Assembly: GCA_030765585.1 (NCBI GenBank) | Contig: JAVCCJ010000113.1 | Location: forward strand, 1 to 50,837 | Reading direction: 5' to 3' | DNA: 50,837 nucleotides | DNA from: Candidatus Zapsychrus exili | GTDB taxonomy: Bacteria > Omnitrophota > Gorgyraeia > Zapsychrales > Zapsychraceae | In this document: one piece after another, positions 1 to 50,837 of the stretch | Position numbering within the stretch: position 1 is the first letter of the stretch | How the letters are laid out: every line of letters starts with the position of its first letter | Translations under genes and position numbers: made by a program | Notes under the pieces: model-generated | Told to the model about the DNA's origin: nothing | Databases searched by the model: none | What the model saw: only the letters and a program-made list of their open reading frames with translations

Positions 1-566
1 AAATAGACAATCTGATCAATAAAGCCAATATAAACAATGATAAAAAGGTAGAAAAACTCAAACAAGAACGCATCAGGCTTGAGACTGCCCTCTCTCAAGT
101 GAAAGCAAAAATAAACAAGCTTATTGATGCTATTGAATCAGGACAAAATTTTAAGTCTTTGCAGGAAAGAATGCAAAAGCTGGAAACTGAAAGAGAAAAC
201 TTTGAAGTTAAGATATCTGAAGCAGATTTTGAAATACAAAAAATTGAGCAGGAAATTCTCAGCGCAGAAACTATTCGAAAAAACTTCAAACAACTGAATG
301 ACATCATTGACAAAGCAAAACCACAACAACTTAAAGATATCCTCGCAAATATAATCGAAATAGCTGAATACCACGAATCACAAAGTGATGATGCGGAAGG
401 ACATATAAAGATAAGCTATTTTGAACAACCCAACATTAGGTTCCCCAAAAATACAAAAAGCGAACAACTCAATAAAGAATTGTTCGCTCAGTGTATGAAT
501 TGGCTCCCTGATAAGCGTCTAAGATCTTTATATATAAATTATGAAGATCACTCTGAGATAGCCTAG
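1..566 (+). CDS. Large serine recombinase, C-terminal part (5' truncated by window edge)
   Basis: The frame is open from base 3, so the gene begins outside the window; the first in-window alternative start is a GTG at 99. The visible ~188 residues are almost entirely charged heptad-like helix (repeated K/E/L/I spacing up to about residue 110), followed by a short beta-rich tail. This is the layout of the coiled-coil and C-terminal tail of large serine recombinases of the resolvase/invertase family; the catalytic and zinc-ribbon parts would lie upstream. Such enzymes catalyse site-specific integration or excision of mobile elements. The last ~98 bp overlap, tail to tail, the end of the oppositely oriented 1041-aa gene, which suggests that insertion of this element created the present 3' end of that gene. 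The family call rests on architecture only, because no catalytic serine is visible. Confidence 0.6.
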   Translation, partial: IDNLINKANINNDKKVEKLKQERIRLETALSQVKAKINKLIDAIESGQNFKSLQERMQKLETERENFEVKISEADFEIQKIEQEILSAETIRKNFKQLNDIIDKAKPQQLKDILANIIEIAEYHESQSDDAEGHIKISYFEQPNIRFPKNTKSEQLNKELFAQCMNWLPDKRLRSLYINYEDHSEIA

Positions 567-3500
567 GCACTGCAGGAGTATTTTGCATTATTTCTCTGAT
601 CATTTCATAAAGCACTACATTGTTATCGTCAAGAAGCTCTTTGATAGCTTGCTCCAAAGTCATATTTAAATCATGCTTATAATTTGTAAATAAATTCAAT
701 GCTTCATTAATAAAAACGTCAATCTTTTTTTTAGTTTGCATATACTCTTTAGACCCTGCTACCATCGCATTATCTATAGGAGTGTTCTCAACAGAAATGC
801 GTGTCGGTGATTTTCCATTGACAGGAGGCTGTCTTGACACCTCTTTTATATCTACAATAACATTTTTGACAACAGTTATCCCTGCCCTACTTGTGAAAAA
901 ATATCCGGAGATCTTTACCAGCTTATCCGCATTATTAACTATATTTATACGCCCTTTAGGAGTGATATCAGACAAATCGACTGGATTGCCTTCAAAAGTA
1001 ATTTCATTAAGCTCAAAAGTATTCAACCCTTTAAGTGCTTCGATAATTTTTGTTTTATCAAGTTCTGTTCCTTTGAAATCTTCAAACTTTACCTTCTTCT
1101 CTAAAGTAGAAGGTGTCGCTAGCATAGCTTTATCTTTAGCGTATTTATTACGTGCAATACGATTGTAAAGCTCGTCATCATCACTGGTAATAATAAAATT
1201 AATAGCTTTCTCCCCTTCATTCTCATAAAGAATTTTATGTAGAGAAAATTTCTTGCTATAGCCCTGCAAGGCTTTAACTACTTCTGTAATGTTAATTTCT
1301 CCCCAATTACCCTCTGTTGTTTTAGCTGTATATACGCGAACAAGGGCAATACTTTTATCTTGCATAGCTTGTTTTAATACCTCTAAGGCTTCATTGTAAT
1401 CTTTATGATTATACTGCTTATAATAAGAGACAGCAGGATCATTCTCAATGTCTTGCACAAAATCAAAACGATTTACTATTTTATTTGCTATTTTTTCTAA
1501 AACAAGCAAATGATCAGCTGCTTTTTGTCTTATCGCACGTTTGCGCGCCAAGCTTTCATCCGCTTCTTGATCTCCTGTATCATATAATACGAAAACTTTT
1601 ACTTTACGATTACTTACGCCCTTAAAAGTAAAACTATGCACAGCACAGTCTGTACTAAGATCTAAGCCGAAAACATCATTAGCTGCGATTATTTCTTTAT
1701 TCTTTGTCTGAATTACAAATGAATCCACACCACTATTATCTTTAATATAATTAACAACCTGCTCTCTTCTTCCTCTTAATCCGCCCCCCCTATAATCATA
1801 TTTACTAGCGCGTAATTTAGTTTTTAAGCCTACATTCATCCTAGGGCCAATATTATTTTGATCAATTTGCTCTCTAATCTTAGATATAATTTTTTTATTT
1901 TCTTCAGACTTTACATCAGTTTTATTCCAATTTTTGCTACCGTCACTATAACTACGGTTATAGTCATAATAATCATCATCATATGCTCTACTTCCCGAAC
2001 GTGAAGTTTTCGAACTAAACTCAATTTTATGTGGAAATGCATTTGTTTCGCCGACCTCCCAGCTGCTTTTTCCTTTTTTAGAAAGAATAACATACGAGTC
2101 ATACTCCAGACCTTCTCCGTATACATAAAACTTTAATTCCTCAACAAGACGTCTAGAGGTAAGTCCGCGTTTTGAATAATTAAGAGATACCTCCTCGCCA
2201 TTAGAATCAAGGCCTACAAATTTATCTACAGTTAAATGCCCAGAAACCGCATTCTCAAAAGCTCTAATAACTACATCAAACCCAGCCATCTGATCTACAA
2301 CTGACATATTAAATGTTATACTAGGTACCCCTTCTTTAAACTCATCATCATTTTGTTGCACATCTTGTCCCAATTCTTCGCTTCCTTCAATTGTTGCTTT
2401 TTTCTCTTTCTTGCTTGGCATACCTAAAATTGTTTTAATTCTTTTAAGAAGTCCAAACCCTGCTATTTTTTTCTTACCAGAATCGCTTAGCATTGCAGAA
2501 TCGCTTACAACCTCTGCGTTCTTCATAAAAGCACCAAAACCACCAGAGAAATATTTCTTAGGTATGATTTCCTGACTGCTTGGATCATATTCTTCTTTTA
2601 TATAATTGTACGCACCTTGTTTATAAGTCTTAAGGTATTTATTATAGATATCAAGCTTCGTATTTTTATCAACATCATCAACTCCAACTACTTTTCTTTT
2701 ATCAGCGTAAAGTTGACCCACGAGACTATTTTGAAGATTTTTCTTAAACCAATCAGCTAGAATAAGAGAATTGTATATTTGACGAAGTGGCGCAAAATGC
2801 GTGCCGCTATTTACTTCTTTTTCTAGCTCAGGGATGACTATTGATTTGATAATATTTGTTGCGTCATTGCGAGGAGTCGAAGACGAAGAAGCAATCTCAT
2901 CTTTTTCTGAGATTGCCGCGCTCTGCTTTGCAGAGCTCGCAATGACATCCTCTAGATATTCTTCCTCTAGCATCACCTTTAAACTTGATTCAGCAACAAA
3001 CGCAGCACCTTCATTAACATAAACAACAACCTTATTGGGCACTATCCAAACTCTATTTAAAGTATCTGTCGGTATTTCACTTATTCCAAATTCCGCTTTT
3101 GTTCTTTTATATATCTTGTCCCAGAATTTCTTGCCTGTCTCAGACTCTGGATAAATTAAAGACGACATGAGCTTCTTTAACAGATAATCTTGTGCTAAAA
3201 GATCGCGACCCATTTGTGTAACACTTAAATCATCTGGAATGATTCTGTTTTGTTCACCAGGCGCAAGGTTGACCCACAAATCCTTTTCAGGAATAGTTAA
3301 TGATGCCAAGAAATATCTAATAAGCTTATCCGCCTCTTCTTTAAAAGTTTCTCCTTTTATATTGCTATCGCCTTCATTAACTAGAAAATCAAATTCTAAA
3401 GGATTCTCTGGATGAAGAACAAGACCTTGTATCATAGGTGGCGTAAATGCAGGGCTTAAAGAAAGCATTACAGGCGGCAATGCAGGGGCAAATACATTCT

Positions 3501-3594
3501 GCGCAAAAGCCGGCGATGGCAAAATTGTGCCAAAAGAAAATACTAACAAGATTATAAAAGAAAATACTTTTTGGAATCTTTTAAATGATGACAT
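469..3594 (-). CDS. Large exported protein sharing an N-terminal domain with the 1798-aa PPDK-like protein
   Basis: 1041 aa. A signal peptide (about residues 1-31, basic start, hydrophobic core, ending AFA-Q) predicts export. Residues ~35-350 are clearly homologous to the same region of the gene at 21560-26956: shared strings include DLWVNL, GRDLLAQDY and KKFWDKIYK. The rest is unrecognised: a mixed alpha/beta region with a Tyr/Asp/Ser/Arg-rich low-complexity stretch around residues 530-560. Residues ~217-244 are encoded by a palindromic repeat inserted in frame. The start has a good Shine-Dalgarno (AAGGAG, about 8 bases upstream). The last ~30 codons overlap the serine recombinase gene and may not be original sequence; the stop is TGA, rare here. 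No enzymatic motif was found, so function is unknown; an envelope location is inferred. Confidence 0.75.
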   Translation of the reverse strand: MSSFKRFQKVFSFIILLVFSFGTILPSPAFAQNVFAPALPPVMLSLSPAFTPPMIQGLVLHPENPLEFDFLVNEGDSNIKGETFKEEADKLIRYFLASLTIPEKDLWVNLAPGEQNRIIPDDLSVTQMGRDLLAQDYLLKKLMSSLIYPESETGKKFWDKIYKRTKAEFGISEIPTDTLNRVWIVPNKVVVYVNEGAAFVAESSLKVMLEEEYLEDVIASSAKQSAAISEKDEIASSSSTPRNDATNIIKSIVIPELEKEVNSGTHFAPLRQIYNSLILADWFKKNLQNSLVGQLYADKRKVVGVDDVDKNTKLDIYNKYLKTYKQGAYNYIKEEYDPSSQEIIPKKYFSGGFGAFMKNAEVVSDSAMLSDSGKKKIAGFGLLKRIKTILGMPSKKEKKATIEGSEELGQDVQQNDDEFKEGVPSITFNMSVVDQMAGFDVVIRAFENAVSGHLTVDKFVGLDSNGEEVSLNYSKRGLTSRRLVEELKFYVYGEGLEYDSYVILSKKGKSSWEVGETNAFPHKIEFSSKTSRSGSRAYDDDYYDYNRSYSDGSKNWNKTDVKSEENKKIISKIREQIDQNNIGPRMNVGLKTKLRASKYDYRGGGLRGRREQVVNYIKDNSGVDSFVIQTKNKEIIAANDVFGLDLSTDCAVHSFTFKGVSNRKVKVFVLYDTGDQEADESLARKRAIRQKAADHLLVLEKIANKIVNRFDFVQDIENDPAVSYYKQYNHKDYNEALEVLKQAMQDKSIALVRVYTAKTTEGNWGEINITEVVKALQGYSKKFSLHKILYENEGEKAINFIITSDDDELYNRIARNKYAKDKAMLATPSTLEKKVKFEDFKGTELDKTKIIEALKGLNTFELNEITFEGNPVDLSDITPKGRINIVNNADKLVKISGYFFTSRAGITVVKNVIVDIKEVSRQPPVNGKSPTRISVENTPIDNAMVAGSKEYMQTKKKIDVFINEALNLFTNYKHDLNMTLEQAIKELLDDNNVVLYEMIREIMQNTPAVPRLSQSDLHNLYIKILDAYQGANSYTERTILY
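2863..2946. repeat. In-frame palindromic repeat element (REP/RPE-like)
   Basis: The element has 11-bp perfect terminal inverted repeats (GTCATTGCGAG at 2863-2873 and its complement at 2936-2946) and a second inner inverted repeat (GCAATCTCA at 2891-2899, complement 2908-2916). The whole unit lies inside the coding sequence of the 1041-aa protein and is translated as a Ser/Ala-rich insert. At the aligned place the paralogous protein (21560-26956) has only a short linker. The ends resemble small palindromic repeats that are dispersed in many bacterial genomes; only this clear copy was seen here. Confidence 0.75.
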
Positions 3595-3683
3595 TAGACT
3601 TGCTCCTTTTAAATAGATAAATATGCTTATTAAGCATAAAAATGAATTAATTTTTTAAGATTTTTCTTATTACCGTGGCTGGA

Positions 3684-3713
3684 TTAATGCGACTCGGATT
3701 TTAATCGCATTAA
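3684..3713. other. Inverted repeat upstream of the 1041-aa gene
   Basis: Nine-base perfect arms (TTAATGCGA at 3684-3692, complement at 3705-3713) with a 12-base loop, about 90-120 bases upstream of the start codon of the minus-strand gene. It could be an operator or a leader hairpin. No riboswitch consensus was recognised, and no U-tract supports a terminator. Confidence 0.35.
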
Positions 3714-3865
3714 AAATAATTTCTAACTTAAATATATATTCTATAATAAATTTTATTAATATTTATATAAGTATAATATATATTTAGAAAGAAAACAAGT
3801 CTATTTGGGTAGGAAATGAGGAAAATATACCTTATAGAGAAATGTGTCTACAACTAATGCTCTGA

Positions 3866-4192
3866 TTACGTACTCTTGTATAATTTGCCCTGTTTTGTGC
3901 GGTCAACTGACTCTAGCTTGCCCTGTTTTTGCAGTTGATTTATCAATAGCGATATCCAACTGCGACTCTCTCCGATAAACTCAGCCGTCTCGCTTGTTGT
4001 GTGTGGTGCGGTAAGGAAGCTTATAATACGCTGGCGAGTTGTCTCTTTACTAGCAGAAGGTCTATTCTGCACCTGAACTATTAATTCAAGTCTATTTTCA
4101 GCTAATTTAAACCTATCTTCTATCAATCTTAGCCTATTTTCTAGTTCTTTTACTCTTTTTTTACTCGGAAATAACCAGTTTAAAAGCGACAC
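3866..4192 (-). CDS. Small winged-helix DNA-binding protein with N-terminal coiled coil
   Basis: 108 aa. Residues ~10-45 form an amphipathic helix with regularly spaced Leu/Ile and Lys/Arg/Glu (RVKELENRL onward), probably a dimerising coiled coil. Residues ~52-108 look like a winged helix-turn-helix: a first helix (RQRIISFL), a turn with TSETAEFIG, a recognition helix (SRSWISLLINQL) and a wing ending in KQGKLYK. This is typical of MarR/ArsR-like or archaeal-type small regulators. No ligand-binding domain is present. It stands alone between the 1041-aa gene and a decayed epimerase, so its target cannot be read from context. Confidence 0.6.
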   Translation of the reverse strand: MSLLNWLFPSKKRVKELENRLRLIEDRFKLAENRLELIVQVQNRPSASKETTRQRIISFLTAPHTTSETAEFIGESRSWISLLINQLQKQGKLESVDRTKQGKLYKST

Positions 4193-4309
4193 TTTATTCT
4201 CCTTTTATTCTCATTCTAATAGCACATTTGTTAGCTAACTTAACAAACAGTTAACAAGTATAATATTACTAGGAAATACTCCAAAAAGCAACAAAAATTA
4301 ACTCTTAGG

Positions 4310-4335
4310 CAATTCAGTTCGCGCGGACCGAATTC
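4310..4335. repeat. Palindromic REP-like hairpin
   Basis: An imperfect palindrome centred on GCGCG, with AATTC-type outer arms (4311-4320 against 4326-4335). It has two mismatches that would be G-U pairs in RNA. It sits at the degraded 3' end of the epimerase pseudogene. Confidence 0.4.
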
Positions 4336-4857
4336 AAATTAACAATATTGGGGATAGACCCCCGTCTGTCCAAAATTCTCAAAGAAAATTTTATAATAAT
4401 ACTCCCCTGCTAATTTGTTTAATGCATAAGGAGAAACTAGCTTAGGTAGATGCTCTTCTTTTTGTGGAAATTGGTCTGTGTCAGCATAAATTGCAGAAGA
4501 TGAAGCAAGAACAAAACGTTTAACCTTTTACTTAGCTGCTGCGGTAAGCATAAAAAGTGTTCCGTTGATATTTGCCTCATTGAAAAGCTCAGGCTCTTTC
4601 ATTGAACCAAGAGCAGAACATAAAGCAGCTTGATGAGTGACATAATCAATTGACTGACAGGCCTTATCGGCAAGTACCTTTATCCCTTATATCGCCACGA
4701 ATTAGCTCAAACTTATCTGCGCTTAAGCCCTCTGCAAATTTAAGATTTTCTTCTGCCCCTGATGAGAAATCATCAAGCGCTCGCACAAAATTACCTTCAG
4801 ATATCAAGTACTCTGCAATATTTGAACCAATAAAACCAACGCCCCCCAGTAACTAAA
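4322..4857 (-). pseudogene. Decayed NAD-dependent nucleotide-sugar epimerase (extended SDR family)
   Basis: Reading the minus strand in shifted frames recovers the family: an N-terminal Rossmann start (FLVTGG, then GFIGSNIAEYL), a GDIRDK stretch, a THQAAL stretch, the SSSAIYAD catalytic-Ser region, and the YxxxK motif as YALNK. Lesions seen are a one-base excess in the C6 run at 4842-4847, a second frameshift near GDIRDK, an in-frame TAA just before the KVKRF strand, and another TAA near the end. A small palindrome (4350-4371) interrupts the sequence before a FGPR-like remnant. Only about the first 180 residues of a normally ~310-residue enzyme remain. The downstream cupin suggests the intact gene made an activated sugar for surface polysaccharide. 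Confidence 0.8.
4350..4371. repeat. Small palindrome inside the epimerase pseudogene
   Basis: Arms GGATAGAC and GTCTGTCC (one G-U equivalent) enclose a C-rich loop. It resembles the short REP-type hairpins associated with Y1/RAYT transposases. It sits exactly where the epimerase similarity breaks. Confidence 0.4.
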
Positions 4858-4867
4858 AATCTTACTA

Positions 4868-5260
4868 CTACTCTACCTTCCCTTCCTCTATTCCATTTCC
4901 GCTTGAACGAGCATAGTCATCTTGAATTCTGTCAATATCATCTTCTAAGAGAATATCTCCACAAGCAACTTCAATAAAAACAAGTTTATCACGGCCTGTA
5001 TTTGCAATTCTATGAACTGCACCAACCGGAACATCCACAACAGTACCTGCTTGAACTTTTATTTCTTTATCATCAAGCGTAACCAAACCGATTCCTGAAA
5101 TTACATTCCATTTCTCAGAACGACACTTATGTCTTTGAAGGCTTAGACGAGAGCCGGGATTAACCTCAACGCGTTTAACCCAAACACCTTTTTCTTCAAA
5201 AAATTTAAAATAAAAACCCCAAGGTCTTTGAAAATAATTTATTATTCTTTGCTCTTCCAT
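4868..5260 (-). CDS. Cupin, mannose-6-phosphate isomerase type II-like
   Basis: 130 aa, a single cupin barrel. The order RPWGFY, VKRVEVNPGSRLSLQRH, KWNVISG, VPVGAVHRI and EVACGDILLEDDI matches the C-terminal isomerase domain of bifunctional ManC/AlgA proteins and the free-standing type II enzymes, which interconvert mannose-6-phosphate and fructose-6-phosphate using a bound metal. The usual H-x-H metal pair is here QRHK, so one ligand differs; the later VHR histidine and the Glu/Lys pair EKW are kept. It lies directly upstream of the epimerase pseudogene, as expected for a nucleotide-sugar operon, and just downstream of a lipoprotein gene (2-base gap). Function as isomerase rather than another sugar-nucleotide cupin is likely but not proven. 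Confidence 0.75.
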   Translation of the reverse strand: MEEQRIINYFQRPWGFYFKFFEEKGVWVKRVEVNPGSRLSLQRHKCRSEKWNVISGIGLVTLDDKEIKVQAGTVVDVPVGAVHRIANTGRDKLVFIEVACGDILLEDDIDRIQDDYARSSGNGIEEGKVE

Positions 5261-5262
5261 AA

Positions 5263-5676
5263 TTACAATGCTTTCATAATAGCGGTTAAAATATCTTCTG
5301 AAACTTTACTGTCGCCTTCAACACCTATTTGAATACTTATTTTTGACTCAAAAGAAGCAATAGCATCGACATCTATCTTAAGCGATTTTCCGTCGTAATA
5401 CTTTGCTCTTATTTTTGCCGAACGTATACCGTGAGTTTCTTGATCGATAGCAATACCTAGATCTTTAAGCACTATCATAGAAACATGATAAACATTAAGC
5501 ACAGAACTTTCTACCTTTTTTTCTAAAACACCTCGACTAAACTCACCTGGAATATACTTAAAGTTCTCATCCCCTGCCGTCTTTGCCTTGTCTTCAAAAA
5601 GAAGCGCACAGCCAGACAAAAACACAAAAGATATTAAAGCAATAATTATTAAAGATTTATTGATACACCTTTTCAT
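5263..5676 (-). CDS. Small lipoprotein, DUF3568-like
   Basis: 137 aa. The N-terminus has a basic start, a hydrophobic core and a lipobox LSGC at about residue 22, so it should be lipidated and membrane anchored. The remaining ~115 residues form an alpha/beta unit (helix SVLNVYHVSMIVLKDLGI, then strands) that recalls DUF3568-type lipoproteins. It is followed 2 bases later by the cupin gene and preceded by the cysteine-rich protein genes. No catalytic motif is visible. Confidence 0.65.
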   Translation of the reverse strand: MKRCINKSLIIIALISFVFLSGCALLFEDKAKTAGDENFKYIPGEFSRGVLEKKVESSVLNVYHVSMIVLKDLGIAIDQETHGIRSAKIRAKYYDGKSLKIDVDAIASFESKISIQIGVEGDSKVSEDILTAIMKAL

Positions 5677-5723
5677 TGTTCTCCCCTTTAATATAATTTA
5701 ATTTATTCTAAACAAATATTTTT

Positions 5724-7607
5724 TTATCTTCTTACAGACACGCAGTTACCATCATAAGTACATTCTCCCCAAATAGTTTGACCGCGCGAATTATACGTTC
5801 TGCATCTTTCCCCGGGCGTTGGATTATGAACACAATAAGACAATGTTGTTCCAGAATTAATGCAATCGCCAGCAGTACACTCATTCCCATCATTACATTC
5901 ACCATCTTTATGACATGTAATTGTACCTGCTGAACAATCTTCCGGACAAAGCTCAGAATTTTCTTCAGCATCGCATATTCCATTTCCGCAAAGTTCTATT
6001 GAGCCTTCATCACCTTCGCCGCCGCAGGTTGATAAGAACAAGCAAGCATTAGTACAAACCTTAATATTTCCTTTTGGTGGCTTTGCTGGACAAACGTCTG
6101 AATTACTTCCTCCATTATCACACGCTTCAAAAGGCGTATCTACATTTCCGTCTCCGCAATAAGGGCCAATAACCTCTATTATAGTACAAGACTGCGAACA
6201 ATATTCACAAGTCTCATCATAAGCGGCCTCACAAGCAACTCCATTGCTACTACCATTATCACACTCTTCAGGAACTTCACCTAGCCCATCACCACAAGAA
6301 ACAGTTGCGCTTCCTGCACAATCTAAAGAACAGCCGTCAGATGTAGGACAATTCTTAACGCTATAATCTGAACATAACATTGAATAGCCAGAAACAGGTC
6401 TGCAATCGCACCCACAAGGCCCATTGCAACCATATGAATCTTCATCTGGAACAGTAAATGGAGGATTACAATTTGGACATGAGCCTTCGTCGACATATCC
6501 AACACACTCGTATTCGCATATAGGTTCACAAGAATTACCGTCCCATAAAAGCCCTTCTATACAAGCTGTTGCGGATACAACATTGCTCCATTCACTACTG
6601 TTAAATTCACCTGGACTAGTCTCTTCTTCTGCTCGCACTCTATAATAATATGTAGTCTGAAAATCAATATTCTCGTCACGCACCGTTAGATTCGTAGTTG
6701 GAGTAGACATACCAGCTGGGCTAAAAGTAGGGGATTCAGATCTATCAAGAAAATATCTATTTATAATTGTCGGAGATGGATTTGGAACTTGCCAAGCAAG
6801 ATCTACCCACCTTCCATCTCCTGCTTCAGCTGATAAATTTTTAGGTATACCTGGCACCTCTCCACAATCTTCAAAACAATTAGTTTCATTCTCTTCTCCG
6901 TCACAAATTCCGTTTCCGCAATAAACTTCTCCTCCTCCTGTGCAAGGTGGCTCTGGTTGCATCCACTCACATCCTTCTGTAGAAAATAAATCACATTCAC
7001 TTTCTCTATCAAAATCTGAACAATTCCAATCACCATCGTTAGGAGCCTGTTGAGAAGATAATTGGCACCACTCACCACCCCCAATAGGGCCTGTCCACCG
7101 ACATCCGCTTATGCGACCACATTGATCTTCATCTAGTCCACCACAACCACCACTACCACCAGTACAAATATTCGGACAACCACAATCAGCAGCGCAATTT
7201 ATATTATCTTCAACAGCATCACAAGTTCCGTCTCCACAACAAGTGACCTCATTTAAAGCAGCCTGAATTTCATCAATATGCAATTCTCTTATAAAAGTAA
7301 TGTTAGGATCGACAAAAGCTTTAGTAATATTCAAAGGAGATAGAGCATAAACCTCTTTGATAGCGCCCCTTAGCTCATCAATATGAGCTGCTTTGATGGG
7401 GGTTAAATTAGAGTACAGATTTTCGTTAGTCCAAGATTGATTTGGCAGACCACACTCATTACGCTTATTATTTATATTCGTTCTTAAACCATCAACTACT
7501 GCTACACTAAAATTTGTTGGAACGGCAGAAGCAATACTTGGAGCAATCGTAAGTACAATAGCCACAAAAGCTATAGTACAAAGTATTTTAAAATATGATT
7601 TTCTCAT
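5724..7607 (-). CDS. Cysteine-rich exported surface protein, paralog 1
   Basis: 627 aa. A signal peptide covers about residues 1-28. Residues ~30-120 carry two copies of a HIDELRxAI/HIDEIQxAL helical motif shared by all four paralogs. Then comes a CCGDGTCD knot, an extra Cys-rich insert (CRWTGP, CEWMQPE), a fibronectin-III-like domain (~250-345, LAWQVP to YYYRVRAEE), an EGF-like stretch, and several repeats of the CGDGxxxxxEECDNG type known from Myxococcus cysteine-rich (DUF4215-like) proteins. The last ~60 residues are nearly the same as in paralog 2. Disulphide-stabilised, Ca-loop-like repeats suggest an extracellular adhesin or appendage component; no catalytic domain is seen. It lies 12 bases downstream of paralog 2, so the two are probably co-transcribed. 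Confidence 0.75.
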   Translation of the reverse strand: MRKSYFKILCTIAFVAIVLTIAPSIASAVPTNFSVAVVDGLRTNINNKRNECGLPNQSWTNENLYSNLTPIKAAHIDELRGAIKEVYALSPLNITKAFVDPNITFIRELHIDEIQAALNEVTCCGDGTCDAVEDNINCAADCGCPNICTGGSGGCGGLDEDQCGRISGCRWTGPIGGGEWCQLSSQQAPNDGDWNCSDFDRESECDLFSTEGCEWMQPEPPCTGGGEVYCGNGICDGEENETNCFEDCGEVPGIPKNLSAEAGDGRWVDLAWQVPNPSPTIINRYFLDRSESPTFSPAGMSTPTTNLTVRDENIDFQTTYYYRVRAEEETSPGEFNSSEWSNVVSATACIEGLLWDGNSCEPICEYECVGYVDEGSCPNCNPPFTVPDEDSYGCNGPCGCDCRPVSGYSMLCSDYSVKNCPTSDGCSLDCAGSATVSCGDGLGEVPEECDNGSSNGVACEAAYDETCEYCSQSCTIIEVIGPYCGDGNVDTPFEACDNGGSNSDVCPAKPPKGNIKVCTNACLFLSTCGGEGDEGSIELCGNGICDAEENSELCPEDCSAGTITCHKDGECNDGNECTAGDCINSGTTLSYCVHNPTPGERCRTYNSRGQTIWGECTYDGNCVSVRR

Positions 7608-7619
7608 TTTAACACCCTC

Positions 7620-9044
7620 TTATTTACTTATGTTCACACAGCTACCATCATAAGTACATTCTCCCCAAATAGTTTGGCCGCGCGGATTATACGTCCTGCA
7701 TCTTTCCCCAGGCGTTGGATTAAGAACGCAATAAGACTCTTCTGTCCCAGGATTAATACATTCACCAACGGTGCATTCATTCTCATCATTACATTCGCCA
7801 TCTTTGTTACATGCAACTTGAGGACCGACGCAATCTTCTGGACAAAGCTCTACATTTTCTTCAGGGTCGCATATTCCGTTTCCACAAAGTTCTGATGAGT
7901 TTCCACCGTTACCACTGTTACCACTACCTTCACAACCACCATATACCAATACACAACTATCAGAACAATATGGGGTTGGTGTTTCTGGCGAACAATATGT
8001 TACATTGCCTTCTCCATCATCACATTCTTCGGTAGCTGGATCGTGATCTCCGTCTCCGCAATAGCCATCCTCTCCTAAGTGCTGACAAGTGCCTGCTCCG
8101 TCACAAGTTCCAGTTCCATAGTCACATGACGTACCTGCCGCAAGATTATCATTAACACATACTTTCATTTCTTGACCTTGTGGCTTTACGCACTCATCAT
8201 TAGTACAATCATTTGAGTCATCACAATCATCATCTATATTACACTCCATTACTTCACAAGAGTTGCCATCCCATAAATATCCTTCTTCGCAAGCTGTTGC
8301 TGAGACAGTATCGCTCCAGTCGCCTAAACTCTCCCAAACACCAGGTTCAAACTCATATTGCACTTTTACTCTATAATAATATGTGGTCCCCAAATCTATA
8401 TCTGTATCAATCGCGCCCTGCACAAGTCCACCAGTAAATTCAATTGGAGTATCAACTGGATTCTTAAAAGGATTTAATTGTATTGATCTGCTAAGAAGTT
8501 GTCTAGCTGAGTTCACAATCGGGTACGATTGTTCCCAAGTTAAATCTATCCACCATCCATCGCCTGCTAAAGCTGTAAGATTTTGAGGTATTTCTGTTGG
8601 CGCTCCACAATCTTGGACACAATTCATCACGGTTTCGGCAGAATCACAATTGCCGTCTCCACAACAAGGAGCATCATTTAAAGCAGACCAAACTTCATCA
8701 ATATGTGATTCCCTTAATATAGAAACTTCAGGATAGTTAAAATCATAAGTACCATTGTTTGGAGCTAATGCGTAAATTTCTTTAACGGCATCCCTTAACT
8801 CATAAATATGATCCGCTTTAACAGGAGTTTCGCCAGGAATCAATTCTTCATCTGACCAAGAATAATTCTCCTCTATACCACAAGCCTCACGCTTTTCATT
8901 TATACTAGATCTTATAGAATTAATTACCTCTACCCTAAAATTTGATGAGTTGGCAGAAGCAAAATTTGAGCTAACGACAAGTGCAATAAGCGAAAAAACT
9001 ACAATACAAAATATTTTAAAAAATAATTTTCTCATTGTAAGCAT
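7620..9044 (-). CDS. Cysteine-rich exported surface protein, paralog 2
   Basis: 474 aa, with a signal peptide at about residues 1-31 (ATG at 9044, or ATG at 9035 three codons later). It has the same order as paralog 1: a duplicated HIYELRDAV/HIDEVWSAL motif, CCGDGNCD, a fibronectin-III-like domain (~150-255), an Asp-rich Cys module (DDDCDDSNDCT), and CGDG/EECDDG repeats with a Gly/Asn/Ser linker. It ends in the family terminal module also found in paralog 1. It is shorter because it has fewer repeats. Codon use and style match its neighbours, so tandem duplication rather than recent transfer is likely. Confidence 0.75.
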   Translation of the reverse strand: MLTMRKLFFKIFCIVVFSLIALVVSSNFASANSSNFRVEVINSIRSSINEKREACGIEENYSWSDEELIPGETPVKADHIYELRDAVKEIYALAPNNGTYDFNYPEVSILRESHIDEVWSALNDAPCCGDGNCDSAETVMNCVQDCGAPTEIPQNLTALAGDGWWIDLTWEQSYPIVNSARQLLSRSIQLNPFKNPVDTPIEFTGGLVQGAIDTDIDLGTTYYYRVKVQYEFEPGVWESLGDWSDTVSATACEEGYLWDGNSCEVMECNIDDDCDDSNDCTNDECVKPQGQEMKVCVNDNLAAGTSCDYGTGTCDGAGTCQHLGEDGYCGDGDHDPATEECDDGEGNVTYCSPETPTPYCSDSCVLVYGGCEGSGNSGNGGNSSELCGNGICDPEENVELCPEDCVGPQVACNKDGECNDENECTVGECINPGTEESYCVLNPTPGERCRTYNPRGQTIWGECTYDGSCVNISK

Positions 9045-9139
9045 CCTTTTGTTAATTTATAATTTGCTAATTTCTTTAAATATACAGCAATACAATATTG
9101 TGTTTTTCTATATTTTAGTCTCTGCCATTTCCGATACAT

Positions 9140-9402
9140 TTATCTACCACTATTTCCACCACATTTATCTACCAACTTACAACTTGTAGAACAATATGGG
9201 GTTCGTGTTGCATAAGTGCAAACCGATACATTGCGAAACCCATCATCACATTTTTCACCAAAAGACCTATCTATGTTTTCATCCCCGCAAAAAGGACCTG
9301 TAACTGTTATTGGTTCACAAGAACTTGAACAATAGTCGCAAAATTTGTTATATCCTGTTGTGCAATCATCTTCATCATTACAATCTTAATCTTTATCACA
9401 AT
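9140..9402 (-). pseudogene. Frameshifted distal remnant of cysteine-rich paralog 3
   Basis: Immediately downstream of the paralog 3 stop, the minus strand in another frame encodes more family sequence: VIDCDKD, a TAA at 9386-9388, then DCNDEDDC, FCDYCSSSCEP, GPFCGDEN and GEKCDDG, ending at a TAA at 9140-9142. The spacing of Cys residues matches the repeats of the paralogs. A frameshift near 9410-9420 plus the TAA therefore cut paralog 3 short. The terminal module of paralogs 1 and 2 was not found. Confidence 0.7.
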
Positions 9403-11052
9403 CTATAACTTCGGGATCTTACTTCTTAAATGTCTACCAGACCCACCACCGCCACCAGATCTATGTATTACTTCAGAACAATCTCCTGCACAATAATCAC
9501 AAGGTTTAGGGGAACATTGAACTCCATTAAGCGCTCCGTCGTCACAAACCTCAAAACAAGGAGGCCCATCATCTAAATTACCATCTCCGCAATAAGGTGC
9601 TACAATCGTTTTTTCCGTACAATCAGAATCGCAATACGTACACTCTCCTCCACAAGGCATAGGACAAGCTTGCCCATTAGCTTCCCCGTCATCGCACTCC
9701 TCTTTACCTTCAGTAAATATACCATCACCACAATAAAGTTCCTCTACTGTTACTTCTTGGCAATCACTATCACAATATGTACAATCTGATAGCCACCCAG
9801 GAGTACATTCTTCTCCATTATCTAACCCTTCATCGCATTCTTCATCAGGAGGCTCTGTTAATCCATCTCCGCAAGAAAGAGAGCAATCGTCAGAACAACT
9901 ATTTCCATCTTCTTCAGGCAGGCCATAACAATCCCCATCTCCGCACCATTCTGTAAATGCCGCTGTATTGCACGATAATGAACAAAACGTGCATTCTTCC
10001 CCGTAAGATGCTGGAGTACAAGAAGGACTATTTTGATCTCCGAGATCGCACTCTTCACCCGTATCAATGTTTCCATCTCCGCAATAGCCTCCCTCTGTAA
10101 TTACACAAGTTCCCGCCCCATCACAGGTTCCGGTTCCTAAATTACACGGCGTGCCTGCATCTTCATCCCAATAAAAACATTGTTTATTTGGTTCAGCTGG
10201 TGGTGGTGGTTTTAAGCACAAATTTTGAGTACAATCATTTGAATCATCACAATCCGAAGGCACAAGACACTCTCCAATAAGTTCACAAGAATTACTAGTA
10301 CTACTCCATAAAAGCCCTTCTTCGCAAGCTGTCATTGAGACAACATTACCATACTCACCAGTAATACAACTGACACCTGCTTCACATATTCGCAATGCTA
10401 CCTTATAATCATATTTAATCTCAAAATCTATGTCTTCATCAAACAAGCCGCCTACAGCAGTAGTATGTATACCAGTACTTTCACCCAAAGCGGCTTGAGC
10501 TTCGGTTTGCTTAGTAATAGCATAACCATAATACCACCCAGGCGGAAGAACATCTAATTCTGGCTGATTCCAAGCCAATTCTATCCATCTTCCATTACCT
10601 GCTATAGCTGAAAGAGATATTATCGGAAGTTCCTCGCAATCACTCGGACAATTACTACTGTTCTCAACAGCATCGCAGGTGCCGTCTCCGCAACAAATAA
10701 CATCATCTAATGCTTTTTGAATTTCAGTGATATGTGATTCTTTCATCATAGTCATATTGGTGTCAACATAACCATAAGTGCCATTTAGCGGCGGCAACTC
10801 GTAAACTTCCAGAATAGCTTTTCTTAAATCCTCCATATGAGTCGCTCTTACAGGAGTTATGCCAGGAGCTAGTTCAGCGTCATTCCAAATATAAGCATCC
10901 AATTTACATTCAATACGCTTATCATTTATATCAGCTCTTAGCTTGTCTATTTTTGATACACTGAAATTAGTTGAAACAGCAAAGGCAGCGCAAGGAAAGA
11001 CCACTAGCATAATTAAAATTGCTATATATCTATATATCTTTTTATTTTTCAT
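9403..11052 (-). CDS. Cysteine-rich exported surface protein, paralog 3 (3' truncated)
   Basis: 549 aa. Signal peptide at about residues 1-26. The N-terminal ~130 residues are nearly identical to paralog 4, indicating a recent duplication or gene conversion. Next are a fibronectin-III-like domain (~140-240), an Asp-rich Cys module with a LGTGTCDGAGTC segment shared with paralog 2, and then five or more CGDG...ECD repeats. The C-terminus ends in a Gly-rich linker (RSGGGGGSGR) followed by a short out-of-family tail, because the reading frame shifts before the remaining repeats. The shortened product may still be exported. Role as an adhesin or appendage protein is inferred from architecture. 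Confidence 0.7.
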   Translation of the reverse strand: MKNKKIYRYIAILIMLVVFPCAAFAVSTNFSVSKIDKLRADINDKRIECKLDAYIWNDAELAPGITPVRATHMEDLRKAILEVYELPPLNGTYGYVDTNMTMMKESHITEIQKALDDVICCGDGTCDAVENSSNCPSDCEELPIISLSAIAGNGRWIELAWNQPELDVLPPGWYYGYAITKQTEAQAALGESTGIHTTAVGGLFDEDIDFEIKYDYKVALRICEAGVSCITGEYGNVVSMTACEEGLLWSSTSNSCELIGECLVPSDCDDSNDCTQNLCLKPPPPAEPNKQCFYWDEDAGTPCNLGTGTCDGAGTCVITEGGYCGDGNIDTGEECDLGDQNSPSCTPASYGEECTFCSLSCNTAAFTEWCGDGDCYGLPEEDGNSCSDDCSLSCGDGLTEPPDEECDEGLDNGEECTPGWLSDCTYCDSDCQEVTVEELYCGDGIFTEGKEECDDGEANGQACPMPCGGECTYCDSDCTEKTIVAPYCGDGNLDDGPPCFEVCDDGALNGVQCSPKPCDYCAGDCSEVIHRSGGGGGSGRHLRSKIPKL

Positions 11053-11114
11053 AACTACTTTTTAGCTTGCAACTAACCTTTCTCTTAACCTTATAATGTA
11101 ACTACTTTAAGAAA

Positions 11115-11702
11115 TCATTTTACAGTTGTGCATCGTCCGCTAAAACATTTCCCCCTCATTCTTCCTATCTTACAAGCGCTTCCATCTGATCTATCTAAAT
11201 TTCTACAATAAGATTCCGTAGTTCCAGGATAGACGCACATATCTATTGTGCATGGATTTGTATCTGCACATTCAGAATCACGGCTACATTTAATTGTACC
11301 TGTACCTCTGCTAGTTGTACTACAATCTTTGGAACAATTACTGCTAGTCTCAATCGGAATATTACAAGTGCCATCCCCACAAGAACCCCCAAAAACTTCT
11401 ATTTCAATACAACTTGTTGAACAATATGTGCACTCATCTCCATAAGGAGGATGACAATGGATTCCATTATACCTATCGTTATCACACTCTTCAGGAACTT
11501 GAACTATTCCATCTCCACAAACGGTAGCAGCACCACAATCATCGGGACAATTATAGCTAAACTCGTGCTCATCAGCATCGCAAATACCATCGCCACAATA
11601 AGGACCGACAATCTCTATTCTTGTGCAAGTATCTGAACAATAAGTACAAGTTACACCATAACTAGCATGACAAGGTATTCCATTGCGAGTGCCAGAATCG
11701 CA
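11115..11702 (-). pseudogene. Distal part of cysteine-rich paralog 4 after an in-frame TAA
   Basis: The frame of paralog 4 stays completely open after the TAA at 11703-11705 for ~195 more codons, ending at a TGA at 11115-11117. It encodes further CxYCSDTC, YCGDGICD, CGDGIVQVPEEC and CGDGTCN repeats and finally the family terminal module (TTESYC to the last Cys). The stop stands where the repeat consensus has EEC (GAA to TAA). Full length would be about 717 residues. There is no start codon with a good ribosome site here, so it is probably expressed only by read-through or not at all. Confidence 0.75.
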
Positions 11703-13271
11703 TTACTCGCCATGATTTATAACATCATCCCCACAAACTGCCGCACAATCAGCAGAACATGTATTACTAGTTTCATTTCCTGAATTACAAGTTCCATCTC
11801 CACAATAAGAACCTGTTACTGTTTCTAGAGAACAGTTGCTACAATATTCACAACTTCCATCATAAGGCGGTACGCACGGAGATTCATTGCCATCGCATTC
11901 TTCGCCAGAGTCAATAGTTCCATTTCCACAAGTTTCTTGGCAATCAACAGAACATGTGCTACTATTCTCATCTTCATCATTACAAATACCGTCTCCGCAA
12001 TAAGGACCAATAACCTCTACTATTTTACAAGCAGACGAACAATATTCGCAAATTTTATCATAAGCAGGTTCACAAGCCGTTCCATTACTACGACCATTAT
12101 CACATTCTTCATCGTCATCAATAATATTATCATCATTGCAAGGCATGGATACCTCTATTATAGTACAAGTATCCGAACAATAGGTGCAAGTCCCTCCACT
12201 AGGATTGCAAGGCTTACCATTATTCCTGCCATTATCACATTCCTCAGGAACTTCAGATAGTCCATCACCACAAGAAGCAGTTGCACTTCCTGCACAATCT
12301 AAAGAACAGCCGTCAGATGTAGGGCAATTTTTGACACTATAATCTGAACATAACATTGAATAACCAGAAGCAGGTCTGCAATCGCATCCACAAGGCCCAT
12401 TGCAACCATATAAATCTTCATATGGAACAGTAAATGGAGAATTACAATTTGGGCATGAGCCTTCGTCGATATATCCAACACACTCGGTTTCGCATATAGA
12501 TTCGCAAGAATTACCATCCCATAAAAGCCCTTCTATACAAGCTGTGGCGGATACAACATTGCTCCAATCACTAACACTTTGATTACCTGAATCCAAATTT
12601 ATTTCCAGTCTTACCCTATAATAATATTTGACCCTATAACTTATGTCTGTATCACGCACGAGTGATCTTGTAGTAGAGATAGATGTTATAAGTGGAGAAA
12701 AGGTTGAAGAGTTCGATTTCTGAAGAACAAATATATACTTAAGTTCTTCGCTGTAAAATGCTGCTTTCCAAGCCAATTCTATCCATCTTCCGCCTCCTGC
12801 TATAGCTGCAAGAGTTTCTGGCACTTGAACTTCTATACAATCAGCGGCGCAATTGCTACTATTTTCAACAACGTCACAAGTGCCGTCTCCACAACAAGTA
12901 GCCCCATCTAAAGCAGTCTGAATTTCTTCAATATGCGACTCTTTCATCATAGTCATATTGACATCAGCATAACCATAAGTGCCGTTTAGAGGCGGTAGCT
13001 CATAAACTTCCACAATGGCTTCTCTTAAATCTTTCATATGAGTCGCTCTTACGGGAGTTATACCAGGGGCTAGTTCAGCGTCATTCCAAGTATAAGCGTC
13101 CAATTTACATTCAACACGCTTATCATTTATATCAGCTCTTAACTTGTCTATTTTTGATACACTAAAATTAGTTGTTTTAGCAAAGGCAAGATTTAGGTTT
13201 ATTGCAGATAAAATAACTATAACAAATAAAATACGAAATATGTTTAAGAAGGGTTTTTTAACAATATTCAT
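11703..13271 (-). CDS. Cysteine-rich exported surface protein, paralog 4 (interrupted by one stop)
   Basis: 522 aa. A signal peptide covers about residues 1-31. The HMKDLREAI/HIEEIQTAL motif pair and CCGDGTCD are as in paralog 3. A fibronectin-III-like domain (~145-245) follows, then an EGF-like block (ECVGY, CGCDCRPASGYSM) almost identical to paralog 1, then CGDG/EECDNG repeats. The gene is thus a mosaic of paralogs 3 and 1. Translation stops at HGE-TAA although the family sequence continues in the same frame. It is the first gene of the four in transcription order, separated from paralog 3 by the distal remnant. Confidence 0.7.
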   Translation of the reverse strand: MNIVKKPFLNIFRILFVIVILSAINLNLAFAKTTNFSVSKIDKLRADINDKRVECKLDAYTWNDAELAPGITPVRATHMKDLREAIVEVYELPPLNGTYGYADVNMTMMKESHIEEIQTALDGATCCGDGTCDVVENSSNCAADCIEVQVPETLAAIAGGGRWIELAWKAAFYSEELKYIFVLQKSNSSTFSPLITSISTTRSLVRDTDISYRVKYYYRVRLEINLDSGNQSVSDWSNVVSATACIEGLLWDGNSCESICETECVGYIDEGSCPNCNSPFTVPYEDLYGCNGPCGCDCRPASGYSMLCSDYSVKNCPTSDGCSLDCAGSATASCGDGLSEVPEECDNGRNNGKPCNPSGGTCTYCSDTCTIIEVSMPCNDDNIIDDDEECDNGRSNGTACEPAYDKICEYCSSACKIVEVIGPYCGDGICNDEDENSSTCSVDCQETCGNGTIDSGEECDGNESPCVPPYDGSCEYCSNCSLETVTGSYCGDGTCNSGNETSNTCSADCAAVCGDDVINHGE

Positions 13272-13336
13272 ATTAAATACTCCTTATCTTGTGTCACAAT
13301 TAACAATTTACCTTATACTACAATTATACAACATTT

Positions 13337-15424
13337 TTATGATATTAACCGCTTTATATTAGGCAGTAAATCCCTTGTTGCGTCTTCTCCGCTCTTTACA
13401 ATTTCATCCACTCTGTTTAATTCATACCACTCTATACCTATCAAATCAGGGTGTATTAGAACATTTGCCTGCTTTGCACTCTTCTCTGCAATAAAATATT
13501 CAGTAGCTTGAAGTGTTTTCACTATAATATCAGATATACTTGGTGCAAATAAATTATCAAAAGGTTTGGCTACTTTGGCTTTAATATATCCTAACGGGGA
13601 CTCTTTAAAGGATACATTCTTTTTCTCTTCTCTACTATGTTTCAGTATATCAACGCCTTCTGCAACATCTTCTGGAGATTGCAAAACATTTACAGCTATT
13701 ATTTTTTTAACTCCGCGCTTAACTAAAACATCAACTGGCAAAGGGTTAACAACTCCTCCATCTATAACTAATTTTCCCTGTTTTCTTATAGGTTCTATTA
13801 CTCCTGGGATAGATATGCTTTCACGAACCGCATCTAAAATAGATCCGCTCTCATAAATAATATCCTCTCTTCTAGTTAAATCATATGCTATTACTTTAAG
13901 AGGTATTTTTGCGCTATAAAACGTTTTATCTCCCAAATATTTCTTAAGCCATTTTTTAATAGCCCGCCCACCTATAAAACCTGAAATAGGCATAACAGGA
14001 TCAAAAAGCTTAAGCATATTTTTCTTATCTTTAAATTCTACTGCTATTTTCTCTATTTCATCAGCACTTTTACCTGTTGACCAAAGAGCAGCTATGAGCG
14101 CACCCATGCTACTTCCAACAACAACATCAATAGGTATATCATTTTCCTCTAAAACCTTTAAAACGCCTATATGCGCAATGCCCAAAGCAGCCCCGCCACC
14201 TAATACAAGGCCAACTAAAACCTTGCCTATCTCTCTTGATATTCTTGTAACTTCCCTAGAATAATCACTTTTAGGAGAATTTTTTAAACAGGCAATATTC
14301 TCTGTATCTATTTTTCCTATTAAGTCAGAATCTCCAATATTGGGAAGCATTTTATAAACATCGTATCCAATAACCTTATTAATTTCCTCAAACGATAAAT
14401 AGAATTGATTACGAACAGACTTGATTAAAACACGCACCTTCTCTTGCCTAAAATTATTTTTTAGATGTTGCCTTAATTTATTTAAGACAGGCACTATTTG
14501 CTCTAAATCTTTTTTTCTGTCGCTCATAATTAAATGTATCAAATCAGATTGTATCAATGTCTCAAGAACAACATCATCCATATCATTTGGAAGATCAACT
14601 ATGACATAATGATAATCTCCAACTAAAGTACTTATGAGAGAATCTATTTCTCGTCTTAGAAAATCAGGAGACACGTCTTTTTGTTCAAAAGCTATATTTA
14701 ACATATCCATATCGAGTTCGTCTCTTACAATGCCCTCAGACATCTTTTCATAATCTTCTACTATTTCATTTAACCTAAGTCCGGGCTTCTTCCACTTAGG
14801 AGAAATATCGTAGGTTGGCTGAGAATTATCTAAAACAGTGCTTTCCTTTGAATATATACTTACAAAAATAACTTTTTTATTTGTCTCTTTTTTTAAACTT
14901 AAGGCAAGGTTAAACGCATAAGATGTACTTCCCGTACCCTTAACAGGACTATATACAGATATTATGTTACTTTCAAAATCTGCACCACGCCCCTTTACCT
15001 TTTTTCTTACCTGCTGAGAAAGAGTTAGGCTCAACTCAATTGCTAATTTTGGAAAGGATTTTAAGGCTTCCTTAAAATCATATTTGGGAATTTGTAATAT
15101 TAGAGAATTGTTTATTGCTTGATAATTTAATGAATGAGTTTCATCGGTCAAAACAGACACAACGCCGAAATACATTCCTCTATGTATAAAATCAATGTCC
15201 TCTTTTGCATCAAATTCGTTTAGCGTATAAGACCTTAATCTGCCAGAAATAATACAATAAAAGAAATCTGCAGGATCTCCCTCATTGCAAATTATATCTC
15301 CTTTTTTGTATTCAGATATAATGGATTTTAATGCAATCTTAAGTATTTGAAAGAAATTTAAAGAAGAGAAAACTTTTAAATGTTTTATATAGCTAATTTT
15401 ATTTACTAAAGATATATCGCTCAT
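13337..15424 (-). CDS. Patatin-like phospholipase with N-terminal cNMP-binding-like and MinD-like domains (NTE family-like)
   Basis: 695 aa. Residues ~20-140 form a cyclic-nucleotide-binding-type barrel (EGDPADFFYCIISG, YFGVVSVL), but the phosphate-binding Arg expected after the FG loop is replaced (THSLNYQA), so cAMP binding is doubtful. Residues ~150-400 look like a ParA/MinD/CpaE-type P-loop domain with a deviant loop (VKGTGSTSYA; the catalytic-type Lys is Ser). Residues ~405-600 are a patatin lipase: oxyanion GGGAALG (~408), nucleophile GSSMG (~440) and Asp in DGG (~553). The reaction would be hydrolysis of (lyso)phospholipid ester bonds at the membrane. The three-part order recalls eukaryotic neuropathy-target-esterase proteins. 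It starts 2 bases after the methyltransferase gene stop. Confidence 0.85.
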   Translation of the reverse strand: MSDISLVNKISYIKHLKVFSSLNFFQILKIALKSIISEYKKGDIICNEGDPADFFYCIISGRLRSYTLNEFDAKEDIDFIHRGMYFGVVSVLTDETHSLNYQAINNSLILQIPKYDFKEALKSFPKLAIELSLTLSQQVRKKVKGRGADFESNIISVYSPVKGTGSTSYAFNLALSLKKETNKKVIFVSIYSKESTVLDNSQPTYDISPKWKKPGLRLNEIVEDYEKMSEGIVRDELDMDMLNIAFEQKDVSPDFLRREIDSLISTLVGDYHYVIVDLPNDMDDVVLETLIQSDLIHLIMSDRKKDLEQIVPVLNKLRQHLKNNFRQEKVRVLIKSVRNQFYLSFEEINKVIGYDVYKMLPNIGDSDLIGKIDTENIACLKNSPKSDYSREVTRISREIGKVLVGLVLGGGAALGIAHIGVLKVLEENDIPIDVVVGSSMGALIAALWSTGKSADEIEKIAVEFKDKKNMLKLFDPVMPISGFIGGRAIKKWLKKYLGDKTFYSAKIPLKVIAYDLTRREDIIYESGSILDAVRESISIPGVIEPIRKQGKLVIDGGVVNPLPVDVLVKRGVKKIIAVNVLQSPEDVAEGVDILKHSREEKKNVSFKESPLGYIKAKVAKPFDNLFAPSISDIIVKTLQATEYFIAEKSAKQANVLIHPDLIGIEWYELNRVDEIVKSGEDATRDLLPNIKRLIS

Positions 15425-15426
15425 AA

Positions 15427-16464
15427 TTATGCTTTGTTTTTTAAAAGTACCAATGTCTCTAGATGTCTTGTTTTAGGGAAGAAATCAAAAGGAATAATCT
15501 CTTTTATCTCCCACGTTACACTACATAAATCTGCCAAATCTCTTGCTAAAGCATCTGGATTGCAAGATAAATACATCATATAATCCAAATTCTTATGCGA
15601 CTCTAATGCATCTCTTACGCTCTGGCTTAAACCTGCACGCGGCGGATCAATCATCACAACATTTAAAGCACTGGCGTCAGAGTTCAAAATATTTTCCAAT
15701 CTATCTTCAACCCGCCCCTCTATAATATTAATATTATTAATATTATGATAATTTATATTATATCTGGCAAGCTTCAAAGAAGAAAGGCTTTCTTCTATTA
15801 ATATAACTTGCTTTACTTTATCTATTAATCCCAAACCAAACAACCCAACACCGCCATAAAGATCGTAAAAAGTAACGTCTTTCTTAAAAAAATCAAAAGC
15901 ACCAATAGTTTCAAATAATTTAGGCAATATAGAAAGATTTGCCTGAAAAAAGGTATCAAGAGAATAGAATATCTTTCTATTATTTATTTTAGTCCAAAAA
16001 TAATCCTCTTCTGCTAAGCGTGTGCTTCTCTTGCCTATCCCACCCCAAAATACACGACCATCATCTGATGTTCTAACGCAAATATTTGCTCTTCTGTATT
16101 TAGAATTATCTTTTAACTTTTCTACTATCTCTTTTTTTAATTGCGGAAATTCTTTAACAATTGCCTCATCTGCTATAAAACAATTATCAATAGTCAAAAT
16201 TCCTCTACCTGTACTAGGAGTAAACCCAACCAACACTCTATCATCTTTTGTTCGAATTAATTTAAGATCGAGTCTATGTCGATAATTATAAGGTTTCGGA
16301 GAGGCAACTGCTGGTTTAAAGACGCCTTCTTTTATATTAATTTCTTTCTTTAAAGTTGTCTTTAGCTTTTCTTCTTTTAACGCTAGTTCTTGTTTGTAGT
16401 CAATGTCCTGATAAAGACAGCCTCCGCATTCTCCGAATACAGGGCAAAGTGGCTTAACATTCAT
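15427..16464 (-). CDS. RNA uracil-5-methyltransferase, RlmD/TrmA family
   Basis: 345 aa, without the N-terminal TRAM domain, hence shorter than E. coli RlmD (433 aa). The N-terminal cysteine set CPVFGECGGC can bind a 4Fe-4S cluster. The SAM-binding part shows FYDLYGGVGLFGL, with the family motifs DPPRAG (~residue 275) and SCNP carrying the catalytic Cys, and the C-terminal PKTRHLETLVLL signature. It transfers a methyl group from SAM to C5 of a uridine in rRNA or tRNA; which RNA cannot be decided. It is followed by the patatin gene, so the two are probably co-transcribed. Confidence 0.85.
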   Translation of the reverse strand: MNVKPLCPVFGECGGCLYQDIDYKQELALKEEKLKTTLKKEINIKEGVFKPAVASPKPYNYRHRLDLKLIRTKDDRVLVGFTPSTGRGILTIDNCFIADEAIVKEFPQLKKEIVEKLKDNSKYRRANICVRTSDDGRVFWGGIGKRSTRLAEEDYFWTKINNRKIFYSLDTFFQANLSILPKLFETIGAFDFFKKDVTFYDLYGGVGLFGLGLIDKVKQVILIEESLSSLKLARYNINYHNINNINIIEGRVEDRLENILNSDASALNVVMIDPPRAGLSQSVRDALESHKNLDYMMYLSCNPDALARDLADLCSVTWEIKEIIPFDFFPKTRHLETLVLLKNKA

Positions 16465-16491
16465 AAGTGTATTGCCTCATTTAAAAGTAGA

Positions 16492-16508
16492 GGCGCGGTA
16501 ACCGCGCC
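16492..16508. terminator. GC-rich perfect hairpin, possible terminator
   Basis: GGCGCGGT and ACCGCGCC are perfectly complementary with one base between. A second weaker hairpin (GGGCT/AGCCC, about 16517-16535) follows. The site lies between the PsbP-like gene and the RNA methyltransferase gene, both minus strand. No clear U-run follows on the minus strand, so it may instead be a dispersed repeat. Confidence 0.35.
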
Positions 16509-16559
16509 CTTTAGTTGGGCTAGAAAACCTAAGCCCCTATATTAATTTTATATAAATTT

Positions 16560-17120
16560 CTATTTTAAGATTCTAAAAGAACTTACCATTTTTTCTATAT
16601 TCTCAATATATTTATCATAATGCGTTTCTAATGAAGTGTAGACTACTTGATAGGCTGACGTCTTTTTTATCGTCCAAGCACACCTATACTTTAAATTAAC
16701 ATCTGGATTCTTACCTATAAATATATATTTATACCCATAAATCCCACCTAAACGTGCTGGTTTAGACTCGACTACATCAATAAACTTCCTAAACATAGCA
16801 TCCATCTGACCAATAGCTAAATCAGTGTACTCTTTTAAACCCATTGGTTTAAAAGAAATATCTTGAACAACTACACTAATACTTTCCCGAAACAAATCCA
16901 AATCATTTTCTAGAGGAGAATAAAAAGTAACTGCCGCCCCAAATACATTCTCTTTATATGACCAAGTCTTAGGATATTTAATAGAAAAGCCCTTTGACTC
17001 ATTTTTATAAGTCCTAAATGTTTTATCTTTAAATGCAAACCAGGCTGTGGTCGCCATTAGGCTTATGCCAACAATGGCTATAATTGCAAAGAACAATACT
17101 TGATTATTTTGTCTTTTCAT
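16560..17120 (-). CDS. Membrane-anchored PsbP/MOG1-like protein of unknown role
   Basis: 186 aa. One N-terminal hydrophobic segment (about residues 8-30) without a clear cleavage site suggests a signal anchor facing the periplasm. The remainder has strands typical of the PsbP-like fold (GFSIKYPKTWSY, AAVTFYSP, YRCAWTIKKTSAYQVVYT, then a C-terminal helix IEKMVSSFRIL). These small domains occur in many bacterial exported proteins without a known reaction. The gene sits 18 bases after the phosphogluconolactonase gene, so it may be co-transcribed without being functionally related. Confidence 0.6.
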   Translation of the reverse strand: MKRQNNQVLFFAIIAIVGISLMATTAWFAFKDKTFRTYKNESKGFSIKYPKTWSYKENVFGAAVTFYSPLENDLDLFRESISVVVQDISFKPMGLKEYTDLAIGQMDAMFRKFIDVVESKPARLGGIYGYKYIFIGKNPDVNLKYRCAWTIKKTSAYQVVYTSLETHYDKYIENIEKMVSSFRILK

Positions 17121-17138
17121 ATATTCATATCCTTTTTC

Positions 17139-17924
17139 TTAATTGATTAAAACTCTTATAGCATCACCTTCATTTTCGAAAGTATTCTCAGATGAAAAAT
17201 CCTTAGCAGATTGTTTGTCTAATAAAAACAATAGCTCTCCATCTACCGGAGAAACTCTAGTTGCTGGTAAATCTTGCTTTTCTTCTAAGATCTTCTTTAC
17301 CATTCTAGCCTTATGAGCTCCCTTAATAAAGAATACTACACAATCTGCATTATTTATGACCGACATCGTTAAACTTACTCTATCTGTTTTTAAATACTCA
17401 GGATAAGTTGCAATAACCGCTACTTCTTGATTGTCAATTCCTTCTACTGTAGGAAATAATGACGCAATATGCCCATCGCTGCCAAGCCCAAGAAGAATAA
17501 AATTTATCTTAGGCAATTCATTTACAATTGGCAAAACATGCCTTAACTCCTCTTCATACGTTTGAGCTGCTAAAAAAGCATTCTCCTCTTCTGTATTAAT
17601 TGGATGCACATTCTGTGGCGGAATATTGACAAAATCAAGCAAGTTATCTTTTATAAGCTTTAGATTACTATCTTTACTATTTTTGGATACAAAGCGTTCG
17701 TCAGTCAGAAAAATATGTGTATTTTTCCATACAGAAAAATCCTTTATACCAGAAAGCTTACTATAAAACTCAACAACAGTGCTGCCGCCAGTTAAGGCAA
17801 CAAAAAATTTGCCATATTTTTCTATTGATTGATTTGCTACATCAAAGAATTTTTGTATTAAATGATTGGTGAGGGTATAGGTGTCTTCAAAAACAAGTAT
17901 TTTTTTATTTATGCCTAAAGACAT
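17139..17924 (-). CDS. pgl: 6-phosphogluconolactonase
   Basis: 261 aa, close to the usual DevB/SOL-type length. Family landmarks are ALTGGSTV near residue 43, FLTDERFV, the SNLKLIKDNLL segment, and LLGLGSDGHIASLFP with the catalytic-region His. The enzyme hydrolyses 6-phosphogluconolactone to 6-phosphogluconate in the cytosol. It follows the transaldolase gene by 2 bases and completes a pentose phosphate gene set. Glucose-6-phosphate dehydrogenase and 6-phosphogluconate dehydrogenase are not in the window. Confidence 0.88.
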   Translation of the reverse strand: MSLGINKKILVFEDTYTLTNHLIQKFFDVANQSIEKYGKFFVALTGGSTVVEFYSKLSGIKDFSVWKNTHIFLTDERFVSKNSKDSNLKLIKDNLLDFVNIPPQNVHPINTEEENAFLAAQTYEEELRHVLPIVNELPKINFILLGLGSDGHIASLFPTVEGIDNQEVAVIATYPEYLKTDRVSLTMSVINNADCVVFFIKGAHKARMVKKILEEKQDLPATRVSPVDGELLFLLDKQSAKDFSSENTFENEGDAIRVLIN

Positions 17925-17926
17925 TT

Positions 17927-19069
17927 TTAACTTAGTTCTTTTAAGGAAAGTTGTTCTGATTTTTGTTTTATAGCGCTAAAAAGCGATTCAAAGGCTTCTT
18001 CAAACGACAAAACGCCAGCGGCAAGAAGATTAGCGCAAATACTATTTATATCAATATCAAAAGCTTTTAAATTCTTTATTACATTTTCTGCATCTTCTTT
18101 TAATGTAAACTTATCTCCTCCAACTTCTCCATGATCAAGAAAAGCCATAAAAGTTTTTTCTGGCAAAGTGTTTACAGTAGGCTTTGAAATGAGTTCTGTT
18201 ACATATTTTATGTCACTATATTCTGCGCTCTTTGTACTTGTAGATGCCCATAACACGCGTTGAATATTAGCTTTTTTATCCAGCAGAGCTTTAAAATCGT
18301 TACTATCAAATATTTCTTCAAATTTATTAAAAACAAGCGCACAATTTGATACAGCAGCTTTACCTTGCAAAGATTTCATTCTTGACTTTATATCGTCGTC
18401 TGCTTCTGCATTAATCTTTTCATCAAGTATTTTATCTATAGCGGAGTCTGTTCTACTTACAAAAACACTTGCAACCGAATGAACACCACTTAAATCATCT
18501 TGAGTTTCTGCTAGTCTAGTTAAGCCCTTTATGTATGCCTTAGCTGTATCGATATAATGCTGTAAAGAAAATATAAGTGTCGCATTTACATTTATTCCAC
18601 AAGAAATAAGTTCTTCAATGACAGGATAACCTTCTTTTGTTGCAGGGACTTTTATCATTAAATTAGGTCGACCAACTTTTTCAAATAATCTTTTTCCTTC
18701 TTTAATCGACTCGTCTACTTTATCAGAAAGTTGCGGGTTTATCTCAAGACTTACATATCCATCTTTTTTATTTGTACTTTCATATATTCCCAAAAAAGCG
18801 TCAGCAGCGTCTGCTATGTCTTTTACTGTAAGTTCATCATAAATTTCAAAAGTAGTTTTACCAGCTTCTTTTAATTCTATTATCTTTTTATCATAATCTT
18901 CACTCTTACTTATTGCGGCATTAAATATAGAAGGATTTGATGTTATGCCTAGCACACCTCGGACAATCATTTCATTTAGTTTTCCACTCTCAATCATAGA
19001 GCGGCTTATAGAATCAAGCCAAGCGCTTTGTCCATATTCTGATAATTTTTGTATAGAAGTTTCTGGCAT
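17927..19069 (-). CDS. tal: Transaldolase
   Basis: 380 aa, matching the longer mycobacterial/cyanobacterial transaldolase subfamily (~370 aa) rather than the ~215-aa FSA-like type. Seen are GQSAWLDSISR at the N-terminus, GVLGITSNPSIF, the Schiff-base lysine in NLMIKVPAT (~residue 140), VNATLIFSLQHY, and VFVSRTDSAID. It moves a dihydroxyacetone unit between sugar phosphates in the cytosol. It lies between split transketolase and phosphogluconolactonase in one direction. Confidence 0.92.
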   Translation of the reverse strand: MPETSIQKLSEYGQSAWLDSISRSMIESGKLNEMIVRGVLGITSNPSIFNAAISKSEDYDKKIIELKEAGKTTFEIYDELTVKDIADAADAFLGIYESTNKKDGYVSLEINPQLSDKVDESIKEGKRLFEKVGRPNLMIKVPATKEGYPVIEELISCGINVNATLIFSLQHYIDTAKAYIKGLTRLAETQDDLSGVHSVASVFVSRTDSAIDKILDEKINAEADDDIKSRMKSLQGKAAVSNCALVFNKFEEIFDSNDFKALLDKKANIQRVLWASTSTKSAEYSDIKYVTELISKPTVNTLPEKTFMAFLDHGEVGGDKFTLKEDAENVIKNLKAFDIDINSICANLLAAGVLSFEEAFESLFSAIKQKSEQLSLKELS

Positions 19070-19083
19070 ATATGTCCTTTTAA

Positions 19084-19228
19084 TAAATTCTAAACTCTAA
19101 ATCCGAAATCCTAAATAAACCACAAGAAACAAAACTCAAACTTTTTGAATATATATTCTATAAATATTATTAACTTTTTATAATTTGAATTTTAAATTTG
19201 TTTAGAGTTTCGTGTTTAGTGCTTAAGG
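19084..19228. repeat. AT-rich imperfect inverted repeat between tal and transketolase
   Basis: The left end (TAAACTCTAAA, about 19090) and right end (TTTAGAGTTTCG, about 19201) are near-complementary, with reiterated TTGAATTTTAAATT-like text between. This looks like a small MITE-like or degenerate dispersed element. It encodes nothing. Confidence 0.35.
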
Positions 19229-19232
19229 TTTT

Positions 19233-20180
19233 CTAAACCCCTGCTGCTCTTTCTATTACTTTCTTTGCAGCCTCCACGATGTTTACATCTTTTAGATTAA
19301 ACTTAGAAAGCAACTCTTCAGGGCTTCCGCTTTCTCCAAACGAATCATTTACCCCTATCATCTCAACAGGCACAGGACAATTTTTAACAAGCACTTCTGC
19401 AACCGCACTACCCAAACCAGCAGTTATCTGATGTTCTTCTGCTGTTACAATTGAACCTGTCTCTTTTGCACAAGCGATTATCATTTCCTCATCAATTGGC
19501 TTAATTGTATGCATATTTACAACCTTTGCTTCTATATCATCTTTAGCAAGTCTTTCGGCGGCTGCCATTGCTTCAGCAACCATAACGCCACAAGCTATTA
19601 TGGTAACGTCCTTACCTTCTCTTAATACATTAGCTTTTCCAATTATAAATTTATCATCTGCTTTTGTTAGCACAGGAAGTGGTGCGCGTGACGTGCTCAT
19701 ATACATAGGACCAATTTCTCTTGCAAAAGCACGCGTTGCTTTTCTTGCTTCAAAATCATCACAAGGACAAACTACTTTCATATTAGGCAATGCTCTCATT
19801 ATTGCAAAGTCTTCAAGGCATTGTGCTGATGCGCCATCTTGTCCAACGGTAACTCCACCATGAGAACAAATTACTTTTACATTACAATCATTATAGCAAA
19901 GGTCCAGTCTTAGCATGTCATATGCTCTATTAGTTAAGAATGCGGCGAAAGAATTAATGAACACAACAAACCCTTGCATGCTTAAGCCTGCTGCCATTCC
20001 AACCATATCTTGTTCAGCAATGCCTACACTAAAAAATCTATCTGGAAATTCTTTTTTAAAATATTCGGCCCTCGTTGCATCTTCAAGGTCAGCTGAGACT
20101 ACAACTATTTTGTCATTCTCGCGGCCTAACTCAACCAATTCTTTTCCGAAACCATCTCTCGTCGGTATTTTTTCACTCAT
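19233..20180 (-). CDS. Transketolase, C-terminal half
   Basis: 315 aa. It has the pyrimidine-binding and C-terminal domains of transketolase as a separate chain: GFGKELVEL, VVSADLEDAT, the SVGIAEQDMVGMAAGL cofactor Glu motif, CSHGGVTVGQDGASAQ, and the C-terminal FGESGSPEELL. It pairs with the product of the upstream gene to bind thiamine diphosphate and transfer two-carbon units. Split transketolases are common in archaea and several bacterial phyla. The upstream half ends 25 bases before this start. Confidence 0.9.
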   Translation of the reverse strand: MSEKIPTRDGFGKELVELGRENDKIVVVSADLEDATRAEYFKKEFPDRFFSVGIAEQDMVGMAAGLSMQGFVVFINSFAAFLTNRAYDMLRLDLCYNDCNVKVICSHGGVTVGQDGASAQCLEDFAIMRALPNMKVVCPCDDFEARKATRAFAREIGPMYMSTSRAPLPVLTKADDKFIIGKANVLREGKDVTIIACGVMVAEAMAAAERLAKDDIEAKVVNMHTIKPIDEEMIIACAKETGSIVTAEEHQITAGLGSAVAEVLVKNCPVPVEMIGVNDSFGESGSPEELLSKFNLKDVNIVEAAKKVIERAAGV

Positions 20181-20205
20181 TATTGTTCTCTTACCTTTCC
20201 TATTA

Positions 20206-21036
20206 TTATTCTTCTGGCGCTAATTCTTTTAAAGCTTCTTTTAATTGATCGCCATTAGGTGCTTTGCCGTGCCAACTTTTTTCGCCTTCCATAAAAGATA
20301 TTCCTTTACCTTTAATAGTGTGTGCAATAATCGCAAAAGGTTTATCTTTAATTGTACCGAACTCATCTAAAGCTATTATAAGCTGCTTTAAATTATGACC
20401 TATTACTTCTCTAGTCTCAAAACCAAAGCTTCTAAATTTATCAGCTAAGGGTTCTAATCCTTTTATTTCGCTAACAGGTCCATTTTCCTGAACCTTGTTA
20501 TAATCTACAATCGCACAAACATTATCTAATTTAAAATGAGCCGCACTCATTGCAGCCTCCCAAACAGAACCTTCTTGTATTTCTCCATCACCCATAATGC
20601 AATATGTTTTAAAATCTTTCTTCAAAAGTTTTGCACCCATTGCAATTCCATTAGCGACAGACAATCCGTGTCCTAAAGAACCAGTATTAAACTCAACTCC
20701 TGGAACTTTGATATGCACATGACCTTGCAAAATTCTTCCAAACTTTCTAAATCCTTTTAATTCTTCTTTTGGAAAATAACCACAATTAGCAAGAGTAACA
20801 TACGTTACTGGACTTATGTGGCCTTTTGATACTATAAGCCTATCTCTATCTTCCCATTTAGGGTCGTCAGACTTATGATTCATTTTATAGTCGTAAAGGG
20901 CTATAAATATCTCAACGGCTGAAAGAGACCCACCAGGATGACCTGAACCAGCTTCTGTTATTGTTTCTAATATTTCTCTTCTATACTGAACTGCTTTTTT
21001 CTTCAATGCATCGATATCAATTTCTTCTACTGGCAC
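20206..21036 (-). CDS. Transketolase, N-terminal half
   Basis: 276 aa. It contains the diphosphate-binding domain: SGHPGGSLSAVEI, KGHISP, GSLGHGLSVANGIAMGAK, and the thiamine-diphosphate motif GDGEIQEGSVWEA ending in VDYNKVQ. It is the first gene of the unit running to transaldolase and phosphogluconolactonase; all four serve the pentose phosphate pathway. The length is typical for a separate N-terminal subunit. Confidence 0.92.
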   Translation of the reverse strand: MPVEEIDIDALKKKAVQYRREILETITEAGSGHPGGSLSAVEIFIALYDYKMNHKSDDPKWEDRDRLIVSKGHISPVTYVTLANCGYFPKEELKGFRKFGRILQGHVHIKVPGVEFNTGSLGHGLSVANGIAMGAKLLKKDFKTYCIMGDGEIQEGSVWEAAMSAAHFKLDNVCAIVDYNKVQENGPVSEIKGLEPLADKFRSFGFETREVIGHNLKQLIIALDEFGTIKDKPFAIIAHTIKGKGISFMEGEKSWHGKAPNGDQLKEALKELAPEE

Positions 21037-21062
21037 TTAGGTCTCCTATTTATTTTTATTGT

Positions 21063-21101
21063 GTATTGGTGGGCCATGCAGGGATCAAACCTGCTACCCA
21101 T
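21063..21101 (-). repeat. Duplicated 3' fragment of the tRNA-Lys gene
   Basis: 39 bases identical, except one (A at 21087 against G at 21170), to 21146-21184, that is the T arm, acceptor strand and CCA of the neighbouring tRNA-Lys. The anticodon and D arms are missing. Such tRNA 3'-end duplications are typical of attachment sites left by integrative elements. Confidence 0.7.
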
Positions 21102-21149
21102 CCCGACCAACACATTGTGTTGTGCATCAGGATTTCTATAAAAAAGTAT

Positions 21150-21225
21150 TGGTGGGCCATGCAGGGATCGAACCTGCTACCCATTGATTAAGAGTCAATT
21201 GCTCTACCAAGTGAGCTAATGGCCC
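21150..21225 (-). tRNA. tRNA-Lys (anticodon CTT)
   Basis: 76 bases with encoded CCA. The acceptor stem is GGGCCAT/ATGGCCC with discriminator A. The D arm begins TAGCTCAC, the anticodon arm is ATTGA-CTCTTAA-TCAAT with CTT in the loop centre, and the T arm has GGTTCGATCC. All four stems pair. Confidence 0.92.
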
Positions 21226-21559
21226 AGAAATTTATATTCTGGTTGTAAATATAAGTGCTCGCCAAAATACTCGGCGAGTTCGCCAATCTTTGTGGCGAAA
21301 GCTAATAGCCCAATATTCACAAAAATTTTACGCAGAATGCGTGCGAACGCACTAAATTATATAATCTATATAGATATTATTAATAATATGAAAGTTTTAT
21401 TCTAATTATTATAAATTCCGGTTGGATTTATACGATAATTCAGATATCTTTTTCGCTTTGCATAAATTCATACAACAACTTATGTTCGCTCGTCTTAAAG
21501 CTCACTCTATAAGTTACGTATTTATTTATATCAAACTTTATAGACCATGTAAAGAGGAT
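21226..21559. other. Non-coding stretch with tandem hairpins
   Basis: There is no credible gene between tRNA-Lys and the end of the 1798-aa gene. Positions 21258-21352 hold four short perfect hairpins: CTCGCC/GGCGAG (21258-21278), TTCGCC/GGCGAA (21279-21299), ACGCA/TGCGT (21330-21342) and GTGCG/CGCAC (21341-21352). The rest is AT-rich. On the minus strand the hairpins lie after the long gene and before the tRNA, so they could end transcription or protect RNA, but no U-run is present. Confidence 0.5.
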
Positions 21560-24500
21560 TTACAAAAAATATATATCTTCTTTTATGACAGCTCTAGACA
21601 ATTGAAGGGCAACTTCTTGTTCTTCTTCTTTTTCTTCTATATCTAGACCTAAGAGAGGTAGAACGCTATTTATTGGAATTATATTAATAATTACTGGCAA
21701 AAATCCCTTAATATCAACACCTTTAATAGAGTCAAACGCATTAGCATCAAAAATAATTTCACCTTCGCTTCCCCTAGCATCAAGTTCAATACTATTCATA
21801 TTAATACCACCAACGCTAGACACCATAGCTTTGTCATTTATATGATACGACTCAACCAATTTTAACAATATCTCTGGTAAGCTATCCTTTACCTTTAATA
21901 GCTGACTTAATATTTCAATATCAGCTATTTGTTCATATCTATCAACTGCTACTGAACTATTTTCTTTCACCAAAACTCCAAGAATGTCTTTTATCTCATT
22001 CATCATTTCTGTTCGCGTAAATTTCTCAACAAAATCATCTTCTGTGATATTTAAATTTATACCCTTTAAAAACTCGGCCGCACTCATAGGAGTTATTCCT
22101 TTTGAAATGATGCCTCTTGTTCCATCAACAGAAACAATAGAATTACTATCAATAGCTTCATTCTTTAATAAAATCGCACCGCCTTCTATAAACTGCATAT
22201 TATTTCTTACACTAATTACTGCTACAATTCCGCTTTCTTTTAAAATATCAACAGCATGAGATGTCCTTGCGCCTTTCTGCATAATAATAGCACCGATCAT
22301 TTGCTTTCCATCTTCTGTTTTTGTCTGTTCAATAAAAGAAATGGTTTCATCCGCGCCCAAACTATCTGTCACCAAAACCAGACCGTCTACTAACTCATCT
22401 TCTTTAGATTTCTTGTATTCTTCAATAATCTTATTTCTTATATCCTCATTAAATTCATGTCCTTTTATTGCTATTACTCTGCCTCTATATCCGCCCTCTG
22501 AAGCACCAATTGCTTCTCCTTGTTTTATAATAGAATTACCATTGTTAGGCACCACAGGAAAAGTCTTGAGTTTTGCTTCACTTGAAGCATCTCTTGCTTG
22601 AAGAATAAAAAATGTATCAGCAGTTACAGTTAACTCTACTTCTGTATCTGTAGCTAAATAATCATCTAGTTCTTGCATCTGGTCTACAAATTTATCTCTC
22701 CATTCTTTTGATTCTATTATTTTCTTAAAATCTGTTATGGCAGCAGCATTTCCAATAGCAATATCATCTCCCTGAGAAGATGCTTTATAATCTCCCGTCA
22801 TATTCCACTCAAATAAATTGCCTCTTCTTGTTTGTAGAACAGCTGCTCCAGCTCCATCTCTAGTATTTCCAAAAACCATTGGCTGTATAATAATGGCAGA
22901 TCTCTTCCATCGCTCTGATAAATTAATTGATTTTAAATAGCCTACTGCCTTTTCTTGTCCTTTATGTACAGCCTTAACAACAAGTTCTATCTGCTCGTCC
23001 AAATCCTCAGGAATACTATTTTTACCCGCTTTGTCTTCTACATATTTATGATAAGCTAATGCCACTTGCTTCATTTGATCTGCAGTTAATTTATATTTTA
23101 CATTAATGTTGAATTCATTCTTCATATTATATAAGATTACATCAAAGCTTTTACTGTTTAAAGAAAGCACATCAACCGCAAATCCTTTTACAAGTTTCCT
23201 ATAACAATCCCATGCTGTCCAAGACGCATCTTCTTTTGATAGCCCAGAGGCTATAAACATATCTATCAATCCACCTATATTCTTTTGATTTAATCCAACA
23301 TTGGTAATGGTAGGCAGCTGTCCAGGAAGCGTAAAATAAGCACCTGATCTAACAGATACAAGCATCGGCTCTTTCATATCTCCATACTTACCTTTAAATA
23401 TATTTCCTTCATTTTCTCCTATATATTTATGTAAATCTCCTAAAGCCAAATCAAAAACAGAATTCTCTCCTTTAAAAATATTATCAACATCTACTTCTTC
23501 CATGTCCAAAGGAAATACTACGGCAGGCGGTACATTCAAACTTAATAATGCAGACCTTACAAGCCCAATGGCTTTTGCACCTAATAAATATCGCCCGACA
23601 TTACTTATTGTTTCCTTTAAATATCCTTTATCTAAATACTTACCCACAAGATGATATGGCCTAGCATTTTCTTTATCTAAAATAACTTCATCATAAAATA
23701 ATTCTTTAGACGTATCTTTGCCGTCGGATAAAGACTCTTGCCATCTATTATCCACATAACCAACTAATTTATTAATAAACTTAAACAAGAAAGATAAACT
23801 ATGATCATAATTCTCGACATTAAACTTCTTTTCTTCCATAGAAAATAATTGTACCAATTCCGGCAAATGACCTTCTAGCTTATCTACAATATTATCTAAC
23901 TTATTTTTCAGGTATAAGACAAGATCTTTTAACTCTTCTAAAGTTATATCATTTCTTTGCATACTATCTACATAATCAATAAACGAAATAGGAACAGAAC
24001 CATTTGTATAGTTTGACTCTATCAATTCTCTTAAAAAAGAAACAGCTCCATTAATATTATTCTTATCAATTCTTGTAAAATTCTTTGATATTATTTGAGG
24101 CAAAATTTCAGCTTCCAACAAAGAAAGCAGTTGCTCGAGTTTGTATAAATAAAATCTATCATCACGAAACTTGGCTCCACCAGTGGCATTTCCAGTGTCA
24201 TCCCTACCTTCCTCTTCTCTAAACCTATCGTCCAATTCTTCAGGATTGTACTTGACATCATCACTAAACAATAAATCTTTTACTTCTAATTTGATGTCTG
24301 TAATCAAAGATAGTGCACCAATATAATCTCCCGTTAAAATCCTGCTGCTGATCTGATCTACTTCTCCTAAATCAATCTTATTAGAGAATTTATAATATAT
24401 TTCTTCAATATATCTATCAAAACGCTTTATATGATTATTAAGTTCTCCTCTATTAAATCTTCTACTTAATTCTCTGTAAGCATAAATATAACCTCCAAAG

Positions 24501-26956
24501 CTTACAGTTTGTTCAGTAATATATTCTTCTCCCAATATTTCAGCAATTTGTTCTTCACTAGCGTTTCTTAATCTCTCATATTTTGTTTCTCCTAAAGATT
24601 TCGGAAGACTGCCTAACAGTTCTTTAAGCTGCTTTGCATACCCTTTTTCAGCTTCATAGTGCACAGCACCATCAGGAATTCTTTCTATTCTCATATCATA
24701 TACACTCTTAGGATACAGACCTTTTACGTAATTCTTCTCGCCTTTAAAATAATCCACCTGATAATCTTCATCTATTAAAACTTTAGGATCTTGCGTCAAA
24801 AGATACTCCAAATATCTTTCTAACAATCCAACGCACTGAATGCCTAAGAAATTATGAATATTGTCTCTAATAAATCCATAGATGCCTATACCATATGAAC
24901 CCTGCCTTGTTCGCCGTCTTAAAGGATGATCTGCTCCAACATTTACTTGCCCAGATACATCTTTTAACATTAACCTTGCAAGAAGCCTTACAAGATAATA
25001 ATCTCTCTTCCCTTCTATCTGATTAATTAAATGTATTAGTTTTCTAGTATAATGTTCATCAGTTTCTAGAATAAAATATCCCTTCTCTAAAATATTCTTT
25101 GATGTCCAAGCCAATAGATCTTGTGACAAAGTTATATCCATTGGAACAATTGCAAGAATAAGATTGAAAAGATGTTTTTGTTTTCTTACATTCTTTGAAT
25201 ACGGTAATTTTACAATTCTTTGCAATATCTCCTCAAAAATTTCTATTTCCCCTGCTGCCTTAAGAGCTGATGCAAGATTCTCAATAACATCATTAACTGC
25301 ATGGGAAGCATTATCAGTTACATAGGAAGCATAATTAACTTGCCTTCCATCTACCTGATAATTCTCGTCTAACAAATCGTTAAGAACCCTAAACAAGATA
25401 TTCAAAATGCCCTTTTTATATTTCTTAAATAGCTCTAATCGATCTAAAGAAAAATTCTTTCTGTTAACATCTAATATCCCATTAAATTTTAACTTTCTTA
25501 ATTCATAAAAATCAATTTTATAGGTAGGCTTATCTACTTCTTTGAACCATTTGCTTAGATTAGGAGCACTATCTTTGCTATTTAGTAATATGCTTGCATA
25601 CCTTTTAGCTAATATCTTTTTAGACACATCTAGCTTCTGTAAAATGCCTCTTGTCTCAAGCCTGATACCATCTCGAGGATGGTCTAAATTATTTAAAAAT
25701 GCTTCTTCAATTTTTTGTCTTTGCTTCGACTTGCTTTTATACCTAGCAACTAATTCTTTTAAAGAATTCAACCTAATGTTTTTATCTATATTATCAAGTT
25801 GCCTAATATGCCAATTAGTACCACGAGACATCATCGCTTCATCGCTACCCTGTGGATTTAATTGAACTGATTCAACAAATTCAGAACCCACTTTTGCCAA
25901 CTGAATTTTGCTTATATCGTCCGTACGAGATACTGTCATCGCCTTATCTTTGAAACCGCCTGAAAAATACTTTTTAGGAATAATTTGTTGCGAGGTGAAG
26001 TCGTATTCCTCTTTTATATAGCTATATACACCTTTTTTGTAGGCATCCATATATTGATTGTAAATATCTTCTTTTGCAGTAGGTGAGCTTAAATTGATTC
26101 CTTCAACCTTGTTCTTATCAATATAAACTTTTGAAATAATGCTGTTCTTAACTTTTTGTTTATACCATTTAGCAAGTATCAGCGAGTGATATATCTGTCT
26201 TAAAAGAGCAAAATTCTCTCCCTGGTTCACTTCTTTTTCAATAGCAGGAAGAATAATCTCTTTTATTAATTGAGAGTTTAAAGATTCTTTGTTGTTACCT
26301 ATCATACGATCGCTATCTAACATTACCTTCATCTTAGACTCAACTACATAGACGGTTGTACCGTGCTCATAAATGGTAGCAGTGTCTGGAAGGATCCAAA
26401 CCTTATTAAATGTATCTGTGGAAATATCAGTAGTACCAAACTTATCCTGAGCTTGTTTATATATTTTATCCCAAAACTTTTTACCCGATTTACCTTCTGG
26501 GTGCATTAGAGATGCTGTTAATTGTTTTAGAATATAATCTTGCGCTAATAAGTCGCGACCTAGCTCTGTTGAACCCAGTTCATCTGGGACAATTCTATCT
26601 TTTTCTCCTGGCGATAAATTAACCCACAAGTCCCCTTGCGGAACTGTTAAAGATGCCAAGAAATAATTAATCAAACGTTTACTTTCGCTTTTCAAGTCTT
26701 CTCCTTGAACCTTTGAGTGACCGTTATCAATAATAAAATCAAACTTAAACGGATCTTCTGGGTGAATTGTCATACCTTTTAGAAAAGTTGGCACATATGT
26801 AGGACTAGCTGTAATAAAAGTTCCTGGAGCGGGCAAACTAATTGCCTGTGCAAAAGACAACGAGGGGGCAATTGAACTAAAAATAAGTGAGAAAACAAGC
26901 AAAAATGATATAACTTTACAAATATAGTTATGTTTTCCTTTAACGAAAGAACTCAT
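21560..26956 (-). CDS. Very large exported protein with PPDK/PEP-synthase-like ATP-grasp and phosphohistidine domains
   Basis: 1798 aa. Residues ~1-36 are a signal peptide (hydrophobic core, SFAQA). Residues ~38-340 are the domain shared with the 1041-aa protein. Residues ~390-900 are mostly helical and unrecognised. From ~1130 comes a pyruvate-phosphate-dikinase/PEP-synthase N-terminal domain: LGAKAIGLV, the ATP-loop-like SVRSGAYFTLPGQ (~1200), and QPMVFGNTRDGAGAAVL. A swivelling phosphohistidine domain follows with GARTSHAV (His ~1566). The PEP/pyruvate-binding barrel is missing; the last ~170 residues are unrelated. An ATP-using phosphotransfer domain behind a signal peptide is odd: it may phosphorylate an unknown substrate, have lost activity, or the leader may not export it. 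Confidence 0.8.
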   Translation of the reverse strand: MSSFVKGKHNYICKVISFLLVFSLIFSSIAPSLSFAQAISLPAPGTFITASPTYVPTFLKGMTIHPEDPFKFDFIIDNGHSKVQGEDLKSESKRLINYFLASLTVPQGDLWVNLSPGEKDRIVPDELGSTELGRDLLAQDYILKQLTASLMHPEGKSGKKFWDKIYKQAQDKFGTTDISTDTFNKVWILPDTATIYEHGTTVYVVESKMKVMLDSDRMIGNNKESLNSQLIKEIILPAIEKEVNQGENFALLRQIYHSLILAKWYKQKVKNSIISKVYIDKNKVEGINLSSPTAKEDIYNQYMDAYKKGVYSYIKEEYDFTSQQIIPKKYFSGGFKDKAMTVSRTDDISKIQLAKVGSEFVESVQLNPQGSDEAMMSRGTNWHIRQLDNIDKNIRLNSLKELVARYKSKSKQRQKIEEAFLNNLDHPRDGIRLETRGILQKLDVSKKILAKRYASILLNSKDSAPNLSKWFKEVDKPTYKIDFYELRKLKFNGILDVNRKNFSLDRLELFKKYKKGILNILFRVLNDLLDENYQVDGRQVNYASYVTDNASHAVNDVIENLASALKAAGEIEIFEEILQRIVKLPYSKNVRKQKHLFNLILAIVPMDITLSQDLLAWTSKNILEKGYFILETDEHYTRKLIHLINQIEGKRDYYLVRLLARLMLKDVSGQVNVGADHPLRRRTRQGSYGIGIYGFIRDNIHNFLGIQCVGLLERYLEYLLTQDPKVLIDEDYQVDYFKGEKNYVKGLYPKSVYDMRIERIPDGAVHYEAEKGYAKQLKELLGSLPKSLGETKYERLRNASEEQIAEILGEEYITEQTVSFGGYIYAYRELSRRFNRGELNNHIKRFDRYIEEIYYKFSNKIDLGEVDQISSRILTGDYIGALSLITDIKLEVKDLLFSDDVKYNPEELDDRFREEEGRDDTGNATGGAKFRDDRFYLYKLEQLLSLLEAEILPQIISKNFTRIDKNNINGAVSFLRELIESNYTNGSVPISFIDYVDSMQRNDITLEELKDLVLYLKNKLDNIVDKLEGHLPELVQLFSMEEKKFNVENYDHSLSFLFKFINKLVGYVDNRWQESLSDGKDTSKELFYDEVILDKENARPYHLVGKYLDKGYLKETISNVGRYLLGAKAIGLVRSALLSLNVPPAVVFPLDMEEVDVDNIFKGENSVFDLALGDLHKYIGENEGNIFKGKYGDMKEPMLVSVRSGAYFTLPGQLPTITNVGLNQKNIGGLIDMFIASGLSKEDASWTAWDCYRKLVKGFAVDVLSLNSKSFDVILYNMKNEFNINVKYKLTADQMKQVALAYHKYVEDKAGKNSIPEDLDEQIELVVKAVHKGQEKAVGYLKSINLSERWKRSAIIIQPMVFGNTRDGAGAAVLQTRRGNLFEWNMTGDYKASSQGDDIAIGNAAAITDFKKIIESKEWRDKFVDQMQELDDYLATDTEVELTVTADTFFILQARDASSEAKLKTFPVVPNNGNSIIKQGEAIGASEGGYRGRVIAIKGHEFNEDIRNKIIEEYKKSKEDELVDGLVLVTDSLGADETISFIEQTKTEDGKQMIGAIIMQKGARTSHAVDILKESGIVAVISVRNNMQFIEGGAILLKNEAIDSNSIVSVDGTRGIISKGITPMSAAEFLKGINLNITEDDFVEKFTRTEMMNEIKDILGVLVKENSSVAVDRYEQIADIEILSQLLKVKDSLPEILLKLVESYHINDKAMVSSVGGINMNSIELDARGSEGEIIFDANAFDSIKGVDIKGFLPVIINIIPINSVLPLLGLDIEEKEEEQEVALQLSRAVIKEDIYFL

Positions 26957-27297
26957 TAATTAACCTTTTTTATCGATATTTTTGGTTTTTTTGATATATT
27001 TGCTGGATTTTCCCAAAAAAAGTCAAATTCTTAAATAAAATTATATATAATTTCAAAAAACTTAATATAAGTCTTAATAGTAAAGTATGCAATATATGCT
27101 AGGGGTTGTCAAGGTGGGCTACCTATAAAATAATACAATTAAAAGTAGTATTAATATATATGATGGGGACAGGTGTTAACCCCTTCCCCATCATTATAAA
27201 CCAGAAAAACGACAAATTAAATAGATGGCACAAAAAAGGCGCTTAGGTGGGTTCAATTAGCAAGTGCAACACCTAAAAAAAATGTTAGGATAGTTGC
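26957..27297. other. Divergent intergenic region with a 9-bp hairpin
   Basis: Lies between the divergent 1798-aa gene and the protease gene, so it should hold both promoters; none could be fixed with confidence. It is strongly AT-rich, with one inverted repeat TGATGGGGA/TCCCCATCA at 27161-27169 and 27185-27193. The loop is GT/C-rich and resembles REP-type repeats. A weak ribosome site (AGGATAG) precedes the ATG at 27298. Confidence 0.45.
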
Positions 27298-28041
27298 ATG
27301 AAAAAAGAACTAAAAATATCTTTAGTTGTTATATTCCTTACTTTTAATGCCTGTGCTTTATATGCGCAAGATTCACTCATAGAAAGAATTTTAAGTGTTC
27401 GCGAATCAATTGTACATATAAAAGCTATACAAACAAATATATACAAAAACCCTCAAGCTAGTGCTGCTATCAATCCTAAGACGGGAAAGATCGTTGTTTC
27501 TCAAAGAGCAAGACGCGCATATTCACAAAAAAAAGGTGCTGGGATAATCCTTAACAATGAAGGCTTAATTGTTACCAACCTTCACACCATAAGAGGAGCT
27601 GAAAAAATAACTGTAGAATTCTTTAATGAAAAAGTTTTAAGTGCCAAAGTAGTTAAGCTTATGTCTAAGCACGACCTAGCCCTTCTTAAAGTAGAAGCAG
27701 ACTTTAATTTAAAACCTATCAAATTTTACGATTCAAACAATATTAAACTAAAAGACAAAGTGATACACATAAGCAGCTCTGAAATATTAAATAACACTAT
27801 TTCATCTGGAATAATTAGAGGCTTAGGTACTAGCACTATAAAGAATAGTAAACCTGCTGTTGAGCTTATAAAAATAAGTATAAATATGTATAAGGGAGAC
27901 AGTGGTGGACCAATATTAAATGAAGATGGCCAACTTATAGGCATAATAGTGGCAAAGCAGAGAAAGAAGCAAAGAGTGAGTTTTGCTATACCTTCAAACA
28001 AGATAAAAAAATTATATCTTCATTTCATAAAAGAGCTATAA
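27298..28041 (+). CDS. Exported trypsin-like serine protease (HtrA-like, without PDZ)
   Basis: 247 aa. A signal peptide at about residues 1-23 (ending ALYAQ) predicts a periplasmic enzyme. The catalytic triad is visible: His in VTNLHTI (~99), Asp in HDLALLK (~123) and Ser in GDSGGP (~201). Normal HtrA proteins carry one or two PDZ domains after the protease; here the chain ends right after the protease fold, so it is a minimal S1 peptidase. The gene stops 28 bases before the STT3-like gene, and the two are probably co-transcribed, which suggests work on exported proteins. Confidence 0.85.
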   Translation: MKKELKISLVVIFLTFNACALYAQDSLIERILSVRESIVHIKAIQTNIYKNPQASAAINPKTGKIVVSQRARRAYSQKKGAGIILNNEGLIVTNLHTIRGAEKITVEFFNEKVLSAKVVKLMSKHDLALLKVEADFNLKPIKFYDSNNIKLKDKVIHISSSEILNNTISSGIIRGLGTSTIKNSKPAVELIKISINMYKGDSGGPILNEDGQLIGIIVAKQRKKQRVSFAIPSNKIKKLYLHFIKEL

Positions 28042-28069
28042 TTAATTATTAAAAAATAATTCTACAAAA

Positions 28070-30583
28070 ATGCTTAAATTAAAAAATTCTAACTTTGCTC
28101 AATATACACTCATAGCGCTTATTGCTCTAAGCATAGGACTATATTTTAGACTCTACCCTCTTTTATCTTTTACCTCTTCAGACTCTTCAGAGAAAGCAAC
28201 AGTTTTAATATTATCTCGCATAAATAAAATAGCAAAGTCACAAATAAATCGCGCCCATCCAAATTTTTCTGAGCCTCAAAAACAATTGCTAACCAAAAAA
28301 CTATTTAATGAATTGGTTAAAAAAGAATCACCTAGGCTAAAAGAAACTATAAGCAGAGTATCCAAAGAAATCGAAAAAGACAAAAAGAATAATAAAAAAA
28401 CATACCTTCTGGCATCTGATTCTTTTTATTATTATGGCTTAACAAAAAACATACTAAACAAAGGCTCTATTAGCGAAAAAACAAAAGGAAGCAAATATCT
28501 AAACAATCTTATGCTTGCGCCAAAAGGTCACTGGGAACCACTAAATTTACACCCTTACGTCGGAGCATTCGTCTACAAAATAATTAAAATATTTGATACT
28601 AATATATCTTTAATGAAAGCTTTAAGCTTTACGCCTTTACTTATCGTAATACTATCTATTATTCCGTTCTTATTTATCTGCAGTTTACTAAAAATAAAAC
28701 CTGTCATTACTTTAACAGTAAACATCTTTTTTCTTCTATCACCTATTTTCATAGAAAGAAGTGCTTTTGGATGGTATGACAACGATCCTTACAATATTCT
28801 ATTTCCGCTTATCATATTGTCCTTTTTCTTCTTAGGTATAAAAAAATCAAATAATACAAAGAATACTATTATATTTGGCTCTATAACATCAGCTGCTGTC
28901 GCACTTTATGCTTTTTTCTGGCAAGGATGGGTGTTAACATTTAGTATTATTTTTGCATCTACAATAACAATAATTATCTACAACTATTTAACTATAAAAA
29001 CAAAAAATGATACAAAGCATCTGTCCTGCTATCTTGGAGTCATCTCTCTTACTAGCTTTGTGTTTATTGGTATTTTATTTGGCACAAACGAATTCTTTGT
29101 TCTGTTTAAAGAAGGCTGGATTGCTCTTAAAAACTTTATTGAGCCACAACTATCTGCTTGGCCAGATTTATATATTAGTGTAGGCGAACTTCATAGCACA
29201 CCTATTCTATCTATTATTAAAACATCAGGAGGAAAATTTTTCTTCTATACCGCTATTCTAGGGGCAATCATATCTATTGCAGAAATAATAAAGCAGATCT
29301 TTTCTCGTCTAAAAACAGAAGATTACAATATAAAAATATCCCTGCTTATCTTCTTAATCGCTTCTTTTATAATAACCTCTGGCGCTAAAAGATTCGCCAT
29401 TCTTCTTTTAATACCTTTAAGCATATTCTTTGCCATTGCTTTAGAAAAAATATATACTGCACTTGAAAAAATAATAACAAAAAAATTTCCTGATAAAAAT
29501 AAACTAAGCATAAAAATATTTTTATCAATCATTGTCTTATCAACAATAATTGTACCAATAAAATCTACTAACAAATCAATAAGCTCACTTCTCTCAACTA
29601 TATACAATGAAACTTGGGAAAAAGCCCTACTTCAATTAAAAGAAAAAACTAGCGAAAATAGCATTATCACAGCTTGGTGGCCTCCAGGTCATTTTATAAA
29701 ATCCATAGCAGAAAGAAAAGTATCCTTTGATGGAGCTACAATCAACTTTCCTCAAAGCTATTGGATATCAAACATATTCTTAAGCCAAGATGAACGTCAA
29801 GCCGCTGGACTTATAAGAATGCTAAACAACAGCGCAAACGAATCAGTAGAGTATCTAGAAAGCCTTGGCGTACCTCTTAGCGTTTGCATTCCATTATTAA
29901 AAGAAGTAGCAAGGCTGAAAAAAGACGATGCTAGAGAAGCTCTAAAAAAAATACTAAAGAACGATGATGTCGTTGAACATATCTTAAAATTAACACATAG
30001 CAAGCCTCCCGAATCATATTGTCTTATTTATAATGAATTTGTGGAAAATAATCTTCAGCTTAAATTTATAGGAGATTGGAATTTCGGAGCAATTGAGAAA
30101 ATAAACAAAGATAAGAATCTTTTTGATAATATTCCTAAAAGAAATTCAAAAGAATACATAAATTTCTTATGGAAGCTTGCAGGTGGACCGCATAAATACA
30201 GTGGACCATTAGCTCAAATAAGTGAAATCAAAGAAGATGTATTGTTTGAGGATGGTATTAGATTAAATATTAATACAATGAATTGCACTATCTCATCTAA
30301 GAAATATGGAAAAGGAGTTCCTTTAAGTATTTTCTACGAAAAAGATGGTGAGATAATTGAGAAAAAATTTGAAAACGGAAACCTGCCCTATTCTATTACT
30401 CTAGTAGATAGCAAACCTAACAAAACTGTATTCTTAATGGATCAAGAGCTTGCAAAATCAATCCTTATGCGGCTTTTCCTCTTTAAAGGAAAAGGATTAA
30501 AATATTTTGAACCTTTTATAGAGGAAAGCGATCTAACTGGGCGTACGCAAATTTATGTTTTTAAAGTAAATTTTGATGAGTAA
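28070..30583 (+). CDS. STT3/PglB/AglB-type oligosaccharyltransferase
   Basis: 837 aa. About 11-13 membrane segments occupy residues ~12-500, followed by a soluble C-terminal domain, as in single-subunit oligosaccharyltransferases that move a lipid-linked glycan to Asn of exported proteins. The first external loop has the metal-binding Asp in SDSFYYYGLTKNI (~118), and the second acidic motif is GWYDNDPYNI (~234). The acceptor-binding WWD motif is altered: AWWPPGHF (~535) has Pro for Asp while the following family context (KSIAERKVSFDGAT, SQDERQAA) is kept. Acceptor recognition may therefore differ. The large exported proteins nearby are possible substrates. Confidence 0.82.
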   Translation: MLKLKNSNFAQYTLIALIALSIGLYFRLYPLLSFTSSDSSEKATVLILSRINKIAKSQINRAHPNFSEPQKQLLTKKLFNELVKKESPRLKETISRVSKEIEKDKKNNKKTYLLASDSFYYYGLTKNILNKGSISEKTKGSKYLNNLMLAPKGHWEPLNLHPYVGAFVYKIIKIFDTNISLMKALSFTPLLIVILSIIPFLFICSLLKIKPVITLTVNIFFLLSPIFIERSAFGWYDNDPYNILFPLIILSFFFLGIKKSNNTKNTIIFGSITSAAVALYAFFWQGWVLTFSIIFASTITIIIYNYLTIKTKNDTKHLSCYLGVISLTSFVFIGILFGTNEFFVLFKEGWIALKNFIEPQLSAWPDLYISVGELHSTPILSIIKTSGGKFFFYTAILGAIISIAEIIKQIFSRLKTEDYNIKISLLIFLIASFIITSGAKRFAILLLIPLSIFFAIALEKIYTALEKIITKKFPDKNKLSIKIFLSIIVLSTIIVPIKSTNKSISSLLSTIYNETWEKALLQLKEKTSENSIITAWWPPGHFIKSIAERKVSFDGATINFPQSYWISNIFLSQDERQAAGLIRMLNNSANESVEYLESLGVPLSVCIPLLKEVARLKKDDAREALKKILKNDDVVEHILKLTHSKPPESYCLIYNEFVENNLQLKFIGDWNFGAIEKINKDKNLFDNIPKRNSKEYINFLWKLAGGPHKYSGPLAQISEIKEDVLFEDGIRLNINTMNCTISSKKYGKGVPLSIFYEKDGEIIEKKFENGNLPYSITLVDSKPNKTVFLMDQELAKSILMRLFLFKGKGLKYFEPFIEESDLTGRTQIYVFKVNFDE

Positions 30584-30935
30584 TTTATAGCTGATTTTAT
30601 AGGAATGAGACTATATTTGCGTCTTTTTTGTAATTCGAATGATTACACGCAGATTATGTCACAATAGCGCAATTAAGCTTTAAGCGGGGATTCCTGTATT
30701 CGTTCCTAGACGTTGTACATCTCTACACTTCGCAGGAACAACAAAATCATTTTAGTACAAATTATCACAAAGTAATATCCACTTAATGAATAATCTCGTT
30801 TGGATAATCGTGTTGATTTAATTCGAAATTTATTTCTAAATAATTTCATATGATAATAATATTGTAGAAATACAGCATACCTCCTCTCTACCTAAAATCA
30901 TACAAATAAATACCAACGTTTTTTCCTTCCCAATA
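30584..30935. other. Non-coding AT-rich region between convergent genes
   Basis: No gene was found. It separates the STT3 gene (plus) from the glycosyltransferase remnant (minus). One imperfect repeat-like stretch (30686-30740) has short arms GTTCCT/AGGAAC. No convincing terminator with a U-run was seen. Confidence 0.4.
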
Positions 30936-32126
30936 TTAAAGACGCTTACCTGACATATCTAACATTGATAAAATTATATTTTGATACTCTTTGCTCATAG
31001 TAGAAAGAATTACCCACGTTCTATTAGACTTTAAAAAAGATACTGGCTGACCAGCTAACACAAATAATCGTTTATTCTTCTTTAACAACTGAAAAGATTT
31101 CTTGTAAAAACCAGATTTATCAAATACATTGACAGATTCACGAAATCCTATAAACTCCCTATTCCTGATCTGTATAGGTAATGGGCTAAAATCTAATGAT
31201 AAAAAACATTCCTGATCTTGTCTGCCATCTGCGCCACAATCATGCTTTGTAATCTTATTACTAAATTTCAACTGACTTATATAATACATAAAAGTAATAC
31301 GCCCACTGGCGTTAAAAAGAAATTTATCTTCAGGTCTATAATACTGACTTAAATATTCAACTATTTGCCTATCTTGATATTCCTCTAATCCTTTAAAATA
31401 ATTACCATAAGCGTTTAATAATTGAGACCATAAAAGAATTACTGCAAGAATTAAAGCGACAACATTAGACAGCTTACGATTCTTTATCCAAAATCCGCAT
31501 ATACCTTCAGCCAAAAAAACACTAAAGAAAGGAAACAAAAATAACAACACCCTACCTCGAAATGGATATTTATTAAACAAGGCAGCTAAAAATGTTAATA
31601 AAATAACAGACACCCACATAACTGTCTGTTGCCTATCTCTTGCGTAATGCCTAAAGCAACCTATTATAAATAACACAAGAGCTACAACTGGAAGGTATTT
31701 AAAACCTAATGGATTTCTTAACGCATCAATAAAAACATCTTTTGTCCAGATTATTGTATCTAGGCTAATTAAGTTAATTGGTCCAAATGCTCCTACCCAT
31801 GTTCTATTTATACCATTATTATTTACCATACCGGTTAAAAAAAGCTTATACAAAAGAACAAAACTTAAAAACGAAATCATAGACATCAACACTGTTATTC
31901 TTACTTTATGCCAATCTTTTGCTTGTATATAAAAAATAAACGTCGTCGATAAAAATCCCGCCAAAACAAAAATAGCTGAATTTGATAACCATAAAACAAA
32001 AGCACACACACATGCTTGAATTAAAATATTTTTTATGCTAAATTTCTGCTTGCGCAAATAATCAAAGAAAATAATCAATAATACAGTAACAAGTAAATCA
32101 GAAGAATATTGTTTTACTTCTGCCAA
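30936..32126 (-). CDS. GT39/ArnT-like membrane glycosyltransferase, C-terminal fragment
   Basis: 396 aa from the first ATG after two in-frame TGA codons. It has about seven or eight membrane segments (for example DLLVTVLLIIFFDYL, SAIFVLAGFLSTTFIFYI, VLLFLFPFFSVFLAEGI), then a soluble C-terminal part. The N-terminal piece, with the family's acidic loop, lies upstream in the same frame. Intact enzymes of this fold transfer sugars from polyprenyl-phosphate donors on the outer face of the membrane. On its own this fragment lacks the catalytic loop, so it is probably not functional unless the stops are read through. Confidence 0.6.
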   Translation of the reverse strand: MAEVKQYSSDLLVTVLLIIFFDYLRKQKFSIKNILIQACVCAFVLWLSNSAIFVLAGFLSTTFIFYIQAKDWHKVRITVLMSMISFLSFVLLYKLFLTGMVNNNGINRTWVGAFGPINLISLDTIIWTKDVFIDALRNPLGFKYLPVVALVLFIIGCFRHYARDRQQTVMWVSVILLTFLAALFNKYPFRGRVLLFLFPFFSVFLAEGICGFWIKNRKLSNVVALILAVILLWSQLLNAYGNYFKGLEEYQDRQIVEYLSQYYRPEDKFLFNASGRITFMYYISQLKFSNKITKHDCGADGRQDQECFLSLDFSPLPIQIRNREFIGFRESVNVFDKSGFYKKSFQLLKKNKRLFVLAGQPVSFLKSNRTWVILSTMSKEYQNIILSMLDMSGKRL

Positions 32127-32573
32127 ATAATATATTATTGATTCTGCAATAGAAAAAATAGCTAAAGCTATTAAACCAATTCAATTTCCTAGATTATTCT
32201 TTAAATAATATGCAAACAATACCAAAACCATTAATGATGATATCAAAAGAAACAAACGAAGCATATATTCGCAATTGCCTCCAAGTTGCACAAAAAATTT
32301 CTGAACAAACATAAAAATCAATGGTCATTTAGCAAATTCTGTAAAGATCTCAACATTATTGACAATATCAGAAAAGGAGCGATGAACAATACTTATAGCT
32401 ATATGACTTTCATCTAACCAGAGAGAACGATTTCCAAAATAGTGCCTTAACCTTAATAGAGAACCTAATAAAACAAAGAATGCAAAACCAATATCATAAA
32501 TATTAAAATTTATAAAATATTGTATTATTTTTTTAACTAAGTCGGATAATCTGTTTAATTTTTTTAACAACAT
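32127..32573 (-). pseudogene. GT39/ArnT-like glycosyltransferase, 5' part with two in-frame TGA codons
   Basis: The frame from ATG 32573 is the same as that of the C-terminal fragment (32573 to 30936 is 546 codons). It starts with a membrane segment and the catalytic-loop motif RSLWLDESHIAI typical of PMT_2/GT39 enzymes. It meets TGA at 32325-32327 (EFAK-stop-PLIFMF) and TGA at 32181-32183 (NLGN-stop-IGLIAL). Both fit a Trp codon changed to TGA, and no frameshift is present. The full gene would be ~545 aa. Confidence 0.75.
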
Positions 32574-32583
32574 ATATCTTTTG

Positions 32584-33462
32584 TTAGTATCCTACCGAAT
32601 CAAATGAATGCTTAGAGCCTTCTGTTCTAAGCTCTAATATTCTATCTTTCGGAGACATAGTATTATTATTTTCTAAAACTCTTAAAGTATCTTCCTGAGT
32701 ATTAAACAAATTACTTTTCATATAAAACTTTGCTGCGGATACTGCGCTTTCTTGCGCCTCTTCTTTTAAATATTCTTCACCATTAGAACTATCATTAATG
32801 ATGTCTGCTAAACTTTTTCTTTGAGAAGAGCTATTTTTACCTAACCGCACCATTGCCTCAAGTTGAAAAGCAAAACTCTCCTCTTTAATTTCTCTTAACG
32901 ATGTAATAACTTCAAGTACCATCGCTATCCTTCCTCCCATATAATAAGAAAGCCCTAAGCCAAAATAAGCATACGGCAATTTCAATTTATTAGCAATTTC
33001 TTTAAAATACGAGACAGCAACATCTGGCTTATCTTTTCCTATAAGATAAATCCATCCCAAAGTAAGATATCCAGTTATATAATTTGGATCAAGCTCTAAC
33101 GTTTTAAGTCCATACTCTTCTGCTTTAACAAAATTTCCTAAAGAATAATAGAACTTAGCTAAATTATCATTAACCGGTGCGTATTTCGAATCTGCTTCTA
33201 TGGCTTTCTGATATATACCTATAACCTCGTCGTTACTTGCTCCCAACTCTTTCTTGCATAATGCTATGTAATTATATGCAGCAGCTAATTGAGGATATAA
33301 ATCAATGGCTTCTTGAAAACAGTCTACTGCTTCTTTGTATTCTTTTTGTTTATACAAAGAAAGTCCTTTTTCAAAAGCTTCTCTTATTGGGTTAACCTGT
33401 GCAAAAGAATCAAACTCTAAAAACATAACAAATAATAAAATTATAATAAAATATTTTTTCAT
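32584..33462 (-). CDS. Exported TPR-repeat protein
   Basis: 292 aa. Signal peptide at about residues 1-21 (ending SFAQ). At least four tetratricopeptide repeats cover residues ~25-190 (KGLSLYKQKEYKEAVDCF, LGNFVKAEEYGLKTLELDP, YLTLGWIYL, YAYFGLGLSYYMGGR). The rest is helical with a polar tail. TPR proteins scaffold protein assemblies; in secretion and pilus systems they can act as pilotins or assembly factors. It is the last intact gene of the long minus-strand run that includes the Gsp/Pil genes, 55 bases after PilO/GspM, so a role in that machine is plausible but inferred. Confidence 0.65.
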   Translation of the reverse strand: MKKYFIIILLFVMFLEFDSFAQVNPIREAFEKGLSLYKQKEYKEAVDCFQEAIDLYPQLAAAYNYIALCKKELGASNDEVIGIYQKAIEADSKYAPVNDNLAKFYYSLGNFVKAEEYGLKTLELDPNYITGYLTLGWIYLIGKDKPDVAVSYFKEIANKLKLPYAYFGLGLSYYMGGRIAMVLEVITSLREIKEESFAFQLEAMVRLGKNSSSQRKSLADIINDSSNGEEYLKEEAQESAVSAAKFYMKSNLFNTQEDTLRVLENNNTMSPKDRILELRTEGSKHSFDSVGY

Positions 33463-33517
33463 TTTTTATATAAATAGAAAGGTTAAAACAAGAAAAATGT
33501 AAAAAAATTTACCGCGT

Positions 33518-34090
33518 TTAAGGAGTAGAACTAGTGTTGGACATACCATGACCTATTATTAATTTAACAATAGTCATTGAGACATTTACTTCATCAGGAA
33601 ACCCTCGTTTTTCAGTCATATTAAACTTTACCACCTTAAGCATTTCTGATGTAGAGTTAATAGCATGCATAAAAGATATTATATTCTCCAAGTTGCCAGA
33701 ACAATCTAACTCTGCATAATATTCAATATATCTTTTTCGAGCCTCTGTTTTTGTGGGGTTGCTTCTTGCTAAATTTATATTTAAATTTGTTGCAAGCTTT
33801 TCAACAGTACTTAAAAAATCTGCACTAATTACATCTTCGTCTTCTATTTCATCTATAAAATAACTATCAAACACTTCATTTTCTTTTATAATCTTATCCT
33901 TATATTGCAAGAATCTAGCATCTCTCTGAATTACAGATTTTTGAGTCTCAACTTCTTTTTTAATATCATTCAGCTTGTCTAATACTGGACCCAAAAAAAG
34001 CCTATCTAATAAAGCTAAAGAAACTAATACAATAGCTATATAAAATATTTTCTTTTCTTTTTCTGAAAGTTTAGCAATGTATTGCTTCAA
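33518..34090 (-). CDS. PilO/GspM-like inner-membrane platform protein
   Basis: 190 aa. A single membrane segment (~residues 15-32) is followed by a coiled coil (~35-75) and a ferredoxin-like periplasmic domain, which is the PilO/GspM layout. The gene starts 3 bases after the PilM-PilN-like gene. In type II secretion and type IV pili this protein pairs with GspL/PilN and links the cytoplasmic ATPase ring to the periplasm. Sequence identity is weak; the call leans on topology and position. Confidence 0.65.
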   Translation of the reverse strand: MKQYIAKLSEKEKKIFYIAIVLVSLALLDRLFLGPVLDKLNDIKKEVETQKSVIQRDARFLQYKDKIIKENEVFDSYFIDEIEDEDVISADFLSTVEKLATNLNINLARSNPTKTEARKRYIEYYAELDCSGNLENIISFMHAINSTSEMLKVVKFNMTEKRGFPDEVNVSMTIVKLIIGHGMSNTSSTP

Positions 34091-34093
34091 CTA

Positions 34094-35575
34094 TTATTCC
34101 TCCTGTATTAAAGGCTTTTCAACCTCTTCTTCAAATGCAGACTCCAGCTTTAACTCAATCTCAAAAGCATGTGTATCTTTATTTCTATCTTTTTTAGCTG
34201 TCATAGATTTAATATCTGCGCTCTTAAACAACTCTGATTCTTTTAATGTTGTTCCTAAATTAAAAACTAACGATGCTATATCTGATATTCCCTGAATATT
34301 AATAACTCCATCTTCATTCATAGAAATATTCGTTAAATACATTTCATTTGGAACGTTTAGATAGAGCTCATTAACAACATCTAAACCTATCATTCTACTT
34401 GCAAGATAGCTTTTAATTATTCTAGTTTCTAAAGATCTTTGCTCTAGAGCCATAACTTCTTGACGATTTGCACGAAGTTCATCTTTAATCTTATTTAAAA
34501 ATGAATTCTGAAAATAAATCTTAAGCCCAAGAACACATGCTATTAAAATTAAAACAACAAACCCTAGCGTAGCAGTTTTAAAAGCTTCCTTACCTTGCTC
34601 TTCTATTGTTTTCTGAAATTGAACCTCTTCAGGCATCAAATCTATATTTACTTCTTCTGCCTCAACAGAAGAAACAACCAAGTCCAAGAATGAATTATTT
34701 CCAAAATCTACTCCTAAACGCTTTAAGGCCCCTTGCGTTGCCTTAATATTGTCAACATATGATATAGCCTCAACTTCCCAATTTAATTTCTCTTTCAACA
34801 TATCTTTTAGTCCATCAAATTCATCTTGCATATTTGCCAAAATATATTTTGATGGTACTTGCTCTATATCTTCGTTCTTATAAGACTCTAATGTCTTTTT
34901 TAATTCTTCTATTAATTTGCTTTCATAATCTAAGTCTTCTTTTAACAATTGATTTTTTCCTACTGGTATACTTCGCGACGCTATTGCTAAACCACGAAAA
35001 GCAATAACAAAATTTGTTGAGTCTGCTCCAACATCAATAATACCAACAGATAAAGATTTATTTTCTAAATCAAGAGCTTTAGAATAAAAAGACGCTATTG
35101 CCTCTGAAGGAAAAATAACTTTATTTATTTTAAGACCAACTTTATCGAGAACCTCTAGCTGCTTCTTAAGAATATTCTTATTAACAATGATAAGCAAAAC
35201 TTTTGTATAATTAGTTTTGTATACTCCTATGTTAATGAAATCGACTTCTATCTCTTCTCTAGAAAAAGGTGTATGTCTACCAGCTTGAAGATTTACAATA
35301 GATTTAATTTCTTCAGGCTCGATAGAAGGAATTTCAATATTTTTAGTAGTCACCACACTAGGATCTATAACACAATATACGTTGGCTGATTTCACAGGAA
35401 ATCCTTTTAAAGTTACATTGATGATTTTAGGCAAACTTACTTCATCAACACCTTTAATATCCTGTGCTATTGCATTTATAATTTTTGCAGAAGAACCTAT
35501 ACCTTTAACGTGAGACACTTTAAGCGTATCTTCGCTTAAAGTTATAGATATACTGTCATTGCTTTTTCTTACCAT
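34094..35575 (-). CDS. PilM-PilN fusion (GspL-like) platform protein
   Basis: 493 aa. Residues ~1-310 are an actin-like PilM/GspL cytoplasmic domain: PSIEPEEIKSIVNLQAG, then IIDVGADSTNFVI (phosphate-loop-like) and SIPVGKNQL. A linker with DLMPEE (the PilN N-terminal NLLP-like peptide) leads to one membrane segment (~345-365), a short coiled coil and a PilN-type periplasmic ferredoxin-like fold. It thus merges PilM and PilN, as GspL does. It would recruit the GspE ATPase to the membrane. Start at ATG 35575; the PilO-like gene follows directly. Confidence 0.78.
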   Translation of the reverse strand: MVRKSNDSISITLSEDTLKVSHVKGIGSSAKIINAIAQDIKGVDEVSLPKIINVTLKGFPVKSANVYCVIDPSVVTTKNIEIPSIEPEEIKSIVNLQAGRHTPFSREEIEVDFINIGVYKTNYTKVLLIIVNKNILKKQLEVLDKVGLKINKVIFPSEAIASFYSKALDLENKSLSVGIIDVGADSTNFVIAFRGLAIASRSIPVGKNQLLKEDLDYESKLIEELKKTLESYKNEDIEQVPSKYILANMQDEFDGLKDMLKEKLNWEVEAISYVDNIKATQGALKRLGVDFGNNSFLDLVVSSVEAEEVNIDLMPEEVQFQKTIEEQGKEAFKTATLGFVVLILIACVLGLKIYFQNSFLNKIKDELRANRQEVMALEQRSLETRIIKSYLASRMIGLDVVNELYLNVPNEMYLTNISMNEDGVINIQGISDIASLVFNLGTTLKESELFKSADIKSMTAKKDRNKDTHAFEIELKLESAFEEEVEKPLIQEE

Positions 35576-35666
35576 CGCTAAACGCTACTCCTTTTAATAA
35601 TATAATTTTACAATAATATTATTATAATTTAAATTATTAATTTATATAAATAAAAATTCATTTTTT

Positions 35667-36704
35667 TTACCGCTCCCTATAATACTCAAACTTATTTTCT
35701 TTTACGCTATAAACACACTTTGCAAGTAAATTTTGCTTACCGCTGCCTAATTCTCCCTTACTTTTTATAAGATAAAAATAAGAATTCGTTGTTAGAAGCC
35801 CTGCAGTATTAACTGAATCAATTTGTTTTGCCTCTGATTCTTTAAGCTCAACAAATTGAGTAATTTCACTAGCTATATCATGTGTTTTATAAAAAACATA
35901 ATCATCTTCCGTCGCCTCTTGCCTGTCCAAACCACGCCTTACAATAAATATCTTATTTACAACGCTTTCGTCAATGCCAAGTGACAACAAAACTTGATGA
36001 GAAGCTGTATTTATATTTACCGCCCCATCACCATATATGGTAATAAACGGTTCTATTTTATCAAATATCTCCTTGGTCATTCCCTGTACTAACAATAACT
36101 CATCAATTATCTCAAACTCAGCATTCTTAATTCTATAAGGATACTTTAAACTATCATAATAATAATCACTATAAAATCCTTCCAATTGCGTAGACCCAAA
36201 TTCTCTCCAAGAAATAATTGCCTCGGTCAAATCAATAGAATCTTGTTTATTTAATAAGTTAAGACTATATACAAGTCTTCTTAATATATCTCTTGATACT
36301 GTATTTATATTTATTTTGCTTTCCTCGTCAACAATTCCATATCGTATATATGAATTTAGAAAAGTATCATCGAAATAAGAATACTCAACATTACAAAGCC
36401 CATCATTTAATTTTATATCTTTAAACTTTTCAGGATTATTATGTCTATAGAATTTACTATAAGAAGAATAAATTTGCTTACTTCTCATTAAATCTTGTCT
36501 TAATATTGCAACAGCTTTTTTTATTCCAGCTTCTGCTGTAAAACGCAACTTACTTCTATCTTCTATTCTGTGCAACAAAGTAACTCTTTGTCGCACTTTA
36601 AGTCCTATATGTACCGCAAATATAGTCAAAAAGGACAACGTCCATAATGCGACTATTAAAACCGATCCAATTTTATTATTTTTATAAACAATATGTTTCT
36701 TCAT
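35667..36704 (-). CDS. gspK: GspK-type minor pseudopilin
   Basis: 345 aa, the expected size for GspK. The N-terminal hydrophobic segment KIGSVLIVALWTLSFL is the GspK type, lacking the usual Glu at +5. Further on are VDEESKININTVSRDIL and VNINTASHQVLLSLGID, the helix-hairpin-helix-like repeats characteristic of the family. GspK caps the pseudopilus tip with GspI and GspJ. The gene starts 3 bases after the TGA stop of GspJ and is in the same frame, which shows that TGA is a stop here. Confidence 0.85.
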   Translation of the reverse strand: MKKHIVYKNNKIGSVLIVALWTLSFLTIFAVHIGLKVRQRVTLLHRIEDRSKLRFTAEAGIKKAVAILRQDLMRSKQIYSSYSKFYRHNNPEKFKDIKLNDGLCNVEYSYFDDTFLNSYIRYGIVDEESKININTVSRDILRRLVYSLNLLNKQDSIDLTEAIISWREFGSTQLEGFYSDYYYDSLKYPYRIKNAEFEIIDELLLVQGMTKEIFDKIEPFITIYGDGAVNINTASHQVLLSLGIDESVVNKIFIVRRGLDRQEATEDDYVFYKTHDIASEITQFVELKESEAKQIDSVNTAGLLTTNSYFYLIKSKGELGSGKQNLLAKCVYSVKENKFEYYRER

Positions 36705-36707
36705 ATA

Positions 36708-37310
36708 TCAATAACCAACAATAATATTAATAAACTTATTAGCTTTCCTTTTCCCTCTTTTATCTGTAAATTCAACCGTCACCTCTAAACCTGAAGGAAA
36801 GGTTTCCAATGTTTTATCACTTTCAATTTCTCCACTATCTGTAGAATAAAAATATTTAAATCCTAAGCTATCAACAGGACCTACCAAAAGTCTGGCTTTA
36901 AAAAACTTATCACTTTCTGCTTTGCTATAATTTGCTTCTCTTTTATAAATACCTCCATCGAGTGAGTCAAAATAATATTCAACTTTGCCAATCTGATTCA
37001 CATATCCTTCTTTTTTCTGTGTGCTTCTAGGATCTGCTGGTGTATATACTATGGTGGGAAAAGAAAATTTATTATCAGTTCCTTCAAAACTTATTTTTGA
37101 ATAATAAAAAGTATTTCTTAAATCACTATTTATTTTATCAAAAAATATAACAATATCTTCTTCAATTAACGCATAATTGCTTCTGTCCCAAACTCGTAAA
37201 CCATTTGCTAGCGCATTATACAAAGCTATGCTAAGAACAGAAAACAAAGAAATAACTATAAGAACCTCAATGAAAGTCATAGCATTCTTTTTAAATATTT
37301 TATTATTCAT
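36708..37310 (-). CDS. gspJ: GspJ-type minor pseudopilin
   Basis: 200 aa. The prepilin leader ends NAM-TFIEVLIV with Ala before the cleavage point and Glu at +5 (counting from Met). The body has the GspJ pattern (ALANGLRVWDRS, DLRNTFYYS, VEYYFDS, GLEVTVEFTDKRG). It forms the pseudopilus tip with GspI and GspK. Its stop is TGA, one of few in the window. It is preceded by GspI (9-base gap). Confidence 0.78.
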   Translation of the reverse strand: MNNKIFKKNAMTFIEVLIVISLFSVLSIALYNALANGLRVWDRSNYALIEEDIVIFFDKINSDLRNTFYYSKISFEGTDNKFSFPTIVYTPADPRSTQKKEGYVNQIGKVEYYFDSLDGGIYKREANYSKAESDKFFKARLLVGPVDSLGFKYFYSTDSGEIESDKTLETFPSGLEVTVEFTDKRGKRKANKFINIIVGY

Positions 37311-37319
37311 TTTATTTAC

Positions 37320-37730
37320 TTATTTATTATCAAGATCTCTAAATTCAGAAATATACTTAGAGCGAGATATGTTTAATTCTTTATTATTTTCTTTCCAAGA
37401 CAACTTTAAATCTAATTTAAAAACTTCTACAAAATCTTCTATTTCGCCTATGCTAACATATTCCTTAAATCCCACCTTTTTCCCGCCAACATCCACCTCT
37501 CTTACCTGCTGTTCATCAAATGGCAAGGCTCCATAAACTTTCAAAAAACGATCTATTCTTTCTATACGATTATCTAAAAGCGTTGTTGCATATAATCTAT
37601 TGGTAAGATAATTCATCCTATCGAGGGAAATGAGAAAAGACTTAAAAATCATAACTATGCCAACAGAAAAAATCACCAAAGTGACCATAACTTCTATAAA
37701 AGTAAAACCATTTTCTCTATTGAATCGCAC
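37320..37730 (-). CDS. gspI: GspI-type minor pseudopilin
   Basis: About 136 aa from a GTG at 37730. The longer frame (to an ATG at 37856) would read through the end of GspG with non-prepilin sequence and is unlikely. With the GTG start, the class III leader VRFNRENG-FTFIEVMVTL is short and proper. An ATA codon three codons upstream (37739) has better spacing to an AGAG ribosome site and cannot be excluded as a rare start. The body fits the GspI family of ~125-140 aa. It belongs to the pseudopilus tip complex. Confidence 0.7.
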   Translation of the reverse strand: MRFNRENGFTFIEVMVTLVIFSVGIVMIFKSFLISLDRMNYLTNRLYATTLLDNRIERIDRFLKVYGALPFDEQQVREVDVGGKKVGFKEYVSIGEIEDFVEVFKLDLKLSWKENNKELNISRSKYISEFRDLDNK

Positions 37731-37752
37731 GTTTTTTATGGAAGATCTCTTT

Positions 37753-38175
37753 TTACCAATTAATAATATCATCACTACTTGAACTTGTGTCTTTACCTTC
37801 AGATGAAAGATCATAATCAGGATTATGCTTTCCCGGAGAAACATAAACATAATCATTTCTCCACGGATCAGCAGGATCTTTCTCTAAGTAAGGACCATTC
37901 CAATTAGAAGGAATTGGGCTAGTTGAGGATTTTATTTTTAAAGCCATCAAACCTTGACTAGTCGTAGGAAACTGTCCATTGTCTAGCTCATAGAGCTTAA
38001 GGCCTGTTGCAATATTTGCTTCAATATCCGATTTTGCAACAGATACTTTTGCTTGTTCAGAACGACCAACCAGCCTTGGTATAACCATGGCAGACAGAGC
38101 TGCTATAATTGTTACAACAAGCATAATTTCTACTAACGTAAATCCACTTTTATATTTACTAATATTTTTAAACAT
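37753..38175 (-). CDS. gspG: Major pseudopilin GspG
   Basis: 140 aa. The prepilin leader is short and ends KSG-FTLVEIMLV with Glu at +5. The family signature follows: the IPRL segment, QGLMAL, GPYLEKDPADPWRNDYVY and the PGKHNPDYDLSSEGKD calcium-binding end. It is the main subunit of the type II secretion pseudopilus and needs a prepilin peptidase, which is not in the window. It lies 165 bases downstream of GspF's upstream neighbour arrangement, i.e. between gspF and gspI. Confidence 0.92.
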   Translation of the reverse strand: MFKNISKYKSGFTLVEIMLVVTIIAALSAMVIPRLVGRSEQAKVSVAKSDIEANIATGLKLYELDNGQFPTTSQGLMALKIKSSTSPIPSNWNGPYLEKDPADPWRNDYVYVSPGKHNPDYDLSSEGKDTSSSSDDIINW

Positions 38176-38340
38176 AATATATCCTCCCTATAAAAAATAT
38201 TTACTTTTTATACTGTTATATATATCTATATTTATCATACTATACAAATTAATTTTTTATATATCTTAACTATTTTTTTTAAAATCATATATATCGTAAA
38301 ATATACTAATATATTCACTATAAAGAATTAATATACTTAC

Positions 38341-39549
38341 CTAGCGAGCCAAAACATCTATCTGAAATATTGGAAGCAACATTGCAAAAACAATAAAACC
38401 TACAATCAAGCCAATAGCAAGTATCATTATTGGTTCCAGCAAGGTTGTTATCACTTTTATCTTCTCTTCTGTCTCTTGTTCATAAGAATCAGCTATATCG
38501 TTTAATACACTATTTAAATTTCCAGATTCTTCTCCAACAGATATAAGATGTCCCATCATAACTGGAATTTGTTCACACTTTCTTATTCCATCACCAAATG
38601 ATCCACCTGCGATTAAATCATCCTTACACTTAACAAAACTTAGCTTTATAACTTCATTACTCATAATTGGAATAGAAATTCTAATTGCATTAACTATAGA
38701 TATTCCACTATTAAGCAATAAAACTACTGTTCTACAAAAACATGCTAATTCATTTCTTAAAACAATTTCTCCAAATATAGGAATGCGTAATAAAATATTG
38801 CTTATTGCAAGATGTCCTTTTTGAGATTTCGCCCACCTAATAATTCCAAAAACAATAAGAAGAATAGCTAGAATAATTACTATTGCATACTGATTAAATA
38901 AATAACTTATTTTTAACAATATTATTGTTGGCAACGGTAAAGTATCTGCTATGCTTTCAAACAATCCCGCCATCCTAGGAAGAACAAAAGTTAAAATAAA
39001 ATAAACAGATACCAAACCCATAAAAAACATAAAAAGAGGATATGCTAAAGCTGATTTAACCTTGGCTGTTATCTGCTGCTGCTGATATTGATACTCTGAT
39101 ATTTTTTCAATTACTTCTTCTAAATTATTGCTTTCTTCCCCCACAGTAACCATAGTAATATATAATTGAGAAAATAAGCTTGGATATACCATTAAACATT
39201 CAGAAAAAGATTTTCCGTTTCTTATTCCCAAGCCAATCGCTACAATTATTCTTCTAAAAGTAATATTTTCAGTCTGATCTTCAATAATAGACAATGCCTT
39301 TAAAATAGAAACACCAGACTTAAGGAGATTTCTCAATTGTTTATTGAAAATATAAAGTTCTTTTCTTTTAATCTTTTTTATTTTATTTAAATCTATGGAA
39401 AGGTCTTTTGAAGATTGTGACTTAACAAAAATTGGCAATAAACCTAACTCGTTTATCAATTCTATCGCTTCATCCTGAGTATTGGCCGAAATAGTTCCTG
39501 TTACTGTCTTTATCGTTCCTTTTTTTGCTTTATATATAAACGTAGTCAT
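38341..39549 (-). CDS. gspF: GspF/PilC inner-membrane platform protein
   Basis: 402 aa, the usual length. It has an N-terminal polar domain, then two tandem T2SSF domains with membrane segments near residues ~170-190, ~215-235 and ~370-395. Typical strings are FNKQLRNLLKSGVSILKAL, GKSFSECL, FCRTVVLLLNSGISIVNAI, and EEKIKVITTLLEPIMILAIGLIVG. It connects the GspE ATPase ring with the pseudopilus. It follows gspE by 10 bases. Confidence 0.92.
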   Translation of the reverse strand: MTTFIYKAKKGTIKTVTGTISANTQDEAIELINELGLLPIFVKSQSSKDLSIDLNKIKKIKRKELYIFNKQLRNLLKSGVSILKALSIIEDQTENITFRRIIVAIGLGIRNGKSFSECLMVYPSLFSQLYITMVTVGEESNNLEEVIEKISEYQYQQQQITAKVKSALAYPLFMFFMGLVSVYFILTFVLPRMAGLFESIADTLPLPTIILLKISYLFNQYAIVIILAILLIVFGIIRWAKSQKGHLAISNILLRIPIFGEIVLRNELACFCRTVVLLLNSGISIVNAIRISIPIMSNEVIKLSFVKCKDDLIAGGSFGDGIRKCEQIPVMMGHLISVGEESGNLNSVLNDIADSYEQETEEKIKVITTLLEPIMILAIGLIVGFIVFAMLLPIFQIDVLAR

Positions 39550-39559
39550 ATTATATCTA

Positions 39560-41779
39560 CTAGATAACTTGTCGCTTCATCTGAAGCTTTGTTTTTTCCT
39601 TAAGTTTTTTCTCAACAAATTTATTTATTAAAGCCCTATCTGCGCCTGATATATCTAAATAATAAGAGACAATTGTATAGATATTCTTAAGACTATCTTC
39701 TTCTAGACGACAAATCTTGGCTAAACAGCCTATACTTTTCTGACCCTCTTCTAACTGTATCTTAAGCTCAATAAGAGATCCGGGTTTAATCATTACTTTT
39801 GAAATAAATTTCAAACCACCCGCACTTATATCTTCTGCTATTGTAGGATATTCAATGCCATCTGACACAAGAGAATTCGGATCACTAGAACTTCTGTTTA
39901 CTAAACTATACCTAATCTTTACCTGTGCACTTGCTCTTGGATAAATTCTACCTTTATGAGAATTGTCATTTTTAACGTCAGAACTTTCCGTGTTTTTTTC
40001 AAAACTCTCTTCTATATCAGAATCCATTTTATCATCTGACATAGAAGCACCTATGCAAGAGCTATCATCTTTTACTGTAAAATTTATAACCTCATCAGGA
40101 GTTGTTAGCCCATTATAAACGGCTTTCCATCCATTTTGACGAAGAGTAACCAGGCCTTCTTTTATTGCTATTTGTTTTATATAATCAGAGCGTGGTTTTT
40201 CTAAAATAGCTGTCCTAATCGCATCATTAAGAGTAAGTATTTCATAAATGGCCATCCTTCCATAAAATCCAGTACCATTACAATAATCACACCCTTTTCC
40301 CTGATAAACTTTTACATCATCTATACTTGCTAATCCCAAAGAGCTTGCCATTTCTTCTTTTACTTTTACTTGTATATTCTTTGTTTCTTCTTTACATTTT
40401 GGACAAATAATACGAATTAATCTTTGCGCTACAAAAGCCTCAACACTTGACGCAACCAAATAAGGCTCTACTCCCATATCAATTAATCGAGTTATACCAC
40501 TTGCAGCATCGTTTGTATGTAAAGTAGAAAAAACAAGATGTCCTGTTAAGGCTGTTCTAATAGCAATTTCTGCAGTCTCAACATCGCGAACCTCACCCAC
40601 CATCAGAATGTCAGGGTCATGTCGCAACACACTTCTTAAGCCCTCTGAAAAGCCAAAGCCTACTTTAGGATTAACCTGAACTTGTGTAACCCCATCCATC
40701 TCATATTCTACCGGGTCTTCTATAGTAATAATCTTTCTTTCATGTGTATTAATTTCATTTAAACAAGCATAAAGAGTTGTAGTTTTTCCAGATCCCGTTG
40801 GACCTGTCATAAAAATAATTCCATGAGGCTTACTTATTAAATCTTTAAATTTACTTATACTCTTAGTATTAAAACCTAACTTTTCAAGACTAAACAACAT
40901 AACTTTTGTAGGTAATATTCTAATAACCATACCTTCTCCTCTTGGAGTTGGCATAGTAGAAATTCTTAAATCAAGATGCTGATCTTTTGTCTTAACAACC
41001 GCACTTCCATCTTGAGGCAAACGCTTTTCAGTAATACTTAAATTTGCCATAATTTTAATTCTAGATAAAATAGGATGCAAAAAATGCTTAACTTCTTTGG
41101 GTAGATTTGCATCAACCAAAACTCCATCTACTCTATATCTAAACCTTACTCTGTCGCGATATGGTTCGATATGTATATCAGTCGCACGTTTTTGATATGC
41201 TTCAAGTATAATTTGATTAACAAGTTGAGCTACAGTAGGATCTTCTGATTTTAATTCAATATCTTCAACCCATTTACCACTATCAGAAGAAGAAACTGTT
41301 TCTTTTACAGGATCTTTTGACATAATCTTGTCAATTGTATCTGATGCAAGTCCATAATGTTTCTTAATAACATCTAGAATACGTCCGTCTTCAACAAGAA
41401 CTATATTAATATCAAATCCGAGATGCATTCTTATTTCGTCTTGAATTTTAATATCTAAAGGAAATTCAACTGCTATAGTTAAAACATCATCTTTTATAAA
41501 TATTGGCATAAATTTATAATGCCATACAAACTTGATTGGTATAGTATTAATCAAGGATTGCTCGACAGAAACATCTTGCAAATCAAGAACATCTAAATTC
41601 TCGCTCTGAGATAAAGATATTAATAATTGTTTTTTTGTAATAATTTCGTTGGTAAGAAGATATTCTTTAAATGAAATGTTCTTTGCTTGGCTTTCAACTA
41701 AATATTTTTTTATATCTATTTCAGAAAGAACATTGTTTCTAACTAAAGCTTCTTTGAGGATCCTATTTATCTGATTCAT
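39560..41779 (-). CDS. gspE: GspE/PilB-type assembly ATPase with C-terminal PilZ domain
   Basis: 739 aa, ~170 longer than normal. Residues ~1-150 are the N-terminal MshEN/T2SSE-N domain. The ATPase core has the Walker A GPTGSGKTTTLY (~325), the Asp-box EDPVE, Walker B-like DILMVGEVRD, and a four-cysteine zinc site (CPKC...CDYC, ~460-500). After ~residue 580 a linker leads to a PilZ domain with the c-di-GMP motif RxxxR (RIYPR) and DxSxxG (DISAGG), ~610-735. It powers pseudopilus or pilus assembly; cyclic-di-GMP could act on it directly. It starts 2 bases after the F-type beta subunit gene, tying the two modules together. Confidence 0.92.
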   Translation of the reverse strand: MNQINRILKEALVRNNVLSEIDIKKYLVESQAKNISFKEYLLTNEIITKKQLLISLSQSENLDVLDLQDVSVEQSLINTIPIKFVWHYKFMPIFIKDDVLTIAVEFPLDIKIQDEIRMHLGFDINIVLVEDGRILDVIKKHYGLASDTIDKIMSKDPVKETVSSSDSGKWVEDIELKSEDPTVAQLVNQIILEAYQKRATDIHIEPYRDRVRFRYRVDGVLVDANLPKEVKHFLHPILSRIKIMANLSITEKRLPQDGSAVVKTKDQHLDLRISTMPTPRGEGMVIRILPTKVMLFSLEKLGFNTKSISKFKDLISKPHGIIFMTGPTGSGKTTTLYACLNEINTHERKIITIEDPVEYEMDGVTQVQVNPKVGFGFSEGLRSVLRHDPDILMVGEVRDVETAEIAIRTALTGHLVFSTLHTNDAASGITRLIDMGVEPYLVASSVEAFVAQRLIRIICPKCKEETKNIQVKVKEEMASSLGLASIDDVKVYQGKGCDYCNGTGFYGRMAIYEILTLNDAIRTAILEKPRSDYIKQIAIKEGLVTLRQNGWKAVYNGLTTPDEVINFTVKDDSSCIGASMSDDKMDSDIEESFEKNTESSDVKNDNSHKGRIYPRASAQVKIRYSLVNRSSSDPNSLVSDGIEYPTIAEDISAGGLKFISKVMIKPGSLIELKIQLEEGQKSIGCLAKICRLEEDSLKNIYTIVSYYLDISGADRALINKFVEKKLKEKTKLQMKRQVI

Positions 41780-41781
41780 AT

Positions 41782-43287
<1,506 letters not shown>

Positions 43288-43334
43288 TTAATCCTTTCAA
43301 AAACATTCCTGTCTACCAACAGGCAATCTTTATT

Positions 43335-44186
43335 TTACTTCATGGACATCATTCTTGCAGAAAATGTCTCTCTTAAACTTTTATCAATATCACTTTTCTT
43401 AACTTTTCTATACTTTATAGCTGTCTTAGCTTGTTCTTTTTTCATTTTATCGACACTATCGTCGAGAAATGCTGCTAAAGCTGCAGCGGACGCAATATTG
43501 CTGTCAATAAATATCTCATGCAACCTAACTGTTACCCATAAATTGGCCAAATAACCAATAATATCTTTCGAATCAGATTCTTCTATAACATTCTCAAATG
43601 CATCAACAAACTCTGTTTGTTTTGAAACAAGATCTTCGCATGGCAATAAAGGGATAACTCTAGCTTTTTGTGAATCAAAAGATTTAGACCAACAATACAC
43701 AACAACAACCTTTCCAATCTCACCTTTCATTATTCTATCTACCAAATAATCTTTTATCTCAACTGCCATATTATACATTCCCTTAGATTCCATACCAGAG
43801 AACATCTTTAAATCAGGAGTATATGCTTTCAATCTATCAATAGCTTTATTTCCAACAGCTATAAATTCAAAATCTTCATACCTATCTTTTACTTTAACTG
43901 CGGCTCTTAATATCTTGTTATTAAACTTTCCTAAAAAACTTCCTTCAATAGTTATGACCAGTATAGCGACCTTCTTGCAATCATTAGACATCAAAAAATG
44001 TTTTGTCCTGGTCAAACTTATCATTCTAAAAAATTCTACAAACGTCTCTCCAAAACGTCTGAATTTTTCCTTATCTGATAATAACATAAAAAACTTATTA
44101 TCCGCAATATCCTTTAAAACCTGGATGAGATAAACCATTTCAATTGCGTCTCGTAATTCAAACTTAACTTTATTTGCTTTTCCCAT
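43335..44186 (-). CDS. Divergent F-type ATPase gamma subunit-like
   Basis: 283 aa, normal gamma length. The N- and C-terminal regions are long helices suited to the rotor coiled coil, and the middle has the Rossmann-like core with VAILVITIEGSFLGKFNNKIL aligned to the canonical segment VxxxDRGLCGGxN; the Cys and Gly residues are replaced. The usual N-terminal MKMV-type motif is not recognisable. The C-terminal helix (IASAAALAAFLDDS) matches the family's final helix. Position between the b-delta fusion and beta supports the call. It is less conserved than alpha and beta, suggesting an altered partner or rotation role. Confidence 0.75.
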   Translation of the reverse strand: MGKANKVKFELRDAIEMVYLIQVLKDIADNKFFMLLSDKEKFRRFGETFVEFFRMISLTRTKHFLMSNDCKKVAILVITIEGSFLGKFNNKILRAAVKVKDRYEDFEFIAVGNKAIDRLKAYTPDLKMFSGMESKGMYNMAVEIKDYLVDRIMKGEIGKVVVVYCWSKSFDSQKARVIPLLPCEDLVSKQTEFVDAFENVIEESDSKDIIGYLANLWVTVRLHEIFIDSNIASAAALAAFLDDSVDKMKKEQAKTAIKYRKVKKSDIDKSLRETFSARMMSMK

Positions 44187-44193
44187 TTTAGAA

Positions 44194-44943
44194 TTAGCTT
44201 TCTTTCATCTCTATTTGCTCTTGCATAACAATCCCTCTTTCTCTTATTAAGTTTTGAACACTTCCATCTAGAGCCATGCTTCCAAATCTTAATATAAGAC
44301 CTCCACCAATAGATTCGTCAGTACTTGTATTAACAGACACATCTCTTCCTAATTTATCTTTTACTATAGAAAGTATTTGAGACTTTACAAAATCATTGAC
44401 TGGGTTAAAACCGACTATATCTATTGTGTTTATATCTGCGCTTATTCTGCTCATATCAATGTCTTTTAACTTTTCAAGGAATTCTTTAATAAGCACATCA
44501 TCTAAGGGTCCCTTAGACTCTTCGCTTAAAACATCATTTAAAATTTCCATAGCATATTTTACAACTTTAATATCATTATCTTTTTCCATATCAAAACGTA
44601 TTTTTTCTTTAGAGCCTTGAGCTTTTGCAATAATATCTTCACCCTCTTCTCTTGCCTTGCCAACAATCTTATCTCTTTCCGCCCTAAACTCTTCTTCAAC
44701 TTCAGATCTCATTCTGTTCGTAAGCTCACTCGCTTCTTTTTGTTTCTCTGCTAATTCTTCACTAGCTTCTTTTATTTTCTTACTTAATTCTTCCTGCTGA
44801 GCTGCCATCCTATTATTCTCTTCGTTTAATTTCTGGACAGCTCCTTCAGTACTCGCAACAAGAGATCTGTGCAAAAAGAATATAATTCCACCAGCAACAA
44901 TAAATGTTAAAACCAAAAATTTTATTATTAACCCCATTATCAT
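44194..44943 (-). CDS. F-type ATPase b subunit fused to the delta C-terminal domain
   Basis: 249 aa. One N-terminal membrane segment (~4-24), then a long charged coiled coil (~30-140) as in b subunits, then at ~180-245 a domain matching only the C-terminal half of delta: ILSIVKDKLGRDV and IGGGLILRFGSMALDGSV. The six-helix N-terminal domain of delta, which normally grips alpha, is missing. The product would be a peripheral stalk tied to the membrane. It starts 26 bases after the second c-type gene and ends 7 bases before gamma. Confidence 0.85.
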   Translation of the reverse strand: MIMGLIIKFLVLTFIVAGGIIFFLHRSLVASTEGAVQKLNEENNRMAAQQEELSKKIKEASEELAEKQKEASELTNRMRSEVEEEFRAERDKIVGKAREEGEDIIAKAQGSKEKIRFDMEKDNDIKVVKYAMEILNDVLSEESKGPLDDVLIKEFLEKLKDIDMSRISADINTIDIVGFNPVNDFVKSQILSIVKDKLGRDVSVNTSTDESIGGGLILRFGSMALDGSVQNLIRERGIVMQEQIEMKES

Positions 44944-44969
44944 AAGTCATAACTCCTTTTCTATTTTAA

Positions 44970-45197
44970 CTAAAAAAATATATAAAATACAGTCAAAGAC
45001 AAAAATGTTATTATCTCGACGACAACCAACTGAATTAAAATACCCATCTGTATCGTCGGTGTCTTAGAAGGGTACCGCCCCATAGATTCTATAGTTCTTT
45101 TTCCTAAAGCAGCAATTATAATACAAGGTATGATTATTATTACACTAAACATTGCTGAAAATATAAAACTTTCAGACCATAGATTAAATTCAACCAT
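44970..45197 (-). CDS. Second, divergent F-type c subunit-like protein
   Basis: 75 aa, two membrane helices. The polar loop GRYPSK keeps Arg and Pro at the F1-facing loop, and the second helix has a buried Glu (LVVVEIITF) at the ion-binding place. The Gly-rich helix-1 motif is almost gone (IIIPCIIIAALGKRT). It has an extra polar start (MVEFNLWSES). It lies 10 bases after the first c gene. With two different c proteins the ring may be mixed, or one may act as a fixed membrane partner. Confidence 0.8.
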   Translation of the reverse strand: MVEFNLWSESFIFSAMFSVIIIIPCIIIAALGKRTIESMGRYPSKTPTIQMGILIQLVVVEIITFLSLTVFYIFF

Positions 45198-45207
45198 ATA
45201 TTATTCC

Positions 45208-45426
45208 CTATTTTGAAAATAATTGAAATATAATTAAAATAGCGATTATAGCTATAGCCTCAACAAATATAAGCATAACAATCATACCCATAAATATTTT
45301 AGAAGCAGCCGAAGGGTTTCTTGCTAAAGCCTTTATAACCGCATTACCTAAAACAGCTATAACAATGGAAGGCCCCATAACAGCCACCATCATAACTCCA
45401 ACAATGATCATTGTTTCAGCTAACAT
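45208..45426 (-). CDS. F-type c subunit-like protein
   Basis: 72 aa hairpin of two membrane helices. The loop ALARNPSAASK is canonical, and helix 2 carries the ion-binding Glu in IFVEAIAII. The helix-1 Gly ladder is reduced (GPSIVIAVLG), and the Gln and Ser/Thr ligands of Na-type rings are absent (Ile and Ala), so a proton-type site is more likely. It lies 20 bases after epsilon and is followed at 10 bases by a second c-like gene. Confidence 0.88.
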   Translation of the reverse strand: MLAETMIIVGVMMVAVMGPSIVIAVLGNAVIKALARNPSAASKIFMGMIVMLIFVEAIAIIAILIIFQLFSK

Positions 45427-45446
45427 AATTAATCCTTACTTTAATT

Positions 45447-45722
45447 TTATTTTTTACTTTTTGTTGCTCGCAAATCTTCTTCTACCATTATAATGCATTC
45501 ATTTGCGTAAAAACGAACAATACCACCATCTATAGGAATTTTTTCTTCCCAATTTATAATAATATTACCTTTTTTTAAAACTCCTAAAAGAGGATAATGA
45601 TATGCCAACAATTCATATTCCCCTTTATCTCCTGTCAAAAAAATACTTTTTATTTCATTCTGATAAATAAGATTATTTGGGCTTATTATAACGCATTTAA
45701 AATTTCCTAAATTTTTCATCAA
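45447..45722 (-). CDS. Short F-type epsilon subunit-like protein
   Basis: 91 aa. It matches only the N-terminal beta-sandwich of epsilon (FKCVIISPNNLIYQNEIKSI, GDKGEYELLAYHYPLLGVL, IDGGIVRF). The C-terminal two-helix inhibitory arm found in ~130-aa bacterial epsilon is missing, so ATP hydrolysis would lack this brake. It lies 31 bases after alpha and 20 before the first c gene. Confidence 0.8.
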   Translation of the reverse strand: MMKNLGNFKCVIISPNNLIYQNEIKSIFLTGDKGEYELLAYHYPLLGVLKKGNIIINWEEKIPIDGGIVRFYANECIIMVEEDLRATKSKK

Positions 45723-45753
45723 AATCTCTTATAAAATATGCTGACGTGAATTC

Positions 45754-47391
45754 TTACTCATCATCGTCATCTAATTCTATCTCGCCAAAGTCCTTTTGTT
45801 TATTTATTTTAGATGTTACATCGTCTAATACATCTTTTCCTATATTCGCCACAATCCCCTCTCCTACATCGTCCTCTGATGAAGCTTCACCATTTTCCTC
45901 AGCTTCTTTGGCAGCATCTATTTTATCCTGCTCTGCTTTTATATTGCCAACATATTCTTCTAAAATACTTACAAGTCCTTTATCTATTTCATCATCCATT
46001 TTTCTGCGCTCTCTAAGCAATGCTACTAGTTCTGAATTCTTTCCTTTTGCAAAATCATAAACTTCATCTAACATGGTTTGCACTCTAGCCATGTTAGGCA
46101 TCTGCTGTATATATTTTCTCTTAAAACTAAAAAGAATCAAAACCAAAGCTTCCATAATAACAGGCTGATTTTTATCCTGTCTTAACAATAATGTTAATAT
46201 TTCTCCGCTTTTTAATTGTTCTAAAACTTCATCTGACAATTGTCTTCCAACCCTTAACTTTGTTGCTTTTTGAAGCTCTCTAAATTGAAGATATTCTAAA
46301 CGTAAAAATCTACTTAGTTCTTTAATAATAGGCCATTGAACTTTTGCACCTACTCGAGAAACTGAAAGCCCTAAGTCAAGTGCTGGCTTTTGCCCTTCAC
46401 CGAAAAGAGTAGAATCTAACATTATCTGCCCATCTGTCATAGAAATAAGATTAGATGGAACAAACGCTGTTAAATCTCCTTCCAAAATCTCTACTGCTGG
46501 CAAAAATGTCATTGAGCCAGAACCATGCGCTTCATCTAAATAACATGCTCTTTCAATCATTTTTGAATGAAGATAAAATATATCGCCAGGATATGAGTCT
46601 CGACCAGGCGCACGACCTAAGAGCAAAGAAATTTCACGATAACACCATGCATGTTTAGTAAAGTCATCAAATCCTATGAAAACATGTTTACCTTGACTTC
46701 TAAAATGTTCACCTAATGAGCAAGCAACATATGGAGATAAGTATTGTTGTCCTGGAAGGCTAGAAGAAGGTGCTGCCACAATAATAGAATAATCAAAAGC
46801 ATTGTTCTCTTGAAAAAGCTGAACAACACGAGCCAACTGAGATCTTGCCTTTCCAATAGCACAATAGATACAAATAACACCTGTATGTTTTTGATTTAAA
46901 ATAGTATCTGTTATGATAGTTGTCTTACCAGTCACTTTGTTACCTAAAATTAACTGGCGCTGACCCAGTCCAATAGGAATCATTGAATCTAGTACCTTAA
47001 TCCCAGTTTCTAAAGTCAAACACAATGGCTGTCGTTCTAAAATAGCAGGAGCAGATGGAAATATAGGATTATAAGCGCTTGACTCAATATCTCCTAAGCC
47101 ATCTATAGGCTCACACAAAGAATTTACTATACGACCAACAAATGCATTTCCTACAGGAATATTAAAGGGCTCTAAAGAAGCCCTAACCTCATCACCTGTT
47201 TTAATTCTTTCAGACTCTTTTATAAGAAGAACATGTGTTTCTTCCTCGGTAAAACCTAAAACCATACCTTGAGTTCCAAACCCAAAGTTAATAATCTGAC
47301 CATTAATACAACTCTTAAGGCCACTTACAACAACTATGCAGCCGCGAATACTTTTGACTCGACCAACTTCTGTATAGCGTAACTCTGCCAC
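45754..47391 (-). CDS. F-type ATPase alpha subunit-like, N-terminal helix missing, acidic tail
   Basis: 545 aa. It begins directly in the beta-barrel (MAELRYTEVGRV), so the ~22 N-terminal residues that bind delta in other bacteria are absent. P-loop GNKVTGKT (~150; canonical Gln is Val), SIIVAAPSSS, the FDDFTKHAWCYRE strand, PGRDSYPGDIFYLHS, and the Arg finger in LGLSVSRVG are present. The C-terminal ~60 residues are an extra Glu/Asp-rich tail ending in DDDDE. It would form the alpha3-beta3 head. It lies 14 bases after the two-domain membrane protein gene. Catalytic motifs are intact enough for ATP binding. Confidence 0.9.
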   Translation of the reverse strand: MAELRYTEVGRVKSIRGCIVVVSGLKSCINGQIINFGFGTQGMVLGFTEEETHVLLIKESERIKTGDEVRASLEPFNIPVGNAFVGRIVNSLCEPIDGLGDIESSAYNPIFPSAPAILERQPLCLTLETGIKVLDSMIPIGLGQRQLILGNKVTGKTTIITDTILNQKHTGVICIYCAIGKARSQLARVVQLFQENNAFDYSIIVAAPSSSLPGQQYLSPYVACSLGEHFRSQGKHVFIGFDDFTKHAWCYREISLLLGRAPGRDSYPGDIFYLHSKMIERACYLDEAHGSGSMTFLPAVEILEGDLTAFVPSNLISMTDGQIMLDSTLFGEGQKPALDLGLSVSRVGAKVQWPIIKELSRFLRLEYLQFRELQKATKLRVGRQLSDEVLEQLKSGEILTLLLRQDKNQPVIMEALVLILFSFKRKYIQQMPNMARVQTMLDEVYDFAKGKNSELVALLRERRKMDDEIDKGLVSILEEYVGNIKAEQDKIDAAKEAEENGEASSEDDVGEGIVANIGKDVLDDVTSKINKQKDFGEIELDDDDE

Positions 47392-47405
47392 TCTTTATCT
47401 CCTTG

Positions 47406-48737
47406 CTATGTTGTTTTCTCTTTTTCGTCTTCAGGTTCTTCTAATTCTTCTTCTTTTAAATTCTTAGATCTTTTTCCCCAAACAACAAAATTAATTATTG
47501 TAAATATAGCAACAAATGCCATAATGCCATAAATGATTTTCCAAACAGTAGACATTAACGGCTTCTCTCCAAACATTGCAGCAGCTATTGCAGCAATAGT
47601 GTTAAGAAGGGTTATTTTTTGCAATACATTCTTTAACGAACTTCTTTCAAAATATTCACGAACAGCTCTCAATAAATTTTCTAAAACTACAACATCTTTT
47701 TTTACAGTATCAAAAAGTTTCTTATTAGTACGATAGGCACCTATATGCTCTTCTATTTTTTTTTCCTGCGTCTGAGATTCTTCTATTTTCTTCACATTTT
47801 CTTTGATACTAGTTACCAAAAAATCTGCACTATTTGCATATTCAGTTGTCTTAAGTAATTTATAAGCATGTCCAGTTCTAAACTTTATATCATCTATATC
47901 TGTCTGAAGAATACTCCATACATCAACAACCTCTATCTTGTATCTCTTAGTTTCGCTAGGAAGAAGATCTTCTTCTCTTGAAAGATAAGATTTTCCCTTT
48001 CCTGCATCATAACGAACACTAAAGCCTTCTGCATTAACAATATGTTCTGGCTTAACCTCTGCGGGAAGATAATGCTTCCTATCAGCTGTATTAATAGTAT
48101 CTTTGGTTGGATTGTTAATATCTATGATGAAATTTAATACATTAGCTTCTTGGAAATCTGGAGGCTTAGATCGCCAATAATCGATAGAAAAAGCATCACT
48201 TCTAATATTTTCTATCTCTTGAGAATATATACTATATCTACCAATTCTTTCTTCTACGTTCTCGCTATTATCTTCTTGCTGCTCTATGATACTATCGAGT
48301 CTTTGAAGTAAACTTTCTTTTCTTATTTTTCCAATTTCATAATATTCAGTATCTGCTATTAATCCTAAGCTCTCATTTATTTGCTTCTTTATTCCATCAA
48401 TCTCGCCTGTGTCTACTTGCCATGTATCTTTGAGCCGAACTTTAAAAGTTTTAGTTTCTTTAGCACTTAAACTTACTTCGCCTTGAACCATATATCTTTC
48501 TTCATTTACATCATAATCTAATTTTAGACCAGATGTATCAAGAACATTTTCGGATTTAAGTCCAATCGGTAAATAATATTTTATATTTGTTTCTTTTAGC
48601 TTTTCTGTTCCATTAACAGTAAGAATATTAATAGTTACATCTGCACAGGCATATTTAACAAAACCAAAAGCAAAAATTATACACAATAAAAGAACAATAA
48701 TTTTTTTAAAATATTTTTCCAAGTTTTCCTGCATCAT
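47406..48737 (-). CDS. Two-domain exported membrane protein with acidic cytoplasmic tail, linked to the ATPase cluster
   Basis: 443 aa, no known family recognised. The N-terminal signal or anchor (~12-32) is followed by two copies of one domain: residues ~35-135 (KYYLPIGLKSENVLDTSG, LSAKETKTFKV) and ~205-305 (KHYLPAEVKPEHIVNAEG, LLPSETKRYKI). Each ends in a helix with a DI/EIDxIK pattern, and a helical coiled stretch follows each. A membrane segment at ~400-425 leads to an acidic Glu/Lys tail inside the cell. The start overlaps the stop of the repeat protein gene (TAATG), implying translational coupling. Position suggests an outer partner of the ATPase, perhaps replacing the missing membrane stator; this is inference. 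Confidence 0.6.
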   Translation of the reverse strand: MMQENLEKYFKKIIVLLLCIIFAFGFVKYACADVTINILTVNGTEKLKETNIKYYLPIGLKSENVLDTSGLKLDYDVNEERYMVQGEVSLSAKETKTFKVRLKDTWQVDTGEIDGIKKQINESLGLIADTEYYEIGKIRKESLLQRLDSIIEQQEDNSENVEERIGRYSIYSQEIENIRSDAFSIDYWRSKPPDFQEANVLNFIIDINNPTKDTINTADRKHYLPAEVKPEHIVNAEGFSVRYDAGKGKSYLSREEDLLPSETKRYKIEVVDVWSILQTDIDDIKFRTGHAYKLLKTTEYANSADFLVTSIKENVKKIEESQTQEKKIEEHIGAYRTNKKLFDTVKKDVVVLENLLRAVREYFERSSLKNVLQKITLLNTIAAIAAAMFGEKPLMSTVWKIIYGIMAFVAIFTIINFVVWGKRSKNLKEEELEEPEDEKEKTT

Positions 48738-50837
48738 TAGTCACTCTCAAACCAAGTCTTTATTATAATTTCACTTTCAGTTACAGATTCTTTTATCGCT
48801 GAAATCTTAGCATCAATTTCCTCTAGTTTTTCATTAACCTTCTCAGAGTCTTGTCTTTCCTCTTCCACTAACTTCTTAACCTTAAGACCTAGACCTAACG
48901 AATCTGCGCTTTGATTTACCAATTCTCCTAATATATCCATCATCTCAACAGCTGTTGATTGAGAATCGCTGCTCATATCTGATATTTCATATACAACCGC
49001 TTCTATTTCACTTAAAGCTCCCTCTAGATCATCAACTTTTGTATAGAGATTTGGTGTTTGTCCGTCTATACCTAAATCTGTCTTTATTTCCTGAATGATG
49101 CTCAACGCAGAATCTGCACTTTGTTTGCCTTTGTTAGCATTTTCATTGATATTATTTAAACGCCCAAATACTGAGTCTGCTGTTTCTGCATCGCCAGCAA
49201 CACCTGTTAAAGCTTCTAGATTGTTTAAATCACCAAATATTGTTGAGTCAGCAGAAGTATCGGCTTCATCGCCTAATACGCTCTCTATAGTTGTTACCTT
49301 TGTTAATATAGTTCTTATATCAGTACCACCAACAGCGTCTTTAACATCAGCGATTTTTCCAAACAATGTACTTGACGCAGAAGTATCAGATGATGTACCC
49401 ACTAAACTATTGATAGTGTTTACAACGCTTAATATAGTAGTGACGTTTCCAACAAGAGCCTGTGCATTATCAGCAAAATAATTTAATCCATCCCAGTTGA
49501 TATTCTTACTTGTCATATCAGCTAGATCACTCCAATTGATATTAGAAGTAGTTGATGCTGCCATATCTTCCCAGTTCATTCCAGTTCCTGACATATAAGA
49601 TATATCAGCCCAATTTATTCCAGATGCTGACATTGAAGCTATATCGTCCCAATTAATTCCGGTTTCACTAAGAACTGTAATCTCATCCCAGTTTATGCCA
49701 GCTGCTGACAATTCTCCAAAATTATACCAATTAGCTCCAGCGCTGCTTAACACACCTATATCATCCCAGTTAACACCTGTTTCGCTCATCACATCTATAT
49801 CGTCCCAATTAATTCCAGCATTAGATAGAGATCCTATATTGTCCCAATTGATTCCAGCGTCGCTCATATCATTAATGCCTTCCCAATTAACGCCAGCATC
49901 ACTTAGATCTTTTATTTCTACCCAATTTACACCTGCTGCAGATAGTTCTGCGAAATTATACCAATTTGCTCCAGCACCACTTAACACTCCTATATCGTCC
50001 CAGTTAATTCCTGTTTCTGTTAAAACTTCTATATCTTCCCAATTGATTCCAGCGCCTGATAGTTCTCCAATGTTTGTCCAATTGATTCCAGCGTCGCTTA
50101 AAGAATTAATATCTTCCCAATTAATTCCTGTGTCTGACATAATGTCGATATCGGACCAATTAATTCCTGCATCAGACATATCTCCAATACTTGTCCAATT
50201 AATACCACTACTTGACATGTTTCCTATATTAGACCAATTAATGCCTGTATCTGACAATACATCAAAGTCAGACCAATTAACTCCTGCATCTGAAAGAACA
50301 TCTAAATCAGACCAATTAATTCCGGCGTCACTCATTACATCAAAATCGGACCAGTTAATACCAGTTTCAGTTAGCGCTCTTATATCATCCCAATTGACAC
50401 CTGCGTCTGAAAGTACATTTATATCTTCCCAATTAACACCAGCTACTGATAATCTTCCAATATCGTCCCAATTAATACCTGTATCTGAAAGAACATCTAT
50501 ATCAGACCAATTAATTCCTGCAGAAGACATGTCTCCAATGCTTGTCCAGTTGATACCATTACTTGACATATTTCCTATATTAGACCAATTAATGCCTGTA
50601 TCTGACAATACATCAAAGTCAGACCAATTAATACCAGTTTCACTTAACGCTCTTATATCATCCCAATTAACACCTGCGTCTGAAAGAACATTGATGTCAT
50701 CCCAATTAACACCTGTATCTGAAAGAACATCTATATCAGACCAATTAATACCAGTTTCACTTAACGCTCTTATATCATCCCAATTAACACCTGCGTCTGA
50801 AAGTAGATTTATATCTTGCCAATTAACACCAGCTTCG
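48737..50837 (-). CDS. Asn-Trp 13-residue repeat protein (5' truncated by window edge)
   Basis: Open from the window edge (codon phase at 50836); any internal TTG such as 50608 is not the true start. The first ~455 visible residues are at least 35 perfect-length 13-residue repeats, consensus [ST]-x-x-G-[IV]-N-W-x-[DN]-[IF]-x-x-[LM]. The last ~247 residues are Ser/Asp-rich with three units of a STxFGxL type and long heptad-like helices, probably a coiled-coil stalk. There is no enzyme motif. The N-terminus, and therefore any signal peptide, is outside the window. The gene overlaps the next by one base (TAATG). It may be a fibre or elongated scaffold of the ATPase-linked machine; function is unknown. 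Confidence 0.7.
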   Translation of the reverse strand, partial: EAGVNWQDINLLSDAGVNWDDIRALSETGINWSDIDVLSDTGVNWDDINVLSDAGVNWDDIRALSETGINWSDFDVLSDTGINWSNIGNMSSNGINWTSIGDMSSAGINWSDIDVLSDTGINWDDIGRLSVAGVNWEDINVLSDAGVNWDDIRALTETGINWSDFDVMSDAGINWSDLDVLSDAGVNWSDFDVLSDTGINWSNIGNMSSSGINWTSIGDMSDAGINWSDIDIMSDTGINWEDINSLSDAGINWTNIGELSGAGINWEDIEVLTETGINWDDIGVLSGAGANWYNFAELSAAGVNWVEIKDLSDAGVNWEGINDMSDAGINWDNIGSLSNAGINWDDIDVMSETGVNWDDIGVLSSAGANWYNFGELSAAGINWDEITVLSETGINWDDIASMSASGINWADISYMSGTGMNWEDMAASTTSNINWSDLADMTSKNINWDGLNYFADNAQALVGNVTTILSVVNTINSLVGTSSDTSASSTLFGKIADVKDAVGGTDIRTILTKVTTIESVLGDEADTSADSTIFGDLNNLEALTGVAGDAETADSVFGRLNNINENANKGKQSADSALSIIQEIKTDLGIDGQTPNLYTKVDDLEGALSEIEAVVYEISDMSSDSQSTAVEMMDILGELVNQSADSLGLGLKVKKLVEEERQDSEKVNEKLEEIDAKISAIKESVTESEIIIKTWFESD
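49475..50837 (-). repeat. Array of 39-bp tandem repeats encoding the NW motif
   Basis: 35 visible copies (the first partial) without any length change, all in frame. DNA identity between some blocks is high: copies 1-4 and 10-13 after 50608 match at a nine-copy offset, and a block near 49740 matches one near 49970 at a six-copy offset. This pattern indicates growth by duplication of multi-copy blocks. Confidence 0.9.

Follow-up and report, generated by a model that had tools for sequence, protein, structure and literature searches.

A 13-residue Asn-Trp repeat giant of Omnitrophota is a candidate exported stalk in a locus with a rotary ATPase and pilus-like genes

The 50,837-nucleotide stretch of DNA analysed here (the window) ends within a gene for a giant repeat protein, which is followed directly by the gene for a membrane protein, P443. 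The combined evidence from gene order and gene fusion suggests that the giant docks by its C-terminal tail on P443, beside a rotary ATPase and a pilus-like machine. The best-supported part of this reading is the architecture, that is, an exported giant, its inferred C-terminal docking on an inner-membrane adaptor, and its place beside the ATPase and pilus-like genes. That the giant is a stalk docked by its tail on P443 seems to us rather probable. A preliminary description of the same DNA had singled out the repeat protein without noticing the surrounding locus, the partner of the giant or its tail.

On the reverse strand of the window, the giant ORF (48737-50836, 699 aa) is open at its 5' end. 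The gene is truncated within its repeats because the contig ends at 50,837, and the 35 NW motifs counted here are therefore a lower bound. All 34 spacings between them are exactly 13 residues, and position 4 of the repeat is Gly in 32 of 34 units, in agreement with the preliminary description, which had reported a constant 13-residue NW repeat with a near-invariant Gly. It had assigned the interval 48737-50837 to this protein; the repeats are real, but the array spans 49475-50836 (-), its 5' end cut by the contig end, and the remainder is a non-repeat C-terminal region of 245 aa (48740-49474, -), helical according to AF2 and the sequence. Self-identity of the window repeats at a lag of 13 was 0.556, as compared to 0.090 +/- 0.013 for 1000 shuffles (maximum 0.138). 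The consensus unit, [ST]-x-[AST]-G-[IV]-N-W-x-D-[IL]-x-x-[LM], was derived from 4,392 repeats at 33 loci, some few of which may belong to one gene; N6 and W7 reach 100% by construction, the units having been located by NW.

Block duplication at the DNA level, also claimed earlier, was found in the window array as units of 117 and 234 bp with matches of mostly 75-89%. Between the repeats of the window gene, pS was 0.66 and pN 0.33, and the values for four giant genes were 0.66-0.77 for pS and 0.34-0.49 for pN/pS. This high synonymous divergence suggests that the units are mostly old and held by selection, rather than freshly copied. A preferred duplication block of three repeats, hinted at in the window by offsets of 3, 6 and 9, was rejected since other loci disagree. 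Near-identical repeat pairs favour even offsets in several giants (L056, L072, L051 and others; 66% even overall), and other giants have such pairs at offsets of 3, 25 or 28. A possible N-glycosylation sequon, NW[ST], occurs in 38% of the window units, and an STT3/PglB-type oligosaccharyltransferase (PF02516, E 1e-21) is encoded at 28070-30580 (+), approximately 18 kb from the giant gene. The sequon was rejected as the sense of the NW motif: the share of NW[ST] runs from 3% to 75% between proteins, so that it is not the conserved feature.

The one complete copy of an NW giant was found in relative G045. The protein has 10,962 aa, with a Sec-type signal (..AASAFAQFSGG), a leader of approximately 330 residues ahead of the first NW, 798 NW motifs and an end of 237 aa measured from the final NW. 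A Sec-type signal is likewise present in those relatives in which the N-terminus of the giant is complete. Over approximately 10,400 residues, 792 of the 797 NW spacings are 13, which confirms that NW is truly near-invariant. The NW giant was matched in 49 of 92 related genomes, weakly in two of the 49, and many of the other copies are cut off by the end of a contig, since assemblies break in the repeats. The length variation expected by the preliminary description is thus seen across species, the complete copy standing beside many shorter fragments cut by contig ends. A search of genome contigs with the single window protein returned no related loci, and a search with a P443 alignment returned 17, of which 16 were labelled Omnitrophota or Omnitrophica (including Aceula and Omnitrophus) and one 'bacterium' only. 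A taxonomy check placed Candidatus Aceula in the Omnitrophota. Phage records and viral contigs contained no match to the giant.

The repeat family, the giant's slot in the locus and the docking junction all appear new. Scans of Pfam, PHROGs and PDB sequences with the window protein gave no credible match and none above a curated cut-off, which is consistent with the earlier view that the family was unrecognised. Lysostaphin_N (PF25533), a 13-residue repeat region, was weakly matched by 36 of the 126 repeat segments compared (best E 3e-11) and not by the window member at E 0.1. The period of 13 is common to both, whereas Lysostaphin_N is not known to have an NW core, and the matches are therefore read as period-driven. 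RecG_dom3_C, 2-Hacid_dh, Pentapeptide_4 and other Pfam families likewise matched some repeat segments only, in a manner that looks driven by the period and not by the core. Profile matches to PDB entries (a flagellin, E 6e-4; the LDL receptor) were discarded since the NW core was absent or the match patchy. A tblastn match in Mesomycoplasma hyorhinis was discarded as well; it has 17.7% identity and lies between variable surface lipoprotein genes, over an opposite-strand 'hypothetical protein'.

A prediction of helices from capping signals was set down before the AF2 models were read. AF2 gave almost every repeat a helix and built no beta-solenoid, both in the 699-aa window protein (mean pLDDT 50) and in a 12-repeat segment with 126 in-register rows (mean pLDDT 46, pTM 0.20). 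The absence of a beta-solenoid matters because, for perfect repeats, AF2 is known to produce beta-solenoids that score confidently but are unrealistic (PMC11795689). The models give no confident tertiary fold for the repeats, most residues of which are below 50 in the 12-repeat segment, and a Foldseek search of the low-confidence 699-aa model against PDB folds returned nothing at E <= 0.001. The solenoid or stacked-turn fibre suggested earlier is thus not borne out by the models, but the coiled-coil-like end is, being modelled as helical with pLDDT mostly 63-86. Judging from the caps and the AF2 secondary structure, each 13-residue unit may form one short alpha-helix, with N6 as N-cap, D9 at N3, W7, I10 and L13 on a buried face, and a Schellman cap at G4-[IV]5. 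The length of the stalk would then be set by copy number.

An alternative that we consider improbable is that the repeats form an unstructured low-complexity tether, expanding by slippage and without a specific fold. Low AF2 confidence over most repeat residues despite 126 aligned rows is in line with this, as are the block duplications and the strongly acidic character of the window repeats (80 D/E as compared to 6 K/R in 455 residues). The low pLDDT is also compatible with disorder, which the preliminary description had named as an outcome that would speak against its own reading. However, NW is kept in essentially every unit of the complete giant, the hydrophobic residues and caps are position-specific, and the pN/pS values indicate purifying selection between repeats. 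The conserved W/I/L face and the caps argue against plain disorder.

P443 (47406-48737, -) has a signal peptide, two beta-domains related to each other with a coil after each, one C-terminal TM segment (approximately residues 397-419; 47481-47549, -, from hydropathy) and a charged cytoplasmic tail. In the window, the stop codon of the giant and the start of P443 overlap (TAATG), and the order giant, P443, alpha subunit was found in every one of the 36 genomes in which the 3' end is assembled. The NW giants for which P443 was not detected (G018, G034, G041, G061, G067) are all cut by a contig end on their 3' side. Downstream of P443 follow an F-type ATPase lacking the a-subunit and a GspE-M/type 4 pilus-like set, and the F-type alpha and beta genes are thus co-located with type 4 pilus/GspE-like genes in the window. 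This set includes a GspE/PilB-type ATPase with MshEN and PilZ domains (39560-41779, -; family match) and the genes for GspF, G, I, J, K, L (PilM-like) and M (33518-39549, -), which were named by reading translations and gene order and whose order is conserved in relatives.

The locus was followed piecewise in many relatives and end to end in G045, where the order is gspC, secretin, TPR protein, two FGE-sulfatase-domain proteins, giant, P443, alpha, epsilon, c, c, b-delta, gamma, beta, and GspE, F, G, I, J, K, L and M. The gap-free genome G160 has a complete locus with the same parts permuted; its giant is of the Ig type and lies with its P443-like partner approximately 35 kb from the ATPase, which counts against a linked machine. 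Wherever the region is assembled (G045/L042; contig C44/L108), two exported FGE-sulfatase-domain proteins stand directly before the NW giant. GldJ and GldK of gliding bacteria have the FGE-sulfatase fold too. Contig C44 of the window genome ends within an FGE-domain gene, the gene directly upstream of the giant in relatives, and is probably the other side of the gap.

Other parts of the window encode further exported proteins, all on the reverse strand. Four tandem cysteine-rich exported paralogues with repeats of the CGDGxCDxxENxxxCxxDC type lie at 5724-13271. Two large exported proteins (469-3594 and 21560-26956) have an N-terminal domain in common (..LPxPGTFITASPTYVPTFLKGMTIHPEDPF..), and the latter also has a PEP-utilising mobile domain. 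A single 695-aa protein on the same strand (13337-15424) fuses cNMP-binding, AAA/ParA-like and patatin phospholipase domains.

The partner relationship is suggested by homologues in which the two genes are one. In a scan of the phylum, P443-like sequence was found in 154 of 384 genomes, in many of them as the C-terminus of giant ORFs. Deeper lineages have an Ig-like giant in place of the NW giant, with a P443 beta-domain fused to its C-terminus, and such fused giants end in a C-terminal TM segment. The giants of L078-L081 have P443-like C-termini, and the same ATPase and GspE/F genes follow them directly; the giants of L080 and L079 read as Ig-like repeats, with a Kre9_KNH match in L080. All four of the fused giants with enough flanking sequence adjoin the upstream side of these genes. 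Fused Ig-type giants instead of the NW giant were also observed within the window's own family (L079 in G003 and L112 in G025), and G149, of a mainly Ig-type family, has an NW-type giant. Judged from the sequences, the giant slot is swapped between lineages.

The tails of split giants (..VVKTWFES, ..EEPVVQTWYEY) match the stretch right before the beta-domain in fused giants. In one pair, the fused form reads ..NEPVIQTWYEYGSIILKAIIINPS and the split giant ends in ..KEEPVVQTWYEYS, with the partner then starting as (SP)NIVVRAAVVNPS; in another, fused ..GGTDTPIVHVSYTSGSVILRVVAVNP corresponds to ..GGIDDPVVHVTYQ at the end of the split giant and then (SP)REPMTMRVVAVNP. The putative docking tail of the window giant, ..SEIIIKTWFESD, occupies 48740-48775 (-). 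A profile trained on fused forms only (23 junctions) separated 56 split tails from 450 control C-termini with an AUC of 0.97 (p 7e-31). Among 37 NW-type tails, which include one Ig-type giant with 7 chance NW, 31 scored above the 99th percentile of the controls. The tail is common to NW and non-NW giants, and one NW giant (G137, L072) is without the motif. On a tree of P443-like domains, made by a quick method and with the two-domain P443 entered by its second domain, the fused or split state changed at least 3-4 times, three changes being forced by strongly supported branches. Such repeated breaking and joining at one junction would be expected of a tail strand and a domain that make up a single structural unit, be it on one chain or on two. 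A donor-strand style docking, with the tail strand completing a beta-domain of the partner, would be a possible form of this unit; the observation that bears on it is gene fusion and fission at the same junction.

The ATPase operon, on the reverse strand, encodes an F1-like alpha subunit with an acidic C-terminal extension (45754-47391), an epsilon subunit with the beta-sandwich domain only (45447-45722), two c-like subunits (45208-45426 and 44970-45197), a b-delta fusion with an N-terminal TM segment and coil and an OSCP-like C-terminus (44194-44943), gamma (43335-44186) and an F1-like beta subunit (41782-43284). Of the two c-like subunits, the second is the more divergent. Beta has 500 aa, with the barrel domain starting from residue 45, and its P-loop (GGAGCGKT) and GERIREGN are intact, as in 12 of 13 loci; L058 ends before beta, and the search returned alpha there. 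The a-subunit is needed for normal ion coupling. No a-subunit (PF00119) was found in the window genome, which is 96% complete, or in eight other locus-bearing genomes (G001, G009, G017, G039, G044, G046, G047, G052), and other locus-bearing relatives that do have an a-subunit encode it on a contig other than that of the locus. A second ATP-synt_ab pair (582 and 446 aa), A/V-like by length, lies on contig C59 of the window genome. Taken together, the lack of an a-subunit and the second pair make it probable that the ATPase of the locus works as an ATP-driven device and is not the synthase of the cell. The c-like subunits, the first of which retains its membrane Glu in 12 of the 13 relatives, are unexpected in a complex without ion coupling.

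Our proposal is that the repeat protein is the exported stalk of a surface machine in the uncultured phylum Omnitrophota. As indicated by the fused homologues, the tail would contribute a beta-strand in trans to complete the first of the two P443 beta-domains (residues 34-109; 48411-48638, -; the proposed docking site), so that P443 would hold the stalk at the inner membrane, its repeats pointing outwards. If the machine resembles that of Mycoplasma mobile, the a-subunit-less ATPase might hydrolyse ATP to move or tension the stalk for attachment or surface motility, a force-driven step that we regard as possible but doubtful. Equally tentative is the extension to a rotary machine common to the phylum, in which an a-subunit-less ATPase with c-like subunits would drive interchangeable stalks (NW or Ig-like), each fixed through a C-terminal beta-strand in an adaptor of the inner membrane and extending outwards via a pilus-like secretin complex, as a two-membrane counterpart of the Mycoplasma leg with its length set by repeat number.

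Two other explanations of the locus were weighed against the docked stalk. The giant might be a type II-like substrate that is released or deposited as a coat, with the F1-like ATPase aiding secretion and P443 acting only as an assembly chaperone, which we consider unlikely. F1-related ATPases help type III export, and such a role would fit a locus that includes a secretin, GspC and GspE-M. A role in translocation has also been proposed for Mycoplasma ATPases (PMC3369863), and a coat for the Velamenicoccus giant (PMC10066038). Yet the C-terminal TM segment of the fused giants points to a membrane-anchored protein and not to released cargo, and the locus already has a secretion ATPase in GspE, whose family match is intact. 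Less likely still is a static anchored adhesin formed by the giant and P443, with the F-type ATPase co-located for regulation only or as a lone ion pump. The two c-like subunits and the membrane Glu would suit an ion pump, and giants with P443-like domains do occur at some distance from the ATPase, but the a-subunit is missing from the nine genomes named above, and the linkage is tight and repeated across the phylum.

Omnitrophota giants are among the largest predicted bacterial proteins and were until now without an assigned partner or place. A large class of them is here tied to a defined adaptor and a probably non-respiratory rotary ATPase, which makes their roles testable through tail-P443 binding, the position of the stalk and its movement by ATP hydrolysis. 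A C-terminal tail beside a P443-like gene offers a simple handle to find and classify giants, and the 13-residue NW unit is a new repeat whose clear sequence grammar suits it to structural work. The literature search, with preprints, most subscription papers and supplements outside its scope, found no description of the NW unit, an in-locus giant, P443 or the tail junction.

The closest known systems are found in the same phylum and in Mycoplasma. In the Omnitrophota ATPase/T4aP locus of Seymour 2023 (PMC10066038), as in the window, an F-type ATPase, non-respiratory in that account and probably so here, adjoins a type 4a pilus gene set. In the parts of that account considered here, such loci and giant ORFs are separate traits, the role of the giants is given as unknown, and there is no NW repeat, in-locus giant gene, P443 or tail junction, unlike in the window locus. 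The same source describes a Velamenicoccus giant of 39,678 aa, proposed to be at the cell surface; the NW giant differs from giants of this type in having one 13-residue unit and a defined partner gene.

Mycoplasma mobile (G1-ATPase, Gli521, Gli349), as far as the passages used from PMC11864180 and PMC3369863 go, likewise has an F1-like ATPase without a recognisable a-subunit, a part of proposed b-delta origin, as in the b-delta fusion of the window, and large surface proteins thought to be moved by the ATPase, to which the giant is likened by analogy. The alpha, beta, gamma and epsilon subunits of the Mycoplasma type-2 F1-like ATPase are all present in the window operon. In contrast, the Mycoplasma clusters, as covered in these passages, have no c-like subunit and no reported secretin or pilus genes, whereas the window operon has two c-like subunits and its relatives have both secretin and pilus genes. 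The N-terminal extension of 200-300 aa in beta of the type-2 enzyme is absent from the window beta. Based on the c-like subunits, the secretin and the lack of a long beta extension, the locus is not classed as a Mycoplasma gliding system. The analogy with the Mycoplasma leg draws on Seymour 2023 (PMC10066038), where alpha subunits of this kind group with the type-2/3 ATPases of Mycoplasma, and on the b-delta origin of GliD, a hypothesis given in Toyonaga 2025 (PMC11864180).
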